Translations under genes and position numbers: made by a program
Notes under the pieces: generated by a model
What the model was told of the DNA's origin: nothing
Seen by the model: only the letters and a program-made list of their open reading frames with translations
Databases searched by the model: none
IMG/VR virus record: IMGVR_UViG_3300034018_001348
Span: 88,016-152,015 of that record
Source of the DNA: a virus
Direction: 5' to 3' (one strand)
DNA: 64,000 nt
Shown: piece after piece, positions 1 to 64,000 of the stretch
Numbering within the stretch: the first letter of the stretch is position 1
Layout of the letters: every line of letters begins with the position of its first letter

Positions 1-109
1 CACCCGACCCATTTGGTGATAAATTAAATAATAAAATAACCTCTCTCATTGATTTTGAATTATTTAATATTTCAAATAATTCTTCTTTTGTTACAGTTTT
101 TAAATTCAT
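1..109 (-). CDS. N-terminal fragment, possible HNH endonuclease
   Basis: Minus-strand ORF starting at 109 and running off the window. The 36 visible residues include SMREVILLFNLSPNGSG, which resembles the small helical DNA-binding start (LSPNGGNYKTLK type) of phage HNH endonucleases. The nuclease domain would lie outside the window, so the assignment is tentative. Confidence 0.45.
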   Translation of the reverse strand, partial: MNLKTVTKEELFEILNNSKSMREVILLFNLSPNGSG

Positions 110-179
110 ATACTTTATTTTAATATAAATATCTTAAAAAACTAAAAAGGGTCACCATAACCTATGTTTCACCAAAAAT

Positions 180-335
180 AATAACATAATTTTTTGTAGT
201 CCCCCGCCGGGTAACCCCCCTACTTTTTCACACAACCCGGATGCCTCCGAATCTAATTTTCTATTTCACCTCTTACTAAGAAACGCGTTTTCCATTCAGA
301 GATTCAAGCCGATTTTCGCGAGTTAAAAAACTATG
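180..335. other. GC-rich structured spacer
   Basis: Stretch clearly richer in G and C than its surroundings, with complementary CCGGGT and ACCCGG arms and runs of C. No ORF is credible. It may be a divergent tRNA or small RNA next to tRNA-Cys, but no cloverleaf could be drawn. Confidence 0.3.
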
Positions 336-342
336 TTATTTG

Positions 343-412
343 AGGTCTCGGGGGGAATCGAACCCACTCTATTAGTTTTGCAGACTAACCGGTCGCCACG
401 ACCAACAAGACC
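343..412 (-). tRNA. tRNA-Cys (GCA)
   Basis: Reverse complement folds with acceptor GGTCTTG/CGAGACC, T arm GTGGG-TTCGATT-CCCCC, anticodon stem TTAGT/ACTAA and loop CTGCAAA giving anticodon GCA. Discriminator U is typical of tRNA-Cys. CCA is not encoded. Confidence 0.9.
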
Positions 413-722
413 ATTTAACCTACGACCTAAAGAACAGGAATTGTATCCATATCATTCTATGAGCACTGTAGGTTTTCTATTTTAAAAAACACCCGGACTG
501 ACCTTTTCTCCCTTGTCTGTACGTGTTATCCGGCCGTGACTACGTAGCGGGTGTTTTAATAAATCACACATCCATCAAGATTGGGATAATTAGAAGGGCT
601 ATTTATTTTCAAACTATTTCATTCCTCCCTAAAACTAACTTACTCAACAAACATAACACTTCTTGTAGTGTTACATTTTCTAACTTTAACGCTGTTTGTC
701 TTTCTATGTGTAAATTTAATTT
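413..722. other. Intergenic spacer with acceptor-like stem
   Basis: No convincing gene. Positions 488-495 and 548-555 form an 8-bp stem (AACACCCG/CGGGTGTT) enclosing about 52 nt, followed on the minus strand by a T run. This could be a terminator or a tRNA-like RNA. The plus-strand ORF in this stretch overlaps these structures and looks spurious. Confidence 0.35.
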
Positions 723-1109
723 TTATGTGTCAATTCCAAAAAACTCCTTACCGGTTGATTCTTGTAATCCATACATATATTCTTCCGCTTCTTCTTCAGA
801 ATCAAAATACGTGCTATGTGATGTCTTATCAGATAAATTAACGGTTATTTGAGATTTTTGTCGAATTTCTTTAGTTTCTTCATTGATAAGATACCATTTG
901 TATTCACTTAAATATTCCGTAGTTCTTCGGTTTATTCCGGAATTATAATTACTCCACCCTTCAGGTGTTTCTTCTGTCATACCATACTTAATCCCTAAAA
1001 ATGTTTTAGGTTTTGATGGTACTTTATCAAACCACTTATAACCTGTTTCTTTTTCCGGTTGGAAACTCATTGACGCCACTCTATCTACTTGGAAATAATA
1101 TCTACCCAT
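723..1109 (-). CDS. Hypothetical protein, 128 aa
   Basis: Soluble, acidic, aromatic-rich protein starting MGRYYFQVDR; no family recognised. The C-terminal part (FDSEEEAEEYMYGLQ) looks helical. Start codon spacing and AT-rich upstream sequence fit the neighbouring minus-strand genes, and the next gene (1116-1268) ends a few bases upstream of it. Confidence 0.7.
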   Translation of the reverse strand: MGRYYFQVDRVASMSFQPEKETGYKWFDKVPSKPKTFLGIKYGMTEETPEGWSNYNSGINRRTTEYLSEYKWYLINEETKEIRQKSQITVNLSDKTSHSTYFDSEEEAEEYMYGLQESTGKEFFGIDT

Positions 1110-1115
1110 ATTTGT

Positions 1116-1268
1116 TTATTTAATATCTTCTCTAAAATATGACATCTCAACATTGTATAATTCACAAATTCTTTCTGTGGACATTTTGGAGAATAAACTT
1201 CCCAAACAATGGATAAAATATCCATCAATAAACCACTTTAATCTTTGTTTTGCTTCGTATTCTGTCAT
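1116..1268 (-). CDS. Small hypothetical protein, 50 aa
   Basis: Short ORF beginning MTEYEAKQRLKWFIDGYF and ending YFREDIK. It starts next to the stop of 1270-1512, as in an overlapping small-gene operon. It reads as a compact helical protein, possibly a small DNA-binding protein, with no recognised family. Confidence 0.55.
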   Translation of the reverse strand: MTEYEAKQRLKWFIDGYFIHCLGSLFSKMSTERICELYNVEMSYFREDIK

Positions 1269-1269
1269 C

Positions 1270-1512
1270 TTAATATCCTATTTCATCTTTAATCTTCCAT
1301 TGTTCATCAATGGGGATTCTTTCAACCCTTTCAACCGGAACAAATCCGTCCAATCTTTTTTCTTTAACATCCTCAAAATGTTCAATGGTGTCCAAATAAA
1401 ACCCGAACTGATATCGAATGTATTGGAACTTTTCACCATCCCAATATGCCATGTGGTTGTTTCTACAGAAACCATTATACCACCCTTCAACCATATCTTT
1501 TTTTAATATCAT
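1270..1512 (-). CDS. Hypothetical protein, 80 aa
   Basis: Begins MILKKDMVEGWYNGFCRNNH, rich in aromatic residues, ends IDEQWKIKDEIGY. The longer ORFs in other frames here are shadows. The gene is contiguous with 1116-1268. Function unknown. Confidence 0.65.
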   Translation of the reverse strand: MILKKDMVEGWYNGFCRNNHMAYWDGEKFQYIRYQFGFYLDTIEHFEDVKEKRLDGFVPVERVERIPIDEQWKIKDEIGY

Positions 1513-1641
1513 AATTTCTATTTTTAATCCTCTTACACCAAGAGTTAATCTTTAATTTTTTTACAAAGGTAGGAATAAATTTTTAACCAACCAAATTAAA
1601 AATTAGAAAATTATATAGGAAGTTTTACTTTACTTAAAATA

Positions 1642-1773
1642 TTATTTGAAACGTGAGTATAAACTTTCTAAGAAAGGTTTAACATGCGATAAATAATTAT
1701 TTCCAGTTTTAGGGGAGTAGTTCAGATATATAAACTTTTCTTCACAAATCTTTATAATTTTTTGGTTTTTCAT
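1642..1773 (-). CDS. 43-aa peptide resembling an integrase N-terminal domain
   Basis: ORF MKNQKIIKICEEKFIYLNYS... containing YSPKTGNNYLSHVKPFLE, which resembles the core-binding (SAM-like) domain at the start of tyrosine recombinases (pattern ys.kTi..Y...l..Fl). It stops after 43 residues and no catalytic domain follows. It is either a genuine micro-protein or a recombinase remnant. Confidence 0.4.
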   Translation of the reverse strand: MKNQKIIKICEEKFIYLNYSPKTGNNYLSHVKPFLESLYSRFK

Positions 1774-1853
1774 AATATAACTTACTAATAATTAATGTTT
1801 TACACAATATTACATATATAACATAGTTATGTGTAATAAAATAAAAATTATGA

Positions 1854-2066
1854 TTATCCTATATCACATTTGGTTATTAATCCTTTATCAATCTCCAAGT
1901 TTATTCTATCAAATCGTAAATCCATTGTGATTACATAATTATTAGAATCTTCTCTTGTTATTCTAACTTTATAATCATTTTCTTTACATAATTCTGTTCC
2001 TGATTCTTTATTCATTCCGATTAAAGATTCTAATAATTCATTACTTCCGTTTCTATTTCGTCCCAT
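1854..2066 (-). CDS. I78-like peptidase inhibitor
   Basis: 70 residues. The C-terminal half (VRITRED..., VITMDLRFDRINLEID, ITKCDIG) matches the I78 peptidase-inhibitor signature (TmDyrpdRlnv..D..g.Itrv..G). I78 proteins are small canonical inhibitors of serine proteases. There is no obvious signal peptide, so a target in the infected cytoplasm, host or phage protease, is possible but unproven. Confidence 0.6.
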   Translation of the reverse strand: MGRNRNGSNELLESLIGMNKESGTELCKENDYKVRITREDSNNYVITMDLRFDRINLEIDKGLITKCDIG

Positions 2067-2101
2067 AATTTTAAATTTGTATAATTTTTATTTTACATAC
2101 A

Positions 2102-2175
2102 CATAACAAATGATAAACAACATTAAAACGATTGTTTATCATCGGACGTTATAAAACATTAAAACGATTTTATAA
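2102..2175. repeat. Two hairpins with conserved CATTAAAACGA loop
   Basis: Stem TGATAAACAA/TTGTTTATCA (2111-2141) and stem TTATAAAA/TTTTATAA (2149-2175) carry the same 11-nt loop CATTAAAACGA. The first unit is bracketed by CATAAC (2102) and GTTAT (2148). Arms differ in sequence but stay complementary, so the fold rather than the sequence appears to be conserved. Confidence 0.6.
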
Positions 2176-2177
2176 CA

Positions 2178-2288
2178 AAGTATAAAAGAAATGCTCCAAA
2201 AGTTCGACATTGGAAATCCTCTGTTACGGAGTTGAACCGCATCTACCTTGCAAGATAGTTGTTACACAACCGCACTTCTTTTATACTC
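2178..2288 (-). tRNA. tRNA-like element (Ala-like, degenerate)
   Basis: Long stem TATAAAAGAA/TTCTTTTATA encloses a tRNA-like interior: D-like arm, CTATC-TTGCAA-GGTAG (anticodon TGC if position 32 is missing) and a T-arm-like GCGG-TTCAACT-CCG. The fold is too long and the acceptor does not pair normally, so this may be a decayed tRNA or an unrelated structured RNA. Confidence 0.3.
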
Positions 2289-2314
2289 AATCGTTATGTT
2301 TAATTTTAAGAAAT

Positions 2315-2584
2315 TTATTTGTTTTTTAATTTGTCTTGAAGTATTTTGTTTACATCAAATTTAGTCCAAGAAGTTTGTTCTTCAAGTGGTTTTCGTTCTG
2401 TTGGTGGCGTTGGTACATCATCAATAACCATATAGTGACTAAATGTTAAATGAGACAAACTTCTTCCCATTTGTCCTTTCAATTTACTTGGAAACATATG
2501 ACCATTTGTTCTATTTACCCACCAACAAAATAATTCTTCATTTGGTAAATCTTGTTCTGAATTTATCTCTATCCATTCTTTCAT
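2315..2584 (-). CDS. Hypothetical protein, 89 aa
   Basis: Start chosen at MKEWIEINSEQDLPNEE (2584) because the upstream extension crosses a repeat hairpin and is Leu/Phe-rich. The body contains ELFCWWVNRTNGHMF and the Lys-rich end KFDVNKILQDKLKNK. No family recognised. Confidence 0.65.
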   Translation of the reverse strand: MKEWIEINSEQDLPNEELFCWWVNRTNGHMFPSKLKGQMGRSLSHLTFSHYMVIDDVPTPPTERKPLEEQTSWTKFDVNKILQDKLKNK

Positions 2585-2624
2585 ATAATATATTTTTAAG
2601 TTGTATAAATTTTTTAAAACTAAA

Positions 2625-2676
2625 CATAACAAAGTGTAAAAAACATTAAAACAATTTTTTACACCCAACCGTTATG
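2625..2676. repeat. Third CATAAC/GTTATG hairpin element
   Basis: CATAAC (2625) and GTTATG (2671) bracket a stem GTGTAAAAAA/TTTTTTACAC with loop CATTAAAACAA, the same layout as at 2102-2175 with different stem bases. It lies upstream of 2315-2584 and may act as a terminator or small mobile palindrome. Confidence 0.6.
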
Positions 2677-2694
2677 TGTAATAAAAAACTAAAA

Positions 2695-2919
2695 TTAAAC
2701 TACCTCAACTTTATACAGTGTTCTATTATCGAAGTTTTCTTTTGAAAACCCCTTTATTACATCATTATTTTTGTGTGAAATTGTTTCAATGTCATCTATG
2801 TTGTTTTTGATGTCATTCAGTGTTTTACTCAATCTACTCCAGTAAATTTGTTCACACAAAAATAAACCAGTCCATTGTAGGTTTTTCAAAATAAAATCTG
2901 TTAATTTAGTTCGTTTCAT
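2695..2919 (-). CDS. Hypothetical protein, 74 aa
   Basis: Starts MKRTKLTDFILKNLQWTG and contains a helical segment LSKTLNDIKNNIDDIETI likely to form a coiled coil. No membrane segment or known motif. Part of the run of small minus-strand genes. Confidence 0.65.
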   Translation of the reverse strand: MKRTKLTDFILKNLQWTGLFLCEQIYWSRLSKTLNDIKNNIDDIETISHKNNDVIKGFSKENFDNRTLYKVEVV

Positions 2920-2985
2920 ATATTTAAAAGTTTAATTTTTTTACGTTTTTTACATACACATAACAAGGTGTATATGTAATAATTT

Positions 2986-3171
2986 TTACAAAGATACGAT
3001 TATATTCCTACTCCGGAGTGTTTTTCTTAAAAGAGATAATCTTTTTCTATGATTGACATATTGGTCACCATCATTAGCTTTATGTCCTTTAAAAATTGAT
3101 TCAGTTATCTCACATTCCAATTTAATAATTTCACTTATTAGCTCTTCTGTTGTTAAATCACTCTCAATCAT
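2986..3171 (-). CDS. Hypothetical protein, 61 aa
   Basis: Acidic N-terminal helix (MIESDLTTEELISEIIKLE) and basic C-terminus (RKRLSLLRKTLRSRN). Its start overlaps the stop of 3168-3491 by 4 nt (ATGA), so the two are translationally coupled. Function unknown. Confidence 0.7.
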   Translation of the reverse strand: MIESDLTTEELISEIIKLECEITESIFKGHKANDGDQYVNHRKRLSLLRKTLRSRNIIVSL

Positions 3172-3491
3172 ATTTTCTCAAATTCGTCTTCAAATCCGTA
3201 CCATTCCTCACCTTCTTCATCTTCGTACCAATATGTGTATGCCCGGTCGTATTTATGCCAATCAATTCTAGTCAATTCAACCTCATTTCCACTATTTTTA
3301 TCTCTAACCACATTACCAACTTGAAATGCTTGTGGTACGTAATCATTGATTGTTTCACTTTTAATAATCAATTCTCCAACACTTTTAACCTCATCAGTTT
3401 GGATATTGGTATAGTTTCCTTCGGATGATAATTCCCACCCATTGTCATACAACCAATTCGTAAAATCTAAAATTTCGTTTTCTAATAACAT
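3168..3491 (-). CDS. Hypothetical protein, 107 aa
   Basis: Starts MLLENEILDFTNWLYDNGWE. The second half (VGNVVRDKNSGNEVELTRID) looks like a small beta-barrel and ends in an acidic, aromatic stretch. A TATCTTTG promoter box lies upstream near 3510 (minus strand). First gene of a short operon with 2986-3171. Confidence 0.75.
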   Translation of the reverse strand: MLLENEILDFTNWLYDNGWELSSEGNYTNIQTDEVKSVGELIIKSETINDYVPQAFQVGNVVRDKNSGNEVELTRIDWHKYDRAYTYWYEDEEGEEWYGFEDEFEKI

Positions 3492-3531
3492 AATATATCA
3501 GTTTTTGTGGGGACAAAGATACTACGATTTT

Positions 3532-3807
3532 TTAATCTACCAAATTTTTATCTTTATTTTCCAAATATTTTCTTGACTCACTACACATTTTTTCCAAAAC
3601 CTCTAATGATTTGAGATTCTTAAAGATGATTGTTAGAATTTCCTCACTTTCACCACCTAACACATCAACACCAACCTCATTCGGTTCTGACAATGAATCA
3701 ATCGTAATGAATGGTAATTTAACACTGTTCTCAATTCCCATTCCAAATGATAATTCACCATCTCCGGCCACAATAACTCTCTCACGTTGTTTTTTTACTT
3801 CTGACAT
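3532..3807 (-). CDS. Hypothetical protein, 91 aa
   Basis: Basic start MSEVKKQRERVIVAGDGELS followed by an alternating beta pattern and a C-terminal helix. Located just downstream of the ABC membrane-domain gene (gap 5 nt), so probably co-transcribed with it. No family recognised. Confidence 0.7.
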   Translation of the reverse strand: MSEVKKQRERVIVAGDGELSFGMGIENSVKLPFITIDSLSEPNEVGVDVLGGESEEILTIIFKNLKSLEVLEKMCSESRKYLENKDKNLVD

Positions 3808-3812
3808 AATAT

Positions 3813-4655
3813 TTAATTTTCTGTTTCTAATCTTTTAATAACGTCCTTAATATTAATATATGATGTTAAAATTGTTGGTAACCCAAGAAGAGCATTACAA
3901 AAATCAAACATATATCTATAAGTTGAGAATACACTTCCCACACTCACCTTATTGTACATTACGTAGTATGTTAATAATGCTGTCACACTTCCATAAACAA
4001 TACCTTGAATCCAAATTGAAAACTTAGCATCAATACTTGACATTTTAAGTGATAAGAACTGACCTCTCTTTAATAAATTATTAATTGAGGCAATTTTTCT
4101 TGTACCAATCACATCAGTTTGTTCTTCAGACAAATCATTATATTTACTTGTAATGTTGGCAATTTTTGGTGAATAATATGCTGTTGCCCCCAAGATTAAT
4201 ATTGTTGTAATAATCAAGAATCCAACAATCGGTAAACTTACCATTGCCAAGAAGTAGATGGCGCCAACCAAACCAATAATCGTCTGTATTACCAATAACA
4301 TATCTCGTTCAAAAAACAGGACAATATAGTGCATTAAGGTTAATCTTCCGTTGATTTTTGTTGTCTCAACATCATTATCAAGTTGATTACTTGTTTCAAT
4401 AGAGGCAAATCTCCTATAAATCCCGGAGAATACTTTAGTGTCATAAATTTTACTGATGTACCCGAAGAACATAATTGATGCAAATGTAGAAACCAAATAC
4501 CATATGTATGAATAATCTTTGGTAATTAAGTGGTCAATTGCATTACCCAAAACTTTGGGATACATAACCATCAATATCGCATTAATCATGAACAATGAAT
4601 ATGAAAATATTATTGATTTCCAATTCTCACTAAACATTATTTTTAACTTATCCAT
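3813..4655 (-). CDS. Orphan ABC-exporter transmembrane domain protein
   Basis: 280 residues shaped like the type-1 ABC exporter membrane domain: about six hydrophobic segments, the VMYPKVLGNAIDHLI first helix and loop, a long cytoplasmic helix region around NDLSEEQTDVIGTRKI, and a last segment ending INIKDVIKRLETEN. That last stretch is the usual linker to the nucleotide-binding domain, but the protein stops there. No Walker A, signature or Walker B sequence follows in this or the next gene. It could pair with a host ATPase subunit, interfere with a host exporter, or be a truncated transporter. Confidence 0.7.
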   Translation of the reverse strand: MDKLKIMFSENWKSIIFSYSLFMINAILMVMYPKVLGNAIDHLITKDYSYIWYLVSTFASIMFFGYISKIYDTKVFSGIYRRFASIETSNQLDNDVETTKINGRLTLMHYIVLFFERDMLLVIQTIIGLVGAIYFLAMVSLPIVGFLIITTILILGATAYYSPKIANITSKYNDLSEEQTDVIGTRKIASINNLLKRGQFLSLKMSSIDAKFSIWIQGIVYGSVTALLTYYVMYNKVSVGSVFSTYRYMFDFCNALLGLPTILTSYINIKDVIKRLETEN

Positions 4656-4724
4656 ATCTTATCTTTTTTGATTTTGACAAAGATACAACTAAAATTTAAT
4701 CTACCAAATAATTATGAATTTTCT

Positions 4725-4952
4725 TTAAATTGTTTTCCAAGTCTTTTTAATGGTTTTTGAAAAGTTAACAATTTTTTGACAGTCTTCACAATTTACATTT
4801 TCATTTGTTTTTACAAATTGACCACAAGTCATAAAATCCCCATCAAGTGTTAAACCACATAAAGTGTAATCACTTCCAACCGGTGATGTAAAATGAATTT
4901 CATTTTTGAATATATCATCACCATTACCAATGAATTTTATTTTATTTGACAT
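4725..4952 (-). CDS. Small Cys-containing hypothetical protein, 75 aa
   Basis: Contains LCGLTLDGDFMTCGQF and NVNCEDCQKI, with a C-C/C-x2-C spacing that could bind zinc. Overlaps the stop of the upstream gene by one base at 4952. A TATCTTTG box at about 4680 belongs to the ABC-domain gene further along. Function unknown. Confidence 0.6.
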   Translation of the reverse strand: MSNKIKFIGNGDDIFKNEIHFTSPVGSDYTLCGLTLDGDFMTCGQFVKTNENVNCEDCQKIVNFSKTIKKTWKTI

Positions 4953-5128
4953 TATTCCTCACTTTTTTTAGGTCCCTTGAAATCACAATCAAGACAAACG
5001 TATCTCTGTTCTTCAATGCTCCAATCCATATTATAATGTTGACATTCCTTAGGTTTTAAATATTTTTGTTGTTTCTTGTATTCCGACACCACTTTAAGTG
5101 CTGTTTTATACTGACTTTCTGTTATCAT
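4952..5128 (-). CDS. Small zinc-ribbon-like protein with ITESQ start
   Basis: Start placed at MITESQYKTALKVVSEY (5128), which matches the ITESQ tag found on many later genes. C- and H-containing motifs (ECQHYNMDW and VCLDCDF) suggest a metal site. The stop codon overlaps the start of 4725-4952. A longer start at 5155 is possible but would add a hydrophobic stretch and overlap the HNH gene. Confidence 0.6.
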   Translation of the reverse strand: MITESQYKTALKVVSEYKKQQKYLKPKECQHYNMDWSIEEQRYVCLDCDFKGPKKSEE

Positions 5129-5130
5129 AG

Positions 5131-5640
5131 TTAAAAGAATAAGTAGGGTCTCCATTCATCAGGGATTTCGTGATGAACTTGTTTCATTAACATCAAGTAA
5201 TGAGGTCTCCTTGGTTGAGGAATTTCCTTACCGTATTCCTCCAACGTCAAATTGGACTTCTCACCGTTACACCTTCTACAAGCGGTAACTAAGTTGTCCC
5301 AACTGTCTTTCCCCCCCTTAGATTGGGGTATTACGTGGTCCAAAGTTAGCGTCTTTCTATTATTGTCTCCACAATATACACACTCAAAGTTATCTCTACG
5401 ATAAACATTCTCTCTACTTAAAGGAACTTTTTGAATTATCTGATTCACATATTTGTAGACCCGAATAATTGAAGGTTTTTTGATATCCAATTCAGGATTC
5501 ACTAATTTGAATGATTCCGGATGTTCATTTATAACGTCAGCATTACCCTTATAAGAAATGACGAAAGCCCTCTCTGTGGAAATAATACTCCTCGCCATAA
5601 AACTTGAATCCAAAACCAAAGTTTTTTGGTAACTACTCAC
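5131..5640 (-). CDS. HNH endonuclease
   Basis: 169 residues with a canonical HNH core: CVYCG, LTLDHVIPQSKGG, WDNLVTACRRCN. The two C-x2-C pairs hold structural zinc and the DH pair and N are catalytic. The N-terminal part (KKPSIIRVYKYVNQI) matches the small Bacteroidetes/phage HNH group. Adjacent to the tRNA array; may act in DNA metabolism or as a free-standing homing nuclease. Confidence 0.9.
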   Translation of the reverse strand: MSSYQKTLVLDSSFMARSIISTERAFVISYKGNADVINEHPESFKLVNPELDIKKPSIIRVYKYVNQIIQKVPLSRENVYRRDNFECVYCGDNNRKTLTLDHVIPQSKGGKDSWDNLVTACRRCNGEKSNLTLEEYGKEIPQPRRPHYLMLMKQVHHEIPDEWRPYLFF

Positions 5641-5674
5641 GACTATTAATTTTTAATTAAACATTTTTTTTTTG

Positions 5675-5745
5675 TTCCCCCAAATGGTACTGGCCCATTT
5701 TCCCGATATTAAAAGTATCGTGCTTCACCTTAAAGCTTTAGGGGA
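5675..5745 (-). tRNA. tRNA-Lys (TTT), atypical T loop
   Basis: Acceptor TCCCCTA/TGGGGGA, anticodon arm CGATA-CTTTTAA-TATCG giving anticodon TTT, T stem AATGG/CCATT with loop GCCAGTA instead of TTCGANN. All stems pair, so this is a real but divergent tRNA. No encoded CCA. Confidence 0.75.
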
Positions 5746-5751
5746 TTATTG

Positions 5752-5821
5752 AGCTCATTTTGTTTTGTTATTCGGCTCAAAATATAAGTAATTTGAGATT
5801 AATAATCAAACTTTATGAGCC
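5752..5821 (-). other. tRNA-sized element with 7-bp acceptor-like stem
   Basis: GGCTCAT (minus strand) pairs with ATGAGCT across about 70 nt, and an inner stem CTCAAA/TTTGAG is present. No T arm can be drawn. It lies exactly between tRNA-Lys and tRNA-Ile, so it is either a decayed tRNA or a processing spacer. Confidence 0.3.
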
Positions 5822-5828
5822 ACATTTG

Positions 5829-5901
5829 TCGGTCAGGTGGGTATCGAACCCACTACCTTTCGCGTATCAGGCGAATGCTCTACCGATTGAGCTACTGACC
5901 G
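5829..5901 (-). tRNA. tRNA-Ile (GAT)
   Basis: Acceptor CGGTCAG/CTGACCG, D arm AGCTCAATCGGTAGAGC, anticodon arm TTCGC-CTGATAC-GCGAA (GAT), T arm GTGGG-TTCGATA-CCCAC, discriminator A. CCA not encoded. Confidence 0.92.
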
Positions 5902-5906
5902 AATTG

Positions 5907-5978
5907 TTAGGGTGGAGAGGGTCGAACTCTCCGCTTCCTGCCTCCAATGCAGGCTTCTCACCCCGAGAATACACCCTA
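5907..5978 (-). tRNA. tRNA-Pro (TGG)
   Basis: Acceptor TAGGGTG/CACCCTA, anticodon arm CCTGC-ATTGGAG-GCAGG (TGG), T arm GGAGA-GTTCGAC-CCTCTCC region, discriminator A. It can read CCA and CCG, which matters for the proposed Pro-codon hop in the kinase gene at 45167. Confidence 0.88.
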
Positions 5979-5992
5979 ATATATTTTTTTTG

Positions 5993-6077
5993 TAGAGAAT
6001 ATGGGATTCGAACCCATACCCCCATTTAAGGAGGGACACATTAGCAGTGTGTTCTGATACCGTTACAGCAATTCTCT
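5993..6077 (-). tRNA. tRNA-Ser (GCT)
   Basis: Class II tRNA: acceptor AGAGAAT/ATTCTCT, anticodon arm ACACA-CTGCTAA-TGTGT (GCT), long variable arm CCCTCC...GGGGG, T arm ATGGG-TTCGAAT-CCCAT. Its first 15 nt are also the last codons of the HNH gene 6063-6857. Confidence 0.92.
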
Positions 6078-6857
6078 TTTTGAATAATTAACAATAAATT
6101 CTGATTTACCTGTTTCAGTTATTTCTTCGTGTATTTCACAATGACAATTACTACAAACCAAAACACATTTATCAACCTCTTTTTTCATTTTTTCTTCTGA
6201 ATAATTTTTACCCCCTATAGTAAAATCTTTTTCATCAGGATTGATATGGTGAAATTGTAAGGCGTTCATAGATTTACTATAACCACATCTCTGACAACAA
6301 CCACCTTTATACTCAACTAATCTTTTTTTTCTATTTTTACGACATCTAACTACGTGTTCAACAGAACTTTTCCTACGTTCAATCGCGGTTTGAGTTTTGA
6401 CCTCAACAATACTACTAATAATCTTTCTACCAACTCCTAATATTTCACTAACTTTTCGGATGCTACCAATTTTGTCATATAATTCTTTTATTTTTTTTAT
6501 AAAATCCTCATCTTTAAATCTTAATTCATTTTTATTTTTATTAAGATTAAAAATTTTACAAATTCTGATTACTTTATCTTGACTAATATTAACTTGGGGA
6601 AAAATACTTTTATATGTTTCACCATTTTGTTTTAAATTAATAATTTTATCAATTACCGATTTGTCAATTAGTTTTAAAAAATCTTCATCATTTATTGTTG
6701 TTGTTTTATAATTTTCGTGAACACCTCCCATACCATTTTTATTAATATGATATGAAATAACACCGACGCTACAACCCAATATATTTTTAATATTTGTAAT
6801 ACTATATCCTTCTAACCTCAATTTTAATATTGAATCTTTTAATTTTTCTGTTTCCAT
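6063..6857 (-). CDS. HNH homing-type endonuclease with helical DNA-binding N-terminus
   Basis: 264 residues. The N-terminal two thirds show repeated helix-turn-helix-like units (YSITNIKNILGCSVGVISYH, GSIRKVSEILGVGRKIIS). The C-terminal HNH has CCQRCGYSK, LQFHHINPDEKDF and CVLVCSNCHCEIHEEI. It lies inside the tRNA array and its last 15 nt, stop included, are the 5' end of tRNA-Ser, as expected for a mobile gene inserted against a tRNA. Confidence 0.9.
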   Translation of the reverse strand: METEKLKDSILKLRLEGYSITNIKNILGCSVGVISYHINKNGMGGVHENYKTTTINDEDFLKLIDKSVIDKIINLKQNGETYKSIFPQVNISQDKVIRICKIFNLNKNKNELRFKDEDFIKKIKELYDKIGSIRKVSEILGVGRKIISSIVEVKTQTAIERRKSSVEHVVRCRKNRKKRLVEYKGGCCQRCGYSKSMNALQFHHINPDEKDFTIGGKNYSEEKMKKEVDKCVLVCSNCHCEIHEEITETGKSEFIVNYSKRELL

Positions 6858-6916
6858 TTACTTAATTTGTTTATTAATAAATATATCAAAAATATTGAAA
6901 AGTTCAAGTTTTTTTT

Positions 6917-6991
6917 GTGTCCCCAAGAGGATTCGAACCCCTATTCTATCTGTCGTAAAGATAAGTCCTTTCCAGTTGAACGATGGAGACA
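6917..6991 (-). tRNA. tRNA-Arg (ACG)
   Basis: Acceptor TGTCTCC/GGGGACA with one G-U pair, anticodon arm TATCT-TTACGAC-AGATA (ACG), T arm AGGGG-TTCGAAT-CCTCT. The base at the discriminator position reads C, which is unusual. Confidence 0.82.
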
Positions 6992-7047
6992 ATTTGATGT
7001 CTTTCCATCAGTCATCCCTATTATTTGGTAAGGGTGGAACATCCTTG

Positions 7048-7190
7048 TGGTCAGGACAGGTCTCGAACCTGTACGATTGAAAAGACCAATTTTACTCGGT
7101 TCTTCGGGATGGTCAACATATTTAATGTGATGTCTCACGGCCCGATTAATCAATCACCCATTACGCGTCTACCAATTCCGCCACCTGACC
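7048..7190 (-). tRNA. Oversized tRNA-Leu-like gene (143 nt)
   Basis: Perfect acceptor GGTCAGG/CCTGACC, Leu-type D arm GTGGCGGAATTGGTAGACGC and T arm ACAGG-TTCGAGA-CCTGT. About 93 nt separate D and T arms, some 55-60 more than a class II tRNA needs. TAATG/CATTA could be a split anticodon stem, and GACCA/TGGTC forms a further hairpin. No anticodon can be assigned; an intron or enlarged variable arm are both possible. Confidence 0.5.
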
Positions 7191-7193
7191 AAT

Positions 7194-7293
7194 TTGAGGT
7201 TGAGAATTCCTCTGTGTCATAGAGAACTTATACTCTAGTTTTTAGTACCCCTCATCTCACAACGGTTTGCGTACCGTATCGGGAATAACACAT
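7194..7293. repeat. Spacer repeat unit 1
   Basis: Begins TTTGAGGTTGAGAATTCCTC and ends GGGAATAACACATTT. The same beginning and end recur at 7436-7552. The two units flank the oversized tRNA-like gene 7298-7435. Confidence 0.55.
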
Positions 7294-7297
7294 TTCG

Positions 7298-7435
7298 AAT
7301 TAAAGGTAGGACTCGAACCTACGACCTGATTTCCTTTTCCACTTAGTTCGGTATTGGATGTGACTCCGTCCCTTATTCGTTGTTTTTCTCTTTCGAGTTA
7401 GGTATGTCTGTTCTAACCAACTGAACTACTTTAAT
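7298..7435 (-). tRNA. Second oversized tRNA-like gene (138 nt)
   Basis: Acceptor ATTAAAG/CTTTAAT, D arm TAGTTCAGTTGGTTAGAACA and T arm GTAGG-TTCGAGT-CCTAC are intact, but the centre is about 60 nt too long and has no canonical anticodon arm. Together with 7048-7190 this suggests introns or insertions in the anticodon region. Confidence 0.45.
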
Positions 7436-7552
7436 TTTGAGGTTGAGAACTCCTCGTGTTGTGCAAATATAGACATAAATCCTTTAAAATTTATAATCTC
7501 ACCCGACTATTCCATTCCCCTCCCACCGGGAACAACACATTTACCATTACTG
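7436..7552. repeat. Spacer repeat unit 2
   Basis: Second copy of the unit at 7194: starts TTTGAGGTTGAGAACTCCTC and ends GGGAACAACACATTT with a diverged middle. Nothing gene-like was seen from here to 7690 apart from a short CCAG/CTGG hairpin near 7590. Confidence 0.5.
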
Positions 7553-7692
7553 ATAGTATCTTTATGTAAATTAGAGATATTCTATTCCAGACTTACCTGG
7601 ACTTCTGTATTATATTTCAGAAACTTTTAAGGTTTCACCTCTATCTGATTGTCCCAGATTAATTTACAAAGATACTTAATATTTACCAATTT

Positions 7693-7896
7693 TTATTTCC
7701 ATTGAGTTTTTCGGTTATACTTCCAAGTTTTGTGTTCTCTATATTTGTGAGAGAACTGACCTTTTCTGTAATGAACACCCTCGTCCCAATATGGTGGGTA
7801 TTCAAACTTTAACCAAATCAATCTATAATCTTTTGAACAAGTCGCCTTGTTCAATTTCATTCTGTTTGTGTTTACACTCATAATCTCTGAGTCCAT
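7693..7896 (-). CDS. Small basic protein within the tRNA array
   Basis: Up to 67 residues, rich in Lys, Arg, Trp and Tyr (EYPPYWDEGVHYRKGQFSHK). The start could also be MSVNTNRMKLNK six residues on. Charge suggests nucleic-acid binding. No family recognised. Confidence 0.55.
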   Translation of the reverse strand: MDSEIMSVNTNRMKLNKATCSKDYRLIWLKFEYPPYWDEGVHYRKGQFSHKYREHKTWKYNRKTQWK

Positions 7897-7951
7897 TGTT
7901 TAGTGGACCTCAAAGATTGTCTAATACCTTTTTCATAATATTTTAATTAAG

Positions 7952-8024
7952 TGTGAAAGGTGGGACTCGAACCCACAATCTCCTGGACCACAACCAGACG
8001 CTTTACCAATTCAGCTACAATCAC
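7952..8024 (-). tRNA. tRNA-His (GTG)
   Basis: Anticodon arm TCTGG-TTGTGGT-CCAGG (GTG), T arm GTGGG-TTCGAGT-CCCAC. An extra 5' G is encoded at 8025 opposite C at 7951, as expected for tRNA-His. The acceptor has two T-T mismatches. Confidence 0.82.
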
Positions 8025-8040
8025 CATGTACTTTATTTTG

Positions 8041-8114
8041 CTCTCCAGCTAGGACTTGAACCTAGGACTCTCGTATTAACAGTACGATGCTCTAACCAAC
8101 TGAGCTACTGAAGA
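8041..8114 (-). tRNA. tRNA-Asn (GTT)
   Basis: Acceptor TCTTCAG/CTGGAGA, D arm AGCTCAGTTGGTTAGAGC, anticodon arm TCGTA-CTGTTAA-TACGA (GTT), T arm CTAGG-TTCAAGT-CCTAG, discriminator G typical of Asn. Confidence 0.92.
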
Positions 8115-8120
8115 ATTTTT

Positions 8121-8171
8121 ACCTTACTTCCCCGGCTTAACGGACCGAGTGCCATATAGGAGGTGTAAGGT
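8121..8171. other. 51-nt element closed by a 7-bp stem between tRNAs
   Basis: ACCTTAC pairs with GTAAGGT and an inner GGC/GCC hairpin is present. It sits between two Asn tRNA genes. Too short for a tRNA; may be a processing signal. Confidence 0.35.
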
Positions 8172-8178
8172 GACCTCG

Positions 8179-8250
8179 AGGACCGGGGGAATTTCGAAAT
8201 CCCGACCCGCAGACTAACAACCTGCCGCTCTTCCTCTGAGCTACCAATCC
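8179..8250 (-). tRNA. tRNA-Asn (GTT), second divergent copy
   Basis: Acceptor GGATTGG/CCGGTCC with G-U pairs, anticodon arm GCAGG-TTGTTAG-TCTGC (GTT), T arm GGGAT-TTCGAAA-TTCCC. Discriminator U and weak T stem mark it as different from the Asn gene at 8041. Confidence 0.72.
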
Positions 8251-8400
8251 GATTTTGACCACTATGTTATTTTGCGAACGTATGAAGCTCGTATCATTAT
8301 TAAGTCATAGTAGTCCAAGGCGTTACGCATCCATCTGTAACTTTACTTTTCTTGAGTCCCGGTAAGGCCTTACCAACTCTGGGAACGATTACCTCGTTTG

Positions 8401-8473
8401 TGTGTCCTACAGGAATCGAACCTGTTCCTTTCGCTCTTCAGGCGGACGTACGCACCAGCTATACGAAAGACAC
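8401..8473 (-). tRNA. tRNA-Phe (GAA)
   Basis: Acceptor GTGTCTT/AGGACAC, anticodon loop CTGAAGA (GAA) on a stem with one mismatch, T arm ACAGG-TTCGATT-CCTGT, discriminator A. The spacer 8251-8400 upstream of its 3' end holds no gene. Confidence 0.85.
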
Positions 8474-8632
8474 AATTATAATAATGTTGGAGTACCCGTC
8501 TCGCTCCAATCTTAAGTGCTTAATCGTAGTTTTACGAGGCCCTCGGCACATTCCCTTTTCAGGGGGGTGATGATTTCTTTGACCTATCCTGAATTGTCGA
8601 CATCCGATGGATAGAGAAAACCATTATTATAG

Positions 8633-8713
8633 TGGAAAATAGTGGACTCGAACCACTCCCGTGAGGACCTGATTTACAGTCAGGGTGCCGTATCCGAACG
8701 ACTTTTATTTTCC
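8633..8713 (-). tRNA. tRNA-Tyr (GTA)
   Basis: Class II: acceptor GGAAAAT/ATTTTCC, anticodon arm CCTGA-CTGTAAA-TCAGG (GTA), variable arm TCCTCACGGGA, T arm AGTGG-TTCGAGT-CCACT. Spacer 8474-8632 holds hairpins but no gene. Confidence 0.9.
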
Positions 8714-8718
8714 TTTTG

Positions 8719-8789
8719 TACCTCGTGATGGTTACGCTCCACCGCCATTTGTATGTAAAACAAATACGCTCCTATTACGCCAACGAGGT
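8719..8789 (-). tRNA. tRNA-Val (TAC), atypical T loop
   Basis: Acceptor ACCTCGT/ACGAGGT, anticodon arm TTTGT-TTTACAT-ACAAA (TAC), T stem GGTGG/CCATC with loop AGCGTAA instead of TTCGANN, the same kind of deviation as tRNA-Lys at 5675. Confidence 0.75.
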
Positions 8790-8795
8790 AAATTG

Positions 8796-8867
8796 TACCG
8801 ATGGGTGGGATTGAACCACCGACACCTTCCGTATGAAAGAAGTGCTCTACCACTGAGCTACATCAGT
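8796..8867 (-). tRNA. tRNA-Met (CAT)
   Basis: Acceptor ACTGATG/CATCGGT, D arm AGCTCAGTGGTAGAGC, anticodon arm CTTCT-TTCATAC-GGAAG (CAT), T arm CGGTGG-TTCAATC-CCACC. The 1-72 pair is formed, so elongator Met or a lysidine Ile type fits better than initiator. Confidence 0.88.
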
Positions 8868-8931
8868 ATTGTGGTGGACATAGGCTCATCACCTACTCGT
8901 GGGTTTCCACCGAACCCCTTGTTACCCCTAA

Positions 8932-8993
8932 TGGAATCGAACCACTCCCGCATGGACCAAAACCATGTGTACTAACCGATATACGAAGGGGCA
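8932..8993 (-). tRNA. tRNA-Gln (TTG), short
   Basis: Acceptor TGCCCCT/AGGGGTA, anticodon arm CATGG-TTTTGGT-CCATG (TTG), T arm AGTGG-TTCGATT-CCATT. Somewhat shorter than usual because the D-arm region is compressed. Confidence 0.8.
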
Positions 8994-9002
8994 AAATATT
9001 TT

Positions 9003-9090
9003 TTAGTTAAAGAACGGTTACCACAATTACGTTCGCCTCGGCTTCACTCCGAACATTCTTTTTTGGGTGTGGATTAAACTATTTAACTAA
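9003..9090. other. Spacer closed by a 9-bp stem
   Basis: TTAGTTAAA and TTTAACTAA bracket about 70 nt that contain an inner GTTCG/CGAAC hairpin. It lies between tRNA-Gln and tRNA-Ser. No cloverleaf was found. Confidence 0.35.
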
Positions 9091-9094
9091 CCCG

Positions 9095-9177
9095 CGGAGG
9101 AGACAGGATTCGAACCTGCAACCCGTTTCCGAGCGACGGTTTTCAAGACCGCTCGACAACCAACTGTCCACTCCTCC
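9095..9177 (-). tRNA. tRNA-Ser (TGA)
   Basis: Class II: acceptor GGAGGAG/CTCCTCC, anticodon arm GCGGT-CTTGAAA-ACCGT (TGA), variable arm CGCTCGGAAACGGGT, T arm GCAGG-TTCGAAT-CCTGT, discriminator G. A TACCTTTG promoter box lies upstream near 9228-9235 and may start the array transcript. Confidence 0.9.
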
Positions 9178-9267
9178 ATTTTTCTTACCAATATGTCAAA
9201 TAACTAATTCCTTTATTTTTGATGGGACAAAGGTAATCCTTTTTTTGTTTCTACCAAACTTTTTTGT

Positions 9268-9300
9268 AAAAAAAAATCCCGAACTTTTTGAGTTCAGGAT
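9268..9300 (-). terminator. Rho-independent terminator
   Basis: Hairpin ATCCTGAACT/AGTTCGGGAT on the minus strand followed by a run of nine T. It separates the small-gene block from the tRNA array. Positions 9178-9513 hold nothing else credible; the plus-strand ORF there is Phe-rich noise. Confidence 0.75.
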
Positions 9301-9513
9301 TTAGGTTATATTTTATGTTTAACTTTTATATTGTCGTTAAATCATTTAATAAACTATCTGAACTTGTATGCGAAATACGCGGATACGAACAATTACTAAA
9401 CTGTTGGTTCCAAATCGAGACATTCATATGTTTATTACTATTTTTCATTTTTCTTTTTTTTTTTAGGTATTTCTACCTGTGTTTTTAATAACTATTACAA
9501 ACTTACGAAAAGT

Positions 9514-9678
9514 TTAAAAACTTGTCAATATTTTTTCTGATAATTTTATTAATTCTTCTTGGAGGTATTCTTCCATCCACTCAGCTATTTTACTGTTGGT
9601 ATCAGCGTAGGCTCCAAATTCAGTGAAATGTTCCTCTTGTTTTTTATCTAAAAAAATTTTTGCATTTAAATAATTCAT
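9514..9678 (-). CDS. Small hypothetical protein, 54 aa
   Basis: ORF MNYLNAKIFLDKKQEEHFTE... ending SEKILTSF, largely helical and acidic. Ends just before the terminator at 9268-9300. Function unknown. Confidence 0.6.
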   Translation of the reverse strand: MNYLNAKIFLDKKQEEHFTEFGAYADTNSKIAEWMEEYLQEELIKLSEKILTSF

Positions 9679-9690
9679 TTTCTTTTTTTT

Positions 9691-10401
9691 TTAAAAATTT
9701 GTTTCAAATAATGTATTTGAATCGTTTTCTTCAATATTTTCAGTGTGATATAAAGTGACGGTATTATCATTAAAGTTAAACATAAAATACCCTTCACCAC
9801 CTTCATTATTTTCCCAACCACCAAAATTATTTGATAATACAGTATAACAAAAATCTTCCATAAGACTTGGGACTGACTCATTAATCTCGTCAAAACTACC
9901 ATCAAGGGAACCGTCATCACCACCACCATTATAACGAGCGGTTAATATACCATCTTCAGGGATTTCAACATTATTAGATGATAATTCATCCCTAAATGAA
10001 TCCATATCCACTTCATCCCCTTCAAAATCAACCTCAGATTTACCACCAACATCATAATAACTGTAAATTTGTCTTATAGTTAATTCTCTATTTCTTGTGT
10101 CAAAATCTATTAAAAAATCGTGGTAATTAATTCCCTCAATGTCAGGAAAAGAATAACTACCTGATGAATCTAAATAATTAAAAATTTTCTGTAATATTTC
10201 AATAAATCCTGATGGAATATCTAAAGTTGAGTTATAATCAAAATTAGTTACATATTCCCACTCAATATTACTGATTTCTGATTTGTTATCCCATTCATTA
10301 GCTTCAATTCTAATTTCAACAACTTTCTGTCCCATTGATTGGACATATCTCGAAACTCTTTCTAAATATTTTTTCTCTTCCGGTGTTAATAATTCATTCA
10401 T
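9691..10401 (-). CDS. Acidic hypothetical protein, 236 aa
   Basis: Starts MNELLTPEEKKYLERVSRYV. The C-terminal half has ARYNGGGDDGSLDG and NFGGWENNEGGEGYFMFNF, a Gly/Asp-rich pattern seen in small conserved bacterial/phage proteins (DUF6878-like by memory, not verified). A TATTTATT box lies at 10405-10412, immediately before the start codon. Function unknown. Confidence 0.65.
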   Translation of the reverse strand: MNELLTPEEKKYLERVSRYVQSMGQKVVEIRIEANEWDNKSEISNIEWEYVTNFDYNSTLDIPSGFIEILQKIFNYLDSSGSYSFPDIEGINYHDFLIDFDTRNRELTIRQIYSYYDVGGKSEVDFEGDEVDMDSFRDELSSNNVEIPEDGILTARYNGGGDDGSLDGSFDEINESVPSLMEDFCYTVLSNNFGGWENNEGGEGYFMFNFNDNTVTLYHTENIEENDSNTLFETNF

Positions 10402-10412
10402 ACTAATAAATA

Positions 10413-10760
10413 TTAGTCTTCTAGTTTAAGTGTCTTTAACATCCATAATGGACGTGTTTTTTCTCTAATATTGTCAACCCACTCTTTCGCAGTTGGTATA
10501 TAATTATTACAATCTTCTCTAACATGTTGCTCTCCAATATATCGGGTGTAGACAATTTTCCCATCACTATTTAGGAATTCTGAACCAAATCTTTTTTCCA
10601 TCTCAAAGATTCCTTCTGAGTGATGTCTCCATATTCTATGTAATGAATCCGCATACCATGATTTGGTTTCATCCATCCATTCATGTAAATGAGTGTAATC
10701 TTCCGGTTTTCCTCCAAATTTCTTTGCCGAGGATTTTGAATGTAAATTTGGGTGAGCCAT
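10413..10760 (-). CDS. Conserved phage/bacterial protein, DUF6915-like
   Basis: 115 residues beginning MAHPNLHSKSSAKKFGGKPE, with FDETKSWYAD-type and RIWRHHSEGIFEMEKRFG motifs and YIGEQHVREDCN; this His-rich pattern (HR..HH.eGIf..E..FG...RyigEQHv.eD) recurs in bacteria and phages. The conserved His suggest a metal or nucleotide site. No role is established. Confidence 0.7.
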   Translation of the reverse strand: MAHPNLHSKSSAKKFGGKPEDYTHLHEWMDETKSWYADSLHRIWRHHSEGIFEMEKRFGSEFLNSDGKIVYTRYIGEQHVREDCNNYIPTAKEWVDNIREKTRPLWMLKTLKLED

Positions 10761-10764
10761 AAAG

Positions 10765-11019
10765 TTAAAGTCTATTTGAAATGTTTTTGATAATCATTTC
10801 CTCATCGTTTGTTAACATTAGTCGGGACTTCATTAATTTACTCATAATAACACTCCATTCCTCATCTAAAAGGTTATGGTGTCTGTTGGATGTGATTGGT
10901 CCCCCATCTAAATATCCTTCCTCAATAAGGATATCGACTAATTCTTCAATATCTGAATCCCGACAATTTTCAACATATTCGGAGGGTTCAATGTTAACAT
11001 AGGTACTAAAGTTTGGCAT
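10765..11019 (-). CDS. Hypothetical protein, 84 aa
   Basis: Starts MPNFSTYVNIEPSEYVENCR, acidic and helical, with LVDILIEEGYLDGG. Five bases upstream of 10413-10760, so in one operon. A TATTTTTG-type promoter box lies at about 11040-11047 on the minus strand. Confidence 0.7.
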   Translation of the reverse strand: MPNFSTYVNIEPSEYVENCRDSDIEELVDILIEEGYLDGGPITSNRHHNLLDEEWSVIMSKLMKSRLMLTNDEEMIIKNISNRL

Positions 11020-11094
11020 AATATTTTAATTTAATTTCGACAAAAATATAAAATAAAATTGATACTACAAACTATTTTGAAGATATTTATTAAT

Positions 11095-11195
11095 ATGATG
11101 ATGACCAATTATAAATTGGGACTTTTGGAAATCATACAAATATGAGAAGGGTTGTGTTATTAGGATTGGAAACCTTATACAATCGAATAATTTAA
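11095..11195 (+). CDS. Pair of coupled micro-ORFs
   Basis: A TATTTATTAATATG start context (11083-11097) opens a 16-codon ORF (MMMTNYKLGLLEIIQI), whose TGA overlaps the ATG of a 17-codon ORF (MRRVVLLGLETLYNRII, 11142-11195). A terminator follows directly. Either the peptides or the RNA itself could be the product. Confidence 0.35.
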
Positions 11196-11200
11196 CATTT

Positions 11201-11226
11201 AAAAAGGGGTCTACCCCTTTTTTTTA
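11201..11226. terminator. Terminator hairpin
   Basis: AAAAAGGGGT-CT-ACCCCTTTTT followed by further T residues. It ends the micro-ORF unit upstream of 11265. Confidence 0.8.
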
Positions 11227-11264
11227 TTACCAAAATTTATTAGATTTAAAAAAAAACTTATTAT

Positions 11265-11588
11265 ATGGAAAATTACACAAACCCTGAGACGGGAGAAACA
11301 ACACAAGACGTTCAAGATTTACTTAATGCATCATTAATTTTTGCAAGAGCATTGGGTCTTATTTTTAAAGAGGGTGAGGGAATTGTTGTTGATATTAAAG
11401 GAGACATTAAATTAAATGACGGTTCTAAAAAAGTAATTGTTTTTGGTCATAACGACCAAATTCACATATACAAATGTGAAGAAGATTTAGAAGAAGGAAC
11501 GGCTGTTAGTATGAATAATGATGAAGTTGACCCATCAAATATTGATGTTGTTGATTCAGAAATTATATCTCCAACTGAAGAAAATTAA
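11265..11588 (+). CDS. Acidic hypothetical protein, 107 aa
   Basis: Starts MENYTNPETGETTQDVQDLL. The middle (DIKLNDGSKKVIVFGHNDQI) looks like a small beta domain, and the tail is acidic and probably disordered (NNDEVDPSNIDVVDSEIISP). Lies directly upstream of the clpP-like gene. Function unknown. Confidence 0.75.
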   Translation: MENYTNPETGETTQDVQDLLNASLIFARALGLIFKEGEGIVVDIKGDIKLNDGSKKVIVFGHNDQIHIYKCEEDLEEGTAVSMNNDEVDPSNIDVVDSEIISPTEEN

Positions 11589-11595
11589 AATTATA

Positions 11596-11631
11596 TTTTG
11601 GTGAATCAATTATTTTTATATATCTTTGTCA
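11596..11631 (+). promoter_or_regulatory. Bacteroidetes-type promoter for clpP-like gene
   Basis: TTTG near 11597 and TATCTTTG near 11624-11631 are spaced like the -33 and -7 boxes of the Bacteroidetes primary sigma factor. The ATG at 11645 follows about 14 nt later. Confidence 0.65.
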
Positions 11632-11644
11632 AAAATTAAAACAT

Positions 11645-12388
11645 ATGAACGTAGGACAAGAATTTCAAAATTATTACACAAAACATTTAGGTAAACCATC
11701 TTTGGATTTACATAACTTCAACAATCACATTCAAAACTCGATGACTCCATATATTTTAGAGGAAAGAGAGATGAGAGTAACTCAAATGGATATTTTTTCT
11801 CGTTTGATGATGGATAGAATTCTTTGGGCTTCGGGTCCGGTTGACGATAGAATGGGTGATATTATACAATCACAACTTATCTTCTTAGATAATTTGGATA
11901 AGAAAAAAGATATCAATTTATATCTACAAACTCCGGGTGGTAGTGTATTAAGTGGTTTAGGTATTAGAGATACTATGAACTTCATCAATGCCGATGTTGC
12001 AACCACAAATATTGGTATGTGTGCGTCCATGGGTTCGGTATTACTATCTTCAGGGGCAAAAGGTAAAAGGGAATCTTTAATTTTTTCAAAGGTTATGACT
12101 CACATGGTGTCTCACGGAACACAAGGGAATGTTCAAGACACTAGAATTGGTCAACTTGAAGCTGAAAAATATAACTACTTGTTATTTAAAATATTAGCTG
12201 AGAATTGTGGTAAAACATTTGAACAAATGTTAGAATCATCAAGAAATGACAAATGGTTTAATTCAGATGAAGCGTTAGAGTTTGGATTAATTGATAAAAT
12301 TATCGGTGTTGAGAAAAATCAATCAATGACTGATATGATGATTGGTTTTGATGAGTATTATGAGAAAGAAATTCTTAAAAGAAAATAA
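11645..12388 (+). CDS. clpP: ClpP-like serine protease
   Basis: 247 residues of the ClpP/crotonase fold. Catalytic Ser in MCASMGSVLLSSG (about S128), His in KVMTHMVSHG (about H153), Asp in RNDKWFNSDEALEFGLID (about D202); LYLQTPGGSVLSG forms the oxyanion region. Length is slightly above a bacterial ClpP (~200). In a phage it could be a host-interacting ClpP homologue or a ClpP-type maturation protease. It has its own promoter and terminator. Confidence 0.88.
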   Translation: MNVGQEFQNYYTKHLGKPSLDLHNFNNHIQNSMTPYILEEREMRVTQMDIFSRLMMDRILWASGPVDDRMGDIIQSQLIFLDNLDKKKDINLYLQTPGGSVLSGLGIRDTMNFINADVATTNIGMCASMGSVLLSSGAKGKRESLIFSKVMTHMVSHGTQGNVQDTRIGQLEAEKYNYLLFKILAENCGKTFEQMLESSRNDKWFNSDEALEFGLIDKIIGVEKNQSMTDMMIGFDEYYEKEILKRK

Positions 12389-12410
12389 GAATAAGTGTTA
12401 AATGAAAAAA

Positions 12411-12438
12411 GAAGGTATTACTACCTTCTTTTTTTTTT
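12411..12438 (+). terminator. Terminator of clpP-like gene
   Basis: GAAGGTA-TTAC-TACCTTC followed by ten T residues, 20 bases after the clpP stop codon. Confidence 0.85.
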
Positions 12439-12500
12439 AGATAAGATAAACACCCCCTTGTTTTTAAAAATCTAATTTATATAATAGAGTTTTATATCTA

Positions 12501-13157
12501 TTATGTTGTAACCACAGGTTTAATTTTATTATAAACATCTGTCGCTTTTTTGTTAAAACCATTAAACATTCCACAAACTATTCCGGATAATTGATTTTCT
12601 AAACTTGAGATAAATGCGGTGTCTTTAACGGCGCCTCCCAAAGCATTTCTTAAGAATGAATACCCTTGACCTTCAAGTCCAGCTTTTTCTCCTAACATTT
12701 GAACAACCGCCTCAGATAATGATTCAGCAATTAATTTAGTTAATTCTTTACAATCTTTAAGAGCTAAAGCTAATCTTCTTGGGTCTGAAACTATAAATGA
12801 TGTTATTGCATTTGTAAAAAAATTACTTAACCCTAACTTTCCAACTAAAGATTTAACCATTGGTTCAACAACTGTTTGAGCAATTCCACTCAAAGCATTA
12901 CTCCCAAATAATTTTCCTAAAACGTCCATCAATTGTTCGTTTAAGATTTTATTCTCACTTAAAAAATTAATCTCTTCAAGAAGAGAATAAGCAATTTTTT
13001 CTTGTTTCTTTTTAGGTAATTTATTAAAATTTTTAATATTATCTTCCGATTCAACAATCATTAATATTCTACTTCTAACTAAATTCTCTTCAATTAAAGT
13101 TTTTTCTTGATTATCTTTCGCTTCTAATATCGCTCTTTTTATTTGTTTTTCTAACAT
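12501..13157 (-). CDS. Putative virion-associated protein, 218 aa
   Basis: Helical protein with a basic, tag-like start (MLEKQIKRAILEAKDNQEK). A hydrophobic, Gly/Ala-rich centre (LFGSNALSGIAQTVV, GKLGLSNFFTNAITSFIVS) could insert in membranes. It is the last gene of a minus-strand run with 13168 and 14100, so an internal or ejected virion protein is a reasonable guess. Confidence 0.65.
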   Translation of the reverse strand: MLEKQIKRAILEAKDNQEKTLIEENLVRSRILMIVESEDNIKNFNKLPKKKQEKIAYSLLEEINFLSENKILNEQLMDVLGKLFGSNALSGIAQTVVEPMVKSLVGKLGLSNFFTNAITSFIVSDPRRLALALKDCKELTKLIAESLSEAVVQMLGEKAGLEGQGYSFLRNALGGAVKDTAFISSLENQLSGIVCGMFNGFNKKATDVYNKIKPVVTT

Positions 13158-13167
13158 AACTTATTGA

Positions 13168-14091
13168 TTATTTCAATCTCCATTTAGCGTCTTCACCATA
13201 AGATAATGGCCCACCCGTTCCACCTCTTAATGTTTTAATATAATTGTCAACAATACTAAAAACTCCACCCCATTTACCGTTAAATTGGTTGGCACAAGCC
13301 TGAACTTGAGATTTTAATGAATCAAATTGACTTTGAGGTATGTCTTCTCTTTTAGTTTTCCAATAATCATAATATTGTTTCACTTTATCTCGACACACTT
13401 TTTTATCTTGTTCTCCGGCAGCTGGTTTATACATGATTAAACCTCCAGGGAAATATTGTTCACTACCTTGAACATTAACTTTTTGATAAGTCCCAGATGC
13501 TAATTGTTCAGGGGTTAGTTTTTCAACATATCCTTCGTTTTTTATCCATTGATTGATAAAAGCTTGTTGTTCCGGAGTATAACCACCTTGTTTTGCAGTA
13601 TTAACCTTTAATTTATATAAATCGTATTTTGGATGTTTTTGGTATAATTGAGAAAGTTCTGTATCTGTTACGGCAATGTCAGCTCTTTTTTTCCATCCGT
13701 ATTGTTCCAATTCTCTTGCAATGTCAGTATCTACTGTTGCTTTTTGAGATGCTTGTGTCGCTTGTTGAGAATCCATTTGAGCAATCTTATCACATTTCCA
13801 ATTACCACTTTTACTTCCATCTCTAAATTTATAAGTCATATCACCATAAAAGTCGATTTCTTTACCACTTTTAGTAGTTGCACGATAAACAAATTTAGTT
13901 TTATCAGGATTTGTAAATAATTGACCATTAATTAAACATCCCGCAGCTTTAGCCTTTCTTAATATTTCTTCACCCGTGTTTGAAACTGGCGTGACAGGTA
14001 CAATAGGTTGTATTTGTTCCTTCATCAATGATTTGTGCATTGATAAAATTTCATTCTTTTCGGATTCTTCTATAATATATCTTTTCTTCAT
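13168..14091 (-). CDS. Putative virion protein with ESEK tag, 307 aa
   Basis: N-terminus YIIEESEKNEILSMHKSL combines the YII-E-S tag with the EKxxILxxHKSL tag seen at 17307 and 53593. The rest is polar with Gln-rich linkers, a repeated YxKxxxY pattern and several Cys (AAGCLINGQLF, NWKCDKIAQ, KVCRDKVKQYYDYW, QVQACANQF). No known domain. Ten bases upstream of 12501-13157, so co-transcribed. Confidence 0.7.
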   Translation of the reverse strand: MKKRYIIEESEKNEILSMHKSLMKEQIQPIVPVTPVSNTGEEILRKAKAAGCLINGQLFTNPDKTKFVYRATTKSGKEIDFYGDMTYKFRDGSKSGNWKCDKIAQMDSQQATQASQKATVDTDIARELEQYGWKKRADIAVTDTELSQLYQKHPKYDLYKLKVNTAKQGGYTPEQQAFINQWIKNEGYVEKLTPEQLASGTYQKVNVQGSEQYFPGGLIMYKPAAGEQDKKVCRDKVKQYYDYWKTKREDIPQSQFDSLKSQVQACANQFNGKWGGVFSIVDNYIKTLRGGTGGPLSYGEDAKWRLK

Positions 14092-14099
14092 TTTTAAAA

Positions 14100-15164
14100 T
14101 TAAGTATTAATCAATGATAATGAATCGTCCGCATCTGCTTGAACTGAGAATTCATCTGTTTGTGGTTTAACCGGTTGTTTAGATGCACAGATTTTTGTAA
14201 CATCAGCATCAGTAAATGAGGTAAACCCTTTAGATGCTAACGCGGCTTTAGTCTTTTTACCAAATTTTCCGTCAGGAGTTAATCCTAAACATCCTTGAAC
14301 TTTTGCAATTGTATTTGATTTACATCCATAGGAATAAGTTCCTGAACATGGTTTGTAAGTACTTTTACCGGGTGTTTTACCACCTGTTTTATTACCACCT
14401 CCGCCACTACTAGTGTCTTTAATAGTTAATAAAGAATCCTCAACACAATTTCTAATTGGTCTGTATATTTGTTTCCATTCAGACTCCGAATCAATGTCGA
14501 TATCTAAATCATCAAATAAATCACCACTATCGGAATGTGCGTTATAATATTTAACTAACGCACAGAAATCAGATGCAGTACCGGATTCTAATTTTTTGAA
14601 TGCTCCAAATAATTTTTCTTCATCAGTTCCTCCTTGAAATCCGTAACTATCATTAACAATTGCGTCTTCAATATCATCAGTAATTGAACGTAAATCAGTA
14701 TCTTGTAATTTTCGTTGTAATTTGGCAATTTTAATACCCTCAGATGAACACATTTCAAACATTTTTTTCACTTTGTTCATTCCCGTATCTTTTGTTACAA
14801 ACCAATAAACTAATGGTAGTAACGCAAGTCCGGCTGCTCCTCCTACAATTGCTCCAGCTGCTGTCGCCCCAACCCCAAGAGATGATAACGCACCTACTAA
14901 TCCCGTACCTTGTGACGCGGCAATTGCAGTTGCACCAGCGATTTTAGGTAACGCAACCCCCGCAGCCCCTAAAGCACCCGACGCACCTAATCCTGCTCCC
15001 GCAGCGGCTCCTAATCCAGCTCCTGCAACGGTTGGTGACACGTATTGTTCTTCAATAATTCCAATTTCTTTTTTATTTTCGTTCAGAGTTTTTGACATAT
15101 CGTAAGACATCATCAATTTAACTCTTTCTAACGCCTCCGCCGGGCTATATTTTGGTTGTACCAT
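14100..15164 (-). CDS. Gly/Ala-rich membrane protein with peptidoglycan-binding-like C-terminus
   Basis: 354 residues: N-terminal helix (SPAEALERVKLMMSYD), a long Gly/Ala hydrophobic region with repeated GAAAGAGLGA-type motifs (about residues 45-120), a polar middle, a Gly-rich linker (SSGGGGNKTGG), then a PG_binding_1-like segment (AKVQGCLGLTPDGKFGKKTKAAL). This suits a virion protein that spans the envelope and touches the cell wall during DNA entry. A TATTTATA box lies near 15187. Confidence 0.7.
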   Translation of the reverse strand: MVQPKYSPAEALERVKLMMSYDMSKTLNENKKEIGIIEEQYVSPTVAGAGLGAAAGAGLGASGALGAAGVALPKIAGATAIAASQGTGLVGALSSLGVGATAAGAIVGGAAGLALLPLVYWFVTKDTGMNKVKKMFEMCSSEGIKIAKLQRKLQDTDLRSITDDIEDAIVNDSYGFQGGTDEEKLFGAFKKLESGTASDFCALVKYYNAHSDSGDLFDDLDIDIDSESEWKQIYRPIRNCVEDSLLTIKDTSSGGGGNKTGGKTPGKSTYKPCSGTYSYGCKSNTIAKVQGCLGLTPDGKFGKKTKAALASKGFTSFTDADVTKICASKQPVKPQTDEFSVQADADDSLSLINT

Positions 15165-15197
15165 CTTTAAAGTATTTTAATTATAAATATGTTGTTA

Positions 15198-15446
15198 TTA
15201 CCAAATCTGATTAGCAGCACCTCGGGTTAATCCAGTTTGCCATTTTTGACCTGATTTCATTAGTGGATTTGCTTTACCTCGAGTTAATGTATATGTATCT
15301 TCCCATTTAGGTATTGACCCTCCACCACCTCCAGATGAGGGAGTTGATGCCGCAGCATCGTCTTGTTCTTCCATTTCTTCCCTTGGTTCACTATCTGAAG
15401 TGTATTTTTTAAAGAAGTCGATAAGTGCATTAATATCTCTAACCAT
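15198..15446 (-). CDS. Hypothetical protein with LTRGxAN repeats, 82 aa
   Basis: N-terminal helix MVRDINALIDFFKKYTSD, acidic/Gly linker, then two copies of a short motif: TLTRGKANPLMKSGQKW and GLTRGAANQIW. Located with the putative virion genes. Function unknown. Confidence 0.6.
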   Translation of the reverse strand: MVRDINALIDFFKKYTSDSEPREEMEEQDDAAASTPSSGGGGGSIPKWEDTYTLTRGKANPLMKSGQKWQTGLTRGAANQIW

Positions 15447-15478
15447 TTTTAATATTTTTTTGTTATTTAAATAAATAG

Positions 15479-15787
15479 TTAATAAAACTCATTTTTTGGT
15501 AATTGGAGTGGGTTAATTAAATAATATTCATTTAAGAATATGATTAGTTCATCTTCATCTAATTCGATTGTCTCATGTTCAAAAATTCCCCCTTCAAAAT
15601 CGTCCTCATCATCTCCGAAAAAATCGAATGTTTCTGTGACAAGGTCAAATCCGTATTCCTCAACAATACTATAATCGATTGTGTCATTTCTTAACACATC
15701 TTCTTCATCATCTATAGTTCTAAATGATACCTCAATCATATTAGTCTCTCCGTTCAAATAATATGATATAATTTCTTTAATTTCCAT
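15479..15787 (-). CDS. Acidic hypothetical protein, 102 aa
   Basis: Start at MEIKEIISYYLNGETNM (15787). Strongly acidic middle (FDFFGDDEDDFEGGIFEHE). Small globular fold likely; no known family. Confidence 0.7.
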   Translation of the reverse strand: MEIKEIISYYLNGETNMIEVSFRTIDDEEDVLRNDTIDYSIVEEYGFDLVTETFDFFGDDEDDFEGGIFEHETIELDEDELIIFLNEYYLINPLQLPKNEFY

Positions 15788-15854
15788 AATAACTTTTATA
15801 AACAAATATGTTAAAATATCTCAAAAGACAATATTTTTATCACTAAATCGCATA

Positions 15855-15880
15855 AAAAACCCCTCCGGTTAGAGGGGTTT
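15855..15880 (-). terminator. Terminator of LRR gene
   Basis: AACCCCTCTAACCGGAGGGG hairpin followed by T run on the minus strand, right after the stop at 15893. An almost identical hairpin ends the next gene upstream (17278-17302). Confidence 0.88.
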
Positions 15881-15892
15881 ATTAAATTAGTT

Positions 15893-17248
15893 TTAAAGTT
15901 TAATATCACCACCAACATTAATCATTTTTCTTATTTCGTTTTCATTATGTTTTTTAGATAATGGTGTTTGCATAATATTTAAATTTTCTCCCACACTTTT
16001 TAATTCACCAAAAGTCTTAATTGGGCAATTTTGGATAAATAAATTTTCTACCGATTCTAATTTCCCCAAAGACTTTAAATTAAGGCAATTCATAATTCTT
16101 ATATATTTTGCCGATTTTATATTACCCAAAGATTCTAAATTAGGACAATGTTGGATATCTATCATTTCGGCGAATGTTACAACACCTAAATTTTCAATTG
16201 ATGTCTCAGAAATCACTAAAATATTTACATATTTTAACATATTTAATGATTTTAAATTAGGACAATTACGAATTTCTAACGATGTAACACTTTTTAAGTT
16301 TTCTAAAGATTTAAAATTACAATTATTTAATACAAGTCTTCCATCAACTGATGTTAAATCACCTAAAGTATTGGTTGAGTTAAGAATTAAATCTCCTTTA
16401 GACCCATCTTTAATATATTTTTGTATTTTCTTTTGTTCAGCGATTTGATGATTTTTAGAACGTTCCCCAGTCGAACGTCTTGTAACAAATATATTATTTA
16501 GGTTTAGTATAGATATAAATGTTTGAATATCTTTAGAGTTAATTTGTAAATCTGACCCATTATAACCATCTATAGTTCCATTACTAAGTACCGCCAATGC
16601 CACTACTACCATCTTTTCCCATCGGTTAGGAAATGACTCTTTTAACTTTTCAATCATTTGTGGTGATTTTACCTTAATATAGTAAAAAGTTACGTTATTT
16701 TTATAGTAATAGTCATTAAAGTGGTCAGGCGATTTAAAAGTTGTACACCAAGCCGAATCTTTTTTACCGTTACCACAATCTCTAAAAGAGAAGTGAGATA
16801 ACCCTAATTTTCTTGACGCCTCGTGTGTATGAGGTGACATAATTAGTAAATCTTCATTATTTACTACTGTGTCATAATCCGACTCTAAACCTTTATTTGA
16901 AACACCTTCACTTGATTGGTTTAAACCATCTACCTCAGAATATAAATCTTTAAAAGTTTTAAACTGATTAATATCTTTTGTTTTAGTTTTACCTTTATTT
17001 AAAAAAACATCGTATTCCTCAATCGTATTTCTTAATTGGTCTAAATCTGGTTGTTCACTCATCCATATTTTAGACATCCATCCAACATATTTATTTGTTT
17101 TAGATGGGTCAATAGATATTAGTTTTTCTAATATATCTTTAGGAAGTAGGTTTAATTCAACGTATTTTCTAGCTTGTTTAACATTTTCGATTAAAATATA
17201 GGAAGATAAAATGTCTTTTTTTTCTTGTTCTGTTATAACTATTCTCAT
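15893..17248 (-). CDS. ITE-tagged protein with WCT-motif domain and leucine-rich repeats
   Basis: 451 residues. N-terminus MRIVITEQEKKDILSSYILI carries the tag. The middle (about 120-230) has KDSAWCTTFKSPDHFNDYYY, matching the WCT motif domain of 30258-31430. From about residue 290 on there are six or more irregular leucine-rich repeats (LENLKSVTSLEIRNCPNLKS, LESLGNIKSAKYIRIMNC). The LRR suggests protein recognition. TATTTATAAATTATG precedes the start. Confidence 0.75.
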   Translation of the reverse strand: MRIVITEQEKKDILSSYILIENVKQARKYVELNLLPKDILEKLISIDPSKTNKYVGWMSKIWMSEQPDLDQLRNTIEEYDVFLNKGKTKTKDINQFKTFKDLYSEVDGLNQSSEGVSNKGLESDYDTVVNNEDLLIMSPHTHEASRKLGLSHFSFRDCGNGKKDSAWCTTFKSPDHFNDYYYKNNVTFYYIKVKSPQMIEKLKESFPNRWEKMVVVALAVLSNGTIDGYNGSDLQINSKDIQTFISILNLNNIFVTRRSTGERSKNHQIAEQKKIQKYIKDGSKGDLILNSTNTLGDLTSVDGRLVLNNCNFKSLENLKSVTSLEIRNCPNLKSLNMLKYVNILVISETSIENLGVVTFAEMIDIQHCPNLESLGNIKSAKYIRIMNCLNLKSLGKLESVENLFIQNCPIKTFGELKSVGENLNIMQTPLSKKHNENEIRKMINVGGDIKL

Positions 17249-17277
17249 AATTTATAAATATCTTTCAAAAAACAAAC

Positions 17278-17302
17278 AACCCCTCCGGTTAGAGGGGTTG
17301 TT
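17278..17302 (-). terminator. Terminator of acidic-protein gene
   Basis: CCCCTCTAACCGGAGGGG stem followed by TTGTTTGTTTTTT on the minus strand, a few bases after the stop at 17307. Confidence 0.85.
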
Positions 17303-17306
17303 TGTT

Positions 17307-18350
17307 TTATTTAAATTTACTCATTCTGTTAAACATCTCCGAGATTTTATTTTTTTGTGATGTGAAGTCTTCCATAATGTCTTCATCAATTTCACTCCAA
17401 TCATCATCACCGGTGTGAGCTTTGATTTCTTCCCATGATTTATCTCTCGGGTCGAATTTATCAAGGTCTAAGTCAAATGAATCATCATCTTCGTCTTCGT
17501 CCTCATCACCATAATTAGCTCCTGGCCAAGTTGATGCATCATCTCCATCATAATCCATAAATTCATCTTCGTCGTCTTCATTATAACTGAATCTTTGGTA
17601 TGGCCCCGCTTTACCTGGTCCTTCACTATCAAAGTCGTATGCTCTGTCCATATCTGCGTAGATTCCTTGGGAACCTGAAACATCTACTTCATCTATTTCT
17701 TCATCTGCCCACGCAGACTCCATTTTCTCATATTCAACTTCTTCCTCATCATCATATTCGTTAACCGGATAAACACTACCTGGCCCATTTGAGTCAAAAT
17801 CATATGCAGGTTCAACTGAATCAACATTCATATCATCAGCGTTTCCACCTTGTTCGTCTAATTCATCTGTTTCTAATTCTTCATCTTCAAAACCATCATC
17901 ATCAATAACATCGTCTTCTTTATATAGATTCTTATTTCTTCCTTTGAATGTGTCAACATTGTTTGATGAACCTTCAATGTAATCAAACCCTGCAGTTGGA
18001 TTTAAATCTTCTTCATCATATATGTCATCCAAATGACCTGTTTCTTCTTCCATGTGTCCATAATTACATTCGGTACACATACCTTCAGTCATCATAGCTC
18101 CACATTCATCACAAACTTCTTTAGTTTCAACCTGTTCGTTGATTCCCATGTTTGTATATCTTTTAACTTCACCTTTATTATTGACAACAAGTCCGTGTTT
18201 ATCACCTGCCGGGTCAAACACATATAATGGTTGAGTATTTGATACTTCAGGTTGCATTGTTTGATAACCGTTGTATAAACTTTTGTGTTGGTCTAGTATG
18301 TCAGACTTTTCAGCTGCAGATAATTGACCTATTCCGTAATTTGTTCTCAT
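17307..18350 (-). CDS. Very acidic repeat protein with zinc ribbon and EK-tag
   Basis: 347 residues. N-terminus GQLSAAEKSDILDQHKSLYN carries the EKxxILxxHKSL tag. C-x2-C pairs CDECGAMMTEGMCTECNYG (about 80-98) form a zinc ribbon. Two near-identical motifs AYDFDSNGPGS and AYDFDSEGPGK sit in a very Asp/Glu-rich body. Such acidity suggests a DNA-mimic or internal scaffold-like virion protein. Own terminator, and an AT-rich TATTTATA box at about 18362. Confidence 0.7.
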   Translation of the reverse strand: MRTNYGIGQLSAAEKSDILDQHKSLYNGYQTMQPEVSNTQPLYVFDPAGDKHGLVVNNKGEVKRYTNMGINEQVETKEVCDECGAMMTEGMCTECNYGHMEEETGHLDDIYDEEDLNPTAGFDYIEGSSNNVDTFKGRNKNLYKEDDVIDDDGFEDEELETDELDEQGGNADDMNVDSVEPAYDFDSNGPGSVYPVNEYDDEEEVEYEKMESAWADEEIDEVDVSGSQGIYADMDRAYDFDSEGPGKAGPYQRFSYNEDDEDEFMDYDGDDASTWPGANYGDEDEDEDDDSFDLDLDKFDPRDKSWEEIKAHTGDDDWSEIDEDIMEDFTSQKNKISEMFNRMSKFK

Positions 18351-18394
18351 AAATTAGTTTTAATATAAATACACAACATTTCCTTTTTTTTATA

Positions 18395-18426
18395 TTTGAC
18401 ATAACGAAAATACATAATTATATTTG
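18395..18426 (+). promoter_or_regulatory. Bacteroidetes-type promoter for small RNA
   Basis: TTTG (18395-18398) and TATATTTG (18419-18426) separated by 20 nt, the -33/-7 layout of Bacteroidetes promoters. No ORF starts downstream before 18559. Confidence 0.65.
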
Positions 18427-18430
18427 TAAG

Positions 18431-18514
18431 ACACAAGTGAGGGGGTTAATAATTCATTTGATAGTTCACTGGTAATTTACTTTTCGCCTAACATTAACCC
18501 CACTTGTTTTTTTT
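18431..18514 (+). ncRNA. Candidate small RNA with terminator stem
   Basis: Starts about 5 nt after a TATATTTG box. ACAAGTG...GGGGTTAAT (18433-18450) pairs with ATTAACCCCACTTGT (18493-18507) around a loop of about 42 nt, and eight T residues follow. No ORF fits inside. Promoter, fold and T-run together indicate an ~80-nt independent RNA. Confidence 0.55.
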
Positions 18515-18558
18515 CTTCAAAATTTTTTTATTCCAATTTAATTTAATATCTTTGCCCT

Positions 18559-19221
18559 ATGATTAAGATAGAAAAACATAGAAAAGTTTGGATTGTATCC
18601 GACACTCACTTTGGACATAAGAATATATGTCGAGGTGTAACGGCATGGAGATTACCTGATGGGTCAATTCCTGAAAGTCAAACAAGAGATTTTGAAACTA
18701 TTGGACAGATGAACGACATTATTGTGAATAACATTAATAGTGTTGTTGGTCAAGACGATGTTTTAATTCACTTGGGTGATTGGAGTTTTGGCGGCTTTGA
18801 AAATGTAAAAATTTTTAGAGATAGAATTGTATGTAAAGAGATTCACCTTATATTAGGGAATCACGACCACCACATTGAGAACAACCGAGAGGATTGTCAA
18901 GAAATGTTTGCAAGTGTAAATCACTACACAAAATTGATGTATAAATTCGATACTTTGGTTTTAATGCACTACCCTATTGATTCTTGGGATGGATTAAACA
19001 AAGGACACATCCACTTACACGGACATTGTCATCTACCTCAACAAAAAGTATTTGGTAAAGGAAGGAGAATGGATGTTGGAATTGATGGTAATATGTTTTT
19101 TATGCCATACTCGTTAGATAATGTTATTAAGATTGTTAAAACGAGAGAAATTCTTTCTAATATGGATGATGACCACCACACAGATGAAGTAATGACCGAT
19201 GAAGGTCGAAAAAGAAAGTAA
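18559..19221 (+). CDS. Calcineurin-like metallophosphoesterase
   Basis: 220 residues with the full metal-binding set: VSDTHFGHKN, LIHLGDWSFGG, LILGNHDHH, VLMHYPIDSW and LHGHCHLP. This matches small phage/bacterial phosphoesterases (YfcE-like) acting on phosphomonoesters or diesters; the substrate cannot be read from sequence. A TATCTTTG box ends 4 nt before the ATG, so the mRNA is nearly leaderless. First gene of a plus-strand operon. Confidence 0.9.
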   Translation: MIKIEKHRKVWIVSDTHFGHKNICRGVTAWRLPDGSIPESQTRDFETIGQMNDIIVNNINSVVGQDDVLIHLGDWSFGGFENVKIFRDRIVCKEIHLILGNHDHHIENNREDCQEMFASVNHYTKLMYKFDTLVLMHYPIDSWDGLNKGHIHLHGHCHLPQQKVFGKGRRMDVGIDGNMFFMPYSLDNVIKIVKTREILSNMDDDHHTDEVMTDEGRKRK

Positions 19222-19222
19222 T

Positions 19223-19486
19223 ATGTATAAAACAAGAATAGAAGAAAATCATTTTGATAAGGAAGGGAATTTAATTCCCAAACGAGTTATTATTGAAGTT
19301 CCATTAACTTATGAGATGATTCAGGATTGTTTTCTTTATAATGCCGTGGACGCCCCTTCAGAAATTAAATCAATGTTAATGGAAATTCTTGGTGAAACAA
19401 TTGATAAAATTATTTTAGGGGAAAGACCGGATTATGTTAATGAAGAGTGGTTAATAGATAGATTAGATAAAGTTAAAATAACATGA
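19223..19486 (+). CDS. Hypothetical protein, 87 aa
   Basis: Start chosen at MYKTRIEENHFDKEGNLIPK, one base after the phosphoesterase stop. Acidic and helical. Its stop overlaps the next start (ATGA at 19483). Function unknown. Confidence 0.7.
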   Translation: MYKTRIEENHFDKEGNLIPKRVIIEVPLTYEMIQDCFLYNAVDAPSEIKSMLMEILGETIDKIILGERPDYVNEEWLIDRLDKVKIT

Positions 19487-19980
19487 AAGAAAAAATTTTA
19501 GAATTAATTCATAAAGAATTAGAAAATGTAGGTGGAGATAATATCTTCCACGATTGTGGTTATAGTTGGTATGATGGACCCCCCTATAAAAAAAATACTT
19601 TAGAAATTAAAAGTAATTGTGATAGTAAAGAAACAATTGATGTTGATTTATTAGATTTTGCGTTAAAATTTGAGGATGGTGAACCAAGTATCAAAATATA
19701 CACAATAACTAATTACACGGCTAAATTAGAACCATACAAGACCAAATATTTTGGGTTTAAGAAATTTACATCAATAATCACGAGTTATATCTTTACAACA
19801 AAAATAACTTGTGGTCATATTTCATTTGATTTATCAGATGATGAAAACGCTGAGTTAATAAAATTAACTAAAGAGTCTTACTCAAAATATCTTTCATTAA
19901 AAGACAAAGCGAGAAATAAAGAAGTTTCCAAGAAAATTAAAAAACGATTAAAAAAATATCAAAATAAATTAGGCAAGTAA
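19483..19980 (+). CDS. Hypothetical protein, 165 aa
   Basis: Mixed alpha/beta protein with N-terminal helix MKEKILELIHKELENVGG and a Lys-rich C-terminal helix (KKIKKRLKKYQNKLGK) that could bind nucleic acid. Coupled to 19223-19486 by a 4-nt overlap. Confidence 0.7.
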   Translation: MKEKILELIHKELENVGGDNIFHDCGYSWYDGPPYKKNTLEIKSNCDSKETIDVDLLDFALKFEDGEPSIKIYTITNYTAKLEPYKTKYFGFKKFTSIITSYIFTTKITCGHISFDLSDDENAELIKLTKESYSKYLSLKDKARNKEVSKKIKKRLKKYQNKLGK

Positions 19981-20020
19981 ATTTAAATGACTTACCTTTG
20001 TCAAACAAAAATAAAAATAT

Positions 20021-20239
20021 ATGCAAACATTAGTTTTTAACACAAACACCAAAACAGTTAAAGTAACTGAAGGTAGAACATCAGATTCAACAATCTTATA
20101 TGAATTCGATAAGGTTCCGACAGTTCGAATCGCACCGGAGGGGTATTACGAAGTAGTACAATCAATTGAATGGGGAGACACTCGAGTTCCTGTCGCAAGA
20201 TTTCCAATTGCCAACACAAACATGACAATCATCAAATAA
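20021..20239 (+). CDS. Hypothetical protein, 72 aa
   Basis: Small all-beta-looking protein (MQTLVFNTNTKTVKVTEGRT). A TACCTTTG box lies at about 19992-19999 with a short leader, so this probably starts a new transcript shared with the two membrane-protein genes that follow. Confidence 0.7.
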   Translation: MQTLVFNTNTKTVKVTEGRTSDSTILYEFDKVPTVRIAPEGYYEVVQSIEWGDTRVPVARFPIANTNMTIIK

Positions 20240-20240
20240 C

Positions 20241-20552
20241 ATGAAGAGAGTCGCAATCAGTATCGGATTAATTTTATTATTTTTAATCCTATGCCAAACA
20301 ACCATAATGTCATTCCATTTAATCAATCAACCGGATACTTTTTCATTGGGGGCTGGGTTAATTTTATTCGGGTCACAAATTTTTGGAATTATCACATTGG
20401 TTAATTACACTTACAATTTAATATCAAGTTGGAATAAACAACCTGAGATTGTACCGGAAGAAATTCCAACTGAAGAGGTTCAGACAGAAACACCTAAAAA
20501 AAAGAAAAAAAGTAAAAAAGAAAAAAATTTAAAACCAAAGAAAGATGAGTAG
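20241..20552 (+). CDS. Two-helix membrane protein with Lys-rich tail
   Basis: 103 residues: two hydrophobic segments (about 5-25 and 38-60), then an acidic/Pro linker and a basic tail (KKKKKSKKEKNLK). It overlaps the SPFH gene by 8 nt and is probably its partner at the inner membrane. Confidence 0.72.
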   Translation: MKRVAISIGLILLFLILCQTTIMSFHLINQPDTFSLGAGLILFGSQIFGIITLVNYTYNLISSWNKQPEIVPEEIPTEEVQTETPKKKKKSKKEKNLKPKKDE

Positions 20553-21399
20553 AATTTTAATTATTGTAGGAGTAGTGTTATTGTTTATTGTAGGAGTTAG
20601 TTCTTGTAAAATTGCGGACTCAGCGGAAGTCGCATTAGTAGTGAATCAGATTGGAAACGACAAGGGGGTTCCAAATATTGAAATGGCGTCGGGTCTTATT
20701 ATGTATTTCCCACCAACACAAGATGTGTATATGTATCCAACATCAGTTCAACATAAAGTATGGACATCATCAGTAGATGAAGATTCACCAACAGATGAAC
20801 ATATTGATGTAACTTCGGGTGATGGTGCCACTTTTGGATTGGATGTTGCAATTAACCTTCAATTAAAACGAGAATCAGCGACAATGTTATTCACAAAATA
20901 TCGTGTAGGTATGGAAGAATTAATTGAAACAAGAGTTCGTAATATTGTAAGAAAAGAATTATTAGATAATGCGGTTAGTTTCGCATCCGATAGTTTACTC
21001 CAACATAGAAATGTATATGAAGCAAATGTCACAAGAACTTTGGAAAAAGCATTAGAAAAAGAAGGGTTCATATTAAATAACATCGCAGTCTTAAAAATGG
21101 ATATTCCTGCGTCTTATAGAAAGGCAATTGAGACTAAAATTAAAGTAATCCAAGAAACGGCAACGATTAAATCTCAAACAATTCAAGCAGAACAAACGGC
21201 ACTTAAGAAAGTTGCGTTGGCGAAAGGTAATTATGAAGCGGCATTATACGACGCCAAAACAAAAGAGATATTATCTCAACCTAAATTGTTAGAGTTATAC
21301 AGAGCAGAAACTGAAAGAGTATGGGCTGAAAAAGGTAAATCTCCTTACGGACAAAACAATGTTTTTGGTTCTACATCCGGAATACTTCTTAATAGATAA
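20545..21399 (+). CDS. SPFH/prohibitin-like lipoprotein
   Basis: 284 residues. Hydrophobic signal with lipobox VSSC (Cys about 21), then an SPFH/band-7 domain and a long charged helix (ETATIKSQTIQAEQTALKKV) near the C-terminus. SPFH proteins form ring-like membrane scaffolds. Phage copies are uncommon; membrane remodelling or blocking of superinfection are possible roles, both inferred. Confidence 0.82.
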   Translation: MSRILIIVGVVLLFIVGVSSCKIADSAEVALVVNQIGNDKGVPNIEMASGLIMYFPPTQDVYMYPTSVQHKVWTSSVDEDSPTDEHIDVTSGDGATFGLDVAINLQLKRESATMLFTKYRVGMEELIETRVRNIVRKELLDNAVSFASDSLLQHRNVYEANVTRTLEKALEKEGFILNNIAVLKMDIPASYRKAIETKIKVIQETATIKSQTIQAEQTALKKVALAKGNYEAALYDAKTKEILSQPKLLELYRAETERVWAEKGKSPYGQNNVFGSTSGILLNR

Positions 21400-21421
21400 A
21401 AAAAAAATAAAATATTTTAAA

Positions 21422-21449
21422 AATCCCCATTTATTGGGGATTTTTTTTT
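21422..21449 (+). terminator. Terminator of SPFH gene
   Basis: AATCCCC-ATTTATT-GGGGATT followed by nine T residues, 20 bases after the stop at 21399. Confidence 0.85.
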
Positions 21450-21456
21450 ATATTTG
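21449..21456 (+). promoter_or_regulatory. TATATTTG box of RNA ligase gene
   Basis: TATATTTG ends 4 nt before the ligase ATG at 21461 and directly abuts the upstream terminator. The transcript would be leaderless or nearly so. Confidence 0.6.
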
Positions 21457-21460
21457 CATC

Positions 21461-22540
21461 ATGAAAATTGATATAGAAATAATAGACAGATACGTGAGTG
21501 AAGGATTGATTGAGAAAAACCCTCATCCAACACTTCCAATTGCAATATATAATTACTCAAGACAAACTCAGTTTGAGGGTAAATGGGATAATATTACCAA
21601 AAATTGTCGAGGACTTGTTTTGGATAATGATGGTAATGTCGTTGCCAAACCATTTGGTAAATTCTTCAATATGGAAGAACATGACCCAAGTGAAATCCCA
21701 AATGAAACTTTTGAAGTGTTTGAGAAAATGGATGGGTCGTTAGGGATTTTGTTTTGGTATGAAGGACAATGGATTTTTGCAAGTAAGGGTTCATTCACTT
21801 CAGACCAAGCAATTAGAGGTAGAGAAATATTAAAAAAATATGACATCCAACCAGTTCCAAAAGGGTACACCACATTAGTAGAAATAATTTACAAAGAGAA
21901 TCGTATTGTTTGTGATTATGGTGATGATGAAAGTTTGGTAGTACTTACTATGATTAGTAATGTTTCAGGAAAAGAATTTGATTATTCTTCTTTGATTCAA
22001 GTTTGTGAAGTTGTTGGGTTTCCGGTTGTTAAACGATATGATGGGATTGATGATTATAAGACCCTCAAATCAATTATCAAGGATAATCAAGAAGGTTTTG
22101 TCATAAGATTTAGAAGTGGGTTTAGAATGAAAATAAAGGGAGAAAATTATGTTCGTCTCCATAGAATCTTAACTGGGTTTTCGAATATTAATATTTGGGA
22201 AGTGTTGAAAGATGGTAAAGATATAAATGAATATTTGGATAGTGTTCCGGATGAATTTGACAAGTGGGTTAAAAATGTTGTTAAAGATTTAAGATATTCA
22301 TACTTCCAAATTGGTGAAAGGGTTGGAAAAACATTTGACTACTATATGTATGGTAAATACAACGACAAAGAACCGGTTACCGACAGAAAATCATTCGCCG
22401 AATGGGTGATGACACAAGATAAATTTGCTCAACCAATTTTATTTAAAATGTTTGATAAAAAAGATTATTCTTCCTATATTTGGAATCTAATACGTCCAAC
22501 ATATAGTAAACCATTTTGGCAAAAAGATAGTGAGTCATGA
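21461..22540 (+). CDS. T4 Rnl1-type RNA ligase
   Basis: 359 residues from MKIDIEIIDRYVSEG. Nucleotidyltransferase motif I is FEKMDGSLG with lysine about 89 as the AMP acceptor; upstream NCRGLVLDNDGNVVAKPFGKFFN, later EGFVIRFRSGFRMKIKGENY (motifs IV/V) are typical of Rnl1/RnlA. The enzyme joins 5'-phosphate and 3'-OH RNA ends, in T4 repairing tRNA cut by host anticodon nucleases. The longer ORF start at 21359 runs through the terminator and was rejected. Overlaps 22537 by 4 nt. Confidence 0.93.
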   Translation: MKIDIEIIDRYVSEGLIEKNPHPTLPIAIYNYSRQTQFEGKWDNITKNCRGLVLDNDGNVVAKPFGKFFNMEEHDPSEIPNETFEVFEKMDGSLGILFWYEGQWIFASKGSFTSDQAIRGREILKKYDIQPVPKGYTTLVEIIYKENRIVCDYGDDESLVVLTMISNVSGKEFDYSSLIQVCEVVGFPVVKRYDGIDDYKTLKSIIKDNQEGFVIRFRSGFRMKIKGENYVRLHRILTGFSNINIWEVLKDGKDINEYLDSVPDEFDKWVKNVVKDLRYSYFQIGERVGKTFDYYMYGKYNDKEPVTDRKSFAEWVMTQDKFAQPILFKMFDKKDYSSYIWNLIRPTYSKPFWQKDSES

Positions 22541-22800
22541 AACAAAAATTAGAAGAAATTTACGAATCAAATATTGTCCATAATTCATTTTTGGACAAAG
22601 AATCCATCATTAAATCGATGGTGGATTCTTATAATTTAGGTAAATTGAATTCTAATGGATATAATGAGGAGGAAATGATTAAATCATCCAAATATGGATA
22701 TGAATATCATCAAACAACTTCATTTCCGGAAAAGGACTTTGAATCAAACTGTATGAATAATTTTAAACAATGGTTACAATCTAAACAACACAAAAAATGA
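22537..22800 (+). CDS. Hypothetical protein, 87 aa
   Basis: Starts ATGA-coupled to the ligase stop. Helical and charged, no motif recognised (MKQKLEEIYESNIVHNSFLD). Member of a chain of genes overlapping by 1-4 nt up to 24000. Confidence 0.7.
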   Translation: MKQKLEEIYESNIVHNSFLDKESIIKSMVDSYNLGKLNSNGYNEEEMIKSSKYGYEYHQTTSFPEKDFESNCMNNFKQWLQSKQHKK

Positions 22801-22979
22801 CAAACGAAGAATTTATTTTTAATTTACTAATGGAAGCCGAATCATTAGGGATTAGAAAAGAGGTTTTGGACTTATCTACCAAAATTAAGGAAGAAAACAG
22901 ATTAATGGATATTAATACATCCATTGAAAAAGCATTTCATTACATGAAATCCAAATTACAAGAATATAATAACGTATGA
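22797..22979 (+). CDS. Hypothetical protein, 60 aa
   Basis: Starts MTNEEFIFNLLMEAESLGIR, all-helical, coupled by ATGA overlaps at both ends. Function unknown. Confidence 0.68.
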   Translation: MTNEEFIFNLLMEAESLGIRKEVLDLSTKIKEENRLMDINTSIEKAFHYMKSKLQEYNNV

Positions 22980-23122
22980 GCAACCTAAAATTCAATATTA
23001 GATTTCTAAAATGGCACTTTCAAGTGACAACTGAATGGAAGTGTTCTTGGACATATAATGATTATCACAAAAACTTGGACCATGGATGGTTTGACATATG
23101 TGAATTTAAACCTTTTAAATAA
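22976..23122 (+). CDS. Hypothetical protein, 48 aa
   Basis: ORF MSNLKFNIRFLKWHFQVTTE..., Trp- and aromatic-rich, ends FDICEFKPFK. Overlaps its upstream neighbour by 4 nt and its stop shares the A of the next ATG (TAATG), which supports translation. Confidence 0.62.
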   Translation: MSNLKFNIRFLKWHFQVTTEWKCSWTYNDYHKNLDHGWFDICEFKPFK

Positions 23123-23334
23123 TGGGAAATTTTGAATTAAATGAAGTAGAAAAAGAGAATCAAAAAACAATAGTTGATTCAATTAAAGTATTATATGGTG
23201 ATGATGTTGATTATAAAGTTCAATATCTTATCTCTCACACCGGAATTGGACTTAATGTTGAGGTTGTAATTACAAGCCCAAAAAAAGTGTTTATGACAAT
23301 AAGAAAAGACATAACAGATTATAATAGTTGGTAA
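23122..23334 (+). CDS. Hypothetical protein, 70 aa
   Basis: Small alpha/beta protein (VDSIKVLYGDDVDYKVQYLI). One-base overlap with the gene before. Unknown function. Confidence 0.68.
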   Translation: MGNFELNEVEKENQKTIVDSIKVLYGDDVDYKVQYLISHTGIGLNVEVVITSPKKVFMTIRKDITDYNSW

Positions 23335-23335
23335 T

Positions 23336-23770
23336 ATGGATATAAGAGAAAAATATATTGAGTTTATGTTGGACAATATTATTGGTTCCAACATCCGAGT
23401 TCAGTTACCTGAACCTCAAAAAGATGGTAAACTTTTTTGGAATATGTTAGGACCAACCGTTTATATGAATGTTGAGTTGGAAGTTATTGAAAAATATACC
23501 AGGTCAGTAAAATTTAACTTCAAATTTGATAAGTATAATGTTGAGAAAATTATCTTCATACCAATTGAATCAGCACCAATGAGTATTAAAGAAAAACTTG
23601 ACAATACTCTTACAAATTTAGTTAGTAAAACTTTCATCGGTGATGGTAGACAAGATGATTTGAAAAAGATATACGATGAAAGAAGAAAGACAATGTTTTC
23701 CGGATTATCTAAAATGGTGGGTAAGGTTGTTGAGATTAAAGATAATAACTCAAATAAAATAGTTGAATAA
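23336..23770 (+). CDS. Hypothetical protein, 144 aa
   Basis: Starts MDIREKYIEFMLDNIIGSNI; beta-rich centre and a helical, basic C-terminus. Overlaps the next start by one base at 23770. No family recognised. Confidence 0.7.
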   Translation: MDIREKYIEFMLDNIIGSNIRVQLPEPQKDGKLFWNMLGPTVYMNVELEVIEKYTRSVKFNFKFDKYNVEKIIFIPIESAPMSIKEKLDNTLTNLVSKTFIGDGRQDDLKKIYDERRKTMFSGLSKMVGKVVEIKDNNSNKIVE

Positions 23771-24000
23771 TGACATACGATGAATTAGAAATTTGGCAAT
23801 CAGTCCAATACAGAATGGATGAAGAAGGTTTTGACTACTGCTTTGAAAGTTATTCCAATTGGGATGAAATTAAAGATGAGGAATTCCACAGATTAAGATT
23901 GGGGTTCTTACAACATATGAAAGAACTTCGTGAATACATTGATAATAAAGTTGAAGAAGGTGAAAATTTTGAATTAGAGGGGGGATTTGATGATGAGTAA
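23770..24000 (+). CDS. Hypothetical acidic protein, 76 aa
   Basis: MTYDELEIWQSVQYRMDEEG... with aromatic and acidic helices, ending EGENFELEGGFDDE. The compact helical layout resembles small conserved phage proteins. Coupled on both sides. Confidence 0.7.
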   Translation: MTYDELEIWQSVQYRMDEEGFDYCFESYSNWDEIKDEEFHRLRLGFLQHMKELREYIDNKVEEGENFELEGGFDDE

Positions 24001-24271
24001 TATAGACCCCAATATGGTTGAGACCATAGACCAAGTGTATGAATGTTATGAAGTAGAACATTCTATGGCAACCGTTCGGTGGCTTCATCCGATGTTTCAA
24101 AACGGAACGTTTAGTAAGGATAATTCCTGTCAACCACCTAATCCGGGTGAACTTCTAACAAAAGAAGAATTCTATAATGAGATGAACACAAATAGTGAAT
24201 TGTATAAAGAGTGGGAGAAATCTATCACAACCCTTTATTTTTACATATCAAAACAAAATAGAAATGAGTAG
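23993..24271 (+). CDS. Hypothetical protein, 92 aa
   Basis: Start taken at MSNIDPNMVETIDQVYECYE; two earlier ATG codons are also in frame. Contains VRWLHPMFQNGTF. Overlaps the previous gene by 8 nt and the next by 8 nt. Confidence 0.65.
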   Translation: MSNIDPNMVETIDQVYECYEVEHSMATVRWLHPMFQNGTFSKDNSCQPPNPGELLTKEEFYNEMNTNSELYKEWEKSITTLYFYISKQNRNE

Positions 24272-24536
24272 AGATGAGAGGTTATTGGTGTTAAAAAATG
24301 CTCACCAAAAATATGTCGATTGGTGGCACCCAATGGATGTCGCCGCAGGTTCAATTATGGGTGCGATGTCTTGTCACAGGTTTTGTGAAACACTATTAAC
24401 GTATAATGATGAATGGTATGATAGATGGATTGAGGATTCAATACCAAAGGATAAAAAACAACCCTTTAAAGTGGATATTTTAAGATTCATAATAGGGCAT
24501 TACGGAAATATAATTGATTTAAATAAAAATGAATAA
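24264..24536 (+). CDS. Hypothetical protein, 90 aa
   Basis: Start MSRDERLLVLKNAHQKYVDW chosen because it overlaps the upstream stop, as in the rest of the operon. Contains WWHPMDVAAGSIMGAM and several Cys and His. Function unknown. Confidence 0.65.
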   Translation: MSRDERLLVLKNAHQKYVDWWHPMDVAAGSIMGAMSCHRFCETLLTYNDEWYDRWIEDSIPKDKKQPFKVDILRFIIGHYGNIIDLNKNE

Positions 24537-25008
24537 TAAGAAAAAAGAACATATTGAAACAATCTCCGGGGTAGAAACAAACCCATGGTTAAGGTTTGTT
24601 GGCGATATACCAATCGACCAATTGATTGAGTTATTAATCAATTCAAGAAATAATGGGGTAAATTTGGGTTATGAAAACTTAAAAGTCCTTATTAAGGAAG
24701 ACACTGGGATTATTGATATTGATTTATATGGTGAAAGACCATTTAATGATGAAGAACTTCAACAAATGGATGAAATATCAGTTATTTCTCGACAAAAATC
24801 GATTAGTAATACCGGATTAAATAGAAATGAATTATTAGAAAGAAATACAAAAATTATGGGAAAAAAAAGTAAAAGAATTGTAAAAATACTAACACAACAA
24901 GTTAGTGAGAAAATGACAGATGAAAATTATTTAAGAGGATTATTAGATTCCAATTTAATTTCAATGGAAGAGTTTTTAAAGATTACTATGTCTGAAAATG
25001 GAAAATAA
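24529..25008 (+). CDS. Hypothetical protein, 159 aa
   Basis: Helical, charged protein (IDQLIELLINSRNNGVNLGY; NRNELLERNTKIMGKKSKRI). Overlaps both neighbours by 8-11 nt. No known domain. Confidence 0.68.
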   Translation: MNNKKKEHIETISGVETNPWLRFVGDIPIDQLIELLINSRNNGVNLGYENLKVLIKEDTGIIDIDLYGERPFNDEELQQMDEISVISRQKSISNTGLNRNELLERNTKIMGKKSKRIVKILTQQVSEKMTDENYLRGLLDSNLISMEEFLKITMSENGK

Positions 25009-25138
25009 TTTAGAAGTAATTGACGATGAATTGTGGGACTATTACAGCGGATTACCAAATCCAATGTGGTATCAACAAGTTAAAGAATTAGAAGATGATA
25101 CTGATGATAGTACTGATACTTCAGTTACTACTGAATAA
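24998..25138 (+). CDS. Small acidic protein, 46 aa
   Basis: ORF MENNLEVIDDELWDYYSGLP... ending in a Thr/Asp/Ser-rich tail. Overlaps the previous stop by 11 nt, consistent with operon coupling. Confidence 0.55.
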   Translation: MENNLEVIDDELWDYYSGLPNPMWYQQVKELEDDTDDSTDTSVTTE

Positions 25139-25162
25139 AATAAAACGAAAAAGAAAAAGTAT

Positions 25163-25336
25163 ATGGGATTTATAGGCACACTTTATGCGGTGTATGAAAA
25201 AGTACCAGCACACGGGAGTAAAGAACATAATGTAATCTTGGGTCCTTTCAAAACTAAAGAAGAAGCAGAACAAAGCAGAATTAAATATGGTTATAACACC
25301 GATAATTATTACGTAGATATTTTGAAATATGAATAA
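25163..25336 (+). CDS. Small hypothetical protein, 57 aa
   Basis: ORF MGFIGTLYAVYEKVPAHGSK... followed by GPFKTKEEAEQSRIKYGYN, a beta-alpha pattern. Its stop overlaps the thymidylate synthase start (25329), so it is probably translated with thyA. Confidence 0.6.
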   Translation: MGFIGTLYAVYEKVPAHGSKEHNVILGPFKTKEEAEQSRIKYGYNTDNYYVDILKYE

Positions 25337-26162
25337 AGCTGATAAATACTATAATGATAACCTCCGTAAAATTCTATCTGAAGGTTGTTTGGATGAAGAC
25401 CCAAGACCAAAATATGTTGATGGAACACCGGCTCATAGTAAATTCATCACCCAAGTTTTTGAGGAATATGATATTTCAAAAGGTGAGTTCCCAATAACAA
25501 CATTACGAAACACAGCGATTAAGACCGGAATTAAAGAAATATTATGGATTTACCAATCACAGGATAGTTCTTTGGTTACAGCAAGAGAAAAAGGTGTTTT
25601 ATGGTGGGATGAATGGAATATTGGTGATGATACAATAGGTCAAAGATATGGTGCGACGGTATCAAAATATAATTTAATGAATGATTTATTGGGTGGATTA
25701 AAAAATGACCCATTTTCAAGACGACACATCATAAATTTATATCAATATCAAGATTTGAAAGACACCAAAGGATTACATCCTTGTGCGTATGAAACAATTT
25801 GGTCGGTTAGAAAAGTTAATGGTGTTATGTTTTTAGATATGACTCTAATCCAACGAAGTAATGATTATATTACAGCTGGTTTTATAAATAAAATCCAATA
25901 TGTGTCATTTTTAATGATGGTTGCCGGACATTTGAATTATCAGGTTGGGAAGTTTTGTCATTTAACACAAAATTTACATATCTACGATAGACATTATGAT
26001 GCGGCTAACGAGATATTAGATAGGGTTAATTTGGGTATTAACATCCAACCAAAAATAGAGTTAAAAGAAGTCAAAAACTTCTACAAGTATACAATTGATG
26101 ATTTTATTATTTACGATAATATAGGTAAAAAAATAAATTCTCCATTAGAATTGGCAATTTAA
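25329..26162 (+). CDS. thyA: Thymidylate synthase (ThyA type)
   Basis: 277 residues. Catalytic cysteine in GLHPCAYETIW (about C152), dUMP-binding arginines in DPFSRRHII, and the QRSNDYITAGFINKIQY block. Converts dUMP to dTMP with methylenetetrahydrofolate. Length is close to the ThyA norm and no key residue is missing. A homing nuclease follows directly. Confidence 0.93.
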   Translation: MNKADKYYNDNLRKILSEGCLDEDPRPKYVDGTPAHSKFITQVFEEYDISKGEFPITTLRNTAIKTGIKEILWIYQSQDSSLVTAREKGVLWWDEWNIGDDTIGQRYGATVSKYNLMNDLLGGLKNDPFSRRHIINLYQYQDLKDTKGLHPCAYETIWSVRKVNGVMFLDMTLIQRSNDYITAGFINKIQYVSFLMMVAGHLNYQVGKFCHLTQNLHIYDRHYDAANEILDRVNLGINIQPKIELKEVKNFYKYTIDDFIIYDNIGKKINSPLELAI

Positions 26163-26227
26163 TTAAAAAATATCCGTTGTTTTCTATACATTTACAAATA
26201 TCGTGATATTTATATGTAAAGGACACG

Positions 26228-26977
26228 ATGGATTATATTAAAATTTATAATAAGATTACTGATAACGGAAAAGATAGATTATTAACCGGTTATACTGAAA
26301 CTCATCACATAATACCTAAATGTATGGGTGGAACTAATGATAGTTGGAATTTAGTTAAATTAACCGCGAAAGAACATTTTATTTGTCATTTATTATTATG
26401 TGAGATTTATCCTAAAAACCGAAAATTAAGAATGGCGTTGTGGAATATGTCTAATGTTAATAGAGATTATCAGGAAAGATATCAAGTATCGGGTAAATTA
26501 TATGAAATTATTAGAAAAGAATACTCTGAAAGTATTAGTGGTAAAAATAATCCAAGATATGGGATAAAACTAACAGATGAGACCAAACAAAAAATAAGTA
26601 ATAGTCGGATTGGTAAATATGGTGGTGATAAAAATCCATTTTTTGGTAAAACTCACACAGATGAAACAAAAGATAAATTAAGTGTTAGTAGTTCAAAAAA
26701 TAAACATTCTGAAGAAACTAAAAAGAAAATGTCTTTAACCCGTAAAGGGAAACCATCAGGACGAAAAGGTAAAGTTAATTCTGAAGAACATAGAAACAAA
26801 ATTAAAGAGAGTTTGAAAAAAGTAGGACACTCCAAACCATCTTCCAAAAAATGTAATATTGATGGGTTAGTTTTTAATTCGGCGGTCGAAGCTTCAAAAT
26901 TTTTTAATATGCCTGATAGTAGTGTTAGAGATAGAATAAGAAATAAAAACTTCCCAACTTGGATTTGGTTGGAATAA
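26228..26977 (+). CDS. HNH homing endonuclease with NUMOD repeats
   Basis: 249 residues: N-terminal HNH (ETHHIIPKCMGGTNDSWNLV, HFICHLLLCEIYP), then several NUMOD3-type motifs (GKNNPRYGIKLTDETKQKIS, GDKNPFFGKTHTDETKDKLS) and a NUMOD1-like end (VEASKFFNMPDSSVRDRIRN). Lies 66 nt after thyA, a classical phage homing site. Confidence 0.92.
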   Translation: MDYIKIYNKITDNGKDRLLTGYTETHHIIPKCMGGTNDSWNLVKLTAKEHFICHLLLCEIYPKNRKLRMALWNMSNVNRDYQERYQVSGKLYEIIRKEYSESISGKNNPRYGIKLTDETKQKISNSRIGKYGGDKNPFFGKTHTDETKDKLSVSSSKNKHSEETKKKMSLTRKGKPSGRKGKVNSEEHRNKIKESLKKVGHSKPSSKKCNIDGLVFNSAVEASKFFNMPDSSVRDRIRNKNFPTWIWLE

Positions 26978-26996
26978 ATGATATAAGTAATTAAAA

Positions 26997-27233
26997 ATGT
27001 TAATACATATTTCAACACAAGAATTAGAAAAAGATTTCATAAACCCTGTTAGAAATGGATTCGTATCCCAACCATCAATAGATTATCAAACAAATGCCGT
27101 CCATGCTCAATACGAAGGAAAAGATATTATCATCTTTAACTTCGAAAAGTATGGATGGTTAAATGACAACAGATTTAATACCTATAACCTATCATTAGGT
27201 TCCGCAGGTATAACAATTGAAATATTATTATGA
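26997..27233 (+). CDS. Hypothetical protein, 78 aa
   Basis: MLIHISTQELEKDFINPVRN with a beta-rich C-terminus (GKDIIIFNFEKYGWL). Overlaps the next start by 4 nt. Function unknown. Confidence 0.65.
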   Translation: MLIHISTQELEKDFINPVRNGFVSQPSIDYQTNAVHAQYEGKDIIIFNFEKYGWLNDNRFNTYNLSLGSAGITIEILL

Positions 27234-27415
27234 GAATAGAAAAAGAAATTAAAGAGAAGTACGAAGAAATGTTGGAACATACTGAATTATTAATGGATAA
27301 AGTTAGAAATCCTGATAAATATGATGATGTAACTATTGAAAATATTCAAGAACATATCCAAAACGAAAATGAACAACATCAAATGAATTCATTAATTAAT
27401 TGGATTTTAAATTAA
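27230..27415 (+). CDS. Small helical protein, 61 aa
   Basis: Nearly all helical and acidic (MRIEKEIKEKYEEMLEHTEL). ATGA-coupled to 26997-27233. Possibly a coiled-coil partner protein. Confidence 0.65.
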   Translation: MRIEKEIKEKYEEMLEHTELLMDKVRNPDKYDDVTIENIQEHIQNENEQHQMNSLINWILN

Positions 27416-27417
27416 TC

Positions 27418-27675
27418 ATGAAAAGTCCATTAACCGGAAAAGAAATGAAACTAATGTCGGAACCATCCACATTGGATTATAAAGGTAAAACATATGATGT
27501 AATTCATCATTCTTACCTGTGTGAATTAACAAACGAAAAATTCACAACAACAGAGTTGGATGAAATGAATTTATTAGAACTAAACAAACAAGTTAAACTT
27601 GATTTTTTAGAACAATTCATAGACACTGAAGGAAAAATTAACATTGATGCCATATTAGAAGGTAAAGATAGATAA
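27418..27675 (+). CDS. Hypothetical protein, 85 aa
   Basis: Start at MKSPLTGKEMKLMSEPSTLD. The pattern (KGKTYDVIHHSYLCELTNEK) faintly resembles the N-terminal part of MqsA/YgiT-type regulators without their Cys pairs. Uncertain. Confidence 0.6.
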   Translation: MKSPLTGKEMKLMSEPSTLDYKGKTYDVIHHSYLCELTNEKFTTTELDEMNLLELNKQVKLDFLEQFIDTEGKINIDAILEGKDR

Positions 27676-27683
27676 ACAATAGA

Positions 27684-27881
27684 ATGAAAGAATCAACAGA
27701 ATTTGAAATGATGAGGTCTCTCCACACTTTATGGATGAAAGACCTAATAACTTGGGACCAAGTTGCGGAATTATTAATCGCGAGTACTCAATTAGAACTC
27801 ACCTATCTAAATGAAGTAAGATTTGAAGCGGAATCGTTAGATGGTGATGTTATATACAAAATTGAAGGAGTGAGTTTTTAA
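27684..27881 (+). CDS. Hypothetical protein, 65 aa
   Basis: MKESTEFEMMRSLHTLWMKD..., helical then a short beta end (DGDVIYKIEGVSF). Last gene of the plus-strand block; it converges with 27878-28483, overlapping by 4 nt. Confidence 0.62.
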   Translation: MKESTEFEMMRSLHTLWMKDLITWDQVAELLIASTQLELTYLNEVRFEAESLDGDVIYKIEGVSF

Positions 27882-28483
27882 TAAAACTTCATATATAATT
27901 CGACTATTTTTGTAGATAATTTACGAATAACCCTATTAACAGTGTCTAATTCAATTTCCATACCTTTCGATTCCATCCATTTTATGGTTCCTCGAACCAT
28001 TATGTCTTTAGCTTCTTCAGCACTATCTAACATTTCTTGGAAATTTTCATTGTCTTCATTATTTTCACCATAATATCGGTCAATCCATTCTTTACCCGAA
28101 TATAAGAATGGGCCGGCTTGAAACATATTCACAGCACCGGACTTTTGGACTTTCTTAAGATATTCCCTCAAAAATTTCCAATTAAAATTTTCAAAAATCT
28201 CAGGATTTTTACTGAAAAAATCATATTCATTACTTCCGGTTTGTTCATCAAGTTGTTTTTCTTGTATTTTTTTCCAAGCATCAGTTGCACTAACCAACGA
28301 TAACTTACTTCCGTTTTCCCAATTAACACTAATAATTAACGCATCATCATCTGATTCAAATGGGTCTTTTTGAACTTTAGTTACAACCCCTTTTGTTCCC
28401 GGAGGAACACTTGTTTCATGTTCCATATGGAAACATACTATTTCATCACCGGCTTTTAATGGCGTATTTAATGGTCCTTTCAT
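27878..28483 (-). CDS. Hypothetical protein with SH3-like N-terminus, 201 aa
   Basis: Start at MKGPLNTPLKAGDEIVCFHM (28483), directly after TATTTATAAATATG. The N-terminal part (GDEIVCFHMEHETSVPPGTK..GVVTKV) looks like a small beta-barrel; the C-terminal half is helical. The longer upstream start crosses the divergent promoter region and was rejected. Confidence 0.7.
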   Translation of the reverse strand: MKGPLNTPLKAGDEIVCFHMEHETSVPPGTKGVVTKVQKDPFESDDDALIISVNWENGSKLSLVSATDAWKKIQEKQLDEQTGSNEYDFFSKNPEIFENFNWKFLREYLKKVQKSGAVNMFQAGPFLYSGKEWIDRYYGENNEDNENFQEMLDSAEEAKDIMVRGTIKWMESKGMEIELDTVNRVIRKLSTKIVELYMKFY

Positions 28484-28486
28484 ATT

Positions 28487-28510
28487 TATAAATATAATCA
28501 ATATATTTAT
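28487..28510. promoter_or_regulatory. Divergent TATTTAT boxes
   Basis: TATTTATA on the minus strand (28487-28494) precedes the ATG at 28483, and TATTTAT on plus (28504-28510) precedes the ATG at 28515. Each box lies within about 5 nt of its start codon, a compact divergent pair. Confidence 0.55.
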
Positions 28511-28514
28511 TATT

Positions 28515-29135
28515 ATGGAATTTTTAATCACAGAAGCACAGTTAAAGACAATTTTAACAGAACAAGACAAATCTAAAATGACTAACGACATGAAAGAACT
28601 ATATTCTTTCACTGAAAACTTAGTTAATCGTGTCAAAGCAATTTATGGAATAAACCTTAGGATGTTATTAACTTGGGGAACTTCGGTTGGTGGTCTTATC
28701 GCACCATTAGACGAATTTATTAAAACCGGTAATTTTAATTTAACCGAGGAACAGGGGATTTTAATCCTTGCTGCGGTGGCATCAATGCTCTTTTTTGAAA
28801 ATAAAAGAGGTGTTAGTAAATTGATTGAAAAAATAAAAGAAGAAGGAGTTTTACCTCAATTTGAACAAATTTTATCGAAGGGCCATGAATTAAAATCGGC
28901 GTTTGTAGGGTTTTTAAGTTCTATTAACATAACAATAGGGTCACTTATGGAAGTAGCGGCTTATAGTTTTTTAATCCCAATTATTTTTGATATTACGGCA
29001 ATTGCTGAATCTTCAACAAATTTAAGACAAAGTTCATTACAAATAGTTGAACGACTATTAGCATCTGGAGTTATTGGATTAAGTGGTCAAGCTTTGACTG
29101 TCACAATCAGAAAAATACTAAAAAAACTCAAATAA
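28515..29135 (+). CDS. ITE-tagged membrane protein, 206 aa
   Basis: N-terminus MEFLITEAQLKTILTEQDKS is the tag. Then three or four hydrophobic segments (LLTWGTSVGGLIAPL, LILAAVASMLFF, VAAYSFLIPIIFDI, LLASGVIGLSGQALTV). Could be a virion membrane protein or holin-like. Stop lies next to the convergent metallopeptidase stop at 29137. Confidence 0.68.
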   Translation: MEFLITEAQLKTILTEQDKSKMTNDMKELYSFTENLVNRVKAIYGINLRMLLTWGTSVGGLIAPLDEFIKTGNFNLTEEQGILILAAVASMLFFENKRGVSKLIEKIKEEGVLPQFEQILSKGHELKSAFVGFLSSINITIGSLMEVAAYSFLIPIIFDITAIAESSTNLRQSSLQIVERLLASGVIGLSGQALTVTIRKILKKLK

Positions 29136-29136
29136 C

Positions 29137-30111
29137 TTATTTTTCAGAAAGTATTTTTTGAATCACTTTTTCTTCTTGTAATGGTGTTAAATTATGTTTA
29201 TGAGGATATTTTTTAAACCAATTTCGAACCAAGGTTTCCATACTATTTTTTTCTTGCCTTGCTCTTTTTTCAAATCCGGCTCTTTGAGCCCCTATTTCAT
29301 ATTTGTGTGTATAATATTTAAATGGGTTAGATTGTTCTTTAACTGTTCTTCTTCCACTATCGTATTGTAAAATATGTTCAATTTCGTGTCTAACAACTTC
29401 ATTCAATTCACTAACCAGTTCATTAATAATCTCATTACCTGAATTAGGATTTACTATAATTTCAATATCTATCAGATTATCTTTGTAATATAAATCACCA
29501 TCAACTTCAAAAGTTTTAACATCATCACTTTGTTTAATAGATAAATTTAAACTAAATTCAATACCTAATTGCGGGTGATTATAATATGGTTCCGTTTCTC
29601 TCAAATCATCAGGTAATTGGTATTCCCCAAATGATTTTGTTTTGTATAATGAAATAATATCATTAACTATTCTCCTAACAATATTATCATATTTTTTTTC
29701 CATAATTAAACTTTCGTTTATGTTTTTACTTGTTTCATTTACCACTTTGGTACACATAGCAGGATTATTTAACCCCCAATACTGTAAAAATTTTTGTAAT
29801 TGTACCGTAACTCTGTTAGTTAAGATATAAAAAGTTAAGTCCCCATTACCCACTACTTTTTCTTTTTTACCGTCCATTAACATATTGGTAAGAGCGTCCA
29901 TCATAGGATTAGAACCCTTAATGAATAAAGTGTAAGTGACATATATCATTTCATCCCCCATTCTTATCATTTTTTTAGTTCCCGTAATTTGAACTTTAAC
30001 ATTGGCAAATACATCAGATGGCAAATAATCCCCCATAGGGTCTTCAACTATAAAATCATGTTGAGATAAAAATTTATTAAGTCGTTCTATTGGTAATTCT
30101 AATTCTTCCAT
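29137..30111 (-). CDS. Putative zinc metallopeptidase (HEIEH)
   Basis: 324 residues. The C-terminal third contains VVRHEIEHILQYDSGRRTV, an HExxH zinc-protease motif with a downstream region that could supply the third ligand. The rest is not recognised. Preceded by GTATTTATAAATTATG. Two other HExxH proteins lie in the window (43546, 49537). Confidence 0.65.
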   Translation of the reverse strand: MEELELPIERLNKFLSQHDFIVEDPMGDYLPSDVFANVKVQITGTKKMIRMGDEMIYVTYTLFIKGSNPMMDALTNMLMDGKKEKVVGNGDLTFYILTNRVTVQLQKFLQYWGLNNPAMCTKVVNETSKNINESLIMEKKYDNIVRRIVNDIISLYKTKSFGEYQLPDDLRETEPYYNHPQLGIEFSLNLSIKQSDDVKTFEVDGDLYYKDNLIDIEIIVNPNSGNEIINELVSELNEVVRHEIEHILQYDSGRRTVKEQSNPFKYYTHKYEIGAQRAGFEKRARQEKNSMETLVRNWFKKYPHKHNLTPLQEEKVIQKILSEK

Positions 30112-30257
30112 AATTTATAAATACTTGGTAAATGAGTTTGGTTCTTTCGTACAAATATACTATATTTAATCACACGAAAAAAATTAAAACGTTAAAATTT
30201 AATTCATTATTTGATTCGATGGAATAAAAAAATTATTATTAAAAAAAAAAATAACTT

Positions 30258-31430
30258 ATGTCAAAAATCACAGAAATTAAAAACCAATATCCTGAATTAA
30301 ACATTTCAATAATTGACGTGTTTTTAAAAATGGATAATACAAAAACAAATAAATATTTACCATTACTTTGTAAATTATTCTCTCATAGGTTTCAACCGGA
30401 TAAACTATGGGGTAAAATGGACTATAAATCTGAAATAGAGCATATTATAGAAAGAATGGAAAATTTAGGATTTGATTGTGGTAACATGTCAGATAATGAA
30501 ATATATTCATATTATTTTTATACCGATGTTTTCAACAATGAAGATATTCGTGATGTAATTTCATTCCGTAAATATAATGAAAGAGGTTTAATTAAAAATA
30601 ACGATATTACAACATATCAAACATTCGATGAAATTAGGTCGGCAGTAGGGTTGGCGTCGTTAAAAGAGGATGAAAAGATGATGAAATCCCAAATAATTAA
30701 GGAGTATGAAGATGATGTTTGGTTAGCATTAAGACCATTAACATTCGGTGCGTCATCAAAATACGGAGCCGCAACTAAATGGTGTACCACTTATCAAAAT
30801 GATAAACAATATTTTGAACGATATTGGAATAGAGGTATTTTAGTTTATTTTATTAACAAAGTTACGGGATTAAAATTTGCATTATTTAAATCTCTTGATA
30901 ATGAAAAAGAATTAAGTTTTTGGAACGCTGCCGATAGTAGAGTTGATTTTTTAGAATTAGAAATTGAGGACTATATGTTTCCGATTGTTAAAAAGATTTT
31001 AAAATCGGATAAAACTAATAAAAATTTATGTTCAGTTAAAATTCAAATACAAGTTGAAATTGAATGTAGTAGGATTAGGTATAAAAAATCTCAAGTTCTT
31101 GGGGAAATATCGATGGAGGGCAATGAGGATAATATGGTAGAAGAAATACCAATGCAGACAATGGAGATTGAAATGAACGAACCTGAGATAATAGAGAGAC
31201 AAGTTATTCAATTAAGACCCAGAACGGTAAGAACAAGAGAACAACTTGAGGAACAACTTAGAACCGAAGTTGCAATTTTGGGAGAAAATGCAGAAGTATC
31301 TCTTAGAAATCTTTATGGTGGAATCGATAGACTTGGAGAATCATTTGAGTTGGGAGTATCTACTCGAGGTAATATATCCGCCGAACCATATATTGATAAT
31401 AATGAAGATTGTCAGGCCGGTGAAATATAA
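30258..31430 (+). CDS. WCT-motif protein, 390 aa
   Basis: Central domain with GASSKYGAATKWCTTYQNDK followed by an aromatic/beta stretch (YFERYWNRGILVYFINKVTG) and a Trp (ELSFWNAADSRVD). The same motif occurs in 15893-17248 and, weakly, in 46872-47441. The C-terminal third is a charged, probably disordered and coiled region. Function of the domain is unknown to me. Confidence 0.7.
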   Translation: MSKITEIKNQYPELNISIIDVFLKMDNTKTNKYLPLLCKLFSHRFQPDKLWGKMDYKSEIEHIIERMENLGFDCGNMSDNEIYSYYFYTDVFNNEDIRDVISFRKYNERGLIKNNDITTYQTFDEIRSAVGLASLKEDEKMMKSQIIKEYEDDVWLALRPLTFGASSKYGAATKWCTTYQNDKQYFERYWNRGILVYFINKVTGLKFALFKSLDNEKELSFWNAADSRVDFLELEIEDYMFPIVKKILKSDKTNKNLCSVKIQIQVEIECSRIRYKKSQVLGEISMEGNEDNMVEEIPMQTMEIEMNEPEIIERQVIQLRPRTVRTREQLEEQLRTEVAILGENAEVSLRNLYGGIDRLGESFELGVSTRGNISAEPYIDNNEDCQAGEI

Positions 31431-31434
31431 AATA

Positions 31435-31462
31435 AAAATACCCCGTTTGGGGTATTTTTATT
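31435..31462. terminator. Bidirectional terminator
   Basis: AAAAATACCCC-GTTT-GGGGTATTTTT between the convergent genes ending at 31430 (plus) and 31469 (minus). Confidence 0.88.
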
Positions 31463-31468
31463 TTATAT

Positions 31469-31732
31469 TTATTCTTCTATTTCGACTATTAAAGTCCCTT
31501 CCCCTTTAATTACTCTGTGCCAAGTAAATTTTGGTATGTTAAATTCTTTAGTTTCAGATAATTTGATTGGTAAAAAATTCTCCATTTGGAATGACCACCC
31601 ACCGTCTTCAACCACTGTAACTTTTCGGTCTTTAAGGTCTTGATGCCATTTTAATTCATCAGATTCAATATCAGGTGTGAATACTCTAATCATTTTTCCT
31701 GATTTAATGTATTGTTGAAATGGTAAATCCAT
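31469..31732 (-). CDS. Small cupin-like protein, 87 aa
   Basis: Start at MDLPFQQYIKSGKMIRVFTP (31732), overlapping the upstream stop (TAATG). Pattern of strands with GGWSFQMENFLPIKL and FTWHRVIKGEGTLIVEIEE fits a cupin barrel with one conserved His/Arg; metal ligands are incomplete. Role unknown. Confidence 0.6.
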   Translation of the reverse strand: MDLPFQQYIKSGKMIRVFTPDIESDELKWHQDLKDRKVTVVEDGGWSFQMENFLPIKLSETKEFNIPKFTWHRVIKGEGTLIVEIEE

Positions 31733-32358
31733 TACCAAGAATTTGAAGATGAAAGACCTAATTGTTTTGCATACCTTCCGATTGAGCAACTCCAATATCC
31801 AGCAGTTGTTCTATCTTTCTTTTGGTCACATTTATGACGAGCCCGGAATGATTTTGCCGCCACTTTATTACTGTTTTTGACTTTTAAATTAGGGTCACCA
31901 AAGGTAACTTTTTTAATACCACCACCAGGTGTTTTAACATAAACCGCAAATTTCTTAGGGCCTCCGGGAGTTCTTTTAGGTTTATTTAGTTCAACCTTTT
32001 TTCCTCTATGTATTGCCTCTTTTAAAATATCCTCTTCAGTCTCAGTTTCATAGATATAAGGGGCGTCCAAATAAACATATTCTTTACCTATTTTAACTTT
32101 AACCCCTAAATCAGATTCAACCATCATTTTATCTTCCTCATTAAGGTCTATTTTACCTTCATTCCATAAATTTCTAACCTCATTAACCAAATCAAAATAT
32201 TTTTGAGAATAAGCCCTAAAGACATTGTCAGTTAATGATATTTTTTCAGTAATATGATAGGATAATGATTCGGAAATCACCACATCTTCTTTCAAAACCA
32301 AAGTTTTGTCTAAATGAGACTCCAAAGTCTCTTTTATTAATTCTCTTAAATTATTCAT
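31732..32358 (-). CDS. DUF5872-like protein, 208 aa
   Basis: The C-terminal 80 residues (KKFAVYVKTPGGGIKKVTFG, KSFRARHKCDQKKDRTTAGY, WSCSIGRY) match the conserved phage domain DUF5872. The N-terminus (MNNLRELIKETLESHLDKTL) resembles the LxxxIKxxL half of the tag family. TATTTATTATAAAATAG precedes the start. Often found with phage virion genes. Confidence 0.78.
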   Translation of the reverse strand: MNNLRELIKETLESHLDKTLVLKEDVVISESLSYHITEKISLTDNVFRAYSQKYFDLVNEVRNLWNEGKIDLNEEDKMMVESDLGVKVKIGKEYVYLDAPYIYETETEEDILKEAIHRGKKVELNKPKRTPGGPKKFAVYVKTPGGGIKKVTFGDPNLKVKNSNKVAAKSFRARHKCDQKKDRTTAGYWSCSIGRYAKQLGLSSSNSW

Positions 32359-32437
32359 ACATTCTATTTTATAATAAATACCCCCATAAAAACTAATAAT
32401 CGCGCATCATTAAAAACTAATAATCACCCTGATAATA

Positions 32438-32445
32438 TATTTATA
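32438..32445 (+). promoter_or_regulatory. TATTTATA box upstream of endolysin
   Basis: TATTTATA about 20 nt before the endolysin ATG at 32465, further away than the usual 4-6 nt. A T4-late-like element is the working guess. Confidence 0.4.
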
Positions 32446-32464
32446 GTTATAAAAGTAAATTATT

Positions 32465-33277
32465 ATGACATTAAAAATTGGGTCAACCGGAGAAGAAGTG
32501 AAAAAACTTCAATTAAAATTGGGTACAACAGTTGATGGGTCTTTTGGTCCCGGTACTAAAAAATTGGTTAAAGAATGGCAAACTAAAAATGGATTAACTT
32601 CTGACGGAATTGTTGGTGAAGGAACTTGGAAAAAAATGTTTAATTCTGTGATTAAAGAAGATGTAGTTATCCCGACAGGGGGGTCAATCAATTTAGAAAA
32701 ATTAAAAGGACATATTCCTGAATCAATAATTGCACAGATTCCTGAAGTTATTGAAAAATTCAAAATTAACACACCATTAAGGTTGTCTCATTTCCTTTCT
32801 CAGTGTGGTCACGAATCGGGGGGGTTCAAAGTATTCCAAGAAAATTTAAATTATTCTGCGGATGGTCTTAAAAAAATATTCCCTAAATATTTCCCTGGTA
32901 ATTTATCAGAATCTTATTCAAGAAACCCTGAAAAAATTGCATCAAAAGTATATGGTGGAAGAATGGGTAATGGTGATGAATCAACAAAAGAAGGGTTCAA
33001 ATTTCGTGGCCGCGGTGGTATCCAGTTGACAGGAAAAGAAAATTATATTGCGTTTGGAAAGGCAATTAATGAAGATTTGGTTTCTAACCCTGATTTAGTC
33101 GCTACTAAGTACCCAATATTATCAGCATCTTGGTTCTTTACAAGATGTTTACCTAAATGTGATAGTGGTTCGTCAAGAGCCGTTGTTGAAAGTGTGACTA
33201 AATGTGTAAATGGCGGGTTGAATGGAATTGAGGACCGATATAAGCACTTTGTAGAATATTTTAAGTTATTATCATAA
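32465..33277 (+). CDS. Endolysin: peptidoglycan-binding plus GH19-like domain
   Basis: 270 residues. N-terminal PG_binding_1 repeat (GEEVKKLQLKLGTTVDGSFG, DGIVGEGTWKKM). C-terminal glycoside hydrolase 19/lysozyme-like domain with catalytic Glu in SQCGHESGGF (about E117), FKFRGRGGIQLTGKENY and NPDLVATKYP. Cleaves cell-wall glycan at lysis. No signal peptide, so a holin is needed for release. Confidence 0.9.
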   Translation: MTLKIGSTGEEVKKLQLKLGTTVDGSFGPGTKKLVKEWQTKNGLTSDGIVGEGTWKKMFNSVIKEDVVIPTGGSINLEKLKGHIPESIIAQIPEVIEKFKINTPLRLSHFLSQCGHESGGFKVFQENLNYSADGLKKIFPKYFPGNLSESYSRNPEKIASKVYGGRMGNGDESTKEGFKFRGRGGIQLTGKENYIAFGKAINEDLVSNPDLVATKYPILSASWFFTRCLPKCDSGSSRAVVESVTKCVNGGLNGIEDRYKHFVEYFKLLS

Positions 33278-33316
33278 TTTTTTTATACTTTTTTATACTT
33301 TTTTACATTTCCATAA

Positions 33317-33324
33317 TATTTATT
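33317..33324 (+). promoter_or_regulatory. TATTTATT box
   Basis: TATTTATTAATATG places the box 3-4 nt before the ATG at 33328. Typical of the single-gene cassettes in this phage. Confidence 0.5.
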
Positions 33325-33327
33325 AAT

Positions 33328-33465
33328 ATGGAAAGAAAAACTTTAATAATTAGTAAAGAAACCCACCAAAAATTAAAGGAATATTGTAATAATAATTCTA
33401 TTAAATTAAATGATTGGGTTGAAAAATTAATACTTAACGAAATAAAAAAGTATGATGGAAAATAA
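33328..33465 (+). CDS. Small ribbon-helix-helix-like protein, 45 aa
   Basis: MERKTLIISKETHQKLKEYC... then NSIKLNDWVEKLILNEI: one beta strand and two helices, as in CopG/Arc repressors. May regulate the adjacent GIY-YIG gene, whose start overlaps its end by 14 nt. Confidence 0.6.
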   Translation: MERKTLIISKETHQKLKEYCNNNSIKLNDWVEKLILNEIKKYDGK

Positions 33466-34108
33466 TTGGTATGTTTATAGACACATTAGATTGGACAAAA
33501 CTGAGCCTTTTTATATCGGTATAGGTAATAAAAAAAATCACGCAAGAGCATATCAAACCAAACCTAACAGACGTAATGAAATTTGGAGAAAAATATCTAA
33601 TAAAACCGATATTGAAATTGAGATTTTATTTGAAGGTTTAACTAAAAATCAAGCGTCTGAAAAAGAAAAAGAATTTATTAAATTATATGGTAGGAAAGAT
33701 TTAAACACTGGGTGTTTATGTAATATGACGGATGGTGGTGATGGTATATGGAATTGTGTTATGTCTGAAAACACTAAAGAAAAAATGAGACAATCCAAAT
33801 TAGGGGATAAAAACCCCAATTTTGGTAAATCACCATCAAAAGAAACCATATTAAAAAGAAGTAAATCTTTAACAGGCCAAAAAAGGTCTGAGGAAGAAAA
33901 ACATAAACAATCATTAAGAACAATTAAATCAGGACAGGCAAAATCCACAGATGTTTACAACTTCAATAATAATGAGTATGTTGGGAGATTTCACTCTATT
34001 TCAGAAGCGTGTAGAATTTTAGGGTTTCACAAATCAAATAGTAAGGCTTGTTTAGTGGCTAAAGGTAAACGAAATCAAACTCACGGATATGTGTTTAAGT
34101 ATGTTTAA
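33452..34108 (+). CDS. GIY-YIG homing endonuclease
   Basis: 218 residues. GIY-YIG variant WYVYRHIRLDKTEPFYIGIG with catalytic Arg in HARAYQ and Glu in EKEKEFIKLYG, then NUMOD3 motifs (GDKNPNFGKSPSKETILKRS) and a NUMOD1-like end (SEACRILGFHKSNSKACLVA). Overlaps the ribbon-helix-helix gene. Confidence 0.9.
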   Translation: MMENNWYVYRHIRLDKTEPFYIGIGNKKNHARAYQTKPNRRNEIWRKISNKTDIEIEILFEGLTKNQASEKEKEFIKLYGRKDLNTGCLCNMTDGGDGIWNCVMSENTKEKMRQSKLGDKNPNFGKSPSKETILKRSKSLTGQKRSEEEKHKQSLRTIKSGQAKSTDVYNFNNNEYVGRFHSISEACRILGFHKSNSKACLVAKGKRNQTHGYVFKYV

Positions 34109-34193
34109 CCCGTTGTGTGTTGGATTAAATAAAGATTTTTAATAAAGTTAATTTTTTTATAAAAAGAATACTTATCTTTACAAAAAAAATAAA

Positions 34194-34457
34194 ATGGGGA
34201 TTTCAACTAATTTAACATCAGCACTCAACGACTATAAATGGGTTGTTAGAATTTTAAATTCTTCTAAAACGAAGGAACATTTAGAATGCACTGAAAAATG
34301 TTTTAATCTTTGGGATAATAAATATTTTTCTTCTGATATCGTTGGTCTTGAAAATCGATTCTTAAGACGATTGAGAAATAATTTTTGGAGTAATTATCAC
34401 CAAAAAAGAATTTCTATCACATTTAAAAAAAATTTGGTTTCCGTAGTAAAGAACTGA
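34194..34457 (+). CDS. Hypothetical protein, 87 aa
   Basis: Basic, helical (MGISTNLTSALNDYKWVVRI; FLRRLRNNFWSNYHQKRISI). A TATCTTTA box and short leader lie just upstream. Function unknown. Confidence 0.65.
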   Translation: MGISTNLTSALNDYKWVVRILNSSKTKEHLECTEKCFNLWDNKYFSSDIVGLENRFLRRLRNNFWSNYHQKRISITFKKNLVSVVKN

Positions 34458-34594
34458 ACTTTTTTTAAAATTTAATGTATTTATTTATTACACACCGCTC
34501 TTTGGAGTGTTCTCATATATTTTTTTTCCAAAAGACCCGATGATTTATTTTGTTGGGTCTTATTTTTTTACTATCTTTGTAAAAAATATTAAAA

Positions 34595-35230
34595 ATGGAA
34601 CCGGAAAAAGACATATTTGACGAATGGGCGGATGAAAGAGCCAAGAGACCTTGGATTATTAGAAAACTACAATACATTCCATCATGGTGGTATAATGATG
34701 GTAAGTACTTACACACAACTTTCAAAAGAGGAGTTAAAAGTGTTTGGTATTGGTTACCTATAATTTGGAAAGACCGTCATTGGGATTCTCACTACATCTT
34801 TGAGGTAATGAAACATAAAATCTCAGCTCAAGCGGATTATATTGGTGGTAATGATAGACATACTCGAGCACAATTAGATGCTAAAAGAATGAGATTGTGC
34901 GTCAAATTAATGGAATTGATACAGGAGGAATTTTATTCAACTGAATACACCGATTATCATAAAACAAAACATTGGTTTGAACCTGTACCGGATAAACCAA
35001 CATTATCATCTTGGGAATCACGATTATTAGAAGAAAATTTTGATGATTATTTCAAAAAATACCCACTTATATACAAAAGAGTAATAAATGGTGAAGGTGT
35101 TTTTGGTAGAGACGGTCGTGAGGAAGATAAACAAATAATTGCAATGAATATTGGACACATAAATCACGATAGAGCAAGAAAATTGTTATTCAAAATAATG
35201 GAGTCGGAAATTGAAAAATGGTGGGATTAA
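34595..35230 (+). CDS. Conserved-looking hypothetical protein, 211 aa
   Basis: Rich in Trp and Tyr (PSWWYNDGKYLHTTFKRG, VWYWLPIIWKDRHWD). Central helices include DRHTRAQLDAKRMRLCVKLM. A TATCTTTG box near 34570 starts the transcript. Reads like phage proteins of unknown function found beside small metabolic genes. Confidence 0.7.
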   Translation: MEPEKDIFDEWADERAKRPWIIRKLQYIPSWWYNDGKYLHTTFKRGVKSVWYWLPIIWKDRHWDSHYIFEVMKHKISAQADYIGGNDRHTRAQLDAKRMRLCVKLMELIQEEFYSTEYTDYHKTKHWFEPVPDKPTLSSWESRLLEENFDDYFKKYPLIYKRVINGEGVFGRDGREEDKQIIAMNIGHINHDRARKLLFKIMESEIEKWWD

Positions 35231-35254
35231 ATTTAAAAAAAAAAATAAAAAATT

Positions 35255-35956
35255 ATGAAGATTTCGCTAATCTCTGATACGCATAATAAGCACAAACAAA
35301 TAACCGGAGATTTACCTGGTGGAGATTTACTACTTCATAGTGGTGATATATCATCTATGGGATACGAACATGAAATCAGAGAGTTCTGTAAGTGGTTCAA
35401 CAACATCGAAGGTTATACTCACAAGATTTTCATTGCTGGAAACCACGATTGGGGATTCCAAGACAATGCTGATAAGGTGAAAGAAATTTTGGATTTCTAC
35501 AGTGGAATTACTTATCTTCAAGATAGTGAAGTTAAAGTTAAAATTGGGGATGAAAGAGAAGTAAAAATCTATGGTAGTCCTTACCAACCAGAATTTCATG
35601 GATGGGCATTTAACTTACCTAAAAATGGAATTGAATTATCGGGTAAATGGGAAGGAATCCCTGATGACACTGATATCCTATTAACTCACGGACCTGCGTT
35701 TGGAATATTAGATACCGTTGAAGGTAGAAGACACGATAATTTGGGTTGTGAATTATTAGTTGAGAGATTACGAATTATAACCCCTAAAATTCATCTTTGT
35801 GGTCATATTCATACAGGTTATGGTTATGTTAGAAAAGGAGATACTCACCACTTCAATACTGCGGTTTTAAATGAAAGATATACTTATACTCAAAAACCAA
35901 TGACCATCGATTGGAATCCTGATACTAATGAAGTTGAATTTCCTAGTATCGACTAA
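35255..35956 (+). CDS. Second metallophosphoesterase (UPF0046/MPPED-like)
   Basis: 233 residues: ISDTHNKHKQI, LLHSGDISSMG, FIAGNHDWGF, ILLTHGPAFGIL and LCGHIHTGYG give the calcineurin-fold metal ligands. The layout matches the Class III MPPED/UPF0046 group. Substrate unknown. It differs clearly from the 18559 enzyme, so the two are not recent duplicates. Confidence 0.9.
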   Translation: MKISLISDTHNKHKQITGDLPGGDLLLHSGDISSMGYEHEIREFCKWFNNIEGYTHKIFIAGNHDWGFQDNADKVKEILDFYSGITYLQDSEVKVKIGDEREVKIYGSPYQPEFHGWAFNLPKNGIELSGKWEGIPDDTDILLTHGPAFGILDTVEGRRHDNLGCELLVERLRIITPKIHLCGHIHTGYGYVRKGDTHHFNTAVLNERYTYTQKPMTIDWNPDTNEVEFPSID

Positions 35957-36191
35957 ATAAAACTTGCCAAACAATCTGAGGTATTTTGGTAAATATTTCA
36001 TCAGAACCTTCCTTACTTAAATTAGGGAGGTCTTTGATGTATTTTTGAAGATATTTTGGTTCCTGTCTTAATCTCGAAACAATCGAACTTTTTCGATATA
36101 ATCTATCAGGATTATACTCATATTGTTCTTTTATTACCTTTTTAATAATAAGGTTTAAATCATTCTCATTTATTTTTATTATATTTCTCAT
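35943..36191 (-). CDS. Tag-like protein, 82 aa
   Basis: Start at MRNIIKINENDLNLIIKKVI (36191), a variant of the ITES tag plus the IIKKV helix. The box ATTTATTG lies just upstream. The end converges with the phosphoesterase gene, overlapping by 14 nt. Basic C-terminal part; function unknown. Confidence 0.6.
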   Translation of the reverse strand: MRNIIKINENDLNLIIKKVIKEQYEYNPDRLYRKSSIVSRLRQEPKYLQKYIKDLPNLSKEGSDEIFTKIPQIVWQVLFSRY

Positions 36192-36211
36192 AACAATAAA
36201 TACCAAACAAA

Positions 36212-36514
36212 ATGAAAAACAAAAAAGATTTACTAATTTGTAGTTGTCATTCAACTGACCATCAATTAATTATACTATATGAAGAAGACGAATTAGACAA
36301 TGGTGTAACATATCCTATGTGCTATTTTCACATACATCTAAAGAAACGACCATTTTGGGAACGAGTTAAATATGGTGTTCAATACATATTTGGTAGGCAA
36401 TGTAATTACGGGGCGTTCGATGAATTCATATTTAATCCGGATGATGCCGATAAATTACAAGGATTAGTTGATTACTTAAAAAATCAAAAAAGTAGAATTA
36501 AAGGTGGTGAATAA
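36212..36514 (+). CDS. Hypothetical protein, 100 aa
   Basis: Starts MKNKKDLLICSCHSTDHQLI, with YFHIHLKKRPFWERVKYGVQ, alpha/beta with a Cys-His cluster near the N-terminus. Its stop lies inside a GGTGG/CCACC hairpin (36502-36520) that acts as terminator. Confidence 0.7.
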   Translation: MKNKKDLLICSCHSTDHQLIILYEEDELDNGVTYPMCYFHIHLKKRPFWERVKYGVQYIFGRQCNYGAFDEFIFNPDDADKLQGLVDYLKNQKSRIKGGE

Positions 36515-36527
36515 CCACCTTTTGTTA

Positions 36528-36534
36528 TATTTAT
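36528..36534 (+). promoter_or_regulatory. TATTTAT box
   Basis: TATTTATTAATATG, 4 nt before the ATG at 36539, directly after the terminator of the gene upstream. Confidence 0.5.
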
Positions 36535-36538
36535 TAAT

Positions 36539-37174
36539 ATGGCAAACCAAAGTAACTTTTCGAGATTCCCAAAAAAACAATTAGTTTTTATCGCTAATAA
36601 ACTTATTGAAGACGGATTTGAATGGGATGATATCACTCATAATTATCAGGACATATATGATGATAATGAAGATATACTTAAACAAGTATCCTCGTATTTT
36701 AACGAATCAGTGGTCGAAGAGGATGTTCAGTTTTTTATTAAGTTTTTAGAAATTAATAGTGGTTTACTTTCTCGAATATCTAATGATGATAAGTCGATGA
36801 TAGAACATCTTATAATCCCACAACCTAAAGATTATTTAGTTGAATATACCACCCAAGGTAGCTGTACATTTATCGAATATTATGAAACTCGTTTCTCATC
36901 TTACGATAAAGATTGGGTGATAGATTCTTTAAATATGCAAAGAAACGATGGTAATTGGGATGTTTATTCCGGTGTTCTAAAAAATACCGAATATGATAAT
37001 TGGGAAATGAATGATTGGGAAGTTGATGAGGTTAAAGAAGCTCCAAAAAATGTACAAGAATCTCGTAACCCACGAAAATTATTGGAGAATACCGAAAAAC
37101 TTATCCCTAAATTAGATAAAGATACTCTTGTTAGTCTAAAATTTCTTATAGACAAACAATTAAGAAACCTTTGA
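36539..37174 (+). CDS. Hypothetical protein, 211 aa
   Basis: Starts MANQSNFSRFPKKQLVFIAN. Acidic middle with NYQDIYDDNEDILKQV; C-terminal helix (KLIPKLDKDTLVSLKFLIDK). Ends convergently with 37160-37384, overlapping by 15 nt. Unknown function. Confidence 0.7.
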   Translation: MANQSNFSRFPKKQLVFIANKLIEDGFEWDDITHNYQDIYDDNEDILKQVSSYFNESVVEEDVQFFIKFLEINSGLLSRISNDDKSMIEHLIIPQPKDYLVEYTTQGSCTFIEYYETRFSSYDKDWVIDSLNMQRNDGNWDVYSGVLKNTEYDNWEMNDWEVDEVKEAPKNVQESRNPRKLLENTEKLIPKLDKDTLVSLKFLIDKQLRNL

Positions 37175-37384
37175 TTTCCTTGTTATTTTTTTCGTTTCTT
37201 TAGTTAATTCCCCTAATGTTTTTTTCTTTGACGGGTCAGACCATTCATACCCCTTTTTATATCTAATTTCGACCTCTATGGGACCAAATGTTGATATAGA
37301 TGAATCGTACTTCCAAATGGTTGTTGTTTCCTCGTCTTCGTAGACTATTTGTCTTTTTGTGTTTTTTATAACTTCTATTGCCAT
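37160..37384 (-). CDS. Hypothetical protein, 74 aa
   Basis: Beta-rich N-terminus (MAIEVIKNTKRQIVYEDEET), basic end (KKITRKSKVS). An upstream CAAATATA (TATATTTG) gives a host-type promoter. No family seen. Confidence 0.65.
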   Translation of the reverse strand: MAIEVIKNTKRQIVYEDEETTTIWKYDSSISTFGPIEVEIRYKKGYEWSDPSKKKTLGELTKETKKITRKSKVS

Positions 37385-37413
37385 GACGCAAATATATAAA
37401 AAATTTTATTAAA

Positions 37414-37440
37414 TAAAAAACCCCTCGTTTAGGAGGGGTA
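37414..37440 (-). terminator. Terminator of holin-like gene
   Basis: TACCCCTCCTAAACGAGGGG followed by T run on the minus strand, right after the stop at 37447. Confidence 0.85.
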
Positions 37441-37446
37441 GTTAAT

Positions 37447-37698
37447 TTACTCTTCAGTTTCTTTACTTTTGTTTTTATTAATCCATTTGTCTACCGAACC
37501 GATACCAAATGACCCTAAAACTAACCATGTAAAGGCGTTGAAAATGAACTCGTTTATCATTAGGTTTTGACCTAAATAACCTGTGATAATATCCGCAACT
37601 GCGAAAGCTATCATCATGATGAAAGCTAAAAAGCCAACAACACTTTTCTCATTGATTGAGTTATCGTCATTGAATAACTCTCTAAAAAATTTTTTCAT
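37447..37698 (-). CDS. Holin-like protein, two membrane segments
   Basis: 83 residues: charged N-terminus, segments VVGFLAFIMMIAFAVADIIT and FIFNAFTWLVLGSFGIGSV, then Lys-rich tail (NKNKSKETEE). Size, topology and charged tail fit phage holins, which release the endolysin. Sequence alone is not decisive. Confidence 0.55.
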   Translation of the reverse strand: MKKFFRELFNDDNSINEKSVVGFLAFIMMIAFAVADIITGYLGQNLMINEFIFNAFTWLVLGSFGIGSVDKWINKNKSKETEE

Positions 37699-37763
37699 AG
37701 TATTTGGTAATTTACTTAATTATAAATATCAAAAAAACTACTATTTATTTGAAAAATCATAAC

Positions 37764-37913
37764 ATGGCAAAATCAAATACAAGTTCAAATTCATCTGTTA
37801 AATTAACCACTTCAAAAGTTAGTCGTCCGGGTGTTCATTCAAAAAAATCATCTAATATAAAGTCAAGTAAAAATTACAAAAAGCGTTATGCAGGTCAAGG
37901 AAGACGTAGGTAA
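37764..37913 (+). CDS. Small basic Ser/Lys-rich protein, 49 aa
   Basis: MAKSNTSSNSSVKLTTSKVS... ending YKKRYAGQGRRR, disordered and positively charged; fits an RNA/DNA-binding or virion-DNA-condensing peptide. Start at 37764 chosen over the longer in-frame upstream ATG, because of the AT-rich leader. Confidence 0.6.
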   Translation: MAKSNTSSNSSVKLTTSKVSRPGVHSKKSSNIKSSKNYKKRYAGQGRRR

Positions 37914-38169
37914 CTTTTATGTCTATGTACATAAAAGATAGGACAATGATAAAATTTTTTATGTAGGTAAAGGTAAAAATAACCCGCAATACGGTAAAAA
38001 AAGAGTGCACACTAAAGAAACTTTACGTAAATTAAGACAAAGTAATGGTACGTTAGTATGTGATACATATATGGGGATATTTTATAATTCTATGACTGAA
38101 ATGTCAAATTCATTAGGTATTGAGAGAAAAACTATCGAATTTAAAAATAGAGTTCAAAGAATTACTTAA
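37912..38169 (+). pseudogene. Degraded GIY-YIG homing endonuclease
   Basis: One reading frame gives NFYVYVHKR-stop-DNDKIFYVGKGK, the GIY-YIG start interrupted by TAG, then fuses prematurely to NUMOD-like remnants (NPQYGKKRVHTKETLRKLRQ) and a NUMOD1 end (MSNSLGIERKTIEFKNRV). The nuclease core has been deleted. It abuts the stop of the basic protein gene. Confidence 0.7.
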
Positions 38170-38221
38170 AAAAAAAATTCAAGGGGTGAGATAACATTTT
38201 TTTTTTATTATATTTCTTATT

Positions 38222-38509
38222 ATGATAGATAAGAAACGCAGATTCTTTCGCTTAATCGAAAGTTACATCAATGATTTCCGTGGAGACGCGGTACAAGAGT
38301 TCTATGGTGACAAAGCAAGAATTAAAGTTCACTCGATGAATACCGGTGTGAAAGATAATTCTATTATGTTAGAGGTAGTTATTATTTTAGGGGATTCGAT
38401 TAATGAAGACGTTATGAATGACGCACTAGCACATGTCCTAATCCAAGATTCTATGGTATATTTTTTTCCGGAATCTAAAATATTAACTTATACCAGATTC
38501 GATGTTTAA
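38222..38509 (+). CDS. Hypothetical protein, 95 aa
   Basis: Alpha/beta protein starting MIDKKRRFFRLIESYINDFR. Ends convergently with 38506-38817. Function unknown. Confidence 0.68.
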   Translation: MIDKKRRFFRLIESYINDFRGDAVQEFYGDKARIKVHSMNTGVKDNSIMLEVVIILGDSINEDVMNDALAHVLIQDSMVYFFPESKILTYTRFDV

Positions 38510-38817
38510 TGAATCCTCGCCAATTTTAATGATTCATGAAGTTCATTATTCTCTTTTTGTAAAAATTCAACTTTAATCGCTAATTGAGCCACAGATTCGG
38601 TTAATTTTAAAATAGTGTCTCTCATTGAGTCTTTTTCTTTACTACTTTCCTGTAGTAAAACTTCTAATTTACCAATCCTATCTCTACAATCATGACGAAC
38701 AAAATCTTCATCTTTTTCTTTTCTTACTGCTCTTTTTTCGTAATATCTCCAAGCACTTGCAGAACCTAATACGGTTAATGCTGTGATTATAACTGTCCAA
38801 ACTGATTCCTGAGGCAT
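38506..38817 (-). CDS. Membrane-anchored coiled-coil protein (i-spanin-like candidate)
   Basis: 103 residues: N-terminal membrane segment (VWTVIITALTVLGSASAW), then a long charged coiled coil (RDRIGKLEVLLQESSKEKDS, QLAIKVEFLQKENNELHES). The topology matches inner-membrane spanins, but no o-spanin lipoprotein was found next to it. Confidence 0.5.
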   Translation of the reverse strand: MPQESVWTVIITALTVLGSASAWRYYEKRAVRKEKDEDFVRHDCRDRIGKLEVLLQESSKEKDSMRDTILKLTESVAQLAIKVEFLQKENNELHESLKLARIH

Positions 38818-38891
38818 ATTTTTAACTATTTTACAATAAATACATAATTATTAATAAAATGTTACAAAAAATAAGAATAAAATTAAACTAT

Positions 38892-39128
38892 TTAAAGAAA
38901 ATCTACACAACATTCAAGTCCTATATACGCTTCTAATGTTGATTGTATATTTTTTGGGAACTCTGATGTTTTTACTTGAATAAATAAAGTGAACGAATTA
39001 GGGACCCATTTAAATAATTCATCATCATATTTAAATGTTGGAGTCATATCAAACTCGGTTATGGTCACCCCACTATATGATGTTTCTAATATCGTTTTAC
39101 ACAGTCGTTTTACTCTATCTTTATCCAT
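38892..39128 (-). CDS. Hypothetical protein, 78 aa
   Basis: Start taken at MDKDRVKRLCKTILETSYSG (39128), limiting overlap with the DUF2452 gene to 19 nt; a start at 39176 would overlap by 67. Beta-rich with a Cys-rich end (GLECCVDFL). Confidence 0.6.
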   Translation of the reverse strand: MDKDRVKRLCKTILETSYSGVTITEFDMTPTFKYDDELFKWVPNSFTLFIQVKTSEFPKNIQSTLEAYIGLECCVDFL

Positions 39129-39493
39129 ATCATATCGGAATTTAAAGTAACTGAATAGATGTGTTTTTGTTTCCATGAGTTCGGTTCTATTAATGATAAG
39201 AACTTTCCACCTTTAATATTCTCATATAGGTGGTAAATTTGACCAATAACGGGTTCAAAACGATAAGATGACTCATAGACCTCTTGGTTAATAATAAATG
39301 AATTATAAAGGTTCTCTGCGTCTCGCATTAATTCTTTATATTTCGTGTCATAAATTTTGTTCGCTTTATCAGTCCCATTTCTTTTAAATGATGATAAATC
39401 GATTGATTCTATTTTTGGTGACCCGACATGAGATGGATACGAAAGTAAATTCGCCCTCAATTCTACCTTATCGATGTGTGACTGTGTTGACAT
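39110..39493 (-). CDS. DUF2452 family protein
   Basis: 127 residues: GSPKIESIDLSSFKRNGTDK, LYNSFIINQEVYESSYRFEP, GQIYHLYENIKGGKFLSLIE match DUF2452, a small family found widely in bacteria and phages without known role. Length agrees with the family. TATCTTT-like boxes are not obvious upstream. Confidence 0.8.
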   Translation of the reverse strand: MSTQSHIDKVELRANLLSYPSHVGSPKIESIDLSSFKRNGTDKANKIYDTKYKELMRDAENLYNSFIINQEVYESSYRFEPVIGQIYHLYENIKGGKFLSLIEPNSWKQKHIYSVTLNSDMIWIKIE

Positions 39494-39553
39494 AAAAAAA
39501 AAAGTGTCCCTAATGGAACACTAATTATAAAAGATATTTTTTAAAAGTTCAAC

Positions 39554-40054
39554 TTAACGACCTTTAATCATTGAAATCCCGTGTTTTAAGAATTCTTTTG
39601 CCCGCGGGGACACATGATTCATTAAATAAACCTTTTCAATGTCTTTAACTAATTCCTCCCCATGCTCATTTTCTTTATAAAGTTCAATAATTTTATCCAT
39701 CGCTTTATTACATTCTTTTTTTGTTTCGTCAAAATAGTTGTAAGGTTTGAATGATTTAAGATGGTTCATGATTTCTGATGCCAGATGTTCACCACCATCA
39801 GAAACTTTTGGATGCAATCTAAGTGTTTTCAATAGTTCTAATCTATCAACTAAACCATTAATACCGTTTTTCCTAATTGACACTCCCTCAATATAATCTT
39901 CCGCGTCGTCATCTCCCATAATCTCGTCTAATGACCTAACATTTCCACCATGGCAGAATTTTCTATCTTCTTTTTCTTCAGATTGTTCCATCATGTAAAG
40001 TTTTTTGATGGATTTAATTTCTGATTCTGTAATTGTAAATCTTTTAGTTCCCAT
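39554..40054 (-). CDS. ITES-tagged protein, 166 aa
   Basis: N-terminus MGTKRFTITESEIKSIKKLY carries the tag, followed by MMEQSEEKED. The rest is helical (LVDRLELLKTLRLHPKVSDG, KKECNKAMDKIIELYKENEH). Start preceded by TATTTATAGATATG. Function unknown; possibly packaged in the virion. Confidence 0.7.
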   Translation of the reverse strand: MGTKRFTITESEIKSIKKLYMMEQSEEKEDRKFCHGGNVRSLDEIMGDDDAEDYIEGVSIRKNGINGLVDRLELLKTLRLHPKVSDGGEHLASEIMNHLKSFKPYNYFDETKKECNKAMDKIIELYKENEHGEELVKDIEKVYLMNHVSPRAKEFLKHGISMIKGR

Positions 40055-40138
40055 ATCTATAAATATAATGATAAATATATCGTTACTTCGTAAGTTTAAA
40101 ATTAAAATAAAATAACTCCTTGTTGGAGAGGTTATCTT

Positions 40139-40330
40139 TTAATATAATTTTTGAGAATCATTGAAAAGTCTTTTCATTTTAGATTCAATTAAATTTATTT
40201 TTTCTTGGTCCGAGTCGGAAACTTCAAAATTCTCCGCCTTAATTTGTCTCACTTCTTCTTGCATTCTTTGATATCTCATTATCATATCATTATACAATCT
40301 TGCCTTTTCGTCTTGGGTTAAATTTGCCAT
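40139..40330 (-). CDS. Small coiled-coil protein, 63 aa
   Basis: MANLTQDEKARLYNDMIMRY... with heptads in RMQEEVRQIKAENFEVSDSD and ESKMKRLF. Likely a dimeric or trimeric coiled coil. Preceded by an ATTTATAAAAA box. Confidence 0.68.
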   Translation of the reverse strand: MANLTQDEKARLYNDMIMRYQRMQEEVRQIKAENFEVSDSDQEKINLIESKMKRLFNDSQKLY

Positions 40331-40376
40331 AGTTTTGTGTTTTTTTATAAATGTATAATTATTTCTTAAATTGTAA

Positions 40377-40595
40377 TTAGTTATTCTCTTTTTTATGTTT
40401 TTTCCATTCTAACCAAAACGCAACCATAACTAAAATATTCATTCCACAAGATGCAATAATTTCATAAATGTCTTTATATAGATTCATTGTTAGATGAACG
40501 TGACCAACAACCCAAAATGGAACTGCCAAATTGGAACCTACCCAAACAATAAGATATTTAAGGAATCTTATATTGTTATTTATCATTTCGTTCAA
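40377..40595 (-). CDS. Two-segment membrane protein, 72 aa
   Basis: Segments FLKYLIVWVGSNLAVPFWVV and IIASCGMNILVMVAFWLEW, basic C-terminus (KKHKKENN). Overlaps the upstream gene by 20 nt; a start at MINNNIRFL would reduce this. Holin-like or membrane anchor. Confidence 0.6.
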   Translation of the reverse strand: MNEMINNNIRFLKYLIVWVGSNLAVPFWVVGHVHLTMNLYKDIYEIIASCGMNILVMVAFWLEWKKHKKENN

Positions 40596-40908
40596 TTATA
40601 TTAAAGTCAGTATCATACATTCTGTACCTAAAACCAGTATTGTCGTTATTGATACCAATATAAGGTAATAATTTTCTAATATGATGGTCAATTAAATAAT
40701 ATTGGTCTAATTGAAATTTATCCCAATAATTATCTCTATTTACTTCAGGGTCATTCAAATAAATGTCTAAAATTAACCAATCACTTGTAATACTACTTTC
40801 ACTTTCAAAATAATGAACATCTATATTTCCAATAACAGGATATATGTTTTTTATAATATCACTATTGAGTAGTTTTTGTAATGATTTTCTTTGATTTATA
40901 TCTATCAT
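40576..40908 (-). CDS. Hypothetical protein, 110 aa
   Basis: Starts MIDINQRKSLQKLLNSDIIK; its middle (DWLILDIYLND) and C-terminal (YYLIDHHIRKLLPYIGI) layout matches the paralogous family of tagged genes, though the N-terminus lacks ITES. Its start overlaps 40905-41270. Confidence 0.68.
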   Translation of the reverse strand: MIDINQRKSLQKLLNSDIIKNIYPVIGNIDVHYFESESSITSDWLILDIYLNDPEVNRDNYWDKFQLDQYYLIDHHIRKLLPYIGINNDNTGFRYRMYDTDFNIIERNDK

Positions 40909-41270
40909 ATGTAATATTCTATTGTGTTAACAGGTATCTTGAAAGTTTCAACAAACCATTCTTTAAATCCTTCTTTCCAATTATCATTAAAATAACCTTC
41001 TAATGAGTTAAGAAGTCCTTGGTCTTCAACATACAACATTGGACTTAATGGTTTTCGGTAATCTGATGCTCCGGTCCAATAGTCTTCACCATATAACCTG
41101 AACAATGTTTCATCATCCATATAATCACCTAAATAAAATTCAATTGCGTCTTGTTCCTGACCCCAATCATCAGTTAAACGAGTCCAATTAATATTTTCAA
41201 TATCCAAAGTGTTGTTTAGGTAATTTTTAACCGTTTGATTTAATTTACTTTCTGTTATAATGTATTTCAT
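40905..41270 (-). CDS. ITES family protein, 121 aa
   Basis: MKYIITESKLNQTVKNYLNN tag, acidic middle (WGQEQDAIEFYLGDYMDDET) and family-type end (FNDNWKEGFKEWFVETFKIP). Its leader is the last degenerate repeat of CRISPR array A. No enzymatic motif. Confidence 0.72.
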   Translation of the reverse strand: MKYIITESKLNQTVKNYLNNTLDIENINWTRLTDDWGQEQDAIEFYLGDYMDDETLFRLYGEDYWTGASDYRKPLSPMLYVEDQGLLNSLEGYFNDNWKEGFKEWFVETFKIPVNTIEYYI

Positions 41271-41279
41271 AATTTACTT

Positions 41280-41497
41280 AATTTGTATTGTTCCTCCACC
41301 AGACTTTTTTTTCCGAAATAAATCAATGTGGGTTGTTGTCACCTCCAATTTGTAATGTTCCTCCACCTTTTTCCTTTTTCGATGTAACGCAAAAGCGTTG
41401 TTGTCACCTCCAATTTGTAATGTTCCTCCACCAATAAACACGGCTCAAATATTCATCAATAGTTGTTGTCACCTCCAATTTGTAATGTTCCTCCACC
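41280..41497 (-). CRISPR. CRISPR array A: three perfect 36-nt repeats plus one partial
   Basis: Identical 36-nt repeats at 41332-41367, 41397-41432 and 41462-41497 (plus-strand start GTTGTTGTCACCTCC, end AATGTTCCTCCACC), and a partial repeat ending at 41300. Spacers of 31, 29 and 29 nt are unlike each other. On the minus strand the repeat ends in GACAACAAC, like array B ends in TCACAAC, and both share CAT(T/C)ACAA and GGT. No cas genes are adjacent; the effector would be the nuclease at 58920. Confidence 0.85.
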
Positions 41498-41751
41498 CAC
41501 GCTTTCGTTAGGTCTTCTATTTCCTCATTATTTAACTCAAAAAAGGATTTCAAAAATGACCAAATATGAGTATAAGAGACATGAGCAACCCCATTTTTTT
41601 CATTATAGTCAAACATAACTTCACCATCTTTCATAAAGAATATGTGGTTAGGGTATTCGTCTGTTTTATATGGTTTCAAATCACCATATTCGGTGTTAAG
41701 GTATTTGAGAATACCTCGATTTTTTTGACTTTCTGTTATAATGTATTTCAT
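41404..41751 (-). CDS. ITES family protein running into CRISPR array A
   Basis: 115 residues with MKYIITESQKNRGILKYLNT tag and family-type SFFELNNEEIEDLTKAWVEE end. From residue about 86 on the frame runs through repeat 3 and spacer (HYKLEVTTTIDEYLSRVYW) and ends in repeat 2, so its natural C-terminus has been replaced or extended by the array. Confidence 0.65.
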   Translation of the reverse strand: MKYIITESQKNRGILKYLNTEYGDLKPYKTDEYPNHIFFMKDGEVMFDYNEKNGVAHVSYTHIWSFLKSFFELNNEEIEDLTKAWVEEHYKLEVTTTIDEYLSRVYWWRNITNWR

Positions 41752-41752
41752 T

Positions 41753-42022
41753 TTAATCTTCTAATAATTCCCAAGTCACACCTAACCAATAGTCGCGACC
41801 TTCTTTTAATCCGGTATATCCGGTAACCAATTCAATTATATTTTCCATATCGTATAGGTGGTTATAATTGTTTGCCTCATATACTAATTCAAAATAAGGA
41901 TAATCACCATCATAGGTTGACCTCATTTCTTTTAAAATTCTAATCACGGGATAAGGATGAACTGATGAATGTCCAAAAAAAGCATCTAATAATGATTCAA
42001 CTTTTTTACTATCCTTATTCAT
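41753..42022 (-). CDS. Hypothetical protein, 89 aa
   Basis: MNKDSKKVESLLDAFFGHSS... with YPYFELVYEANNYNHLYDME and a short helical end. One base from 42024-42722, so in the same operon. Unknown function. Confidence 0.65.
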   Translation of the reverse strand: MNKDSKKVESLLDAFFGHSSVHPYPVIRILKEMRSTYDGDYPYFELVYEANNYNHLYDMENIIELVTGYTGLKEGRDYWLGVTWELLED

Positions 42023-42023
42023 A

Positions 42024-42722
42024 TTACGCTAAACCTGTTTGTCCTTTATCTCCTAATGATGCATAAATTGGTTGGGACATCTGACTAACTTGTGAGGATA
42101 TTTTTTTAACCATATTTTCGTAGTCTTTACTTGACGCATATCTTTGACCTTTCACATTCACAAAATTATCAATTAGGTCTGAAGCGTTTTTCCCACCTGA
42201 TAAATAATTTTTAGCCATTAAATCATAATATGATTGAATCCCACTTTGAACCGACCCATGACTAATATTAGGGCCTTTGTCTACATTACCAACATTAAAT
42301 GGATTCTTTGTTCTAATTGGTCTTGCCTTTGGATTATTAGAAAATCCTCCTTCCGCAGACAATTGGGATAATGCCAGTTCTGGTGGAACATATGATTTAA
42401 ATTTATTATATGATTGTTTTGCTGCGTTTGCTAACATTTCACCGTTAATACCTAATAAGTTTGATGGTCTAGTATTTATAAATTTATCAGAAATATTTTT
42501 ATATGCTTTAAACCCTTCAGGCGTGTTTAAATTTAATTCTGTGAATTTATCACCTGAACTTAAAATAGGGTTTGTTAAGTCCCCATTACTTTTCGAAGTG
42601 TCTTTAGGTTTACCGGATAACATACCTTTCAAAATATCCATACTATCCTGTCCGGACAATTGTTTTGTAATTAAATCTATTAGTTCTTGTTCGGTTAAAC
42701 GAACTTTAATTTTCTTTCCCAT
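42024..42722 (-). CDS. LTE-tagged glucosaminidase-like protein, 232 aa
   Basis: N-terminus MGKKIKVRLTEQELIDLITK is the tag. The C-terminal domain (YVPPELALSQLSAEGGFSNN, TKNPFNVGNVDKG, SGIQSYYDLMAKNYL) matches glucosaminidase/lysozyme-like peptidoglycan hydrolases, with the Glu in SAEGG as probable catalyst. A tagged wall hydrolase fits a virion-borne entry enzyme. TATTTATCATCATG precedes the start. Confidence 0.75.
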   Translation of the reverse strand: MGKKIKVRLTEQELIDLITKQLSGQDSMDILKGMLSGKPKDTSKSNGDLTNPILSSGDKFTELNLNTPEGFKAYKNISDKFINTRPSNLLGINGEMLANAAKQSYNKFKSYVPPELALSQLSAEGGFSNNPKARPIRTKNPFNVGNVDKGPNISHGSVQSGIQSYYDLMAKNYLSGGKNASDLIDNFVNVKGQRYASSKDYENMVKKISSQVSQMSQPIYASLGDKGQTGLA

Positions 42723-42753
42723 GATGATAAATACTTGTATTAAATAAATACAA

Positions 42754-42779
42754 CAAAAAACCCCCATAGATGGGGGTTT
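42754..42779 (-). terminator. Terminator of cyclophilin gene region
   Basis: AACCCCCATCTATGGGGG followed by T run on the minus strand, between the cyclophilin gene and the glucosaminidase-like gene. Confidence 0.82.
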
Positions 42780-42802
42780 ATATTACAATCTACACATTAT
42801 TA

Positions 42803-43237
42803 TTAATCAATTATTGAGATTGAGTTTATTTTATCACCGGCACTGATTGCGTCGATTACCTCTAACCCTTCATTAACTTTACCAAAACAAGTGTGATTAC
42901 CATCTAAATGTTGGGTTCCTTGTCTGTTATGGCAAATGAAGAATTGTGACCCTCCTGTGTTACGTCCTGCGTGTGCAATTGACAATACCCCTCTATCGTG
43001 AAATTGTTTAGGGGCGGTAACTTCACATGGGATATTATATCCCGGACCACCGGAACCTGTACCATTTGGACACCCACCTTGAATTACAAAATTAGGAATA
43101 ACTCTATGAAAATTTAATCCGTCATAGAATTTTTTACCGATTAAGTCTTTGAAGTTGTTTACTGCGATTGGAGTCTCGTTGTCGTATAGTTCGGCAATCA
43201 TATCTCCCTTGTCTGTAGAAATTTTTACTTTAGTCAT
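42803..43237 (-). CDS. Cyclophilin-type peptidyl-prolyl isomerase
   Basis: 144 residues: LNFHRVIPNFVIQGGCPNGT, GVLSIAHAGRNTGGSQFFIC and LDGNHTCFGKV give the cyclophilin active site, with the FHRVI Arg and GSQFF conserved. Cytoplasmic; may help fold virion proteins. Full length. Confidence 0.93.
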   Translation of the reverse strand: MTKVKISTDKGDMIAELYDNETPIAVNNFKDLIGKKFYDGLNFHRVIPNFVIQGGCPNGTGSGGPGYNIPCEVTAPKQFHDRGVLSIAHAGRNTGGSQFFICHNRQGTQHLDGNHTCFGKVNEGLEVIDAISAGDKINSISIID

Positions 43238-43282
43238 ATTTTATCTTTTGAGAAGTATATGAAAAGTATCTTATATTGTCAA

Positions 43283-43549
43283 TTAAGAATCAATATCTGA
43301 TTTCTCCATCATTATAACTTCAACATCTAAACCAATATAATTTTTTATTTTATTACGAATTAACGATTCATATTTTGCCCTTACCTTACTCATTAAATAA
43401 TTTTTTAATGGAATTAAAACATATGTAGCACCAGTCGATGAAAATACAACATCGACTTTTATTGATAATGGGACTTTAATATCTTCGACTATTTCTTTAA
43501 TTGCTGATTTTAATCTATCTTCTTGATTTTCACTAATAATTACCTTCAT
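43283..43549 (-). CDS. ISEN-tagged hypothetical protein, 88 aa
   Basis: MKVIISENQEDRLKSAIKEI is a divergent tag. Beta-alpha body (VPLSIKVDVVFSSTGATYVL). Overlaps the upstream gene by 4 nt. Confidence 0.68.
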   Translation of the reverse strand: MKVIISENQEDRLKSAIKEIVEDIKVPLSIKVDVVFSSTGATYVLIPLKNYLMSKVRAKYESLIRNKIKNYIGLDVEVIMMEKSDIDS

Positions 43550-43968
43550 TCTAATCTGACTTTAATATTGTCAGTCATTTTTTTATTAAACTCAATACCA
43601 TGTCTTTCCTTGAAATTATTTACAAGTAATTCAATTGGTTTATCATATCCTTTATCTTGTAATAAAATATAGGCACCCAAATCAGCTTCTATCTCATCTT
43701 GTTCATTTCTTGGTCCATCATGACCTAATAATACATGAGTGACCTCATGAGCTTCAATAAATTTTAAAATGTCTTTGGCATCTGGCAGCCCAACTAATAT
43801 TTCTCCATCAATTATAATTAAATTACTACCCGGAACCATAAACCCAAAACCATACTCATTAAAATAGTCTTTAACTTGTTCATATAGTGGGTCGTCTTCA
43901 AATACAACCACAACGGTAACACCATCCAAAAATTCACTTACGTATTCTAATTGAGTTTTATTTATCAT
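43546..43968 (-). CDS. Putative metallopeptidase (HEVTH)
   Basis: 140 residues: EAHEVTHVLLGHDGP carries HExxH, and DEIEADLGAYILLQ downstream supplies a Glu/Asp for the third ligand, as in M78/ImmA-like peptidases. A TATCTTTG box near 43987 is the promoter. Confidence 0.75.
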   Translation of the reverse strand: MINKTQLEYVSEFLDGVTVVVVFEDDPLYEQVKDYFNEYGFGFMVPGSNLIIIDGEILVGLPDAKDILKFIEAHEVTHVLLGHDGPRNEQDEIEADLGAYILLQDKGYDKPIELLVNNFKERHGIEFNKKMTDNIKVRLE

Positions 43969-44037
43969 AAAAAATTAATTATTGGACAAAGATACGTAAA
44001 AAATATTATTTTGGCGACTTATTTTATAAATACTTAA

Positions 44038-45066
44038 TCAATCAACATTATTTTTTAAATATTTTTCAACAAATTTTTCTTCATATCTTTTTGTAAAAAT
44101 AATTTGTTTTGTTTCATACAATTCTTTTAATTTTTTAGACGATAAATTAGGTGTATCTCTTAATTTGTATGTAAGATTATTTTCATCACAAAATTTAATT
44201 GCCGATATTTTTTTTCTAACCACCGAATCACTATACCAAAGTTTTTTTGGCTTAATTTCTATTAAATATTTGTTTTTTAATATAAAATCAGCGGTATAAG
44301 TTCTGTTATTACCTTTATAATCAGTATAATTTATCTGATACATATTAGATTCTGCATTAATCCACTCAATGTTATTTTTTTCAATAACATTAATCATGTA
44401 TGATAATTCTTTAATACTTCTAAAAAACCAATTATTATACCATCCTGACCAACCATTACCGGAACCAACAGGACTTGGTTTTCCAAACATTGGGTTATTC
44501 TCTCCCGAACTATTTTTAGATTGTTTTATTTTTAATTGTTCTAATTTAACATTAGCAATTTCGGTTCCATATTTTTCAACCCAAACATCATAGACAGATT
44601 TTCCAAACATAGGGTTATTCTCTCCTGAAGTATTTTTAGATTGTTTTATTTTTAATTTTTTCATTTTTTCTTCCGCAACTTCAACTCCATATTTATCAAC
44701 CCAATAATAATAATAAGTAGAGTCCCCAAACATAGTGACATTACTTAATGATAAAATTCTCATTTTTTCCCTAAATTCTTCTGTTTTATATACTGAAAAA
44801 TCTTTTTTTTCTCTCATTTTTTGTTTGGTGTCTTCAGTATGTTTTTTATTAAAAAATGGATTTAACTCACCAAATTTTCCAAACATAGGGTTATTGTCGC
44901 CAAGAACTCGTTGTTTCATACGTTCTCTCCTATCTTCGGTTATAGTTAATTTTAACCCACAACTTTTACAATTACTATTTTTGTTATCCGCTTTTATCAT
45001 ATTGTATTTGTTAGTGTAACTTATTGTTACACCACAAATAGGGCATTTTCTTGTGAGATTTGACAT
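44038..45066 (-). CDS. Homing endonuclease with NUMOD3 repeats and PD-(D/E)xK-like domain
   Basis: 342 residues. Zinc-ribbon N-terminus (CPICG, CKSCG), then four or more NUMOD3-type motifs (GDNNPMFGKFG, GENNPMFGKSV, GENNPMFGKPS). The C-terminal domain has TYTADFILKNKYLIEIKPKK, a PD-(D/E)xK/Vsr-like catalytic pattern (D..., E-x-K). Flanked by minus- and plus-strand gene starts. Confidence 0.85.
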   Translation of the reverse strand: MSNLTRKCPICGVTISYTNKYNMIKADNKNSNCKSCGLKLTITEDRRERMKQRVLGDNNPMFGKFGELNPFFNKKHTEDTKQKMREKKDFSVYKTEEFREKMRILSLSNVTMFGDSTYYYYWVDKYGVEVAEEKMKKLKIKQSKNTSGENNPMFGKSVYDVWVEKYGTEIANVKLEQLKIKQSKNSSGENNPMFGKPSPVGSGNGWSGWYNNWFFRSIKELSYMINVIEKNNIEWINAESNMYQINYTDYKGNNRTYTADFILKNKYLIEIKPKKLWYSDSVVRKKISAIKFCDENNLTYKLRDTPNLSSKKLKELYETKQIIFTKRYEEKFVEKYLKNNVD

Positions 45067-45166
45067 TATTATTTTTTTTAATTAAAATTAATTATTATAT
45101 TTGTCCCCTAATTAAGGGGAACCTCTTAATATAAATACACTAAAAAATAAAAAAAAAACATAAAAT

Positions 45167-45594
45167 ATGGATAATTTAGTTAAAAAAGTGAGCCCCCTGA
45201 AGGAACTATTCCTTTTAAGGGGGCTCCCGTAATACCAGGAAGTGGTAAAACAACATTAGCAGAATCACTAGGTGGAGTTCATTACGAAGCCGATATGTTT
45301 TTTATTAATCCGGAGACTGGTGTATATGAGTTTGTTCCATCCAACATTAAACACGCCCACGAGTGGTGTAAAATTAATGTAAGATATGAGATGGCTCACG
45401 ACACGGAAAGAATTGTTATTTCCAATACATTCACCCAAGAGTGGGAAATGACGGAATATAATGAGATGGCGGAATACTTCGGATATAGAGTTTACTCTTT
45501 AGTTGTTGAAAATAGACACGGGGGAGTCAATGAACACGGAGTTCCTGAAGATAAATTGGAAATAATGAAGAATCGTTTTGAAATTTCACTTTAA
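45167..45594 (+). CDS. P-loop kinase, split by an 8-nt gap in Walker A
   Basis: ATG at 45167 opens MDNLVKKVSPLKELFLLRGLP, then TAA at 45230. Five nt on, CCA GGA AGT GGT AAA continues PGSGKTTLAESLGG in another frame to 45594. Joining CCG (45227) to CCA (45235) gives LRGLPGSGKTT, a canonical Walker A; the rest (HAHEWCKINVRYEMAHDTER, GVNEHGVPEDKLEIMKNRFE) resembles phage polynucleotide kinases. A 15-bp hairpin (45191-45225) precedes. Either programmed bypassing or a mutation. Confidence 0.7.
45191..45225 (+). promoter_or_regulatory. mRNA hairpin upstream of the kinase reading gap
   Basis: AGCCCCCT pairs with AAGGGGGCT, extended by GAAGGAA/TTCCTTT with a 2-nt bulge and loop CTA. It ends 4-5 nt before the stop codon and is the strongest stem in the coding region. 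No T run follows, so it is not a terminator. Confidence 0.7.
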
Positions 45595-45611
45595 TTCCAT
45601 ACTTTTGTAGT

Positions 45612-45971
45612 ATGAAATTATTTTTAGACGACAATAGAACCCCTTATGATGTATTTAAGAACACAATTGACCCCATTTATGAGGAAAATGATACTTGGGT
45701 AGTTGTAAGGGATTTTTATCAGTTTATTAACCTTATTCAACGATTTGGTATCCCGAAACTAGTGTCCTTTGACCATGACTTATCTCAAAACCACTATTTA
45801 ACTGAAAATCAATCAAATATTGACTATAAAATGTTAAATGGTAACACCGGTTATGATGCTGCTCAATGGTTAATTAATTATTGTGAGAATAAAGAGGTAA
45901 AATTACCCGAAATTAGGGTACATTCATTAAATTTAGAAGGAAAACAGAATATTGAGGAATTATTTCTCTGA
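45612..45971 (+). CDS. Cyclic-phosphate processing receiver (cREC) domain protein
   Basis: 119 residues matching the cREC family: MKLFLDDNRTPYDVFKN, VVVRDFYQFINLIQRFGIPK, LVSFDHDLSQNH, NGNTGYDAAQWLINYCENK and IRVHSLNLEGKQNI. The family was proposed to process cyclic phosphates in RNA repair. A TACTTTTG box ends 2 nt before the ATG. Follows the P-loop kinase. Confidence 0.82.
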   Translation: MKLFLDDNRTPYDVFKNTIDPIYEENDTWVVVRDFYQFINLIQRFGIPKLVSFDHDLSQNHYLTENQSNIDYKMLNGNTGYDAAQWLINYCENKEVKLPEIRVHSLNLEGKQNIEELFL

Positions 45972-46547
45972 AACAAAAGCCCTAATCTTAACTTTATCCC
46001 AATTTTTGAGGTCTTCACCGTTATCACCAAGTTTTAATGATGACATAGTTCTATGCCAACCTTCAACTAATTCATATTTACCATTTTTATGTTTAATTAC
46101 GATAATTGGTTCATTTTTACCTGTTGAAGAGGCTAATTCTCGTTGAATATCCATTCTTTCCTTATCATTAGGAACCATATAGGCATCAACATTCCCAAAT
46201 TCTCTTTCAATAAAAGCATTTATCGTATTTTCGGTAAAATCTTCGGGATTTACTTGAATTATTTGTAGTTTCCATGGACCTTTCAGGTAATTATATAACA
46301 TTTTTCCAAGAAATGGTATTGGGTCACCAAAAAATTGATTCATTACATCGTGAAATACTTCTTTATTACCACATAAAATATTTGTAGTAAATTCTCTTAA
46401 AATATATTCAGGAGTTTTTGGGAATTCACGTTTAAGCCTATCGTAGAATTTCTTACATTGTGACGATTTTGGGTTTGAAATTGGTATTGAGGTCACTATT
46501 TCATTTAAATAGTTTTTTAGTATGTTCCTAATTTGTTCTTTCATCAT
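45960..46547 (-). CDS. ParB/sulfiredoxin-like domain protein, 195 aa
   Basis: Basic N-terminus (MKEQIRNILKNYLNEIV) of the tag-like type. The C-terminal part (EPIIVIKHKNGKYELVEGWH, RTMSSLKLG) matches the ParB/Srx nucleotide-binding fold (G-x-H-R motif). Ends convergently with the cREC gene, 12-nt overlap. Confidence 0.7.
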   Translation of the reverse strand: MMKEQIRNILKNYLNEIVTSIPISNPKSSQCKKFYDRLKREFPKTPEYILREFTTNILCGNKEVFHDVMNQFFGDPIPFLGKMLYNYLKGPWKLQIIQVNPEDFTENTINAFIEREFGNVDAYMVPNDKERMDIQRELASSTGKNEPIIVIKHKNGKYELVEGWHRTMSSLKLGDNGEDLKNWDKVKIRAFVSEK

Positions 46548-46864
46548 TACATTATTGCTATCCCCACTTGAGAGGTAAATCCAAAATATGGAAGATATTG
46601 TTCTAAATCTTTTTCAATATCTTGTTTCTTTGGTTGGTTTTTCCAACTCACCATTACAGTGGAATTAAACGGATGACCAATTTTAATGAAAATATTATAT
46701 TTCCCTCCTGCGTATAAACTTTCACCGGCACCGGTAATTGTTTGGATATCATCTAACTTAAACCAAATATCGTCTGAATATCGATGAGCAATCTCGAGAC
46801 CTTTATCGGATTGTAGAAATTTCTCAAACATTTTGAGTGATTGGTTTACTTCTTCTCTTGTCAT
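46547..46864 (-). CDS. Hypothetical protein, 105 aa
   Basis: Mixed alpha/beta: MTREEVNQSLKMFEKFLQSD..., beta middle (KYNIFIKIGHPFNSTVMVSW). Overlaps the ParB-like gene by one base. Confidence 0.68.
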   Translation of the reverse strand: MTREEVNQSLKMFEKFLQSDKGLEIAHRYSDDIWFKLDDIQTITGAGESLYAGGKYNIFIKIGHPFNSTVMVSWKNQPKKQDIEKDLEQYLPYFGFTSQVGIAIM

Positions 46865-46871
46865 AAACGTA

Positions 46872-47441
46872 TTATTTTAATGTATTATATTCTAAATAAT
46901 CATCCATTATTTTAATAATTTTGGGTGTCATATTGGGAACATTACTAATATCGTACCCAAAACTTCGTAAGTAGTTATCACCTGAATCATAAATGTCGTT
47001 ATCATTCCCGTAATATACGGAGTTCAAACCAAAATTATTTATATCATTAATTAATTCCTCGTAATACTCCAAAGCAATCTCATCAGATTCAAAATTATAA
47101 TTCAAAACATCATTAACATATTCCAAATCATCGTATTCGTTTCTTAATCTATGTAATGAATATATTTCATAAAAAGTTGGATTACCTGTAATACCTTTTT
47201 TAATTGGTATTGGGTGTCTTTGAACAATCACCATAGATGTTCCCTGATGATGTTGTTCCCACTCATGGACATCTCTAATAATACACCATTGACAATATGT
47301 GGCGTATTTACGTAACGCTCGATGTGTTAATGGGATAACGACCACAACGTCCTCATTTCTATATAACTCAATTCGTTCTTCTCTTGGAACTCTAACTTCC
47401 ATTAACAACTTATTTTGTTTTTCTGTAATAATATATTTCAT
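46872..47441 (-). CDS. ITEK-tagged protein with WC-motif, 189 aa
   Basis: Start MKYIITEKQNKLLMEVRVPR (47441), preceded by ATATTTATTATTATG. Contains YATYCQWCIIRDVHEWEQHH, a weaker version of the WCT motif seen at 15893 and 30258, and an acidic C-terminus. Function unknown. Confidence 0.68.
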   Translation of the reverse strand: MKYIITEKQNKLLMEVRVPREERIELYRNEDVVVVIPLTHRALRKYATYCQWCIIRDVHEWEQHHQGTSMVIVQRHPIPIKKGITGNPTFYEIYSLHRLRNEYDDLEYVNDVLNYNFESDEIALEYYEELINDINNFGLNSVYYGNDNDIYDSGDNYLRSFGYDISNVPNMTPKIIKIMDDYLEYNTLK

Positions 47442-47462
47442 AATAATAAATATGATGATGAA

Positions 47463-47489
47463 CAAAAAACCCACCTGTCGGTGGGTTCT
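47463..47489 (-). terminator. Terminator after small gene 47491
   Basis: AACCCACCGACAGGTGGGTT followed by TTTTGTTC; the TATTTAT box of the next gene starts within about 15 nt. Confidence 0.8.
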
Positions 47490-47490
47490 A

Positions 47491-47652
47491 TTATTTTTCA
47501 GGATAATACTTTTTACCTTCAAATAAGATAAATTTGGTTCCAATGGTGTTTATCAAAGATTTGGATTCTTCCCAAATTTCTTCTTCACCCTCAAAAGGTT
47601 TTAATATAATCTTGTCTACTTCTACTAAAATTGTTCCTACAGTATCTTTCAT
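47491..47652 (-). CDS. Small hypothetical protein, 53 aa
   Basis: ORF MKDTVGTILVEVDKIILKPF... ending FEGKKYYPEK. Charged, alpha/beta. Terminates right before the hairpin at 47463-47489. Confidence 0.58.
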   Translation of the reverse strand: MKDTVGTILVEVDKIILKPFEGEEEIWEESKSLINTIGTKFILFEGKKYYPEK

Positions 47653-47692
47653 ATGTAATTATAAACATTCTTATAGAATAATGAATGGTTGA

Positions 47693-48076
47693 TTATCGAA
47701 TTCCTCTCATAACTCTATTAGTTTGTTGTTTATAAGTTTCATTAAACCATTGTAGTAATTCTTCTTTAAAATTCCCTATATAATTTTCTAATGACTCATA
47801 TAAACTTGAATTGACATATAATCTAATACCTTCGTAAAGAGGTTTTGTTTCACCACCTTTCACATGATAAACCGGACCACCACTAACAACATGGAATAAC
47901 ACATCATTAGTTTTTGGGTTGAAAAATTTATATCCGTGGCCTAAAGTCATATTTCTAGTTTGTCTTTTTCTTAGTCTACCCATTTCAGGGAATTTTGTCT
48001 CCATGAAGGTTTGAACCAAATTTTTTCGTTGTTCAATTAATTTACCATATTGAGATTCTGTTATAATATATTTCAT
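47693..48076 (-). CDS. ITES family protein, 127 aa
   Basis: MKYIITESQYGKLIEQRKNL tag; body (FPEMGRLRKRQTRNMTLGHG, DVLFHVVSGGPVYHV) and end (NYIGNFKEELLQWFNETYKQ) parallel to the next gene, a clear paralogue pair. Confidence 0.75.
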   Translation of the reverse strand: MKYIITESQYGKLIEQRKNLVQTFMETKFPEMGRLRKRQTRNMTLGHGYKFFNPKTNDVLFHVVSGGPVYHVKGGETKPLYEGIRLYVNSSLYESLENYIGNFKEELLQWFNETYKQQTNRVMRGIR

Positions 48077-48078
48077 AT

Positions 48079-48465
48079 TTATTCCATCACCTTTTTAAGA
48101 ACAGAATTTACATTTTCATTATAAGTTCTGTTAAACCACCCCATTAAATCATATTCAAAATTCATCCCGTATTTTTTAATATATGCGTATATTTTTGGGG
48201 ATACATATAGACGAATAAACTCATCTGAGTCAGAAGCACCAACACCCGATTCCCAACTTGGTACTGTTTTAAAAACAACTCTAAAATAAAGTTCATTATT
48301 TTCCGGATTAATATATCTACGATGTGGACCTGAAACTACATTATTACTTCTTTCCATTTTTAAATCGTTAATCTTTGGGAATCGTTTTGTTAGATAAGAT
48401 TCAAAATCATTATCTTTATCTTCCGTCAATCTTTTGAATTGAGATTCTGTTATTACATATTTCAT
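48079..48465 (-). CDS. ITES family protein, 128 aa (paralogue)
   Basis: MKYVITESQFKRLTEDKDND tag. Shared with 47693: FPKINDLKMERSNNVV, RRYINPENNELYFRVV, IRLYVSPKIYAYI, YDLMGWFNRTYNENVNSVLK. Start preceded by CTATTTATAAATATG. Function unknown. Confidence 0.75.
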   Translation of the reverse strand: MKYVITESQFKRLTEDKDNDFESYLTKRFPKINDLKMERSNNVVSGPHRRYINPENNELYFRVVFKTVPSWESGVGASDSDEFIRLYVSPKIYAYIKKYGMNFEYDLMGWFNRTYNENVNSVLKKVME

Positions 48466-48487
48466 ATTTATAAATAGATTTATAATG

Positions 48488-48512
48488 AAAAAACCCTCAT
48501 TCGTGAGGGTTA
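48488..48512 (-). terminator. Terminator of gene 48510
   Basis: AACCCTCACGAATGAGGG followed by T run on the minus strand, overlapping the end of 48510-48692. Confidence 0.75.
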
Positions 48513-48692
48513 TTTTTTGGTTTGATTAAATTTTGGTTTTTCTGATTTTTTTTCTTTCGGTAATTCAATCTCAGAACAAAGATTAGATTCCATTATAACC
48601 CCTAACGCTCTACGTAGATAATCGTCATACATTGAAGTATTATAATAATTTGATAACTCTTCAACCAATTCTGCGAAATTTTCTTCTCTCAT
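48510..48692 (-). CDS. Small hypothetical protein, 60 aa
   Basis: MREENFAELVEELSNYYNTS..., helical, then a basic tail (PKEKKSEKPKFNQTKK). Stop lies within the terminator stem. Unknown function. Confidence 0.62.
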   Translation of the reverse strand: MREENFAELVEELSNYYNTSMYDDYLRRALGVIMESNLCSEIELPKEKKSEKPKFNQTKK

Positions 48693-48718
48693 ATTTATTT
48701 TTTTTTGTTATTATTAAT

Positions 48719-49015
48719 TTACCAAAAAATTGGTGTTATTTCTTCTCTATTTTCTGTCAATTCTAAAATAAGTTCATGTTCCATCGTATATGTCATATAT
48801 TCCCAATATATCCCACAAAAATCTGAAATTGTTTTTATATCCTCAAAAAATTCACTACCCCTACTAATTTCAAGTCTCCAAATACATTTGTTGTCCCGAA
48901 TATATTGTGAATACGCAAAATTATTACTTTCTACGGTTAAAGATAATCTTGACCTTTGTTTATATGACGGTACAAGACATTTTAAAATATATTCAAATTG
49001 TTCCCACTTATTCAT
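48719..49015 (-). CDS. Hypothetical protein, 98 aa
   Basis: MNKWEQFEYILKCLVPSYKQ..., acidic C-terminus (LELTENREEITPIFW). Two bases after the upstream gene stop. Beta-rich middle like other members of the cassette family, but without ITES. Confidence 0.65.
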   Translation of the reverse strand: MNKWEQFEYILKCLVPSYKQRSRLSLTVESNNFAYSQYIRDNKCIWRLEISRGSEFFEDIKTISDFCGIYWEYMTYTMEHELILELTENREEITPIFW

Positions 49016-49017
49016 AT

Positions 49018-49461
49018 TTAAATGTTTTCAATCATTACAAATCCAACAAGACCTTCAATGTATTTTACAATTTCTTCGTTCGTGCAGGAAATAAGGGGTT
49101 TGAATTCGATTGTATTTTCATCGTCATTTGTGAATGGAATAAATCTTAAATCTTCTAATGACTTTCTATTGTTTATTTCGATTCGGTCTTTTTCCATCGT
49201 CGGGTCCAAGATAACATCAATATTACTAATAAGTTTTTTTCTATGGTCATCATAAGAATCAGGATGTAATAATATCTCAAGGTCGGGATGAAGAATTATT
49301 GTATCAGCACCACCTCGTCTTGATGATTGATGTATTTTATTTGATATCAACATTATTTTACTAAGGAGAGTCTTATTCCACTCTCGTTGTGCGTACGGTG
49401 TTGGTTCCTCAACTCCCATCCACCCTCTTAAATCCCATTCTACAATATGTGAGTTTTCCAT
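49018..49461 (-). CDS. Hypothetical protein, 147 aa
   Basis: MENSHIVEWDLRGWMGVEEP..., RRGGADTIILHPDLEILL and an acidic end. Reminiscent of phage structural loops but not assignable. A TATATCTTTA-type box near 49478 precedes. Confidence 0.65.
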   Translation of the reverse strand: MENSHIVEWDLRGWMGVEEPTPYAQREWNKTLLSKIMLISNKIHQSSRRGGADTIILHPDLEILLHPDSYDDHRKKLISNIDVILDPTMEKDRIEINNRKSLEDLRFIPFTNDDENTIEFKPLISCTNEEIVKYIEGLVGFVMIENI

Positions 49462-49501
49462 GAATTATCTTTTGGGTAAAGATATAAAATATTTTTCAAA
49501 T

Positions 49502-49527
49502 AAAAAACCCTTCGAGGTGAAGGGTTA
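49502..49527 (-). terminator. Terminator of metallopeptidase gene
   Basis: AACCCTTCACCTCGAAGGG stem followed by TTTTTTA on the minus strand, after the stop at 49537. Confidence 0.85.
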
Positions 49528-49536
49528 TATTTTTTT

Positions 49537-50952
49537 TTAACATTCTGATTTTACTCTGTGGATTGCTGTCGAGACTTCGAACATATTATAAATCTCATCC
49601 CATGTATCATCAACTAAATCATCTGAATCATCTTGAGTGTGAGGTTCATTTTGATTAACCCAAATTCTAATTAAGTATTCATCGTTATTTACAAGTCGAA
49701 CAACTTGTGCTTTACAAATAAGTTTATTTCCCGGAACTAATACATTATCTAAATATTTTTGAATTAATTTAACTTTTCTCCCATCGTCATCGGTGTTAAG
49801 TTCACTCTCAATTACAATTGGTGTATTTTTTATTTTATGATATAAATCCCAATTAATTATTGATTCATTTGTTTCTTTGTTCTTATCCAAAATAGAGTAT
49901 AGTTTATGAATTTTTTTTATTAAATCATATGATGTTCGTTTAAACATTTTTTCTTCGTTTCTAAAGAAGTCATCAGTATTATCATATTTTTGAATTTTTT
50001 TAACGTAATTTCTAAATACTTCTTCTTTTTTACCTGAAAATCCCATCATCTCCTCAAAAAAATTAGTGGTCAAATCTTGTTTTAATACGGTTCCTTTACC
50101 ATTTACCAAATTAATCCTAAGTAAATCTAAAACAGTGTTAACTAATTCTTCATTATCCTCCGGAATAATATCTATTCCACTTTGTTCTAATCTCTCTCGA
50201 ATTATATTCACATGATTTAGTAATTCTTTTTTGAGTCCCTCATATGTAAAACTATTAATCTCTTTTAATTTTTTATAAACTCGATTATTTTTTAAAAACA
50301 CTAAAAATCCTTCTTTGTTAATACTACCTGATTTTAAATCCGCAGCAATTTCACTTGGTCTCACAATATTCTCAATTGAATGAATAAAATATAAATTATG
50401 TAAAAAGTCGTCAATTGGGTCAATACCAAATCTAATATTTTTATAAGCTTCATAATCAGCTCTTTGTGATGGATTTGATATCGGTTTTTTAAATTTATCA
50501 TAAGAGTGCATTAACTCATGACTAAGAGAACTAATAGACATTTCTTTTTCGTTTTCGAGTTCCTGAACCACGGAATTTAAATCCCCATCTTCCGGAATAG
50601 CAACTGATACTGATAATTCAATTTTCTTTTTAGTTGGTTGGTGAATTACTTTAAAGGTATTATTATCCAATCTCGATTTAAAGTTAAACGACATTCCCAC
50701 AAGCGTTCCTTTATCTACTTGGTCTGTTCGTATAATTTCTAAGGTTAAATCGATTTTTTTAAATTTGTAATCTGATATTTGATAATCACCATTTAAACGA
50801 AAATGAAGTTTCTCATCGTCTTCACTTATCGAATTGAGAGACTTAAGTTCACTCATTAATTGACCGTAAACCAATTCAGCAGTTTCAACAATCCCTTCAG
50901 GAATGCCAACAGCCTCCCTTAATACTTTCTTTATGATTTTATTTAATTCCAT
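49537..50952 (-). CDS. Putative zinc metallopeptidase (HELMH), 471 aa
   Basis: N-terminus MELNKIIKKVLREAVGIPEG resembles the second half of the tag (IIKKVLRE). Middle has SISSLSHELMHSYDKFKKPI, an HExxH motif, and ENIVRPSEIAADL which could hold the third ligand. The N-terminal third is beta-rich. GTATTTATAACATATG precedes the start. Protease role inferred from the motif. Confidence 0.65.
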   Translation of the reverse strand: MELNKIIKKVLREAVGIPEGIVETAELVYGQLMSELKSLNSISEDDEKLHFRLNGDYQISDYKFKKIDLTLEIIRTDQVDKGTLVGMSFNFKSRLDNNTFKVIHQPTKKKIELSVSVAIPEDGDLNSVVQELENEKEMSISSLSHELMHSYDKFKKPISNPSQRADYEAYKNIRFGIDPIDDFLHNLYFIHSIENIVRPSEIAADLKSGSINKEGFLVFLKNNRVYKKLKEINSFTYEGLKKELLNHVNIIRERLEQSGIDIIPEDNEELVNTVLDLLRINLVNGKGTVLKQDLTTNFFEEMMGFSGKKEEVFRNYVKKIQKYDNTDDFFRNEEKMFKRTSYDLIKKIHKLYSILDKNKETNESIINWDLYHKIKNTPIVIESELNTDDDGRKVKLIQKYLDNVLVPGNKLICKAQVVRLVNNDEYLIRIWVNQNEPHTQDDSDDLVDDTWDEIYNMFEVSTAIHRVKSEC

Positions 50953-50972
50953 ATGTTATAAATACCAAGAAA

Positions 50973-51236
50973 TTAAATAACTTCCTTTACATTATATTTG
51001 TTACTAATCTTAAACCATTTTGAAATAAGATTGAAATAATTATTCTCAATAAATTTTGCGCCGAACCGTTTCCCTAATTCAAGTTTAACTTTATCCGAAC
51101 TATAAATTGTTTCTGTCTTAATATCAAACAGAAAATAATTATTAGTCCAAGTTTGCTCCGCCTTATCGTATGTCATGTAGGGATAACCATATTTATCCTC
51201 AATCATTTTTACAATTTCTTTTTCAATTTTTGTCAT
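50973..51236 (-). CDS. Paralogous small protein, 87 aa
   Basis: MTKIEKEIVKMIEDKYGYPY..., with family-type end FIENNYFNLISKWFKISNKY. Same architecture as 52433 and the ITES proteins, without ITES. Overlaps upstream gene by 14 nt. Confidence 0.68.
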   Translation of the reverse strand: MTKIEKEIVKMIEDKYGYPYMTYDKAEQTWTNNYFLFDIKTETIYSSDKVKLELGKRFGAKFIENNYFNLISKWFKISNKYNVKEVI

Positions 51237-51612
51237 CTAATATGAATGAATTTATTTTTACTTGTCTAAACTCTCCTTTGGTTAACGTGCTATTAAATTG
51301 ATATTCATCAGTTATTACATCATAAAACATTTTCCCTAAACTTCTTATCTCTTCAACAAGTAAATCTTCGGGGTCCGGGTTGGGATAAAATAAATTACCA
51401 AGTCTCCAAAATTCATTCCAATTATTATCTACTTTTTGTTTAAAACATTTTTCAAGTTTTAACTTACTCATTATCAATTTAATTGTAAATAATGTTGAAT
51501 ATTCTTCAAAATCTCCAATATTAGGAGACGCTCCGATAATATAAGGGTATTCTTTACTTAAAATTTTAACCATCATATCTAACCCTTTTTGTTGGTCTTC
51601 AGTTAATCCCAT
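51223..51612 (-). CDS. Paralogous small protein, 129 aa
   Basis: MGLTEDQQKGLDMMVKILSK... with helical N-terminus and LVEEIRSLGKMFYDVITDEY near the end. A TATCTTTG box at about 51625 (minus) gives a host-type promoter. Confidence 0.65.
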   Translation of the reverse strand: MGLTEDQQKGLDMMVKILSKEYPYIIGASPNIGDFEEYSTLFTIKLIMSKLKLEKCFKQKVDNNWNEFWRLGNLFYPNPDPEDLLVEEIRSLGKMFYDVITDEYQFNSTLTKGEFRQVKINSFILDDKN

Positions 51613-51692
51613 TATTATTTATTTTTCACAAAGATATGGAATTGAATTATTATTTACAAAAAAAAATAGGAAATAATGTGGTATTTATTATT

Positions 51693-51962
51693 ATGGAACA
51701 AGAATTAAAAATCGTGCGTAAATTATTAGATAACTTCATACTTCCCAAATTTGAAGATGTTGTTGAATACGAATTAAAACATCGAAAAGACATTAACGGA
51801 GATAAAGTTCAAATTGAATTTTTAATGGACGGAACCGAACAAGATATTGAAGAGGAAATAGTTGAGGAATGTTATAACCTTTTAAAATATTATGATTTAC
51901 CAAATCTCCGACTCGGTCTTAGATTTACAACCGATGGTGAGAATTTTTACGAATACAATTAA
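51693..51962 (+). CDS. Hypothetical protein, 89 aa
   Basis: Start MEQELKIVRKLLDNFILPKF (51693), 4 nt after TATTTAT (51682-51688); the longer start at 51636 is less likely. Alpha/beta (KVQIEFLMDGTEQDIEEEIV). Isolated plus-strand gene with own terminator at 51962-51993. Confidence 0.72.
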   Translation: MEQELKIVRKLLDNFILPKFEDVVEYELKHRKDINGDKVQIEFLMDGTEQDIEEEIVEECYNLLKYYDLPNLRLGLRFTTDGENFYEYN

Positions 51963-51993
51963 AAAAACCCTATCAATTATGATAAGGTTTTTT
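51962..51993 (+). terminator. Terminator
   Basis: AAACCCTATCA-ATTA-TGATAAGGTTT followed by T run, overlapping the stop of 51693-51962. Confidence 0.8.
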
Positions 51994-51995
51994 TA

Positions 51996-52112
51996 TTAAA
52001 GTTCTTTTTTTAAACGACTAAGAATTTCATTGTTCTTATTCATTCTTTTTAAATCTTTTAGAGTGTTTGCTCTGTTCTTTTTTGGTTTCCCGGGTTTTCT
52101 TGATTTTGACAT
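51996..52112 (-). CDS. Small basic protein, 38 aa
   Basis: ORF MSKSRKPGKPKKNRANTLKD... with helical end EILSRLKKEL. Strongly basic N-terminus. The compact gene lies between two terminator or promoter signals. Possible nucleic-acid binder. Confidence 0.5.
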   Translation of the reverse strand: MSKSRKPGKPKKNRANTLKDLKRMNKNNEILSRLKKEL

Positions 52113-52137
52113 GATTAGTATTTGACAATAAATACCA

Positions 52138-52443
52138 TTAAGGTACAATTAATTCTCTACTTCCCATATCTTCATGAATCTCACGACAAATACTAATAAT
52201 CTCTTTTGTATTGAGTCCCAAATAAGTAAATAGGTTAAACATTTTATCGGAGGTACCCATAACACGAGAATAATAACCATATTCTCTATCTATTAAAAGT
52301 CTGATGGGTAATTTATCCATAAATTTGTTCCTCTCCGTGGGGTTCAATATTAACTGAATTTTATCGATGTTTCGGTATTTAATACCAATAATGGTGGCAC
52401 TCTCCACTTCAAAAAAGGTTAAAAATAATTCTTTATTTGTCAT
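52138..52443 (-). CDS. Paralogous small protein, 101 aa
   Basis: Start at MTNKELFLTFFEVESATIIG (52443), overlapping the upstream stop by 11 nt; the longer start (52542) would give a hydrophobic stretch overlapping the upstream gene by 110 nt. Family-type end: LFTYLGLNTKEIISICREIH. Confidence 0.62.
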   Translation of the reverse strand: MTNKELFLTFFEVESATIIGIKYRNIDKIQLILNPTERNKFMDKLPIRLLIDREYGYYSRVMGTSDKMFNLFTYLGLNTKEIISICREIHEDMGSRELIVP

Positions 52444-52675
52444 ATCCAATTTCTTTACCGAATCTTTTGATAAACCAATCATGTATGACCCGATAATAAT
52501 TACCAGGGCCAAACCAAGCAAATAAATCCGACTCAACATCAATATACCATCTTAATTCTTTTTCCAATATATTATAATCAAATAAATCATTAAGGATATA
52601 ATCATTTCGTTTCTTAGTTAGAGATAAACTACCATACTTATCTTCCAAATATTTTTCTATTAAATCTATATTCAT
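52433..52675 (-). CDS. Paralogous small protein, 80 aa
   Basis: MNIDLIEKYLEDKYGSLSLT... and WFGPGNYYRVIHDWFIKRFG follow the family pattern. TATCTTTGTCCC precedes the ATG by 4 nt, so the transcript is nearly leaderless. Confidence 0.68.
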   Translation of the reverse strand: MNIDLIEKYLEDKYGSLSLTKKRNDYILNDLFDYNILEKELRWYIDVESDLFAWFGPGNYYRVIHDWFIKRFGKEIGYDK

Positions 52676-52686
52676 GGGACAAAGAT

Positions 52687-52725
52687 AGAAAAAAAAATCC
52701 CACCGGCAATGGGTGGGATGAATAT
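52687..52725 (-). terminator. Terminator of gene 52733
   Basis: ATCCCACCCATTGCCGGTGGGAT followed by nine T residues on the minus strand. Confidence 0.85.
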
Positions 52726-52732
52726 TTTTTTA

Positions 52733-52999
52733 TTAATATTGTTGGGGGTCGTAAAAAAAAGTGTTTTCTAACCATTCATTTTTACCTAAAACATATTTTG
52801 ATAAATTCTTAATTTTATCTTTTAATATGTTTTCGTCAGTTTTATTAAGATTTAGTAAATCGTTATGTTTCATACCAATACCTACCCGATATACAATAAA
52901 ATCACCAAGGTCAGATGGTTCTACTACAATATCTTTAATCTGAGGATATTCATCCTTCAACATTGTAAGTAATAATTTTTTTAACGAAGTTTCAATCAT
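52733..52999 (-). CDS. Paralogous small protein, 88 aa
   Basis: MIETSLKKLLLTMLKDEYPQ... with LGDFIVYRVGIGMKHNDLLN. Helical start like the tag family. AACGGTATTTATATATATG precedes the start, so it belongs to the TATTTAT class. Confidence 0.68.
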   Translation of the reverse strand: MIETSLKKLLLTMLKDEYPQIKDIVVEPSDLGDFIVYRVGIGMKHNDLLNLNKTDENILKDKIKNLSKYVLGKNEWLENTFFYDPQQY

Positions 53000-53022
53000 A
53001 TATATAAATACCGTTAATTGGA

Positions 53023-53376
53023 TTAATCTTCATCAATTGTCAAGCAAAGTATTACAAATAGATATCCTAAAAATAATAATCTAAAAAACATTTTTGTTGG
53101 TCCATCTATTGGACTATCATTTCCTTTAGGAACACTCCAAGTCACAAAAATAGTGCCTAAATAAAGAATTAGTAATAGAAACCCAATGATTAAGAACCCT
53201 CCAATAAAATTACGGATGTATCGATACATGAAAGTTTCCTTTATATTTTCAAATGATATATTATCAAATGGGAACATTGAGGACGTTACCGATTCAAATA
53301 CGGTTTTTACAGTTTTTTTACTGGTGTCAATCACTTTTTTTTCCTCAGGAGTCCATCCTTTTTTATAAGTCGCCAT
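53023..53376 (-). CDS. Membrane protein, 117 aa
   Basis: Two or three hydrophobic segments (FIGGFLIIGFLLLILYLGTI, MFFRLLFLGYLFVILCLTI) after a basic, helical N-terminus (GWTPEEKKVIDTSKKTVKTV). A TATATTTG box lies upstream. Possible lysis or membrane-modifying protein. Confidence 0.65.
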   Translation of the reverse strand: MATYKKGWTPEEKKVIDTSKKTVKTVFESVTSSMFPFDNISFENIKETFMYRYIRNFIGGFLIIGFLLLILYLGTIFVTWSVPKGNDSPIDGPTKMFFRLLFLGYLFVILCLTIDED

Positions 53377-53442
53377 AGATTATTTTTTGACAAATATATG
53401 AAAAAGTTTTTATATAAAAAAATTCAATCAATATTTATCAGT

Positions 53443-53577
53443 ATGACAGTAGAAGAAGCAAAATATTATTTAAGTAATATGGGTTTATCATCTTGTTCCT
53501 GTGGATATGGTGGAGTTCAAGAGATGATTGAAGTTGCTATTCTATTGAGAGATGGGGATAAAAAAACCCACCTTTAA
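53443..53577 (+). CDS. Small Cys-containing protein, 44 aa
   Basis: MTVEEAKYYLSNMGLSSCSC... then GYGGVQEMIEVAILLRDGDK. TATTTATCAGTATG start context (box 53432-53438). Its stop overlaps a GGGTGGG terminator stem. Confidence 0.55.
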   Translation: MTVEEAKYYLSNMGLSSCSCGYGGVQEMIEVAILLRDGDKKTHL

Positions 53578-53586
53578 TGGGTGGGA
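53560..53586. terminator. Terminator at 53443/53593 junction
   Basis: AAAAAACCCACC-TTTAAT-GGGTGGGATTT serves the convergent ends of 53443-53577 and 53593-53754. Confidence 0.75.
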
Positions 53587-53592
53587 TTTAGA

Positions 53593-53754
53593 TTATTTTT
53601 TCTTAGATTTTTCTTCCACTAATGGTTTTGAATCTCCAAGTTTTGAATTAATCAATTTAGAGAAATTCTCGGTCATGACTTTCATTCCTCCGGTGTGTTG
53701 TTCAAGGATACTATTTTTCTCCTCAGCAGATAAATTATTTAATATGTGTTTCAT
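53593..53754 (-). CDS. Small EK-tag protein, 53 aa
   Basis: ORF MKHILNNLSAEEKNSILEQH... TGGMKVMTENFSKLINSKLG, ending VEEKSKKK. Its LSAEEKNSILEQH matches LSAAEKSDILDQH of the acidic protein 17307, so it consists of little more than the tag plus a basic tail. Confidence 0.62.
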   Translation of the reverse strand: MKHILNNLSAEEKNSILEQHTGGMKVMTENFSKLINSKLGDSKPLVEEKSKKK

Positions 53755-53871
53755 TTGTTATTTTATTATAAGTATCTTGTTATAATGGAAAATATTTGCT
53801 CAGTGTCTGGTTATAATAGAAAATAAAGGACAATTATACTTAATTTTCTCTTTTTAGTGGAAAATATAGAC

Positions 53872-54183
53872 TTATGAGAAACGCTCAATTCTAAATCGAA
53901 TAACTTTTTGATTATATTTTTCATTAAACCATTTCATCACAAGACCACTAATTATTCCTTCTTTTTCTATTCCAAATAAATCTATCATAGAATTAAAAAG
54001 TTTCTCAGTCATAATTAGATTCTCCGAATTTGGGCTGACAGAAAAAATAACGGTTATGTCGTCTTCAGATGGGACATATAATCTATATCCACCCATAACC
54101 GCACTTACCAAATTACCGTAATTATCACTCAACCAATTTTCAATTATTGAGGTTAATCTACTTTCAGTTATAATGTATCTCAT
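53872..54183 (-). CDS. ITES family protein, 103 aa
   Basis: MRYIITESRLTSIIENWLSD tag, beta middle (GGYRLYVPSEDDITVIFSVS), family end (LFNSMIDLFGIEKEGIISGL, VMKWFNEKYN). Start overlaps the stop of 54180-54506. Confidence 0.74.
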   Translation of the reverse strand: MRYIITESRLTSIIENWLSDNYGNLVSAVMGGYRLYVPSEDDITVIFSVSPNSENLIMTEKLFNSMIDLFGIEKEGIISGLVMKWFNEKYNQKVIRFRIERFS

Positions 54184-54506
54184 GATTCACAAGGTAATGG
54201 ACTTACATAATGTCCAACAAACATATAAATTCCCAAATAATTGTTTATTTTTTCTTTAAGTTCCTTTGCATATTTACGAATTTTAGCGTTTTTTAAATCT
54301 TTTTCAATAGGGTTTTTAGTATACCAATCCTTATCGATAATTAAATAACAATGAAAATTGTTATCTTCCTCGTCATATCCAACATCTAACTCACAAATAC
54401 CTTCCATATCCATGGAATTATAGAATTTTCGCACCATTCTGATAATGGAACCGGGGTTATTTGTCTGAATTGTGGAGAATTGAGACTCTGTTATAATATA
54501 TTCCAT
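54180..54506 (-). CDS. ITES family protein, 108 aa
   Basis: MEYIITESQFSTIQTNNPGS tag; middle with YDEEDNNFHCYLIIDKDWYT and a helical/beta end. Coupled to 53872 by ATGA-type overlap. Confidence 0.74.
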   Translation of the reverse strand: MEYIITESQFSTIQTNNPGSIIRMVRKFYNSMDMEGICELDVGYDEEDNNFHCYLIIDKDWYTKNPIEKDLKNAKIRKYAKELKEKINNYLGIYMFVGHYVSPLPCES

Positions 54507-54508
54507 AA

Positions 54509-54829
54509 TTATTTATTTTTTAATGAATTATAAATTGGTGACCTCAATATGACTGTTGAATCAAATTTATCCGCGGCATATTCTTTACATATGTTTGCAA
54601 ACTCTGAAGTAGTGAATCCTAACATATTCAATGCAGTATAAAAATCCTTATTATTAAAATTTAATATTTGAGTAGAAGTATCGAATTTAAATGCGACATT
54701 ACCATCCTCATTTTTATATTCAAATAAAACATTTGGTGACTCCATGGTTACCGGTCTACGCATGTGTTTTTTATAATCGGAATATATCATATCAAAATAT
54801 TTAAATACCAATCGTTTCTTTTTATTCAT
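54509..54829 (-). CDS. VFKYFD-start paralogue, 106 aa
   Basis: Starts MNKKKRLVFKYFDMIYSDYK; the LVFKYFD start is shared with 54863-55123. The body has the family ending (NKDFYTALNMLGFTTSEFAN). AAGTATTTATCATTATG precedes it. Confidence 0.68.
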   Translation of the reverse strand: MNKKKRLVFKYFDMIYSDYKKHMRRPVTMESPNVLFEYKNEDGNVAFKFDTSTQILNFNNKDFYTALNMLGFTTSEFANICKEYAADKFDSTVILRSPIYNSLKNK

Positions 54830-54862
54830 AATGATAAATACTTAAAAGGTTAAAAAGAGTAA

Positions 54863-55123
54863 TTATAAAACCATCGAAACCGGTAATTGATACCGGTGTT
54901 CAAACCACTCACCCAAAAGTTCTCTAAATTCAGTTCTACCAACACTAAACATCGAATAGATGTTATGTTGTAGTAATTCGTTATAAAAAATCTGATTACA
55001 CTCTGTTGAATACCCGAAAGCGTCCGAAAGGTTATCGGGTTTAAGCCAATTTTTGTGTTCTACATCCTCACACAGTTCCCCGTAACAAAAAGTATCAAAA
55101 TATTTAAATACCAAATTTTTCAT
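54863..55123 (-). CDS. VFKYFD-start paralogue, 86 aa
   Basis: MKNLVFKYFDTFCYGELCED... and family-type end (FRELLGEWFEHRYQLPVSMV). TATCTTTGTTGG directly before the ATG, so a host-type, nearly leaderless promoter. Confidence 0.68.
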   Translation of the reverse strand: MKNLVFKYFDTFCYGELCEDVEHKNWLKPDNLSDAFGYSTECNQIFYNELLQHNIYSMFSVGRTEFRELLGEWFEHRYQLPVSMVL

Positions 55124-55137
55124 CCAACAAAGATAAT

Positions 55138-55166
55138 AAAAAAACCCTACCGATTAGAGTAGGGTT
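55138..55166 (-). terminator. Terminator of gene 55176
   Basis: ACCCTACTCTAATCGGTAGGGT stem followed by T run on the minus strand. Confidence 0.82.
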
Positions 55167-55175
55167 GTTATTTTA

Positions 55176-55457
55176 TTAAGTTAATATAGTAAAAATTAAA
55201 GAAACCAATAAACCCGAAAGAAATCCAACTAATACCCCAACAAAAAAACCATAATTTTTAGTCGGTTCCGGTATAATCTCAATAGTTTTTGGTTTATTAT
55301 ATTTCTTTCGATAGTAAGGTTTTTTCTTTTTAACCGGTTTAGGTTCAACATTTTCTTGTAATTTTACTCTTTGTTCAGGAAACACAGTTGGTATATCCCT
55401 TTTTTCTTTATCGAAGAGCTCATCTTCGATGTGTTTGCTTAATTTTCTTGTCATCAT
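55176..55457 (-). CDS. C-terminal membrane-anchored protein, 93 aa
   Basis: Charged N-terminal half with KKKKPYYRKKYNKPK, then one hydrophobic segment (NYGFFVGVLVGFLSGLLVSL). A tail-anchored layout. Function unknown. Confidence 0.65.
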   Translation of the reverse strand: MMTRKLSKHIEDELFDKEKRDIPTVFPEQRVKLQENVEPKPVKKKKPYYRKKYNKPKTIEIIPEPTKNYGFFVGVLVGFLSGLLVSLIFTILT

Positions 55458-55473
55458 TTATTTTAATTTCTTT

Positions 55474-55659
55474 TTATTTTTCACATTTACACACACCATC
55501 ACCACCTTTATCGGGGTCACATACACATTCCTGTTTTGGGGTTCCAGTTTTTAAAGTGTAATCGGGGAATAATGACATTATTGATTTAATCTCATCAACT
55601 TTACCCGCACTATCAAAAATTGTAATAGTTTTTTCTTCTTTATTAATTTTATATTCCAT
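55474..55659 (-). CDS. Small Cys-rich protein, 61 aa
   Basis: MEYKINKEEKTITIFDSAGK..., ending QECVCDPDKGGDGVCKCEK, with C-x-C and C-x-C motifs suited to bind a metal. Unknown family. Confidence 0.6.
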   Translation of the reverse strand: MEYKINKEEKTITIFDSAGKVDEIKSIMSLFPDYTLKTGTPKQECVCDPDKGGDGVCKCEK

Positions 55660-55675
55660 AATATTTTTTTTTTAT

Positions 55676-55966
55676 TTAACCAATAATGAATAGTCTATTA
55701 AATTCTTTATCGTGTATTGACATGTAATATTTTATAAAGTCTTTTAATGTTTCTTCATTTAAACCAAATAGTGAAACAAGATAATCTATCATTATTGAAC
55801 TAACTCGTAGTTCACCATTAGGAATTAATCTCATTCTTGCGGCATATCCATCATACCAGACCCAATGATTATCATTGGTATATTCAATACTGTATTTGTC
55901 ATCCAAGAGATTTGAAATTATCTTAAATAATCTTTCTTGTTGGGTTTCTGTTATTATTATCTTCAT
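55676..55966 (-). CDS. ITET family protein, 96 aa
   Basis: MKIIITETQQERLFKIISNL tag, WVWYDGYAARMRLIPNGELR middle and DYLVSLFGLNEETLKDFIKY end, the family pattern. Box AATATTTATTGGAATG precedes the ATG. Confidence 0.74.
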   Translation of the reverse strand: MKIIITETQQERLFKIISNLLDDKYSIEYTNDNHWVWYDGYAARMRLIPNGELRVSSIMIDYLVSLFGLNEETLKDFIKYYMSIHDKEFNRLFIIG

Positions 55967-56006
55967 TCCAATAAATATTCATGAATCGGAGTTTCCTTAG
56001 GTAGGT

Positions 56007-56960
56007 CTAATTAATTTTAACACCCTTCTCAAGTGTTTCCTCAAGATAATCTATAAAAGCTTTTGTTCTATCTTCTTTACCGTGATAATAATTACCATAA
56101 CCTATTAGTTCTCCACTTTGGTCTGGTAATGGTTTTATTTCTTTTACACCATTCTCAATTATATCACCAATCCAATCAACAACGACCTCATTCAATTTTT
56201 TTGTTTTTTTAACTCCATTTTTAATCACACCATCAATTCTTCCTTTGTGTTGATATACATCATAGTAAGTTTCATTAACACCCTTGTCAATCACCTTATC
56301 AATTATGTCTTCTCCCACATATTGTCGTGGGTTAGAACTTTTAACACCATTTTCAAGTGCATCATCAATGTCTCCGGTATATTCACGAGATTCTAATTTT
56401 GAAGTCATTTTCACTCCATCTTGTATGACAATTTCAATAACACAAGAACCATCCATTTGTAATGATTTGTTGGTTAGTTTCACCCCTTTAGTTTTCTTCA
56501 CACCATCTTGTATGATGTCATCAACCTCACCTTCAGTAATGTTCATTTCCAAACAGGTTTCTTTTACTCCGCCTTTAATAACATTTTCAACCCAACTTGT
56601 ATTATCTTCCGGGTTCCAACAAGTTTCTTTAATCCCATTCTCAAAAACCTCCATCAGATTATATGATGGTGTTTGAGATGGTGACGCGGTATTCTTAGAA
56701 CCATTCATTACATTATCTTCTACCCATTTTGTGATGAGGTGTTGGTTTTGAACAACCTCCAATGAGGCATACCCAAAAAGATTTTTAAAGAAATTAAAAT
56801 TATACCACAGGGTTTTACTTTCAGTTAATTCTATCACCCATTGTTTGGACTCCGTAAAGATTAACCAAGTGGAACCATTATGATTATATGTGTCAACACC
56901 TTGGACAGAAGAATTAATTAAGGTGTTTATTATTTTTCCCATAATCTTTTTATTAGACAT
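56007..56960 (-). CDS. GVK-repeat protein, 317 aa
   Basis: Start MSNKKIMGKIINTLINSSVQ (56960). N-terminal domain of the paralogous family (STWLIFTESKQWVIELTESK, FFKNLFGYASLEVVQ). From about residue 100 on, a 25-35-residue repeat with (V/I)I-x2-GVK-x-T recurs about eight times (VIKGGVKETC, IIQDGVKKTK, VIQDGVKMTS, ALENGVKSSN, VIDKGVNETY, VIKNGVKKTK, IIENGVKEIK). Repeat role unknown, possibly binding. Confidence 0.7.
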   Translation of the reverse strand: MSNKKIMGKIINTLINSSVQGVDTYNHNGSTWLIFTESKQWVIELTESKTLWYNFNFFKNLFGYASLEVVQNQHLITKWVEDNVMNGSKNTASPSQTPSYNLMEVFENGIKETCWNPEDNTSWVENVIKGGVKETCLEMNITEGEVDDIIQDGVKKTKGVKLTNKSLQMDGSCVIEIVIQDGVKMTSKLESREYTGDIDDALENGVKSSNPRQYVGEDIIDKVIDKGVNETYYDVYQHKGRIDGVIKNGVKKTKKLNEVVVDWIGDIIENGVKEIKPLPDQSGELIGYGNYYHGKEDRTKAFIDYLEETLEKGVKIN

Positions 56961-57234
56961 TATTTTTAAATATATTTGGTTGAATCTCAGCATCTTCAAA
57001 AGATTCTGTGGATACAAACTCACTTTTCAAATAATTAATTACATGTTCCATCATCTCGTAATCTTTAAAATCTCCGTTTTTATGTCCAGCCTTCATTAAT
57101 AAAGACATACCCGCAGCCAACATCATTGTTGATTCCTTAACAGATAATGCCTCTTGGTCTTTTGGGAATCCAATGTCAAAGTAGTTTCTATCGTTTTCAC
57201 GTCTCCACGTTACACCAATTGTTAATCCATCCAT
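56953..57234 (-). CDS. Hypothetical protein, 93 aa
   Basis: MDGLTIGVTWRRENDRNYFD..., helical middle (MMLAAGMSLLMKAGHKNGDF). Overlaps the start of the GVK-repeat gene by 8 nt. TATCTTTGTC lies about 20 nt upstream. Confidence 0.66.
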   Translation of the reverse strand: MDGLTIGVTWRRENDRNYFDIGFPKDQEALSVKESTMMLAAGMSLLMKAGHKNGDFKDYEMMEHVINYLKSEFVSTESFEDAEIQPNIFKNNV

Positions 57235-57267
57235 TTGTTTCTTTTTTATTTGACAAAGATACGAATA

Positions 57268-57430
57268 TTATTTTATATTTCCAAAAAAGTATGAGCAATA
57301 AAAAACCCACTGATTTGTGATAGGATTAATAATCCAATAAGATTCTTTGTATTCATAGCACACAAATCCCTCAATGGAATTATTTAGAACTTTATTAATT
57401 AACTTTTTCAAACAGTTCAAAGAATTTATC
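57268..57430 (-). pseudogene. Fragment of family N-terminal domain
   Basis: Reading LKKLINKVLNNSIEGFVCYE..., SYWIINPITNQWVFYC is similar to the start of 56007-56960 (GKIINTLINSSVQGVDTYNH, STWLIF). It lacks its own start codon in this frame and overlaps the end of 57395-57772, so it is probably a truncated copy. Confidence 0.5.
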
Positions 57431-57772
57431 CTTATTGTTTTTTTCAGGGGGGAATATAAATGACTGAACATGGAATGATACAAATCCCATCTCACTACCG
57501 TAAGTCATTTTAAAATAATCATTAATCTCCGTACTATATTCATGTTTACTTTTCTTCATTCCATTGTGGTTATCAAAATGGATGTCAACTCCAACCAAAT
57601 ATTTATATATCGGGGAGAAGTTTATTGGGTCATATATAATTTGTTCCCTATATCCTGTGGAAACAACATCAATAATCTCGGGGCACATCTTCAGTATGAC
57701 AACCTTTAATGTATCGGGGACTTCAATTTTCTTATCGTTCGGGGATGGAAATAAAGTATCTTCATTTTTCAT
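57395..57772 (-). CDS. Hypothetical protein, 125 aa
   Basis: MKNEDTLFPSPNDKKIEVPD..., alpha/beta with DPINFSPIYKYLVGVDIHFD and a family-like C-terminal part (NDYFKMTYGSEMGFVSFHVQ). TATATCTTTG box at about 57785 (minus). Confidence 0.68.
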   Translation of the reverse strand: MKNEDTLFPSPNDKKIEVPDTLKVVILKMCPEIIDVVSTGYREQIIYDPINFSPIYKYLVGVDIHFDNHNGMKKSKHEYSTEINDYFKMTYGSEMGFVSFHVQSFIFPPEKNNKDKFFELFEKVN

Positions 57773-57824
57773 ATACTACTTTTTTACAAAGATATAACAA
57801 AGATTCCACATAACCAAAAAAAGG

Positions 57825-57890
57825 GTTGGGATTCCATCGAACGAAGTGAGTGACCGGACGAAGTGAGTGACCGGACGAAGTGAGACTACT
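57825..57890. repeat. Dispersed CGAACGAAGTGAG repeat, copy 1
   Basis: GGGATTCCATCGAACGAAGTG followed by tandem ACGAAGTGAGTGACCGG units. Related copies at 60184, 61637, 62222 and 62998. Lies between 57886 and 57772 ends. Confidence 0.65.
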
Positions 57891-58293
57891 CCCGCCCCCA
57901 CCCATAATGAACCACCTCCCCATCAATATATTCCTTCCAAGTTTTATTCCATGGACCGGAAAACAATACGGTCATACATCCGTTACTATTAGAAATCCGG
58001 TGATATGAATCCCGGGGAAAATAAACCAAGACTTTCTCCCTACGAACAATACGATATTCTCCACTAACCTCATCATCCAAGATTTGTTCATCATACTCAC
58101 CAAACAGTTTCACAGACCACGCATTAAAAGCGTGGGTATGAAACCGGTCCTGACTACCAAGAGATTTATGAAAATAAAAAAAGATGATGGAGAATAACCA
58201 CTTACACTCAAAGACCACGAATTGACTAACGACCTGTTCCCCGAACTCGAACTTATTGTATTTTAGAAATGAAATTGTTTTTGTTTTTACCAT
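57886..58293 (-). CDS. Cupin-like protein, 135 aa
   Basis: DRFHTHAFNAWSVKLFGEYD, VLVYFPRDSYHRISNSNGCM and TVLFSGPWNKTWKEY are conserved in RmlC-like cupins that carry two His plus a later His. Metal-binding enzyme or sensor; substrate unknown. Confidence 0.7.
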   Translation of the reverse strand: MVKTKTISFLKYNKFEFGEQVVSQFVVFECKWLFSIIFFYFHKSLGSQDRFHTHAFNAWSVKLFGEYDEQILDDEVSGEYRIVRREKVLVYFPRDSYHRISNSNGCMTVLFSGPWNKTWKEYIDGEVVHYGWGRE

Positions 58294-58343
58294 AATGAAT
58301 ATACCTTATGGAATAAAAGTATAATTCTAATTTATGGTTATGT

Positions 58344-58383
58344 CAAATAAAAAACCCCAAATCTAATTAAAGAAATGGGGTAT
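58344..58383 (-). terminator. Terminator after CRISPR array B
   Basis: On the minus strand ATACCCCATTT...GATTTGGGGT forms a stem followed by TTTTTTATTTG, ending the transcript that would run from the tnpB-like gene or leader through the array. Confidence 0.6.
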
Positions 58384-58405
58384 GTTTAAAAACATATTGG
58401 TAACA

Positions 58406-58703
58406 TTTTTTTTTTGTGTTTAAATTGTAATGATTCCCAACTTGCTCCCCTGTTAGAGTTAAAATGTTATGTTGTGACTATCTTTCAAATTGTGATGATT
58501 CCCAACTTTGAATTTCGTTGAGGCTAACTTACAGCGGTTGCGACTACCTTTCAAATTGTGATGATTCCCAACTCAAAATGTTATTCAATTGGGGATTTTA
58601 TGTTGTAACTACCTTTCAAATTGTGATGATTCCCAACCCTATTAACGAGGTTTATATCGGTGTCCTCGTTGTGACTACCTTTAAAATCGAGACACATCCC
58701 AAT
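58406..58703 (-). CRISPR. CRISPR array B: five 36-nt repeats, four spacers
   Basis: Well-conserved repeats at 58471-58506, 58537-58572 and 58602-58637 (plus-strand start GTTGTGACTACCTTTCAAA, end TGATGATTCCCAAC), each with one base difference. Terminal repeats at 58406-58441 and 58668-58703 are degenerate in the outer half, as end repeats usually are. Spacers are 29, 30, 29 and 30 nt and unrelated. Minus-strand polarity, the same as the nuclease gene, is supported by the downstream terminator and upstream leader. Confidence 0.92.
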
Positions 58704-58906
58704 AATGGCTTTTCAAATGAAATTGTGATAGTCTATCCGTTCTCGGATAATGAGGTTTTGAGACCCCTAGCCGCCTAACCGTTCCGGCAATCACACGTTG
58801 ACCGTGTTCTTTTACCCGGGTTATATCTGCATACAGTGTTTTAACCTTTTAACGTGTTACACACACGCGAGTTACCAATATGTTTAAGAACTTTTTTATT
58901 ATGATA
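58704..58906 (-). ncRNA. Candidate guide-scaffold or leader RNA
   Basis: About 200 nt between the nuclease stop and array B. It is GC-richer than its surroundings, with potential stems such as GCCGGAACGGTTAGGC and CCCGGGT. It starts below a TATCTTTG promoter and runs into the array. A diverged repeat-like stretch (near 58708-58735) shares TTTCAAAT and ATTGTGAT with the repeat. Could be a tracrRNA, scoutRNA or omega-RNA-like scaffold. Confidence 0.5.
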
Positions 58907-58914
58907 CAAAGATA
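58907..58914 (-). promoter_or_regulatory. TATCTTTG box upstream of CRISPR leader
   Basis: TATCTTTG on the minus strand, directly downstream of the nuclease stop codon at 58920 and with no ORF after it, consistent with transcription of the leader and array. Confidence 0.6.
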
Positions 58915-58919
58915 AGTAA

Positions 58920-60122
58920 TTATTCTCTAACTAACAAACTTTCTCTGATATTTTTTGCTGCGTTTATATCTCTATCGTGGTGTTCCTCACAAGACTTACA
59001 GGTCCATTCCCTTTGGGATAACTTTAACTCAGTATTTATATCCCCACAGTTAGAACAAGTCTTACTTGTATTACGGGGGTCAATCCTATTAAATTCAATT
59101 CCTTTTGAATTACAAACACTTCCCAAATAATCGACAAATGAACGAATCCCGATTCTTGCAGTGGATTTAGCCATATGTTTATTCTGTAACATAAATGACA
59201 AACGAATATCCTCAACTTGTATTTTAGAAAACTTACCTTTAGTTAAAACACCAACAACATATCTGTGATATTCTTTTCTAATATTATTTAATTCATTCTG
59301 TAATCTACCCTTCTTCTCAATTACTCTCCAATAATTTTTGGATTTAGGTTTACCCTTGTTTAATCTGTTCTTACGAGATATACTCTTTTGAATAATTGAA
59401 ATCTTATCTTCCAATTTTTTAATCCTCTCAATTGGTACCTGATATTTAAGTCCTTCGGATGTAATTGCCATATCTTTAATACCTACATCAATTCCCAATG
59501 ATTTACCCGAACTATTAATCTTAACAATTTCAGTATCCTTTAAATCCAATGTTAAAGATAAATACCAATTACCATCAGACTTCCTATGGATTGACATTAA
59601 CTTTGGTGTAGACCCTTTGAATTGTTTATGAAACTTACATTTTATAATTGGATTTATCCCAACTTTTTTAAGTAAAGTAGGAGCAAACCTAATTTCATTA
59701 TTATCCCAATCCAAACTTAAACTTCCACGACTAATACTATTTGAATTAGTCGTTAATTTCAATATATTCGTTTTTTTCTTATACGAAGGTTTTCTTGATT
59801 TTGGTTTTTTTCTGAAATTTTTAATTGATGTGACCAAAGATTCAGAAACATATTCCCTAAATATTGATGGAACATTATCAAACCAATTAATCGTTGAAAG
59901 ATAATTAGAGAAAAGAGATTTACTCTTTAAGTTCGGAGCAGGAAAGTCCTTAAAATCTTTCCCATCAATAAATTCACTAACCAAAAGATTATATCCCCCT
60001 CTTAATTTATTACCAATATCAAATAACCATCTCTTTTGTTTATCATCCGGGTATATCCTATACTCAACTGATACTCCAACATAAGATGGACCCTTTTTTC
60101 TTTCAACCAAAAAATGATTCAT
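58920..60122 (-). CDS. TnpB/Cas12-like RNA-guided nuclease, 400 aa
   Basis: Start at MNHFLVERKKGPSYVGVSVE (60122); the longer start at 60251 lies in a dispersed repeat. RuvC motif I SLGIDVGIKDMAI (about D212), motif II FSKIQVEDIRL (E304), zinc site TCSNCG/WTCKSC and motif III HHDRDINAAKNI (D385). All catalytic residues present. IS605-type TnpB in size, but a CRISPR array follows directly and no tnpA or IS ends were seen, so a miniature type V-U/Cas12f-like effector is the preferred reading. Confidence 0.88.
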   Translation of the reverse strand: MNHFLVERKKGPSYVGVSVEYRIYPDDKQKRWLFDIGNKLRGGYNLLVSEFIDGKDFKDFPAPNLKSKSLFSNYLSTINWFDNVPSIFREYVSESLVTSIKNFRKKPKSRKPSYKKKTNILKLTTNSNSISRGSLSLDWDNNEIRFAPTLLKKVGINPIIKCKFHKQFKGSTPKLMSIHRKSDGNWYLSLTLDLKDTEIVKINSSGKSLGIDVGIKDMAITSEGLKYQVPIERIKKLEDKISIIQKSISRKNRLNKGKPKSKNYWRVIEKKGRLQNELNNIRKEYHRYVVGVLTKGKFSKIQVEDIRLSFMLQNKHMAKSTARIGIRSFVDYLGSVCNSKGIEFNRIDPRNTSKTCSNCGDINTELKLSQREWTCKSCEEHHDRDINAAKNIRESLLVRE

Positions 60123-60141
60123 ATATAATTTATTTAGAAAG

Positions 60142-60149
60142 CAAATATA
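60142..60149 (-). promoter_or_regulatory. TATATTTG promoter of nuclease gene
   Basis: TATATTTG, 20 nt before the ATG at 60122. The surrounding TTTATTTAGAAAGCAAA leader is shared with gene 61158-61574. Confidence 0.6.
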
Positions 60150-60183
60150 AAACAAAGAATTCAAATCACCAAATATATAATGA

Positions 60184-60235
60184 AAAAAAGGAATGGGATT
60201 CCCTCGAACGAAGTGAGAAACCGGACGAAGAGCAC
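60184..60235. repeat. Dispersed repeat, copy 2
   Basis: AAAAAAAGGAATGGGATTCC then CTCGAACGAAGTGAGAAACC. Upstream of the nuclease gene; the AT-rich segment between repeat and promoter resembles that upstream of 61158-61574. Confidence 0.6.
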
Positions 60236-60243
60236 TATACGAA

Positions 60244-60522
60244 TTACTCATCAGCAGGGATATTATTTAACCAATTATTAAAATATTGTGAAGTATCCAC
60301 ATGATTTAATCCAAATAGTTTTCTTATACTATTGTATAACTCAGACTTCATAGATATTTTACTAACACTATGTGGTCTCGAACCAACCTTAACTCCATTC
60401 ACAATATAATAATAACTAAACATCTTAAACGCCCTCTCAAAATGGTTACTCTCTTTCGATACCGATAAGGTGGGGTTATCACCAACAATAGAATTAAGAT
60501 ATTCATGAACCAATTTTTCCAT
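60244..60522 (-). CDS. Paralogous small protein, 92 aa
   Basis: MEKLVHEYLNSIVGDNPTLS..., family end SELYNSIRKLFGLNHVDTSQ, YFNNWLNNIPADE. No ITES. Overlaps the upstream stop by one base. Confidence 0.68.
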   Translation of the reverse strand: MEKLVHEYLNSIVGDNPTLSVSKESNHFERAFKMFSYYYIVNGVKVGSRPHSVSKISMKSELYNSIRKLFGLNHVDTSQYFNNWLNNIPADE

Positions 60523-60710
60523 TATGTTGTTTCATTAATATCGGACATCACATAACCTTCAGGTGGAAAATGAACCAAACATCTTCCACTCTCTTTATAA
60601 CAAGTACAATCCAATTCATCATCAATCTCAAATGAAGCACTGCTCACCTTATCTTCGTAATTTGTGAAGAAATCATTAAAGATTCCCGTAATGGTCATTT
60701 TCTTTTTCAC
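60522..60710 (-). CDS. Small Cys-containing protein, 62 aa
   Basis: MKKKMTITGIFNDFFTNYED... with ELDCTCYKESGRCLVHFPPE (three Cys, one His). Acidic. Unknown function. Confidence 0.62.
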   Translation of the reverse strand: MKKKMTITGIFNDFFTNYEDKVSSASFEIDDELDCTCYKESGRCLVHFPPEGYVMSDINETT

Positions 60711-60715
60711 CTTAC

Positions 60716-61039
60716 TTATTTTTTGAATAGTGAAACCCTTTGAGGGTCTATTGTTATCACAATGTTATTACTTGAATCCGCATACGAAGCAATGTCATCA
60801 TCCAATAACATTTTATGGATATTATCATCATAATAAATCACCACATCATTGTATGAGTAATGTGGGTAATGATTTTTGATTGGTTCCAATAGAACAACAT
60901 CAGTACATTGACTAATGGCACCGTCCATAATGGATTTAATTAGTTCATAATAATATTGATTTCGGTTTTTCTTATACTCGTTCAATATATCAATTCGAGA
61001 TAAGGGTTCAGTTGTTTTTGGTTTGGAGTTCCACATCAT
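60716..61039 (-). CDS. Hypothetical protein, 107 aa
   Basis: MMWNSKPKTTEPLSRIDILN..., alpha/beta with DVVLLEPIKNHYPHYSYNDV. Same operon as 60522. Unknown function. Confidence 0.65.
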   Translation of the reverse strand: MMWNSKPKTTEPLSRIDILNEYKKNRNQYYYELIKSIMDGAISQCTDVVLLEPIKNHYPHYSYNDVVIYYDDNIHKMLLDDDIASYADSSNNIVITIDPQRVSLFKK

Positions 61040-61054
61040 TTTTTACTATTTCTA

Positions 61055-61150
61055 TTAATTTTTTAAGACATTACATATTAAAGCTAACAATGGTAATGAT
61101 AAGAGTAATAATGAAATTACTAACCCCCAATAATCTTTTATTTTTTGCAT
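61055..61150 (-). CDS. Single-span membrane peptide, 31 aa
   Basis: ORF MQKIKDYWGLVISLLLLSLP... LLALICNVLKN: one hydrophobic helix with short charged ends. Could be a small lysis or stress peptide. Short, but start and stop fit neighbouring gene spacing. Confidence 0.45.
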   Translation of the reverse strand: MQKIKDYWGLVISLLLLSLPLLALICNVLKN

Positions 61151-61157
61151 ATTTCTA

Positions 61158-61574
61158 TTAATTTTTTAAGTTTTGCTTCTTAACAATTTCTATCAACTTG
61201 ACCAAACATTCAAGTTCTGCTTCTTCGTAAGTTTGAAAAAAAGTATCCCATATTAATCCGCCTATTCTAAAATCACTATTATATTCAGTGATATTATCTT
61301 GGATATACCAACAATAAGGTTGTTGATATTTGTTTTCTTTAGTAATCCAACTATCTAAATTATACTTCTCTCTAAACCATCTAAATGCTTGTTGGTAAAG
61401 TGGTGCTACAAATGTTGTTTTAGATTCTAATCTAAATTGAAAAGGAGCAGATATAGTTTCATTTGATATATAAACCTCTCTATCTTTACCTACATAATAT
61501 CCTAAACAAGGTTCATCAAATCCTAATTCTTTTAAAGCTAATGCTTGTTCGTAAGGTATAAATTCTTTTTCCAT
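61158..61574 (-). CDS. Conserved Bacteroidetes-type hypothetical protein, 138 aa
   Basis: MEKEFIPYEQALALKELGFD..., FVAPLYQQAFRWFREKYNLD and EAELECLVKLIEIVKK are typical of a small protein that recurs in Bacteroidetes genomes and their mobile elements. Promoter TATATCTTTG with leader shared with the nuclease gene. Function unknown; supports the host assignment. Confidence 0.8.
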   Translation of the reverse strand: MEKEFIPYEQALALKELGFDEPCLGYYVGKDREVYISNETISAPFQFRLESKTTFVAPLYQQAFRWFREKYNLDSWITKENKYQQPYCWYIQDNITEYNSDFRIGGLIWDTFFQTYEEAELECLVKLIEIVKKQNLKN

Positions 61575-61636
61575 AATTTTTTATTTAGAAAGCAAAGATA
61601 TAATAAATTTTTTATTCCACCAAATATATAATAAAA

Positions 61637-61690
61637 AAAAGGGTTGGGATTCCATCGAACGAAGTGAGTCCGAACTGGGAGAGACCATAA
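61637..61690. repeat. Dispersed repeat, copy 3
   Basis: GGGTTGGGATTCCATCGAAC then GAAGTGAGTCCGAACTGGGA. Located upstream of gene 61158 in the same arrangement as copy 2 upstream of the nuclease. Confidence 0.65.
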
Positions 61691-61726
61691 TTTGTTAATC
61701 CCAAAATTATTCCATATATTTAACCC

Positions 61727-62209
61727 ATGAATTTATATGAACAATACGAGAACTCGAAAACGGAGGGGATAGATGATAAAATTAAAACTATCACTAACCT
61801 TATAACCGAATATCCAAAAATCACGGATTACCTTTATAATAGAATTGACACTTGTTTCGGGAAACACATCGTATATGTTGTTCATATGAAAGTGGATGGT
61901 ATAGACATGATTAAAATTGGTTATACCAAAAACTCAGTAACCGGAAGATTCTCAGAAAAAAGATGGACCGACCACCATAAGATAGAAATAATCGAAGTTC
62001 TAAGAGGAAACACATTACAAGCAAAAGGAGCGGTGGATTTCGAAAAACAACTTAAATCAGTATGTTCAATCTTTACAATAGAGTCCAACCTAAAACTCCC
62101 GGGAAAAAATGAATTTATGAATATCAAGAATCTTAATGAGATACTAATCCAATACGATACCTTATTCCCAAAATATCAAAACATCATAGGTCTTAAATCA
62201 CCTAATTAG
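61727..62209 (+). CDS. T5orf172/MUG113-like GIY-YIG nuclease
   Basis: 160 residues: IVYVVHMKVDGIDMIKIGYT, GRFSEKRWTDHHKIEIIEVL, KGAVDFEKQL match the T5orf172 branch of the GIY-YIG fold (YVV...KIGYT, R, E). No homing NUMOD tail. May be an accessory nuclease. Confidence 0.8.
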   Translation: MNLYEQYENSKTEGIDDKIKTITNLITEYPKITDYLYNRIDTCFGKHIVYVVHMKVDGIDMIKIGYTKNSVTGRFSEKRWTDHHKIEIIEVLRGNTLQAKGAVDFEKQLKSVCSIFTIESNLKLPGKNEFMNIKNLNEILIQYDTLFPKYQNIIGLKSPN

Positions 62210-62212
62210 ATT

Positions 62213-62335
62213 CTAAAAAAAAAGGGGATGGGATTCCATCGAACGAAGTGAGTCCGGACTGGAAGGTATACGAATATCCCCTCCAATTAAAATATTAATC
62301 AAATCACCTTCAGTAAGTCTAACAATATTCCCCAT
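62213..62335 (-). CDS. Tag-only peptide ending in the dispersed repeat, 40 aa
   Basis: MGNIVRLTEGDLINILIGGD... then IRIPSSPDSLRSMESHPLFF. The first part is an LTE tag, the rest translates dispersed repeat copy 4. TATTTATAATAAATA precedes the start, so it looks like a disrupted tagged gene. Confidence 0.45.
   Translation of the reverse strand: MGNIVRLTEGDLINILIGGDIRIPSSPDSLRSMESHPLFF
62222..62275. repeat. Dispersed repeat, copy 4
   Basis: GGGATGGGATTCCATCGAAC, GAAGTGAGTCCGGACTGGAA, GGTATACGAATATCCC. Nearly identical to copy 5 at 62998. Confidence 0.7.
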
Positions 62336-62372
62336 ATTAAATTTATTTATTATAAATACTCAACAATTAGGG

Positions 62373-62379
62373 TATTTAT
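62373..62379 (+). promoter_or_regulatory. TATTTAT box
   Basis: GGGTATTTATTAATATG, 4 nt before the ATG at 62384. Confidence 0.5.
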
Positions 62380-62383
62380 TAAT

Positions 62384-62695
62384 ATGGAAATAATATTAAC
62401 AGAGATTCAATATAAAAAATTACTATCAAATAAACCTCCAATAGATTTATTACGAAGATTTGATTTAATAAAATCAACAATACCAAAAGTTATTAAGTAT
62501 TATGATGTTGATGAATACAATAGAGAGGATTTTATTGATGAGGTTCTTCATCAACTATACGACGAAATTGATTATTATGGTATCGACAATTTTTTTGATT
62601 ATGTTAAACCATTATTCTATGATGATATTGGGAACATATATGATAGGAAAGTGGGTTATAGATTAAAAAGAAGAAAACAAAAAACCCCACCTTAA
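62384..62695 (+). CDS. LTE-tagged protein, 103 aa
   Basis: MEIILTEIQYKKLLSNKPPI tag, acidic helical body (FIDEVLHQLYDEIDYYGIDN) and basic tail (GYRLKRRKQKTPP). The last codons lie in the terminator stem at 62680-62706. Confidence 0.7.
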   Translation: MEIILTEIQYKKLLSNKPPIDLLRRFDLIKSTIPKVIKYYDVDEYNREDFIDEVLHQLYDEIDYYGIDNFFDYVKPLFYDDIGNIYDRKVGYRLKRRKQKTPP

Positions 62696-62706
62696 GGGTG
62701 GGGGTC
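62680..62706. terminator. Bidirectional terminator
   Basis: AAAAAACCCCACC-TTAA-GGGTGGGGGTCTT separates convergent genes ending at 62695 and 62707. Confidence 0.8.
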
Positions 62707-62979
62707 TTATTCTATTCCGTCAATTCTTATATCAGGAAATTTCTCCCTTAAATAAGAAAGTAATAATTCATCAGTAAGTTCCCCAAACATTTGATTCAAA
62801 GTATACTCCGTTGAATAATCAACATAGTCAAATTGATAATATAATATCATAAACCCAAATATATCCCCGTTCTTATCCACAAACTCCCGAGGTGAACTAT
62901 CATATGTTAAATCATATTGGGAGTCCATATAATTATTAAACATTCTTTCTAATCTACTTTCACTTATAACATATCTCAT
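62707..62979 (-). CDS. ISES family protein, 90 aa
   Basis: Start at MRYVISESRLERMFNNYMDS (62979), preceded by AAGTATTTATCAATATG. Middle GDIFGFMILYYQFDYVDYST; end LNQMFGELTDELLLSYLREK. The longer ORF start would translate the dispersed repeat and was rejected. Confidence 0.74.
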   Translation of the reverse strand: MRYVISESRLERMFNNYMDSQYDLTYDSSPREFVDKNGDIFGFMILYYQFDYVDYSTEYTLNQMFGELTDELLLSYLREKFPDIRIDGIE

Positions 62980-62997
62980 ATTGATAAATACTTGACT

Positions 62998-63060
62998 ATC
63001 AAAAAAGGGCTGGGATTCCATCGAACGAAGTGAGTCCGGACTGGAAGGTATATGAATAAC
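62998..63060. repeat. Dispersed repeat, copy 5
   Basis: GGGCTGGGATTCCATCGAAC, GAAGTGAGTCCGGACTGGAA, GGTATATGAATAACCCC. Lies between the ISES gene and the nucleotidyltransferase gene. Confidence 0.7.
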
Positions 63061-63076
63061 CCCGCCCATTATAATA

Positions 63077-63697
63077 TTAATCAAATCGAATTATTCGATA
63101 TTCATTAGTGTTAGGATAGAATTCCACATTCTCATCATATTGTTCCTGAGTCAATTCCCGACACTTATCCAATATGTCCTTTATCCCACCATTACAGATG
63201 GTATATCCTTTCTGTATATATTTCTGAACTCTTCTCAAAGAATCAAAGACAAATAATGGTTCAAGATGATTTATAATAATCCTCTTATGGTAAACATCCA
63301 ATAAACCGGAGGGGTTACATATAACCTTCTCCCCATCAAACATAAACTGACATACCGTAAAATCAAATGAATCAATAATATCCGTTAATTTATCATATTC
63401 CCTATATATAATCTGAACCTTAATCTTACCCTTTCTATAAGTCCTCAAGTTCTCATTGAAATAAACCAATTTATAACCATTACCCTTAGATAGATTCAAC
63501 TTAACAAATAAATCCAAATCCTCTTTAGTTAATCCAAAGATGTCTATATCACTATACTCATCCCCAAATAAACTATCCCGGACGGCTCCACCGGCAATTA
63601 CAACATTCATCCTGTCCTTTTTCTCATCATCCCTAATAAAATTGAAATTAGGTAATTTAGTTAATAAAGAATCTTTCGGTAATTCACAATACTCCAT
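63077..63697 (-). CDS. Pol beta-type nucleotidyltransferase
   Basis: 206 residues: VVIAGGAVRDSLFGDEYSDI then DIF gives the GG...RD...DxD catalytic motif (about D50 and D52) of poly(A) polymerase/CCA-adding enzymes. Only the head domain and a short tail are present, shorter than full CCA enzymes. Since the phage tRNA genes do not encode CCA, 3'-end completion is a plausible job. TATATCTTTG lies about 17 nt upstream of the ATG. Confidence 0.78.
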   Translation of the reverse strand: MEYCELPKDSLLTKLPNFNFIRDDEKKDRMNVVIAGGAVRDSLFGDEYSDIDIFGLTKEDLDLFVKLNLSKGNGYKLVYFNENLRTYRKGKIKVQIIYREYDKLTDIIDSFDFTVCQFMFDGEKVICNPSGLLDVYHKRIIINHLEPLFVFDSLRRVQKYIQKGYTICNGGIKDILDKCRELTQEQYDENVEFYPNTNEYRIIRFD

Positions 63698-64000
63698 AAG
63701 TTATTTTTCTACAAAGATATAACATTTCCTAATTCCTCACAAATTTTCCAAAAATTTTTTTTATCGTTGAAGGGACATTTAAAAAAGAAGGGGTCGTGTT
63801 TACGGAACGATAGTGTAGTACGTGTTCCCCCGTCAATACCCCACCCATTAGGTAGGGTTAAGATAAGTTCTAATTTCCGGACAGAGTTATTCCCCCATTA
63901 AAGGGTGGGGGATTTATTCCCCCGACCATCTAACCGGAGGGGTAAATTTTTCCCCAAAAATTATTTTATTTGATTTAGGGGATTATCCCCCCTATATGAC
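63698..64000. other. Intergenic end segment with hairpins
   Basis: No convincing gene. Contains TCCCCCATTAAAGGGTGGGGGA (63891-63912) and a CCCCACCC/GGTAGGG pair near 63839-63857, richer in G and C than the surroundings. Possibly terminators or a structured RNA whose gene continues beyond the window. Confidence 0.4.

What the first reader, a model, noticed from the sequence alone, without database searches (positions are those of the whole stretch)
58406..60122. Compact TnpB/Cas12-like nuclease next to a real CRISPR array, without cas1/cas2
Seen: an intact RuvC nuclease of about 400 residues (D212, E304, D385, zinc site) in the same strand and transcript direction as a five-repeat array with 36-nt repeats and 29-30-nt spacers, a promoter box before the intervening leader and a terminator after the array. 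Known: TnpB is transposon-borne and normally single-guide; Cas12f and V-U effectors are TnpB-derived; compact Cas12 types have been reported in huge phages. Inference: this may be a miniature phage-borne type V system, possibly an intermediate between TnpB and Cas12, aimed at rival phages or plasmids.
Basis: partly seen in the sequence, partly recalled or inferred. Interest (0 to 1): 0.93.

Follow-up and report, generated by a model that had tools for sequence, protein, structure and literature searches.

The report
Phage Cas13b-type CRISPR array beside TnpB
A giant virus of bacteria carries a gene for a small RNA-guided DNA cutter next to a small CRISPR array whose repeats are of the kind used by a different, RNA-cutting bacterial defence enzyme, and the same virus and its relatives have CRISPR-like arrays growing out of the ends of their own genes.

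Summary
An intact 400-aa TnpB (60122-58920, minus strand) is followed, 216 nt after its stop and on the same strand, by a real array of five 36-nt repeats (first and last degenerate) and four 29-30-nt spacers. The type V reading is not supported. The repeats are of Cas13b (type VI-B) type: gapless, 27-31 of 36 identical to Bacteroidota repeats, with Cas13b beside the array in four of four loci tested. The leader shows no significant anti-repeat, and the protein scores as TnpB. Gene and array each have a Bacteroidota-type promoter; cas1, cas13b and TnpA were not found in the phage records. Best reading: a phage-borne mini-CRISPR array lending guides to a host Cas13b, TnpB being an independent neighbour. 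That TnpB stands where cas13b stands in VI-B loci is unexplained. The larger surprise: the phage has at least five more 36/30 arrays, and related phages have them too. They are built into the 3' ends of a gene family, mostly in frame, with sharp 36-nt repeats and random spacers; the repeat ends resemble Cas13b repeats. This suggests an adaptation-like process acting on phage genomes. Spacer sources are unknown.

The parts
58920..60122 (-). tnpB, 400-aa RNA-guided nuclease, catalytic triad D212/E304/D385, zinc site C356/C359/C375/C378
   Evidence: AF2 model pLDDT 79.7, best fold matches are TnpB chains
60142..60173 (-). promoter box before tnpB, TTTG-N20-TATATTTG
58907..58938 (-). promoter box at the tnpB stop codon, probable start of the leader/array transcript, TTTG-N20-TATCTTTG
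   Evidence: the stretch 58872-58956 has weak matches in three of four sister phages
58704..58919 (-). leader between tnpB and the array, 216 nt; no significant fold or anti-repeat
58668..58703 (-). repeat R1 (leader-proximal, degenerate)
58638..58667 (-). spacer S1, 30 nt
58602..58637 (-). repeat R2
58573..58601 (-). spacer S2, 29 nt
58537..58572 (-). repeat R3
58507..58536 (-). spacer S3, 30 nt
58471..58506 (-). repeat R4
58442..58470 (-). spacer S4, 29 nt
58406..58441 (-). repeat R5 (terminal, 3' third lost)
58350..58380 (-). hairpin plus T run after the array, terminator-like
   Evidence: sequence, fold of the transcript; not listed
41265..41497 (-). second array (B) in the window: four 36-nt repeats (last degenerate), spacers 29/29/31, built on the 3' end of a small gene (open frame about 41407-41760) and out of frame with it

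Best explanation
The locus is two neighbouring units in the accessory region of a large phage, probably of Bacteroidota: a stand-alone TnpB nuclease with its own promoter, and a virus-borne mini-CRISPR array with type VI-B (Cas13b) repeats, its own promoter, leader and terminator-like end. No Cas13b and no Cas1 was found in the phage, so the array most likely works through the host: host Cas13b processes the transcript and uses the four guides against RNA of competing phages or of host defences, and the host's adaptation proteins inserted the spacers. Shown: intact TnpB, array anatomy, repeat type, promoter motifs, no match for the cas genes in the records. Inferred: the host and its Cas13b, that the transcript is made and processed, the targets, and the acquisition in trans.
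For: Repeat identity to the repeats of 9 Bacteroidota loci (of 11 found) is 27-31 of 36, mean 29.2; shuffled mean 9.5, maximum 16.6 in 2000. On the 12 positions not fixed by the scan pattern it is 7.3 of 12 against 3.5, with 2 of 5000 shuffles as high. Cas13b lies next to the arrays in 4 of 4 loci tested, 7 not tested. The 36-nt repeats and 29-30-nt spacers match the 66-nt unit of those arrays. The VI-B stem is kept in R2-R4 except one pair; over 13 repeats 88.8% of cells pair against 28-58% when slid. Promoter and orientation fit leader-to-array transcription, which is how VI-B is read (PMC13187072 and PMC8092290, passages). No cas1 over the cut-off in 10 phage records, no Cas13b in 7. F. columnare II-C Cas1 fills a VI-B array in trans (PMC8092290, passages).
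Against: No spacer target was found: none of 62 spacers (array A and the others) occurs with up to 5 mismatches outside an array in 2.97 Mb of held sequence; no credible match of array A's spacers in phages or plasmids; S1 and S3 cores occur only in this phage in viral contigs. The array is identical in four records, so no turnover is seen. R2-R4 fold alone only to -1.5 to -4.9 kcal/mol against -7.3 to -11.2 for five Bacteroidota repeats, and covariation over the stem is not significant (65 of 500 shuffles as high). The leader-first-repeat hairpin described for VI-B is not supported here. The position 216 nt behind the one tnpB found in the phage, on the same strand, is hard to ascribe to chance (inference).
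Confidence: 0.5

Rival explanations
1. TnpB is the effector of the array: a hybrid in which a TnpB took over a Cas13b-type array, using the 216-nt leader as omega/tracr-like RNA and the repeats as crRNA handles.
For: Layout tnpB - 216 nt - array, same strand, the place of cas13b in VI-B loci (cas13b to first repeat 61, 134, 619 and 833 nt in L263, L260, L259, L264). Arrays with 58-74-nt spacing in 4 of 78 other viral TnpB loci (two lineages), against 0 of 78 at two control spacings. LaTranC is among the fold matches.
Against: Repeats are Cas13b-type; leader:repeat duplex -19.1 against -15.8 +/- 2.7, 66 of 500 shuffled leaders as good; leader fold not unusual (z -0.6); separate promoter boxes; NCBIfam TnpB call and below both Cas12 cut-offs reached.
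Confidence: 0.15
2. The array has no guide function: it is a by-product or a decoy. Host adaptation proteins insert spacers wherever the phage genome resembles a VI-B repeat, as in the gene-end arrays; the repeats may divert adaptation or sequester Cas13b.
For: At least five more 36/30 arrays in the same phage at gene ends, repeat ends like Cas13b repeats, spacers without known targets. RNA anti-CRISPRs that mimic repeats are known, but that survey reports none for type VI (PMC10651486, passages).
Against: Array A, unlike the others, has a full VI-B repeat, its own promoter box and a terminator-like end; RNA anti-CRISPRs are solitary repeats, not arrays.
Confidence: 0.25
3. The array is an ordinary tandem repeat or false CRISPR.
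For: Coding tandem repeats are known to be called CRISPRs (PMC5294841, passages); this phage has coding 22-aa repeats.
Against: Sharp 36-nt edges with random spacers, repeat type shared with Cas13b loci, no open frame through array A.
Confidence: 0.05

Closest known systems
Virus-borne mini-CRISPR arrays (archaeal SPV1/SPV2, PMC6858448; review PMC8616872; passages of both)
   Same: array with leader and promoter in a viral genome, no cas genes, repeats like those of cellular systems
   Different: type VI-B repeats, four spacers, a tnpB beside it, no targets found
Type VI-B CRISPR-Cas (Cas13b) arrays of Bacteroidota
   Same: 36-nt GTTG...CACAAC repeats, 66-nt unit, layout effector - leader - array on one strand
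   Different: tnpB in the place of cas13b; repeat stem weaker; phage genome
CRISPR-associated TnpB / type V-U and TranC
   Same: TnpB with an array next to it; about 50 such associations are reported (PMC12669027, passages) and two viral TnpBs near arrays (PMC12607003, passages)
   Different: Cas13b-type repeats and no significant anti-repeat
RNA anti-CRISPRs, solitary repeat units (PMC10651486, passages)
   Same: CRISPR repeat mimic in a phage
   Different: an array; that survey reports none for type VI
Non-canonical spacer integration forming new CRISPR loci (recalled; one search lists only papers that use the phrase)
   Same: new arrays of repeat plus spacer at non-CRISPR sites, the likeliest model for the gene-end arrays
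   Different: here inferred from phage sequence only; arrays in frame inside genes

Membership tests
TnpB (guided_TnpB) | RuvC D/E/D and CxxC...CxxC zinc site | tested here: met
   invariant D212, E304, D385, C356, C359, C375, C378
TnpB (guided_TnpB) | curated family score | tested here: met
   NF040570 185 bits, cut-off 100; fold matches TnpB first
TnpB (guided_TnpB) | lies in an IS200/IS605 element with TnpA and ends | tested here: not met
   Y1_Tnp 0 of 4 records; IS607 resolvase and element ends were not searched with a model; TnpB genes without tnpA are common (recalled)
TnpB (guided_TnpB) | omegaRNA at the 3' end with guide | tested here: inconclusive
   leader fold not unusual; no relative close enough for covariation (full-length relatives about 26-31% identical); no Rfam match above gathering in 57400-61400
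Type V CRISPR-Cas | effector in a Cas12 family | tested here: not met
   c2c8 68 bits (cut-off 350), Cas12f2 45 (450); against this, PADLOC Cas12f profiles match at E 1.7e-31; they carry no cut-off and I did not test whether ordinary TnpBs match them too
Type V CRISPR-Cas | adjacent CRISPR array | tested here: met
Type V CRISPR-Cas | tracrRNA with anti-repeat (V-F/V-U kind) | tested here: not met
   66 of 500 shuffled leaders pair as well
Type VI-B array | repeat of the Cas13b type, 36 nt, about 30-nt spacers | tested here: met
Type VI-B array | repeat hairpin | tested here: inconclusive
   stem pairs kept except 10-28 in R2-R4, but weak fold energy and no significant covariation
Type VI-B array | cas13b in the locus | tested here: not met
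   0 of 7 phage records
Virus-borne mini-CRISPR array | array with leader, no cas genes, in a virus | tested here: met
   (cas1 and cas13b only were searched)
Virus-borne mini-CRISPR array | repeats identical or very similar to the host's | tested here: inconclusive
   host unknown; closest repeats 31 of 36 in two Chryseobacterium loci
Virus-borne mini-CRISPR array | spacers match other viruses | tested here: inconclusive
   no match; S2 and S4 were not scanned in viral contigs
RNA anti-CRISPR (SRU) | solitary repeat | tested here: not met
   five repeats

The most novel reading that the evidence does not exclude
These phages are recipients of CRISPR adaptation: at the 3' end of a phage gene family whose DNA mimics the ends of the host's Cas13b-type repeats, host Cas1-Cas2 inserts spacers and duplicates exactly 36 nt, making new CRISPR-like arrays that are read through in frame as 22-aa protein units and turn over between phages. 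Array A, behind tnpB, is the one member with a full Cas13b repeat and its own promoter. If so, the birth of CRISPR arrays is caught in nature inside viral genes, as a decoy for adaptation or as a way to arm the phage.
Probability: 0.45. Interest if true: 0.93.

Novelty: new variant of a known kind. Interest (0 to 1): 0.8.

Why it matters
A Cas13b-type array in a phage would be the type VI counterpart of known viral mini-arrays; the survey of solitary repeat units in mobile elements whose passages I read reports none for type VI (PMC10651486). The gene-end arrays matter more. They look like insertion of random 30-nt pieces with an exact 36-nt duplication at protein-coding sites in several large phages, which makes the question of how new CRISPR arrays arise testable. 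They also warn that an array next to a nuclease gene need not be its array.

Tried and rejected
Anti-repeat/tracr in the leader: an apparent GACTATC-GGTAGTC pairing looked like a split omegaRNA, but 66 of 500 shuffled leaders and 56 of 500 shuffled repeats do as well. Leader-first-repeat hairpin of VI-B systems: 10.8 expected paired bases against 13.7 +/- 5.5 for scrambled leaders, 195 of 300 as high. A 15-bp inverted repeat around leader and array (58390-58404 / 58871-58885): 42 of 2000 shuffles have one (A/T runs included), left open. IS605 ends: no Y1 transposase. A 54-nt direct repeat flanks the cassette but recurs at three further places nearby. The scan with the Cas13b repeat pattern in viral contigs found nothing, but array A itself does not fit that pattern, so this says little. 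One Flavobacteriaceae hit of R1 lies in what looks (by eye) like a prfC gene and is probably chance. My first spacer search in held sequence dropped all exact matches of 27 nt or more, so I repeated it without that filter. Gene-end arrays as plain protein repeats: rejected as sole cause, because spacers within an array are at chance identity and 5 of 18 arrays are out of frame. Not done: a TnpB/Cas12 tree with named Cas12 references (family scores and the fold search were used instead); a search for cas2 or cas9 in the phages.

Full report
What is there. The window is the last 64 kb of a 152-kb virus record and corresponds to part of a 309-kb record of the same phage, G003. On the minus strand, tnpB runs 60122 to 58920 and encodes 400 aa. 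Its RuvC residues D212, E304, D385 and four zinc cysteines are invariant among aligned TnpBs. NCBIfam calls it guided TnpB (185 bits, cut-off 100) and puts it far below the two Cas12 cut-offs it reaches. PADLOC profiles named Cas12f match too (E 1.7e-31); I did not test whether ordinary TnpBs match them. The AF2 model (mean pLDDT 79.7, pTM 0.55) matches two TnpB chains first, then LaTranC, a TnpB, Fanzor and Cas12f. The best PDB sequence match is 8iaz, a TnpB (title).

The array. 216 nt after the stop, on the same strand, stand five 36-nt repeats and four spacers of 30, 29, 30 and 29 nt. R2-R4 are near identical. R1 keeps mainly its 3' half and R5 its 5' two thirds. Bases outside the 36 are at chance identity. 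Bacteroidota-type promoter boxes with a 20-nt spacing lie before tnpB and at its stop codon; the motif is enriched in the window, 22 against 4.8 expected. A hairpin with a T run follows the array. The stretch around the second promoter has weak matches in three of four sister phages.

Repeat type. A scan of genome contigs with a pattern taken from the repeat gave 11 loci, all with Bacteroidota names (phylum recalled). From 9 of the 11 I could read repeats. They are 27-31 of 36 identical to the array's consensus without gaps, mean 29.2, against 9.5 for shuffles with a maximum of 16.6 in 2000. Because the pattern fixed part of the sequence, I repeated the test on 12 positions that it left free: 7.3 against 3.5, 2 of 5000 shuffles as high. 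The large gene on the array's strand was tested in four loci and is Cas13b in all four. A BLAST of the array against 320 genomes of one family and 397 of another matched 8 and 7 genomes. The stronger matches are arrays of this repeat; the weak single ones lie in a repeat, at the R4/S4 junction or in the A-rich end; none is a high-identity match to a spacer. So the array is of VI-B type. The VI-B stem is conserved over the 13 repeats (88.8% of cells paired against 28-58% when slid), though without significant covariation, and the phage repeats fold more weakly.

Relation to TnpB. For: tnpB stands in the place of cas13b, which lies 61, 134, 619 and 833 nt before the next repeat in four loci (in L259 there are repeats on both sides of the gene, in L264 the first ones are degenerate). 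In 4 of 78 other viral TnpB loci an array of about 66-nt spacing lies nearby, against 0 of 78 at two control spacings; these are L064 and three Lactobacillus-phage loci of one lineage. Against: repeat type, separate promoter boxes, no significant anti-repeat. Six related phage records with arrays show no TnpB (records may be incomplete). In three sister phages the conserved gene 57886-58293 is kept but homology stops at 58325-58363, so the TnpB-array cassette lies in a variable region.

Other arrays. G003 holds at least five further arrays: B (in the window, 41265-41497), C, D, E and one of two repeats (L160). Their repeats are the 3' end of the coding sequence of small paralogous genes, reading for example W-VEEHYKLEVTTT or W-VESALNCGVTTT. 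A profile of the domain before the repeat finds 28 open frames in five phage records, many without arrays, most of them ending soon after the matching W. Related phages carry such arrays. I counted 18 distinct arrays of two or more repeats with 50 distinct spacers; two of the 18 (L251, L255) are variants of one lineage. Arrays A and E are not in this set. Within arrays, repeats are 84% identical on average (terminal ones included), spacers 26.3% (random 27.3%), best pair 47% (56 pairs). Over 35 neighbouring repeat pairs in 14 arrays of three or more repeats (terminal repeats dropped) identity jumps from 0.20 at position 0 to 1.0 at position 1 and falls from 0.86 at position 36 to 0.31 at position 37. 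By spacing, 13 of 18 arrays are in frame. Their 38 spacers are 30 (34), 33 (2) or 27 (2) nt long; 1 has a stop in the coding frame against 14 and 21 in the other frames. The five out-of-frame arrays have 12 spacers of 29-31 nt. Codon differences among repeats are 42 silent and 118 not, counted over pairs, which shows no strong constraint on the repeat as protein.

Turnover. Genes of the same kind in different phages have similar gene bodies and tails but unrelated spacers, for example L141 and L170. One spacer is shared at 90-93% by three phages (G008, the L251/L255 lineage, L254) while the gene-proximal ones differ; on the distal side they differ too. L251 and L255 differ by one unit at the gene-proximal end in DNA that is otherwise 98.9-100% identical nearby. 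Because the two first repeats of L251 differ, loss by recombination is as likely as gain. So polarity is suggested, not shown.

Link between the two kinds. The ends of the gene-end repeats (positions 1-7 and 25-36) match Cas13b-type repeats at 11-13 of 19 positions, against 5.1-5.4 for shuffles; 0-6 of 3000 shuffles as high for each of seven repeats. Over all 36 positions the likeness is weaker (15.3-19.2; only E exceeds every one of 2000 shuffles). Repeat ends are where adaptation complexes act (established knowledge; PMC8092290 passages discuss the leader-repeat junction). I infer that an adaptation machinery for such repeats, not found in the phages (no cas1 over the cut-off in 10 records; one 13-bit match under it in G003), has inserted spacers into phage genomes. 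In Flavobacterium columnare II-C Cas1 serves a VI-B array in trans (PMC8092290, passages).

Spacer targets. None of 62 spacers, array A's included, occurs outside an array with up to 5 mismatches in 2.97 Mb of held sequence, which includes the phage itself and its relatives (233 occurrences, all beside a repeat). Array A in phages and plasmids gave repeat-like or chance matches. Cores of S1 and S3 occur in viral contigs only in this phage; S2 and S4 were not scanned there. Two other arrays against phages gave nothing credible.

Literature seen. Passages: PMC12607003, PMC12669027, PMC13187072, PMC8092290, PMC10651486, PMC8616872, PMC5294841, PMC6858448. Search listings only: the rest. In these listings and passages I saw no report of Cas13b-type arrays in phages or of in-frame arrays at phage gene ends (search 101); the library holds open papers only. 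TranC is recalled, apart from the PDB names.

Verdict. A real TnpB and a real array, but of Cas13b type, most likely a viral mini-array for a host Cas13b; its pairing with TnpB is unexplained. The gene-end arrays are the more surprising result and need an experiment.

Noticed in passing
G003 (309-kb relative): 308093 on (array C), 305509 on (D), 3884 on (E), about 303.4 kb minus strand (two repeats); window 41265-41497 (B); L134, L140, L141, L154, L170, L184, L246, L254: 36/30 CRISPR-like arrays built on the 3' end of a paralogous phage gene family, mostly in frame.
   Followed up: yes
window 56007-57023 (-): ORF with degenerate units of mostly 22 aa (V..VI..GVK.T plus variable residues), perhaps an old in-frame array.
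   Followed up: partly
L064 about 2898-3450 (contig IMGVR 3300021255_001934): About nine 36-nt repeats with a strong palindrome between a 400-aa and a 507-aa TnpB/Cas12f-like frame; a better candidate for a viral type V system.
   Followed up: partly
L078, L087, L106 (by record length Lactobacillus phages Iacchus, Bacchae, Lpa804), about 190 nt after tnpB: 66-nt-spaced palindromic array with a sigma-70-like promoter (by eye) downstream of tnpB; spacers partly shared between phages.
   Followed up: partly
L245 about 648-683 (plasmid pES183-2, Empedobacter stercoris): A Cas13b-type repeat, apparently solitary, on a small plasmid; a possible type VI RNA anti-CRISPR.
   Followed up: no
window near 57810, 60177, 61634, 62218, 63001: A 36-54-nt element (GGGATTCC...CGAACGAAGTGAG) found only in this part of G003; two copies flank the TnpB-array cassette plus one gene.
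   Followed up: partly
window 58390-58404 / 58871-58885: 15-bp perfect inverted repeat around leader and array; 42 of 2000 shuffles have one.
   Followed up: partly
L277 1501-1536: 31 of 36 match of repeat R1 inside a gene that looks like prfC (by eye) in a Flavobacteriaceae-family genome, probably chance.
   Followed up: no
G003 202751-205567: Large gene next to a terminase-like gene with an intein-like stretch (both by eye).
   Followed up: no
window 342-9177: 13 tRNA genes, 12 of them between 5828 and 9177.
   Followed up: no
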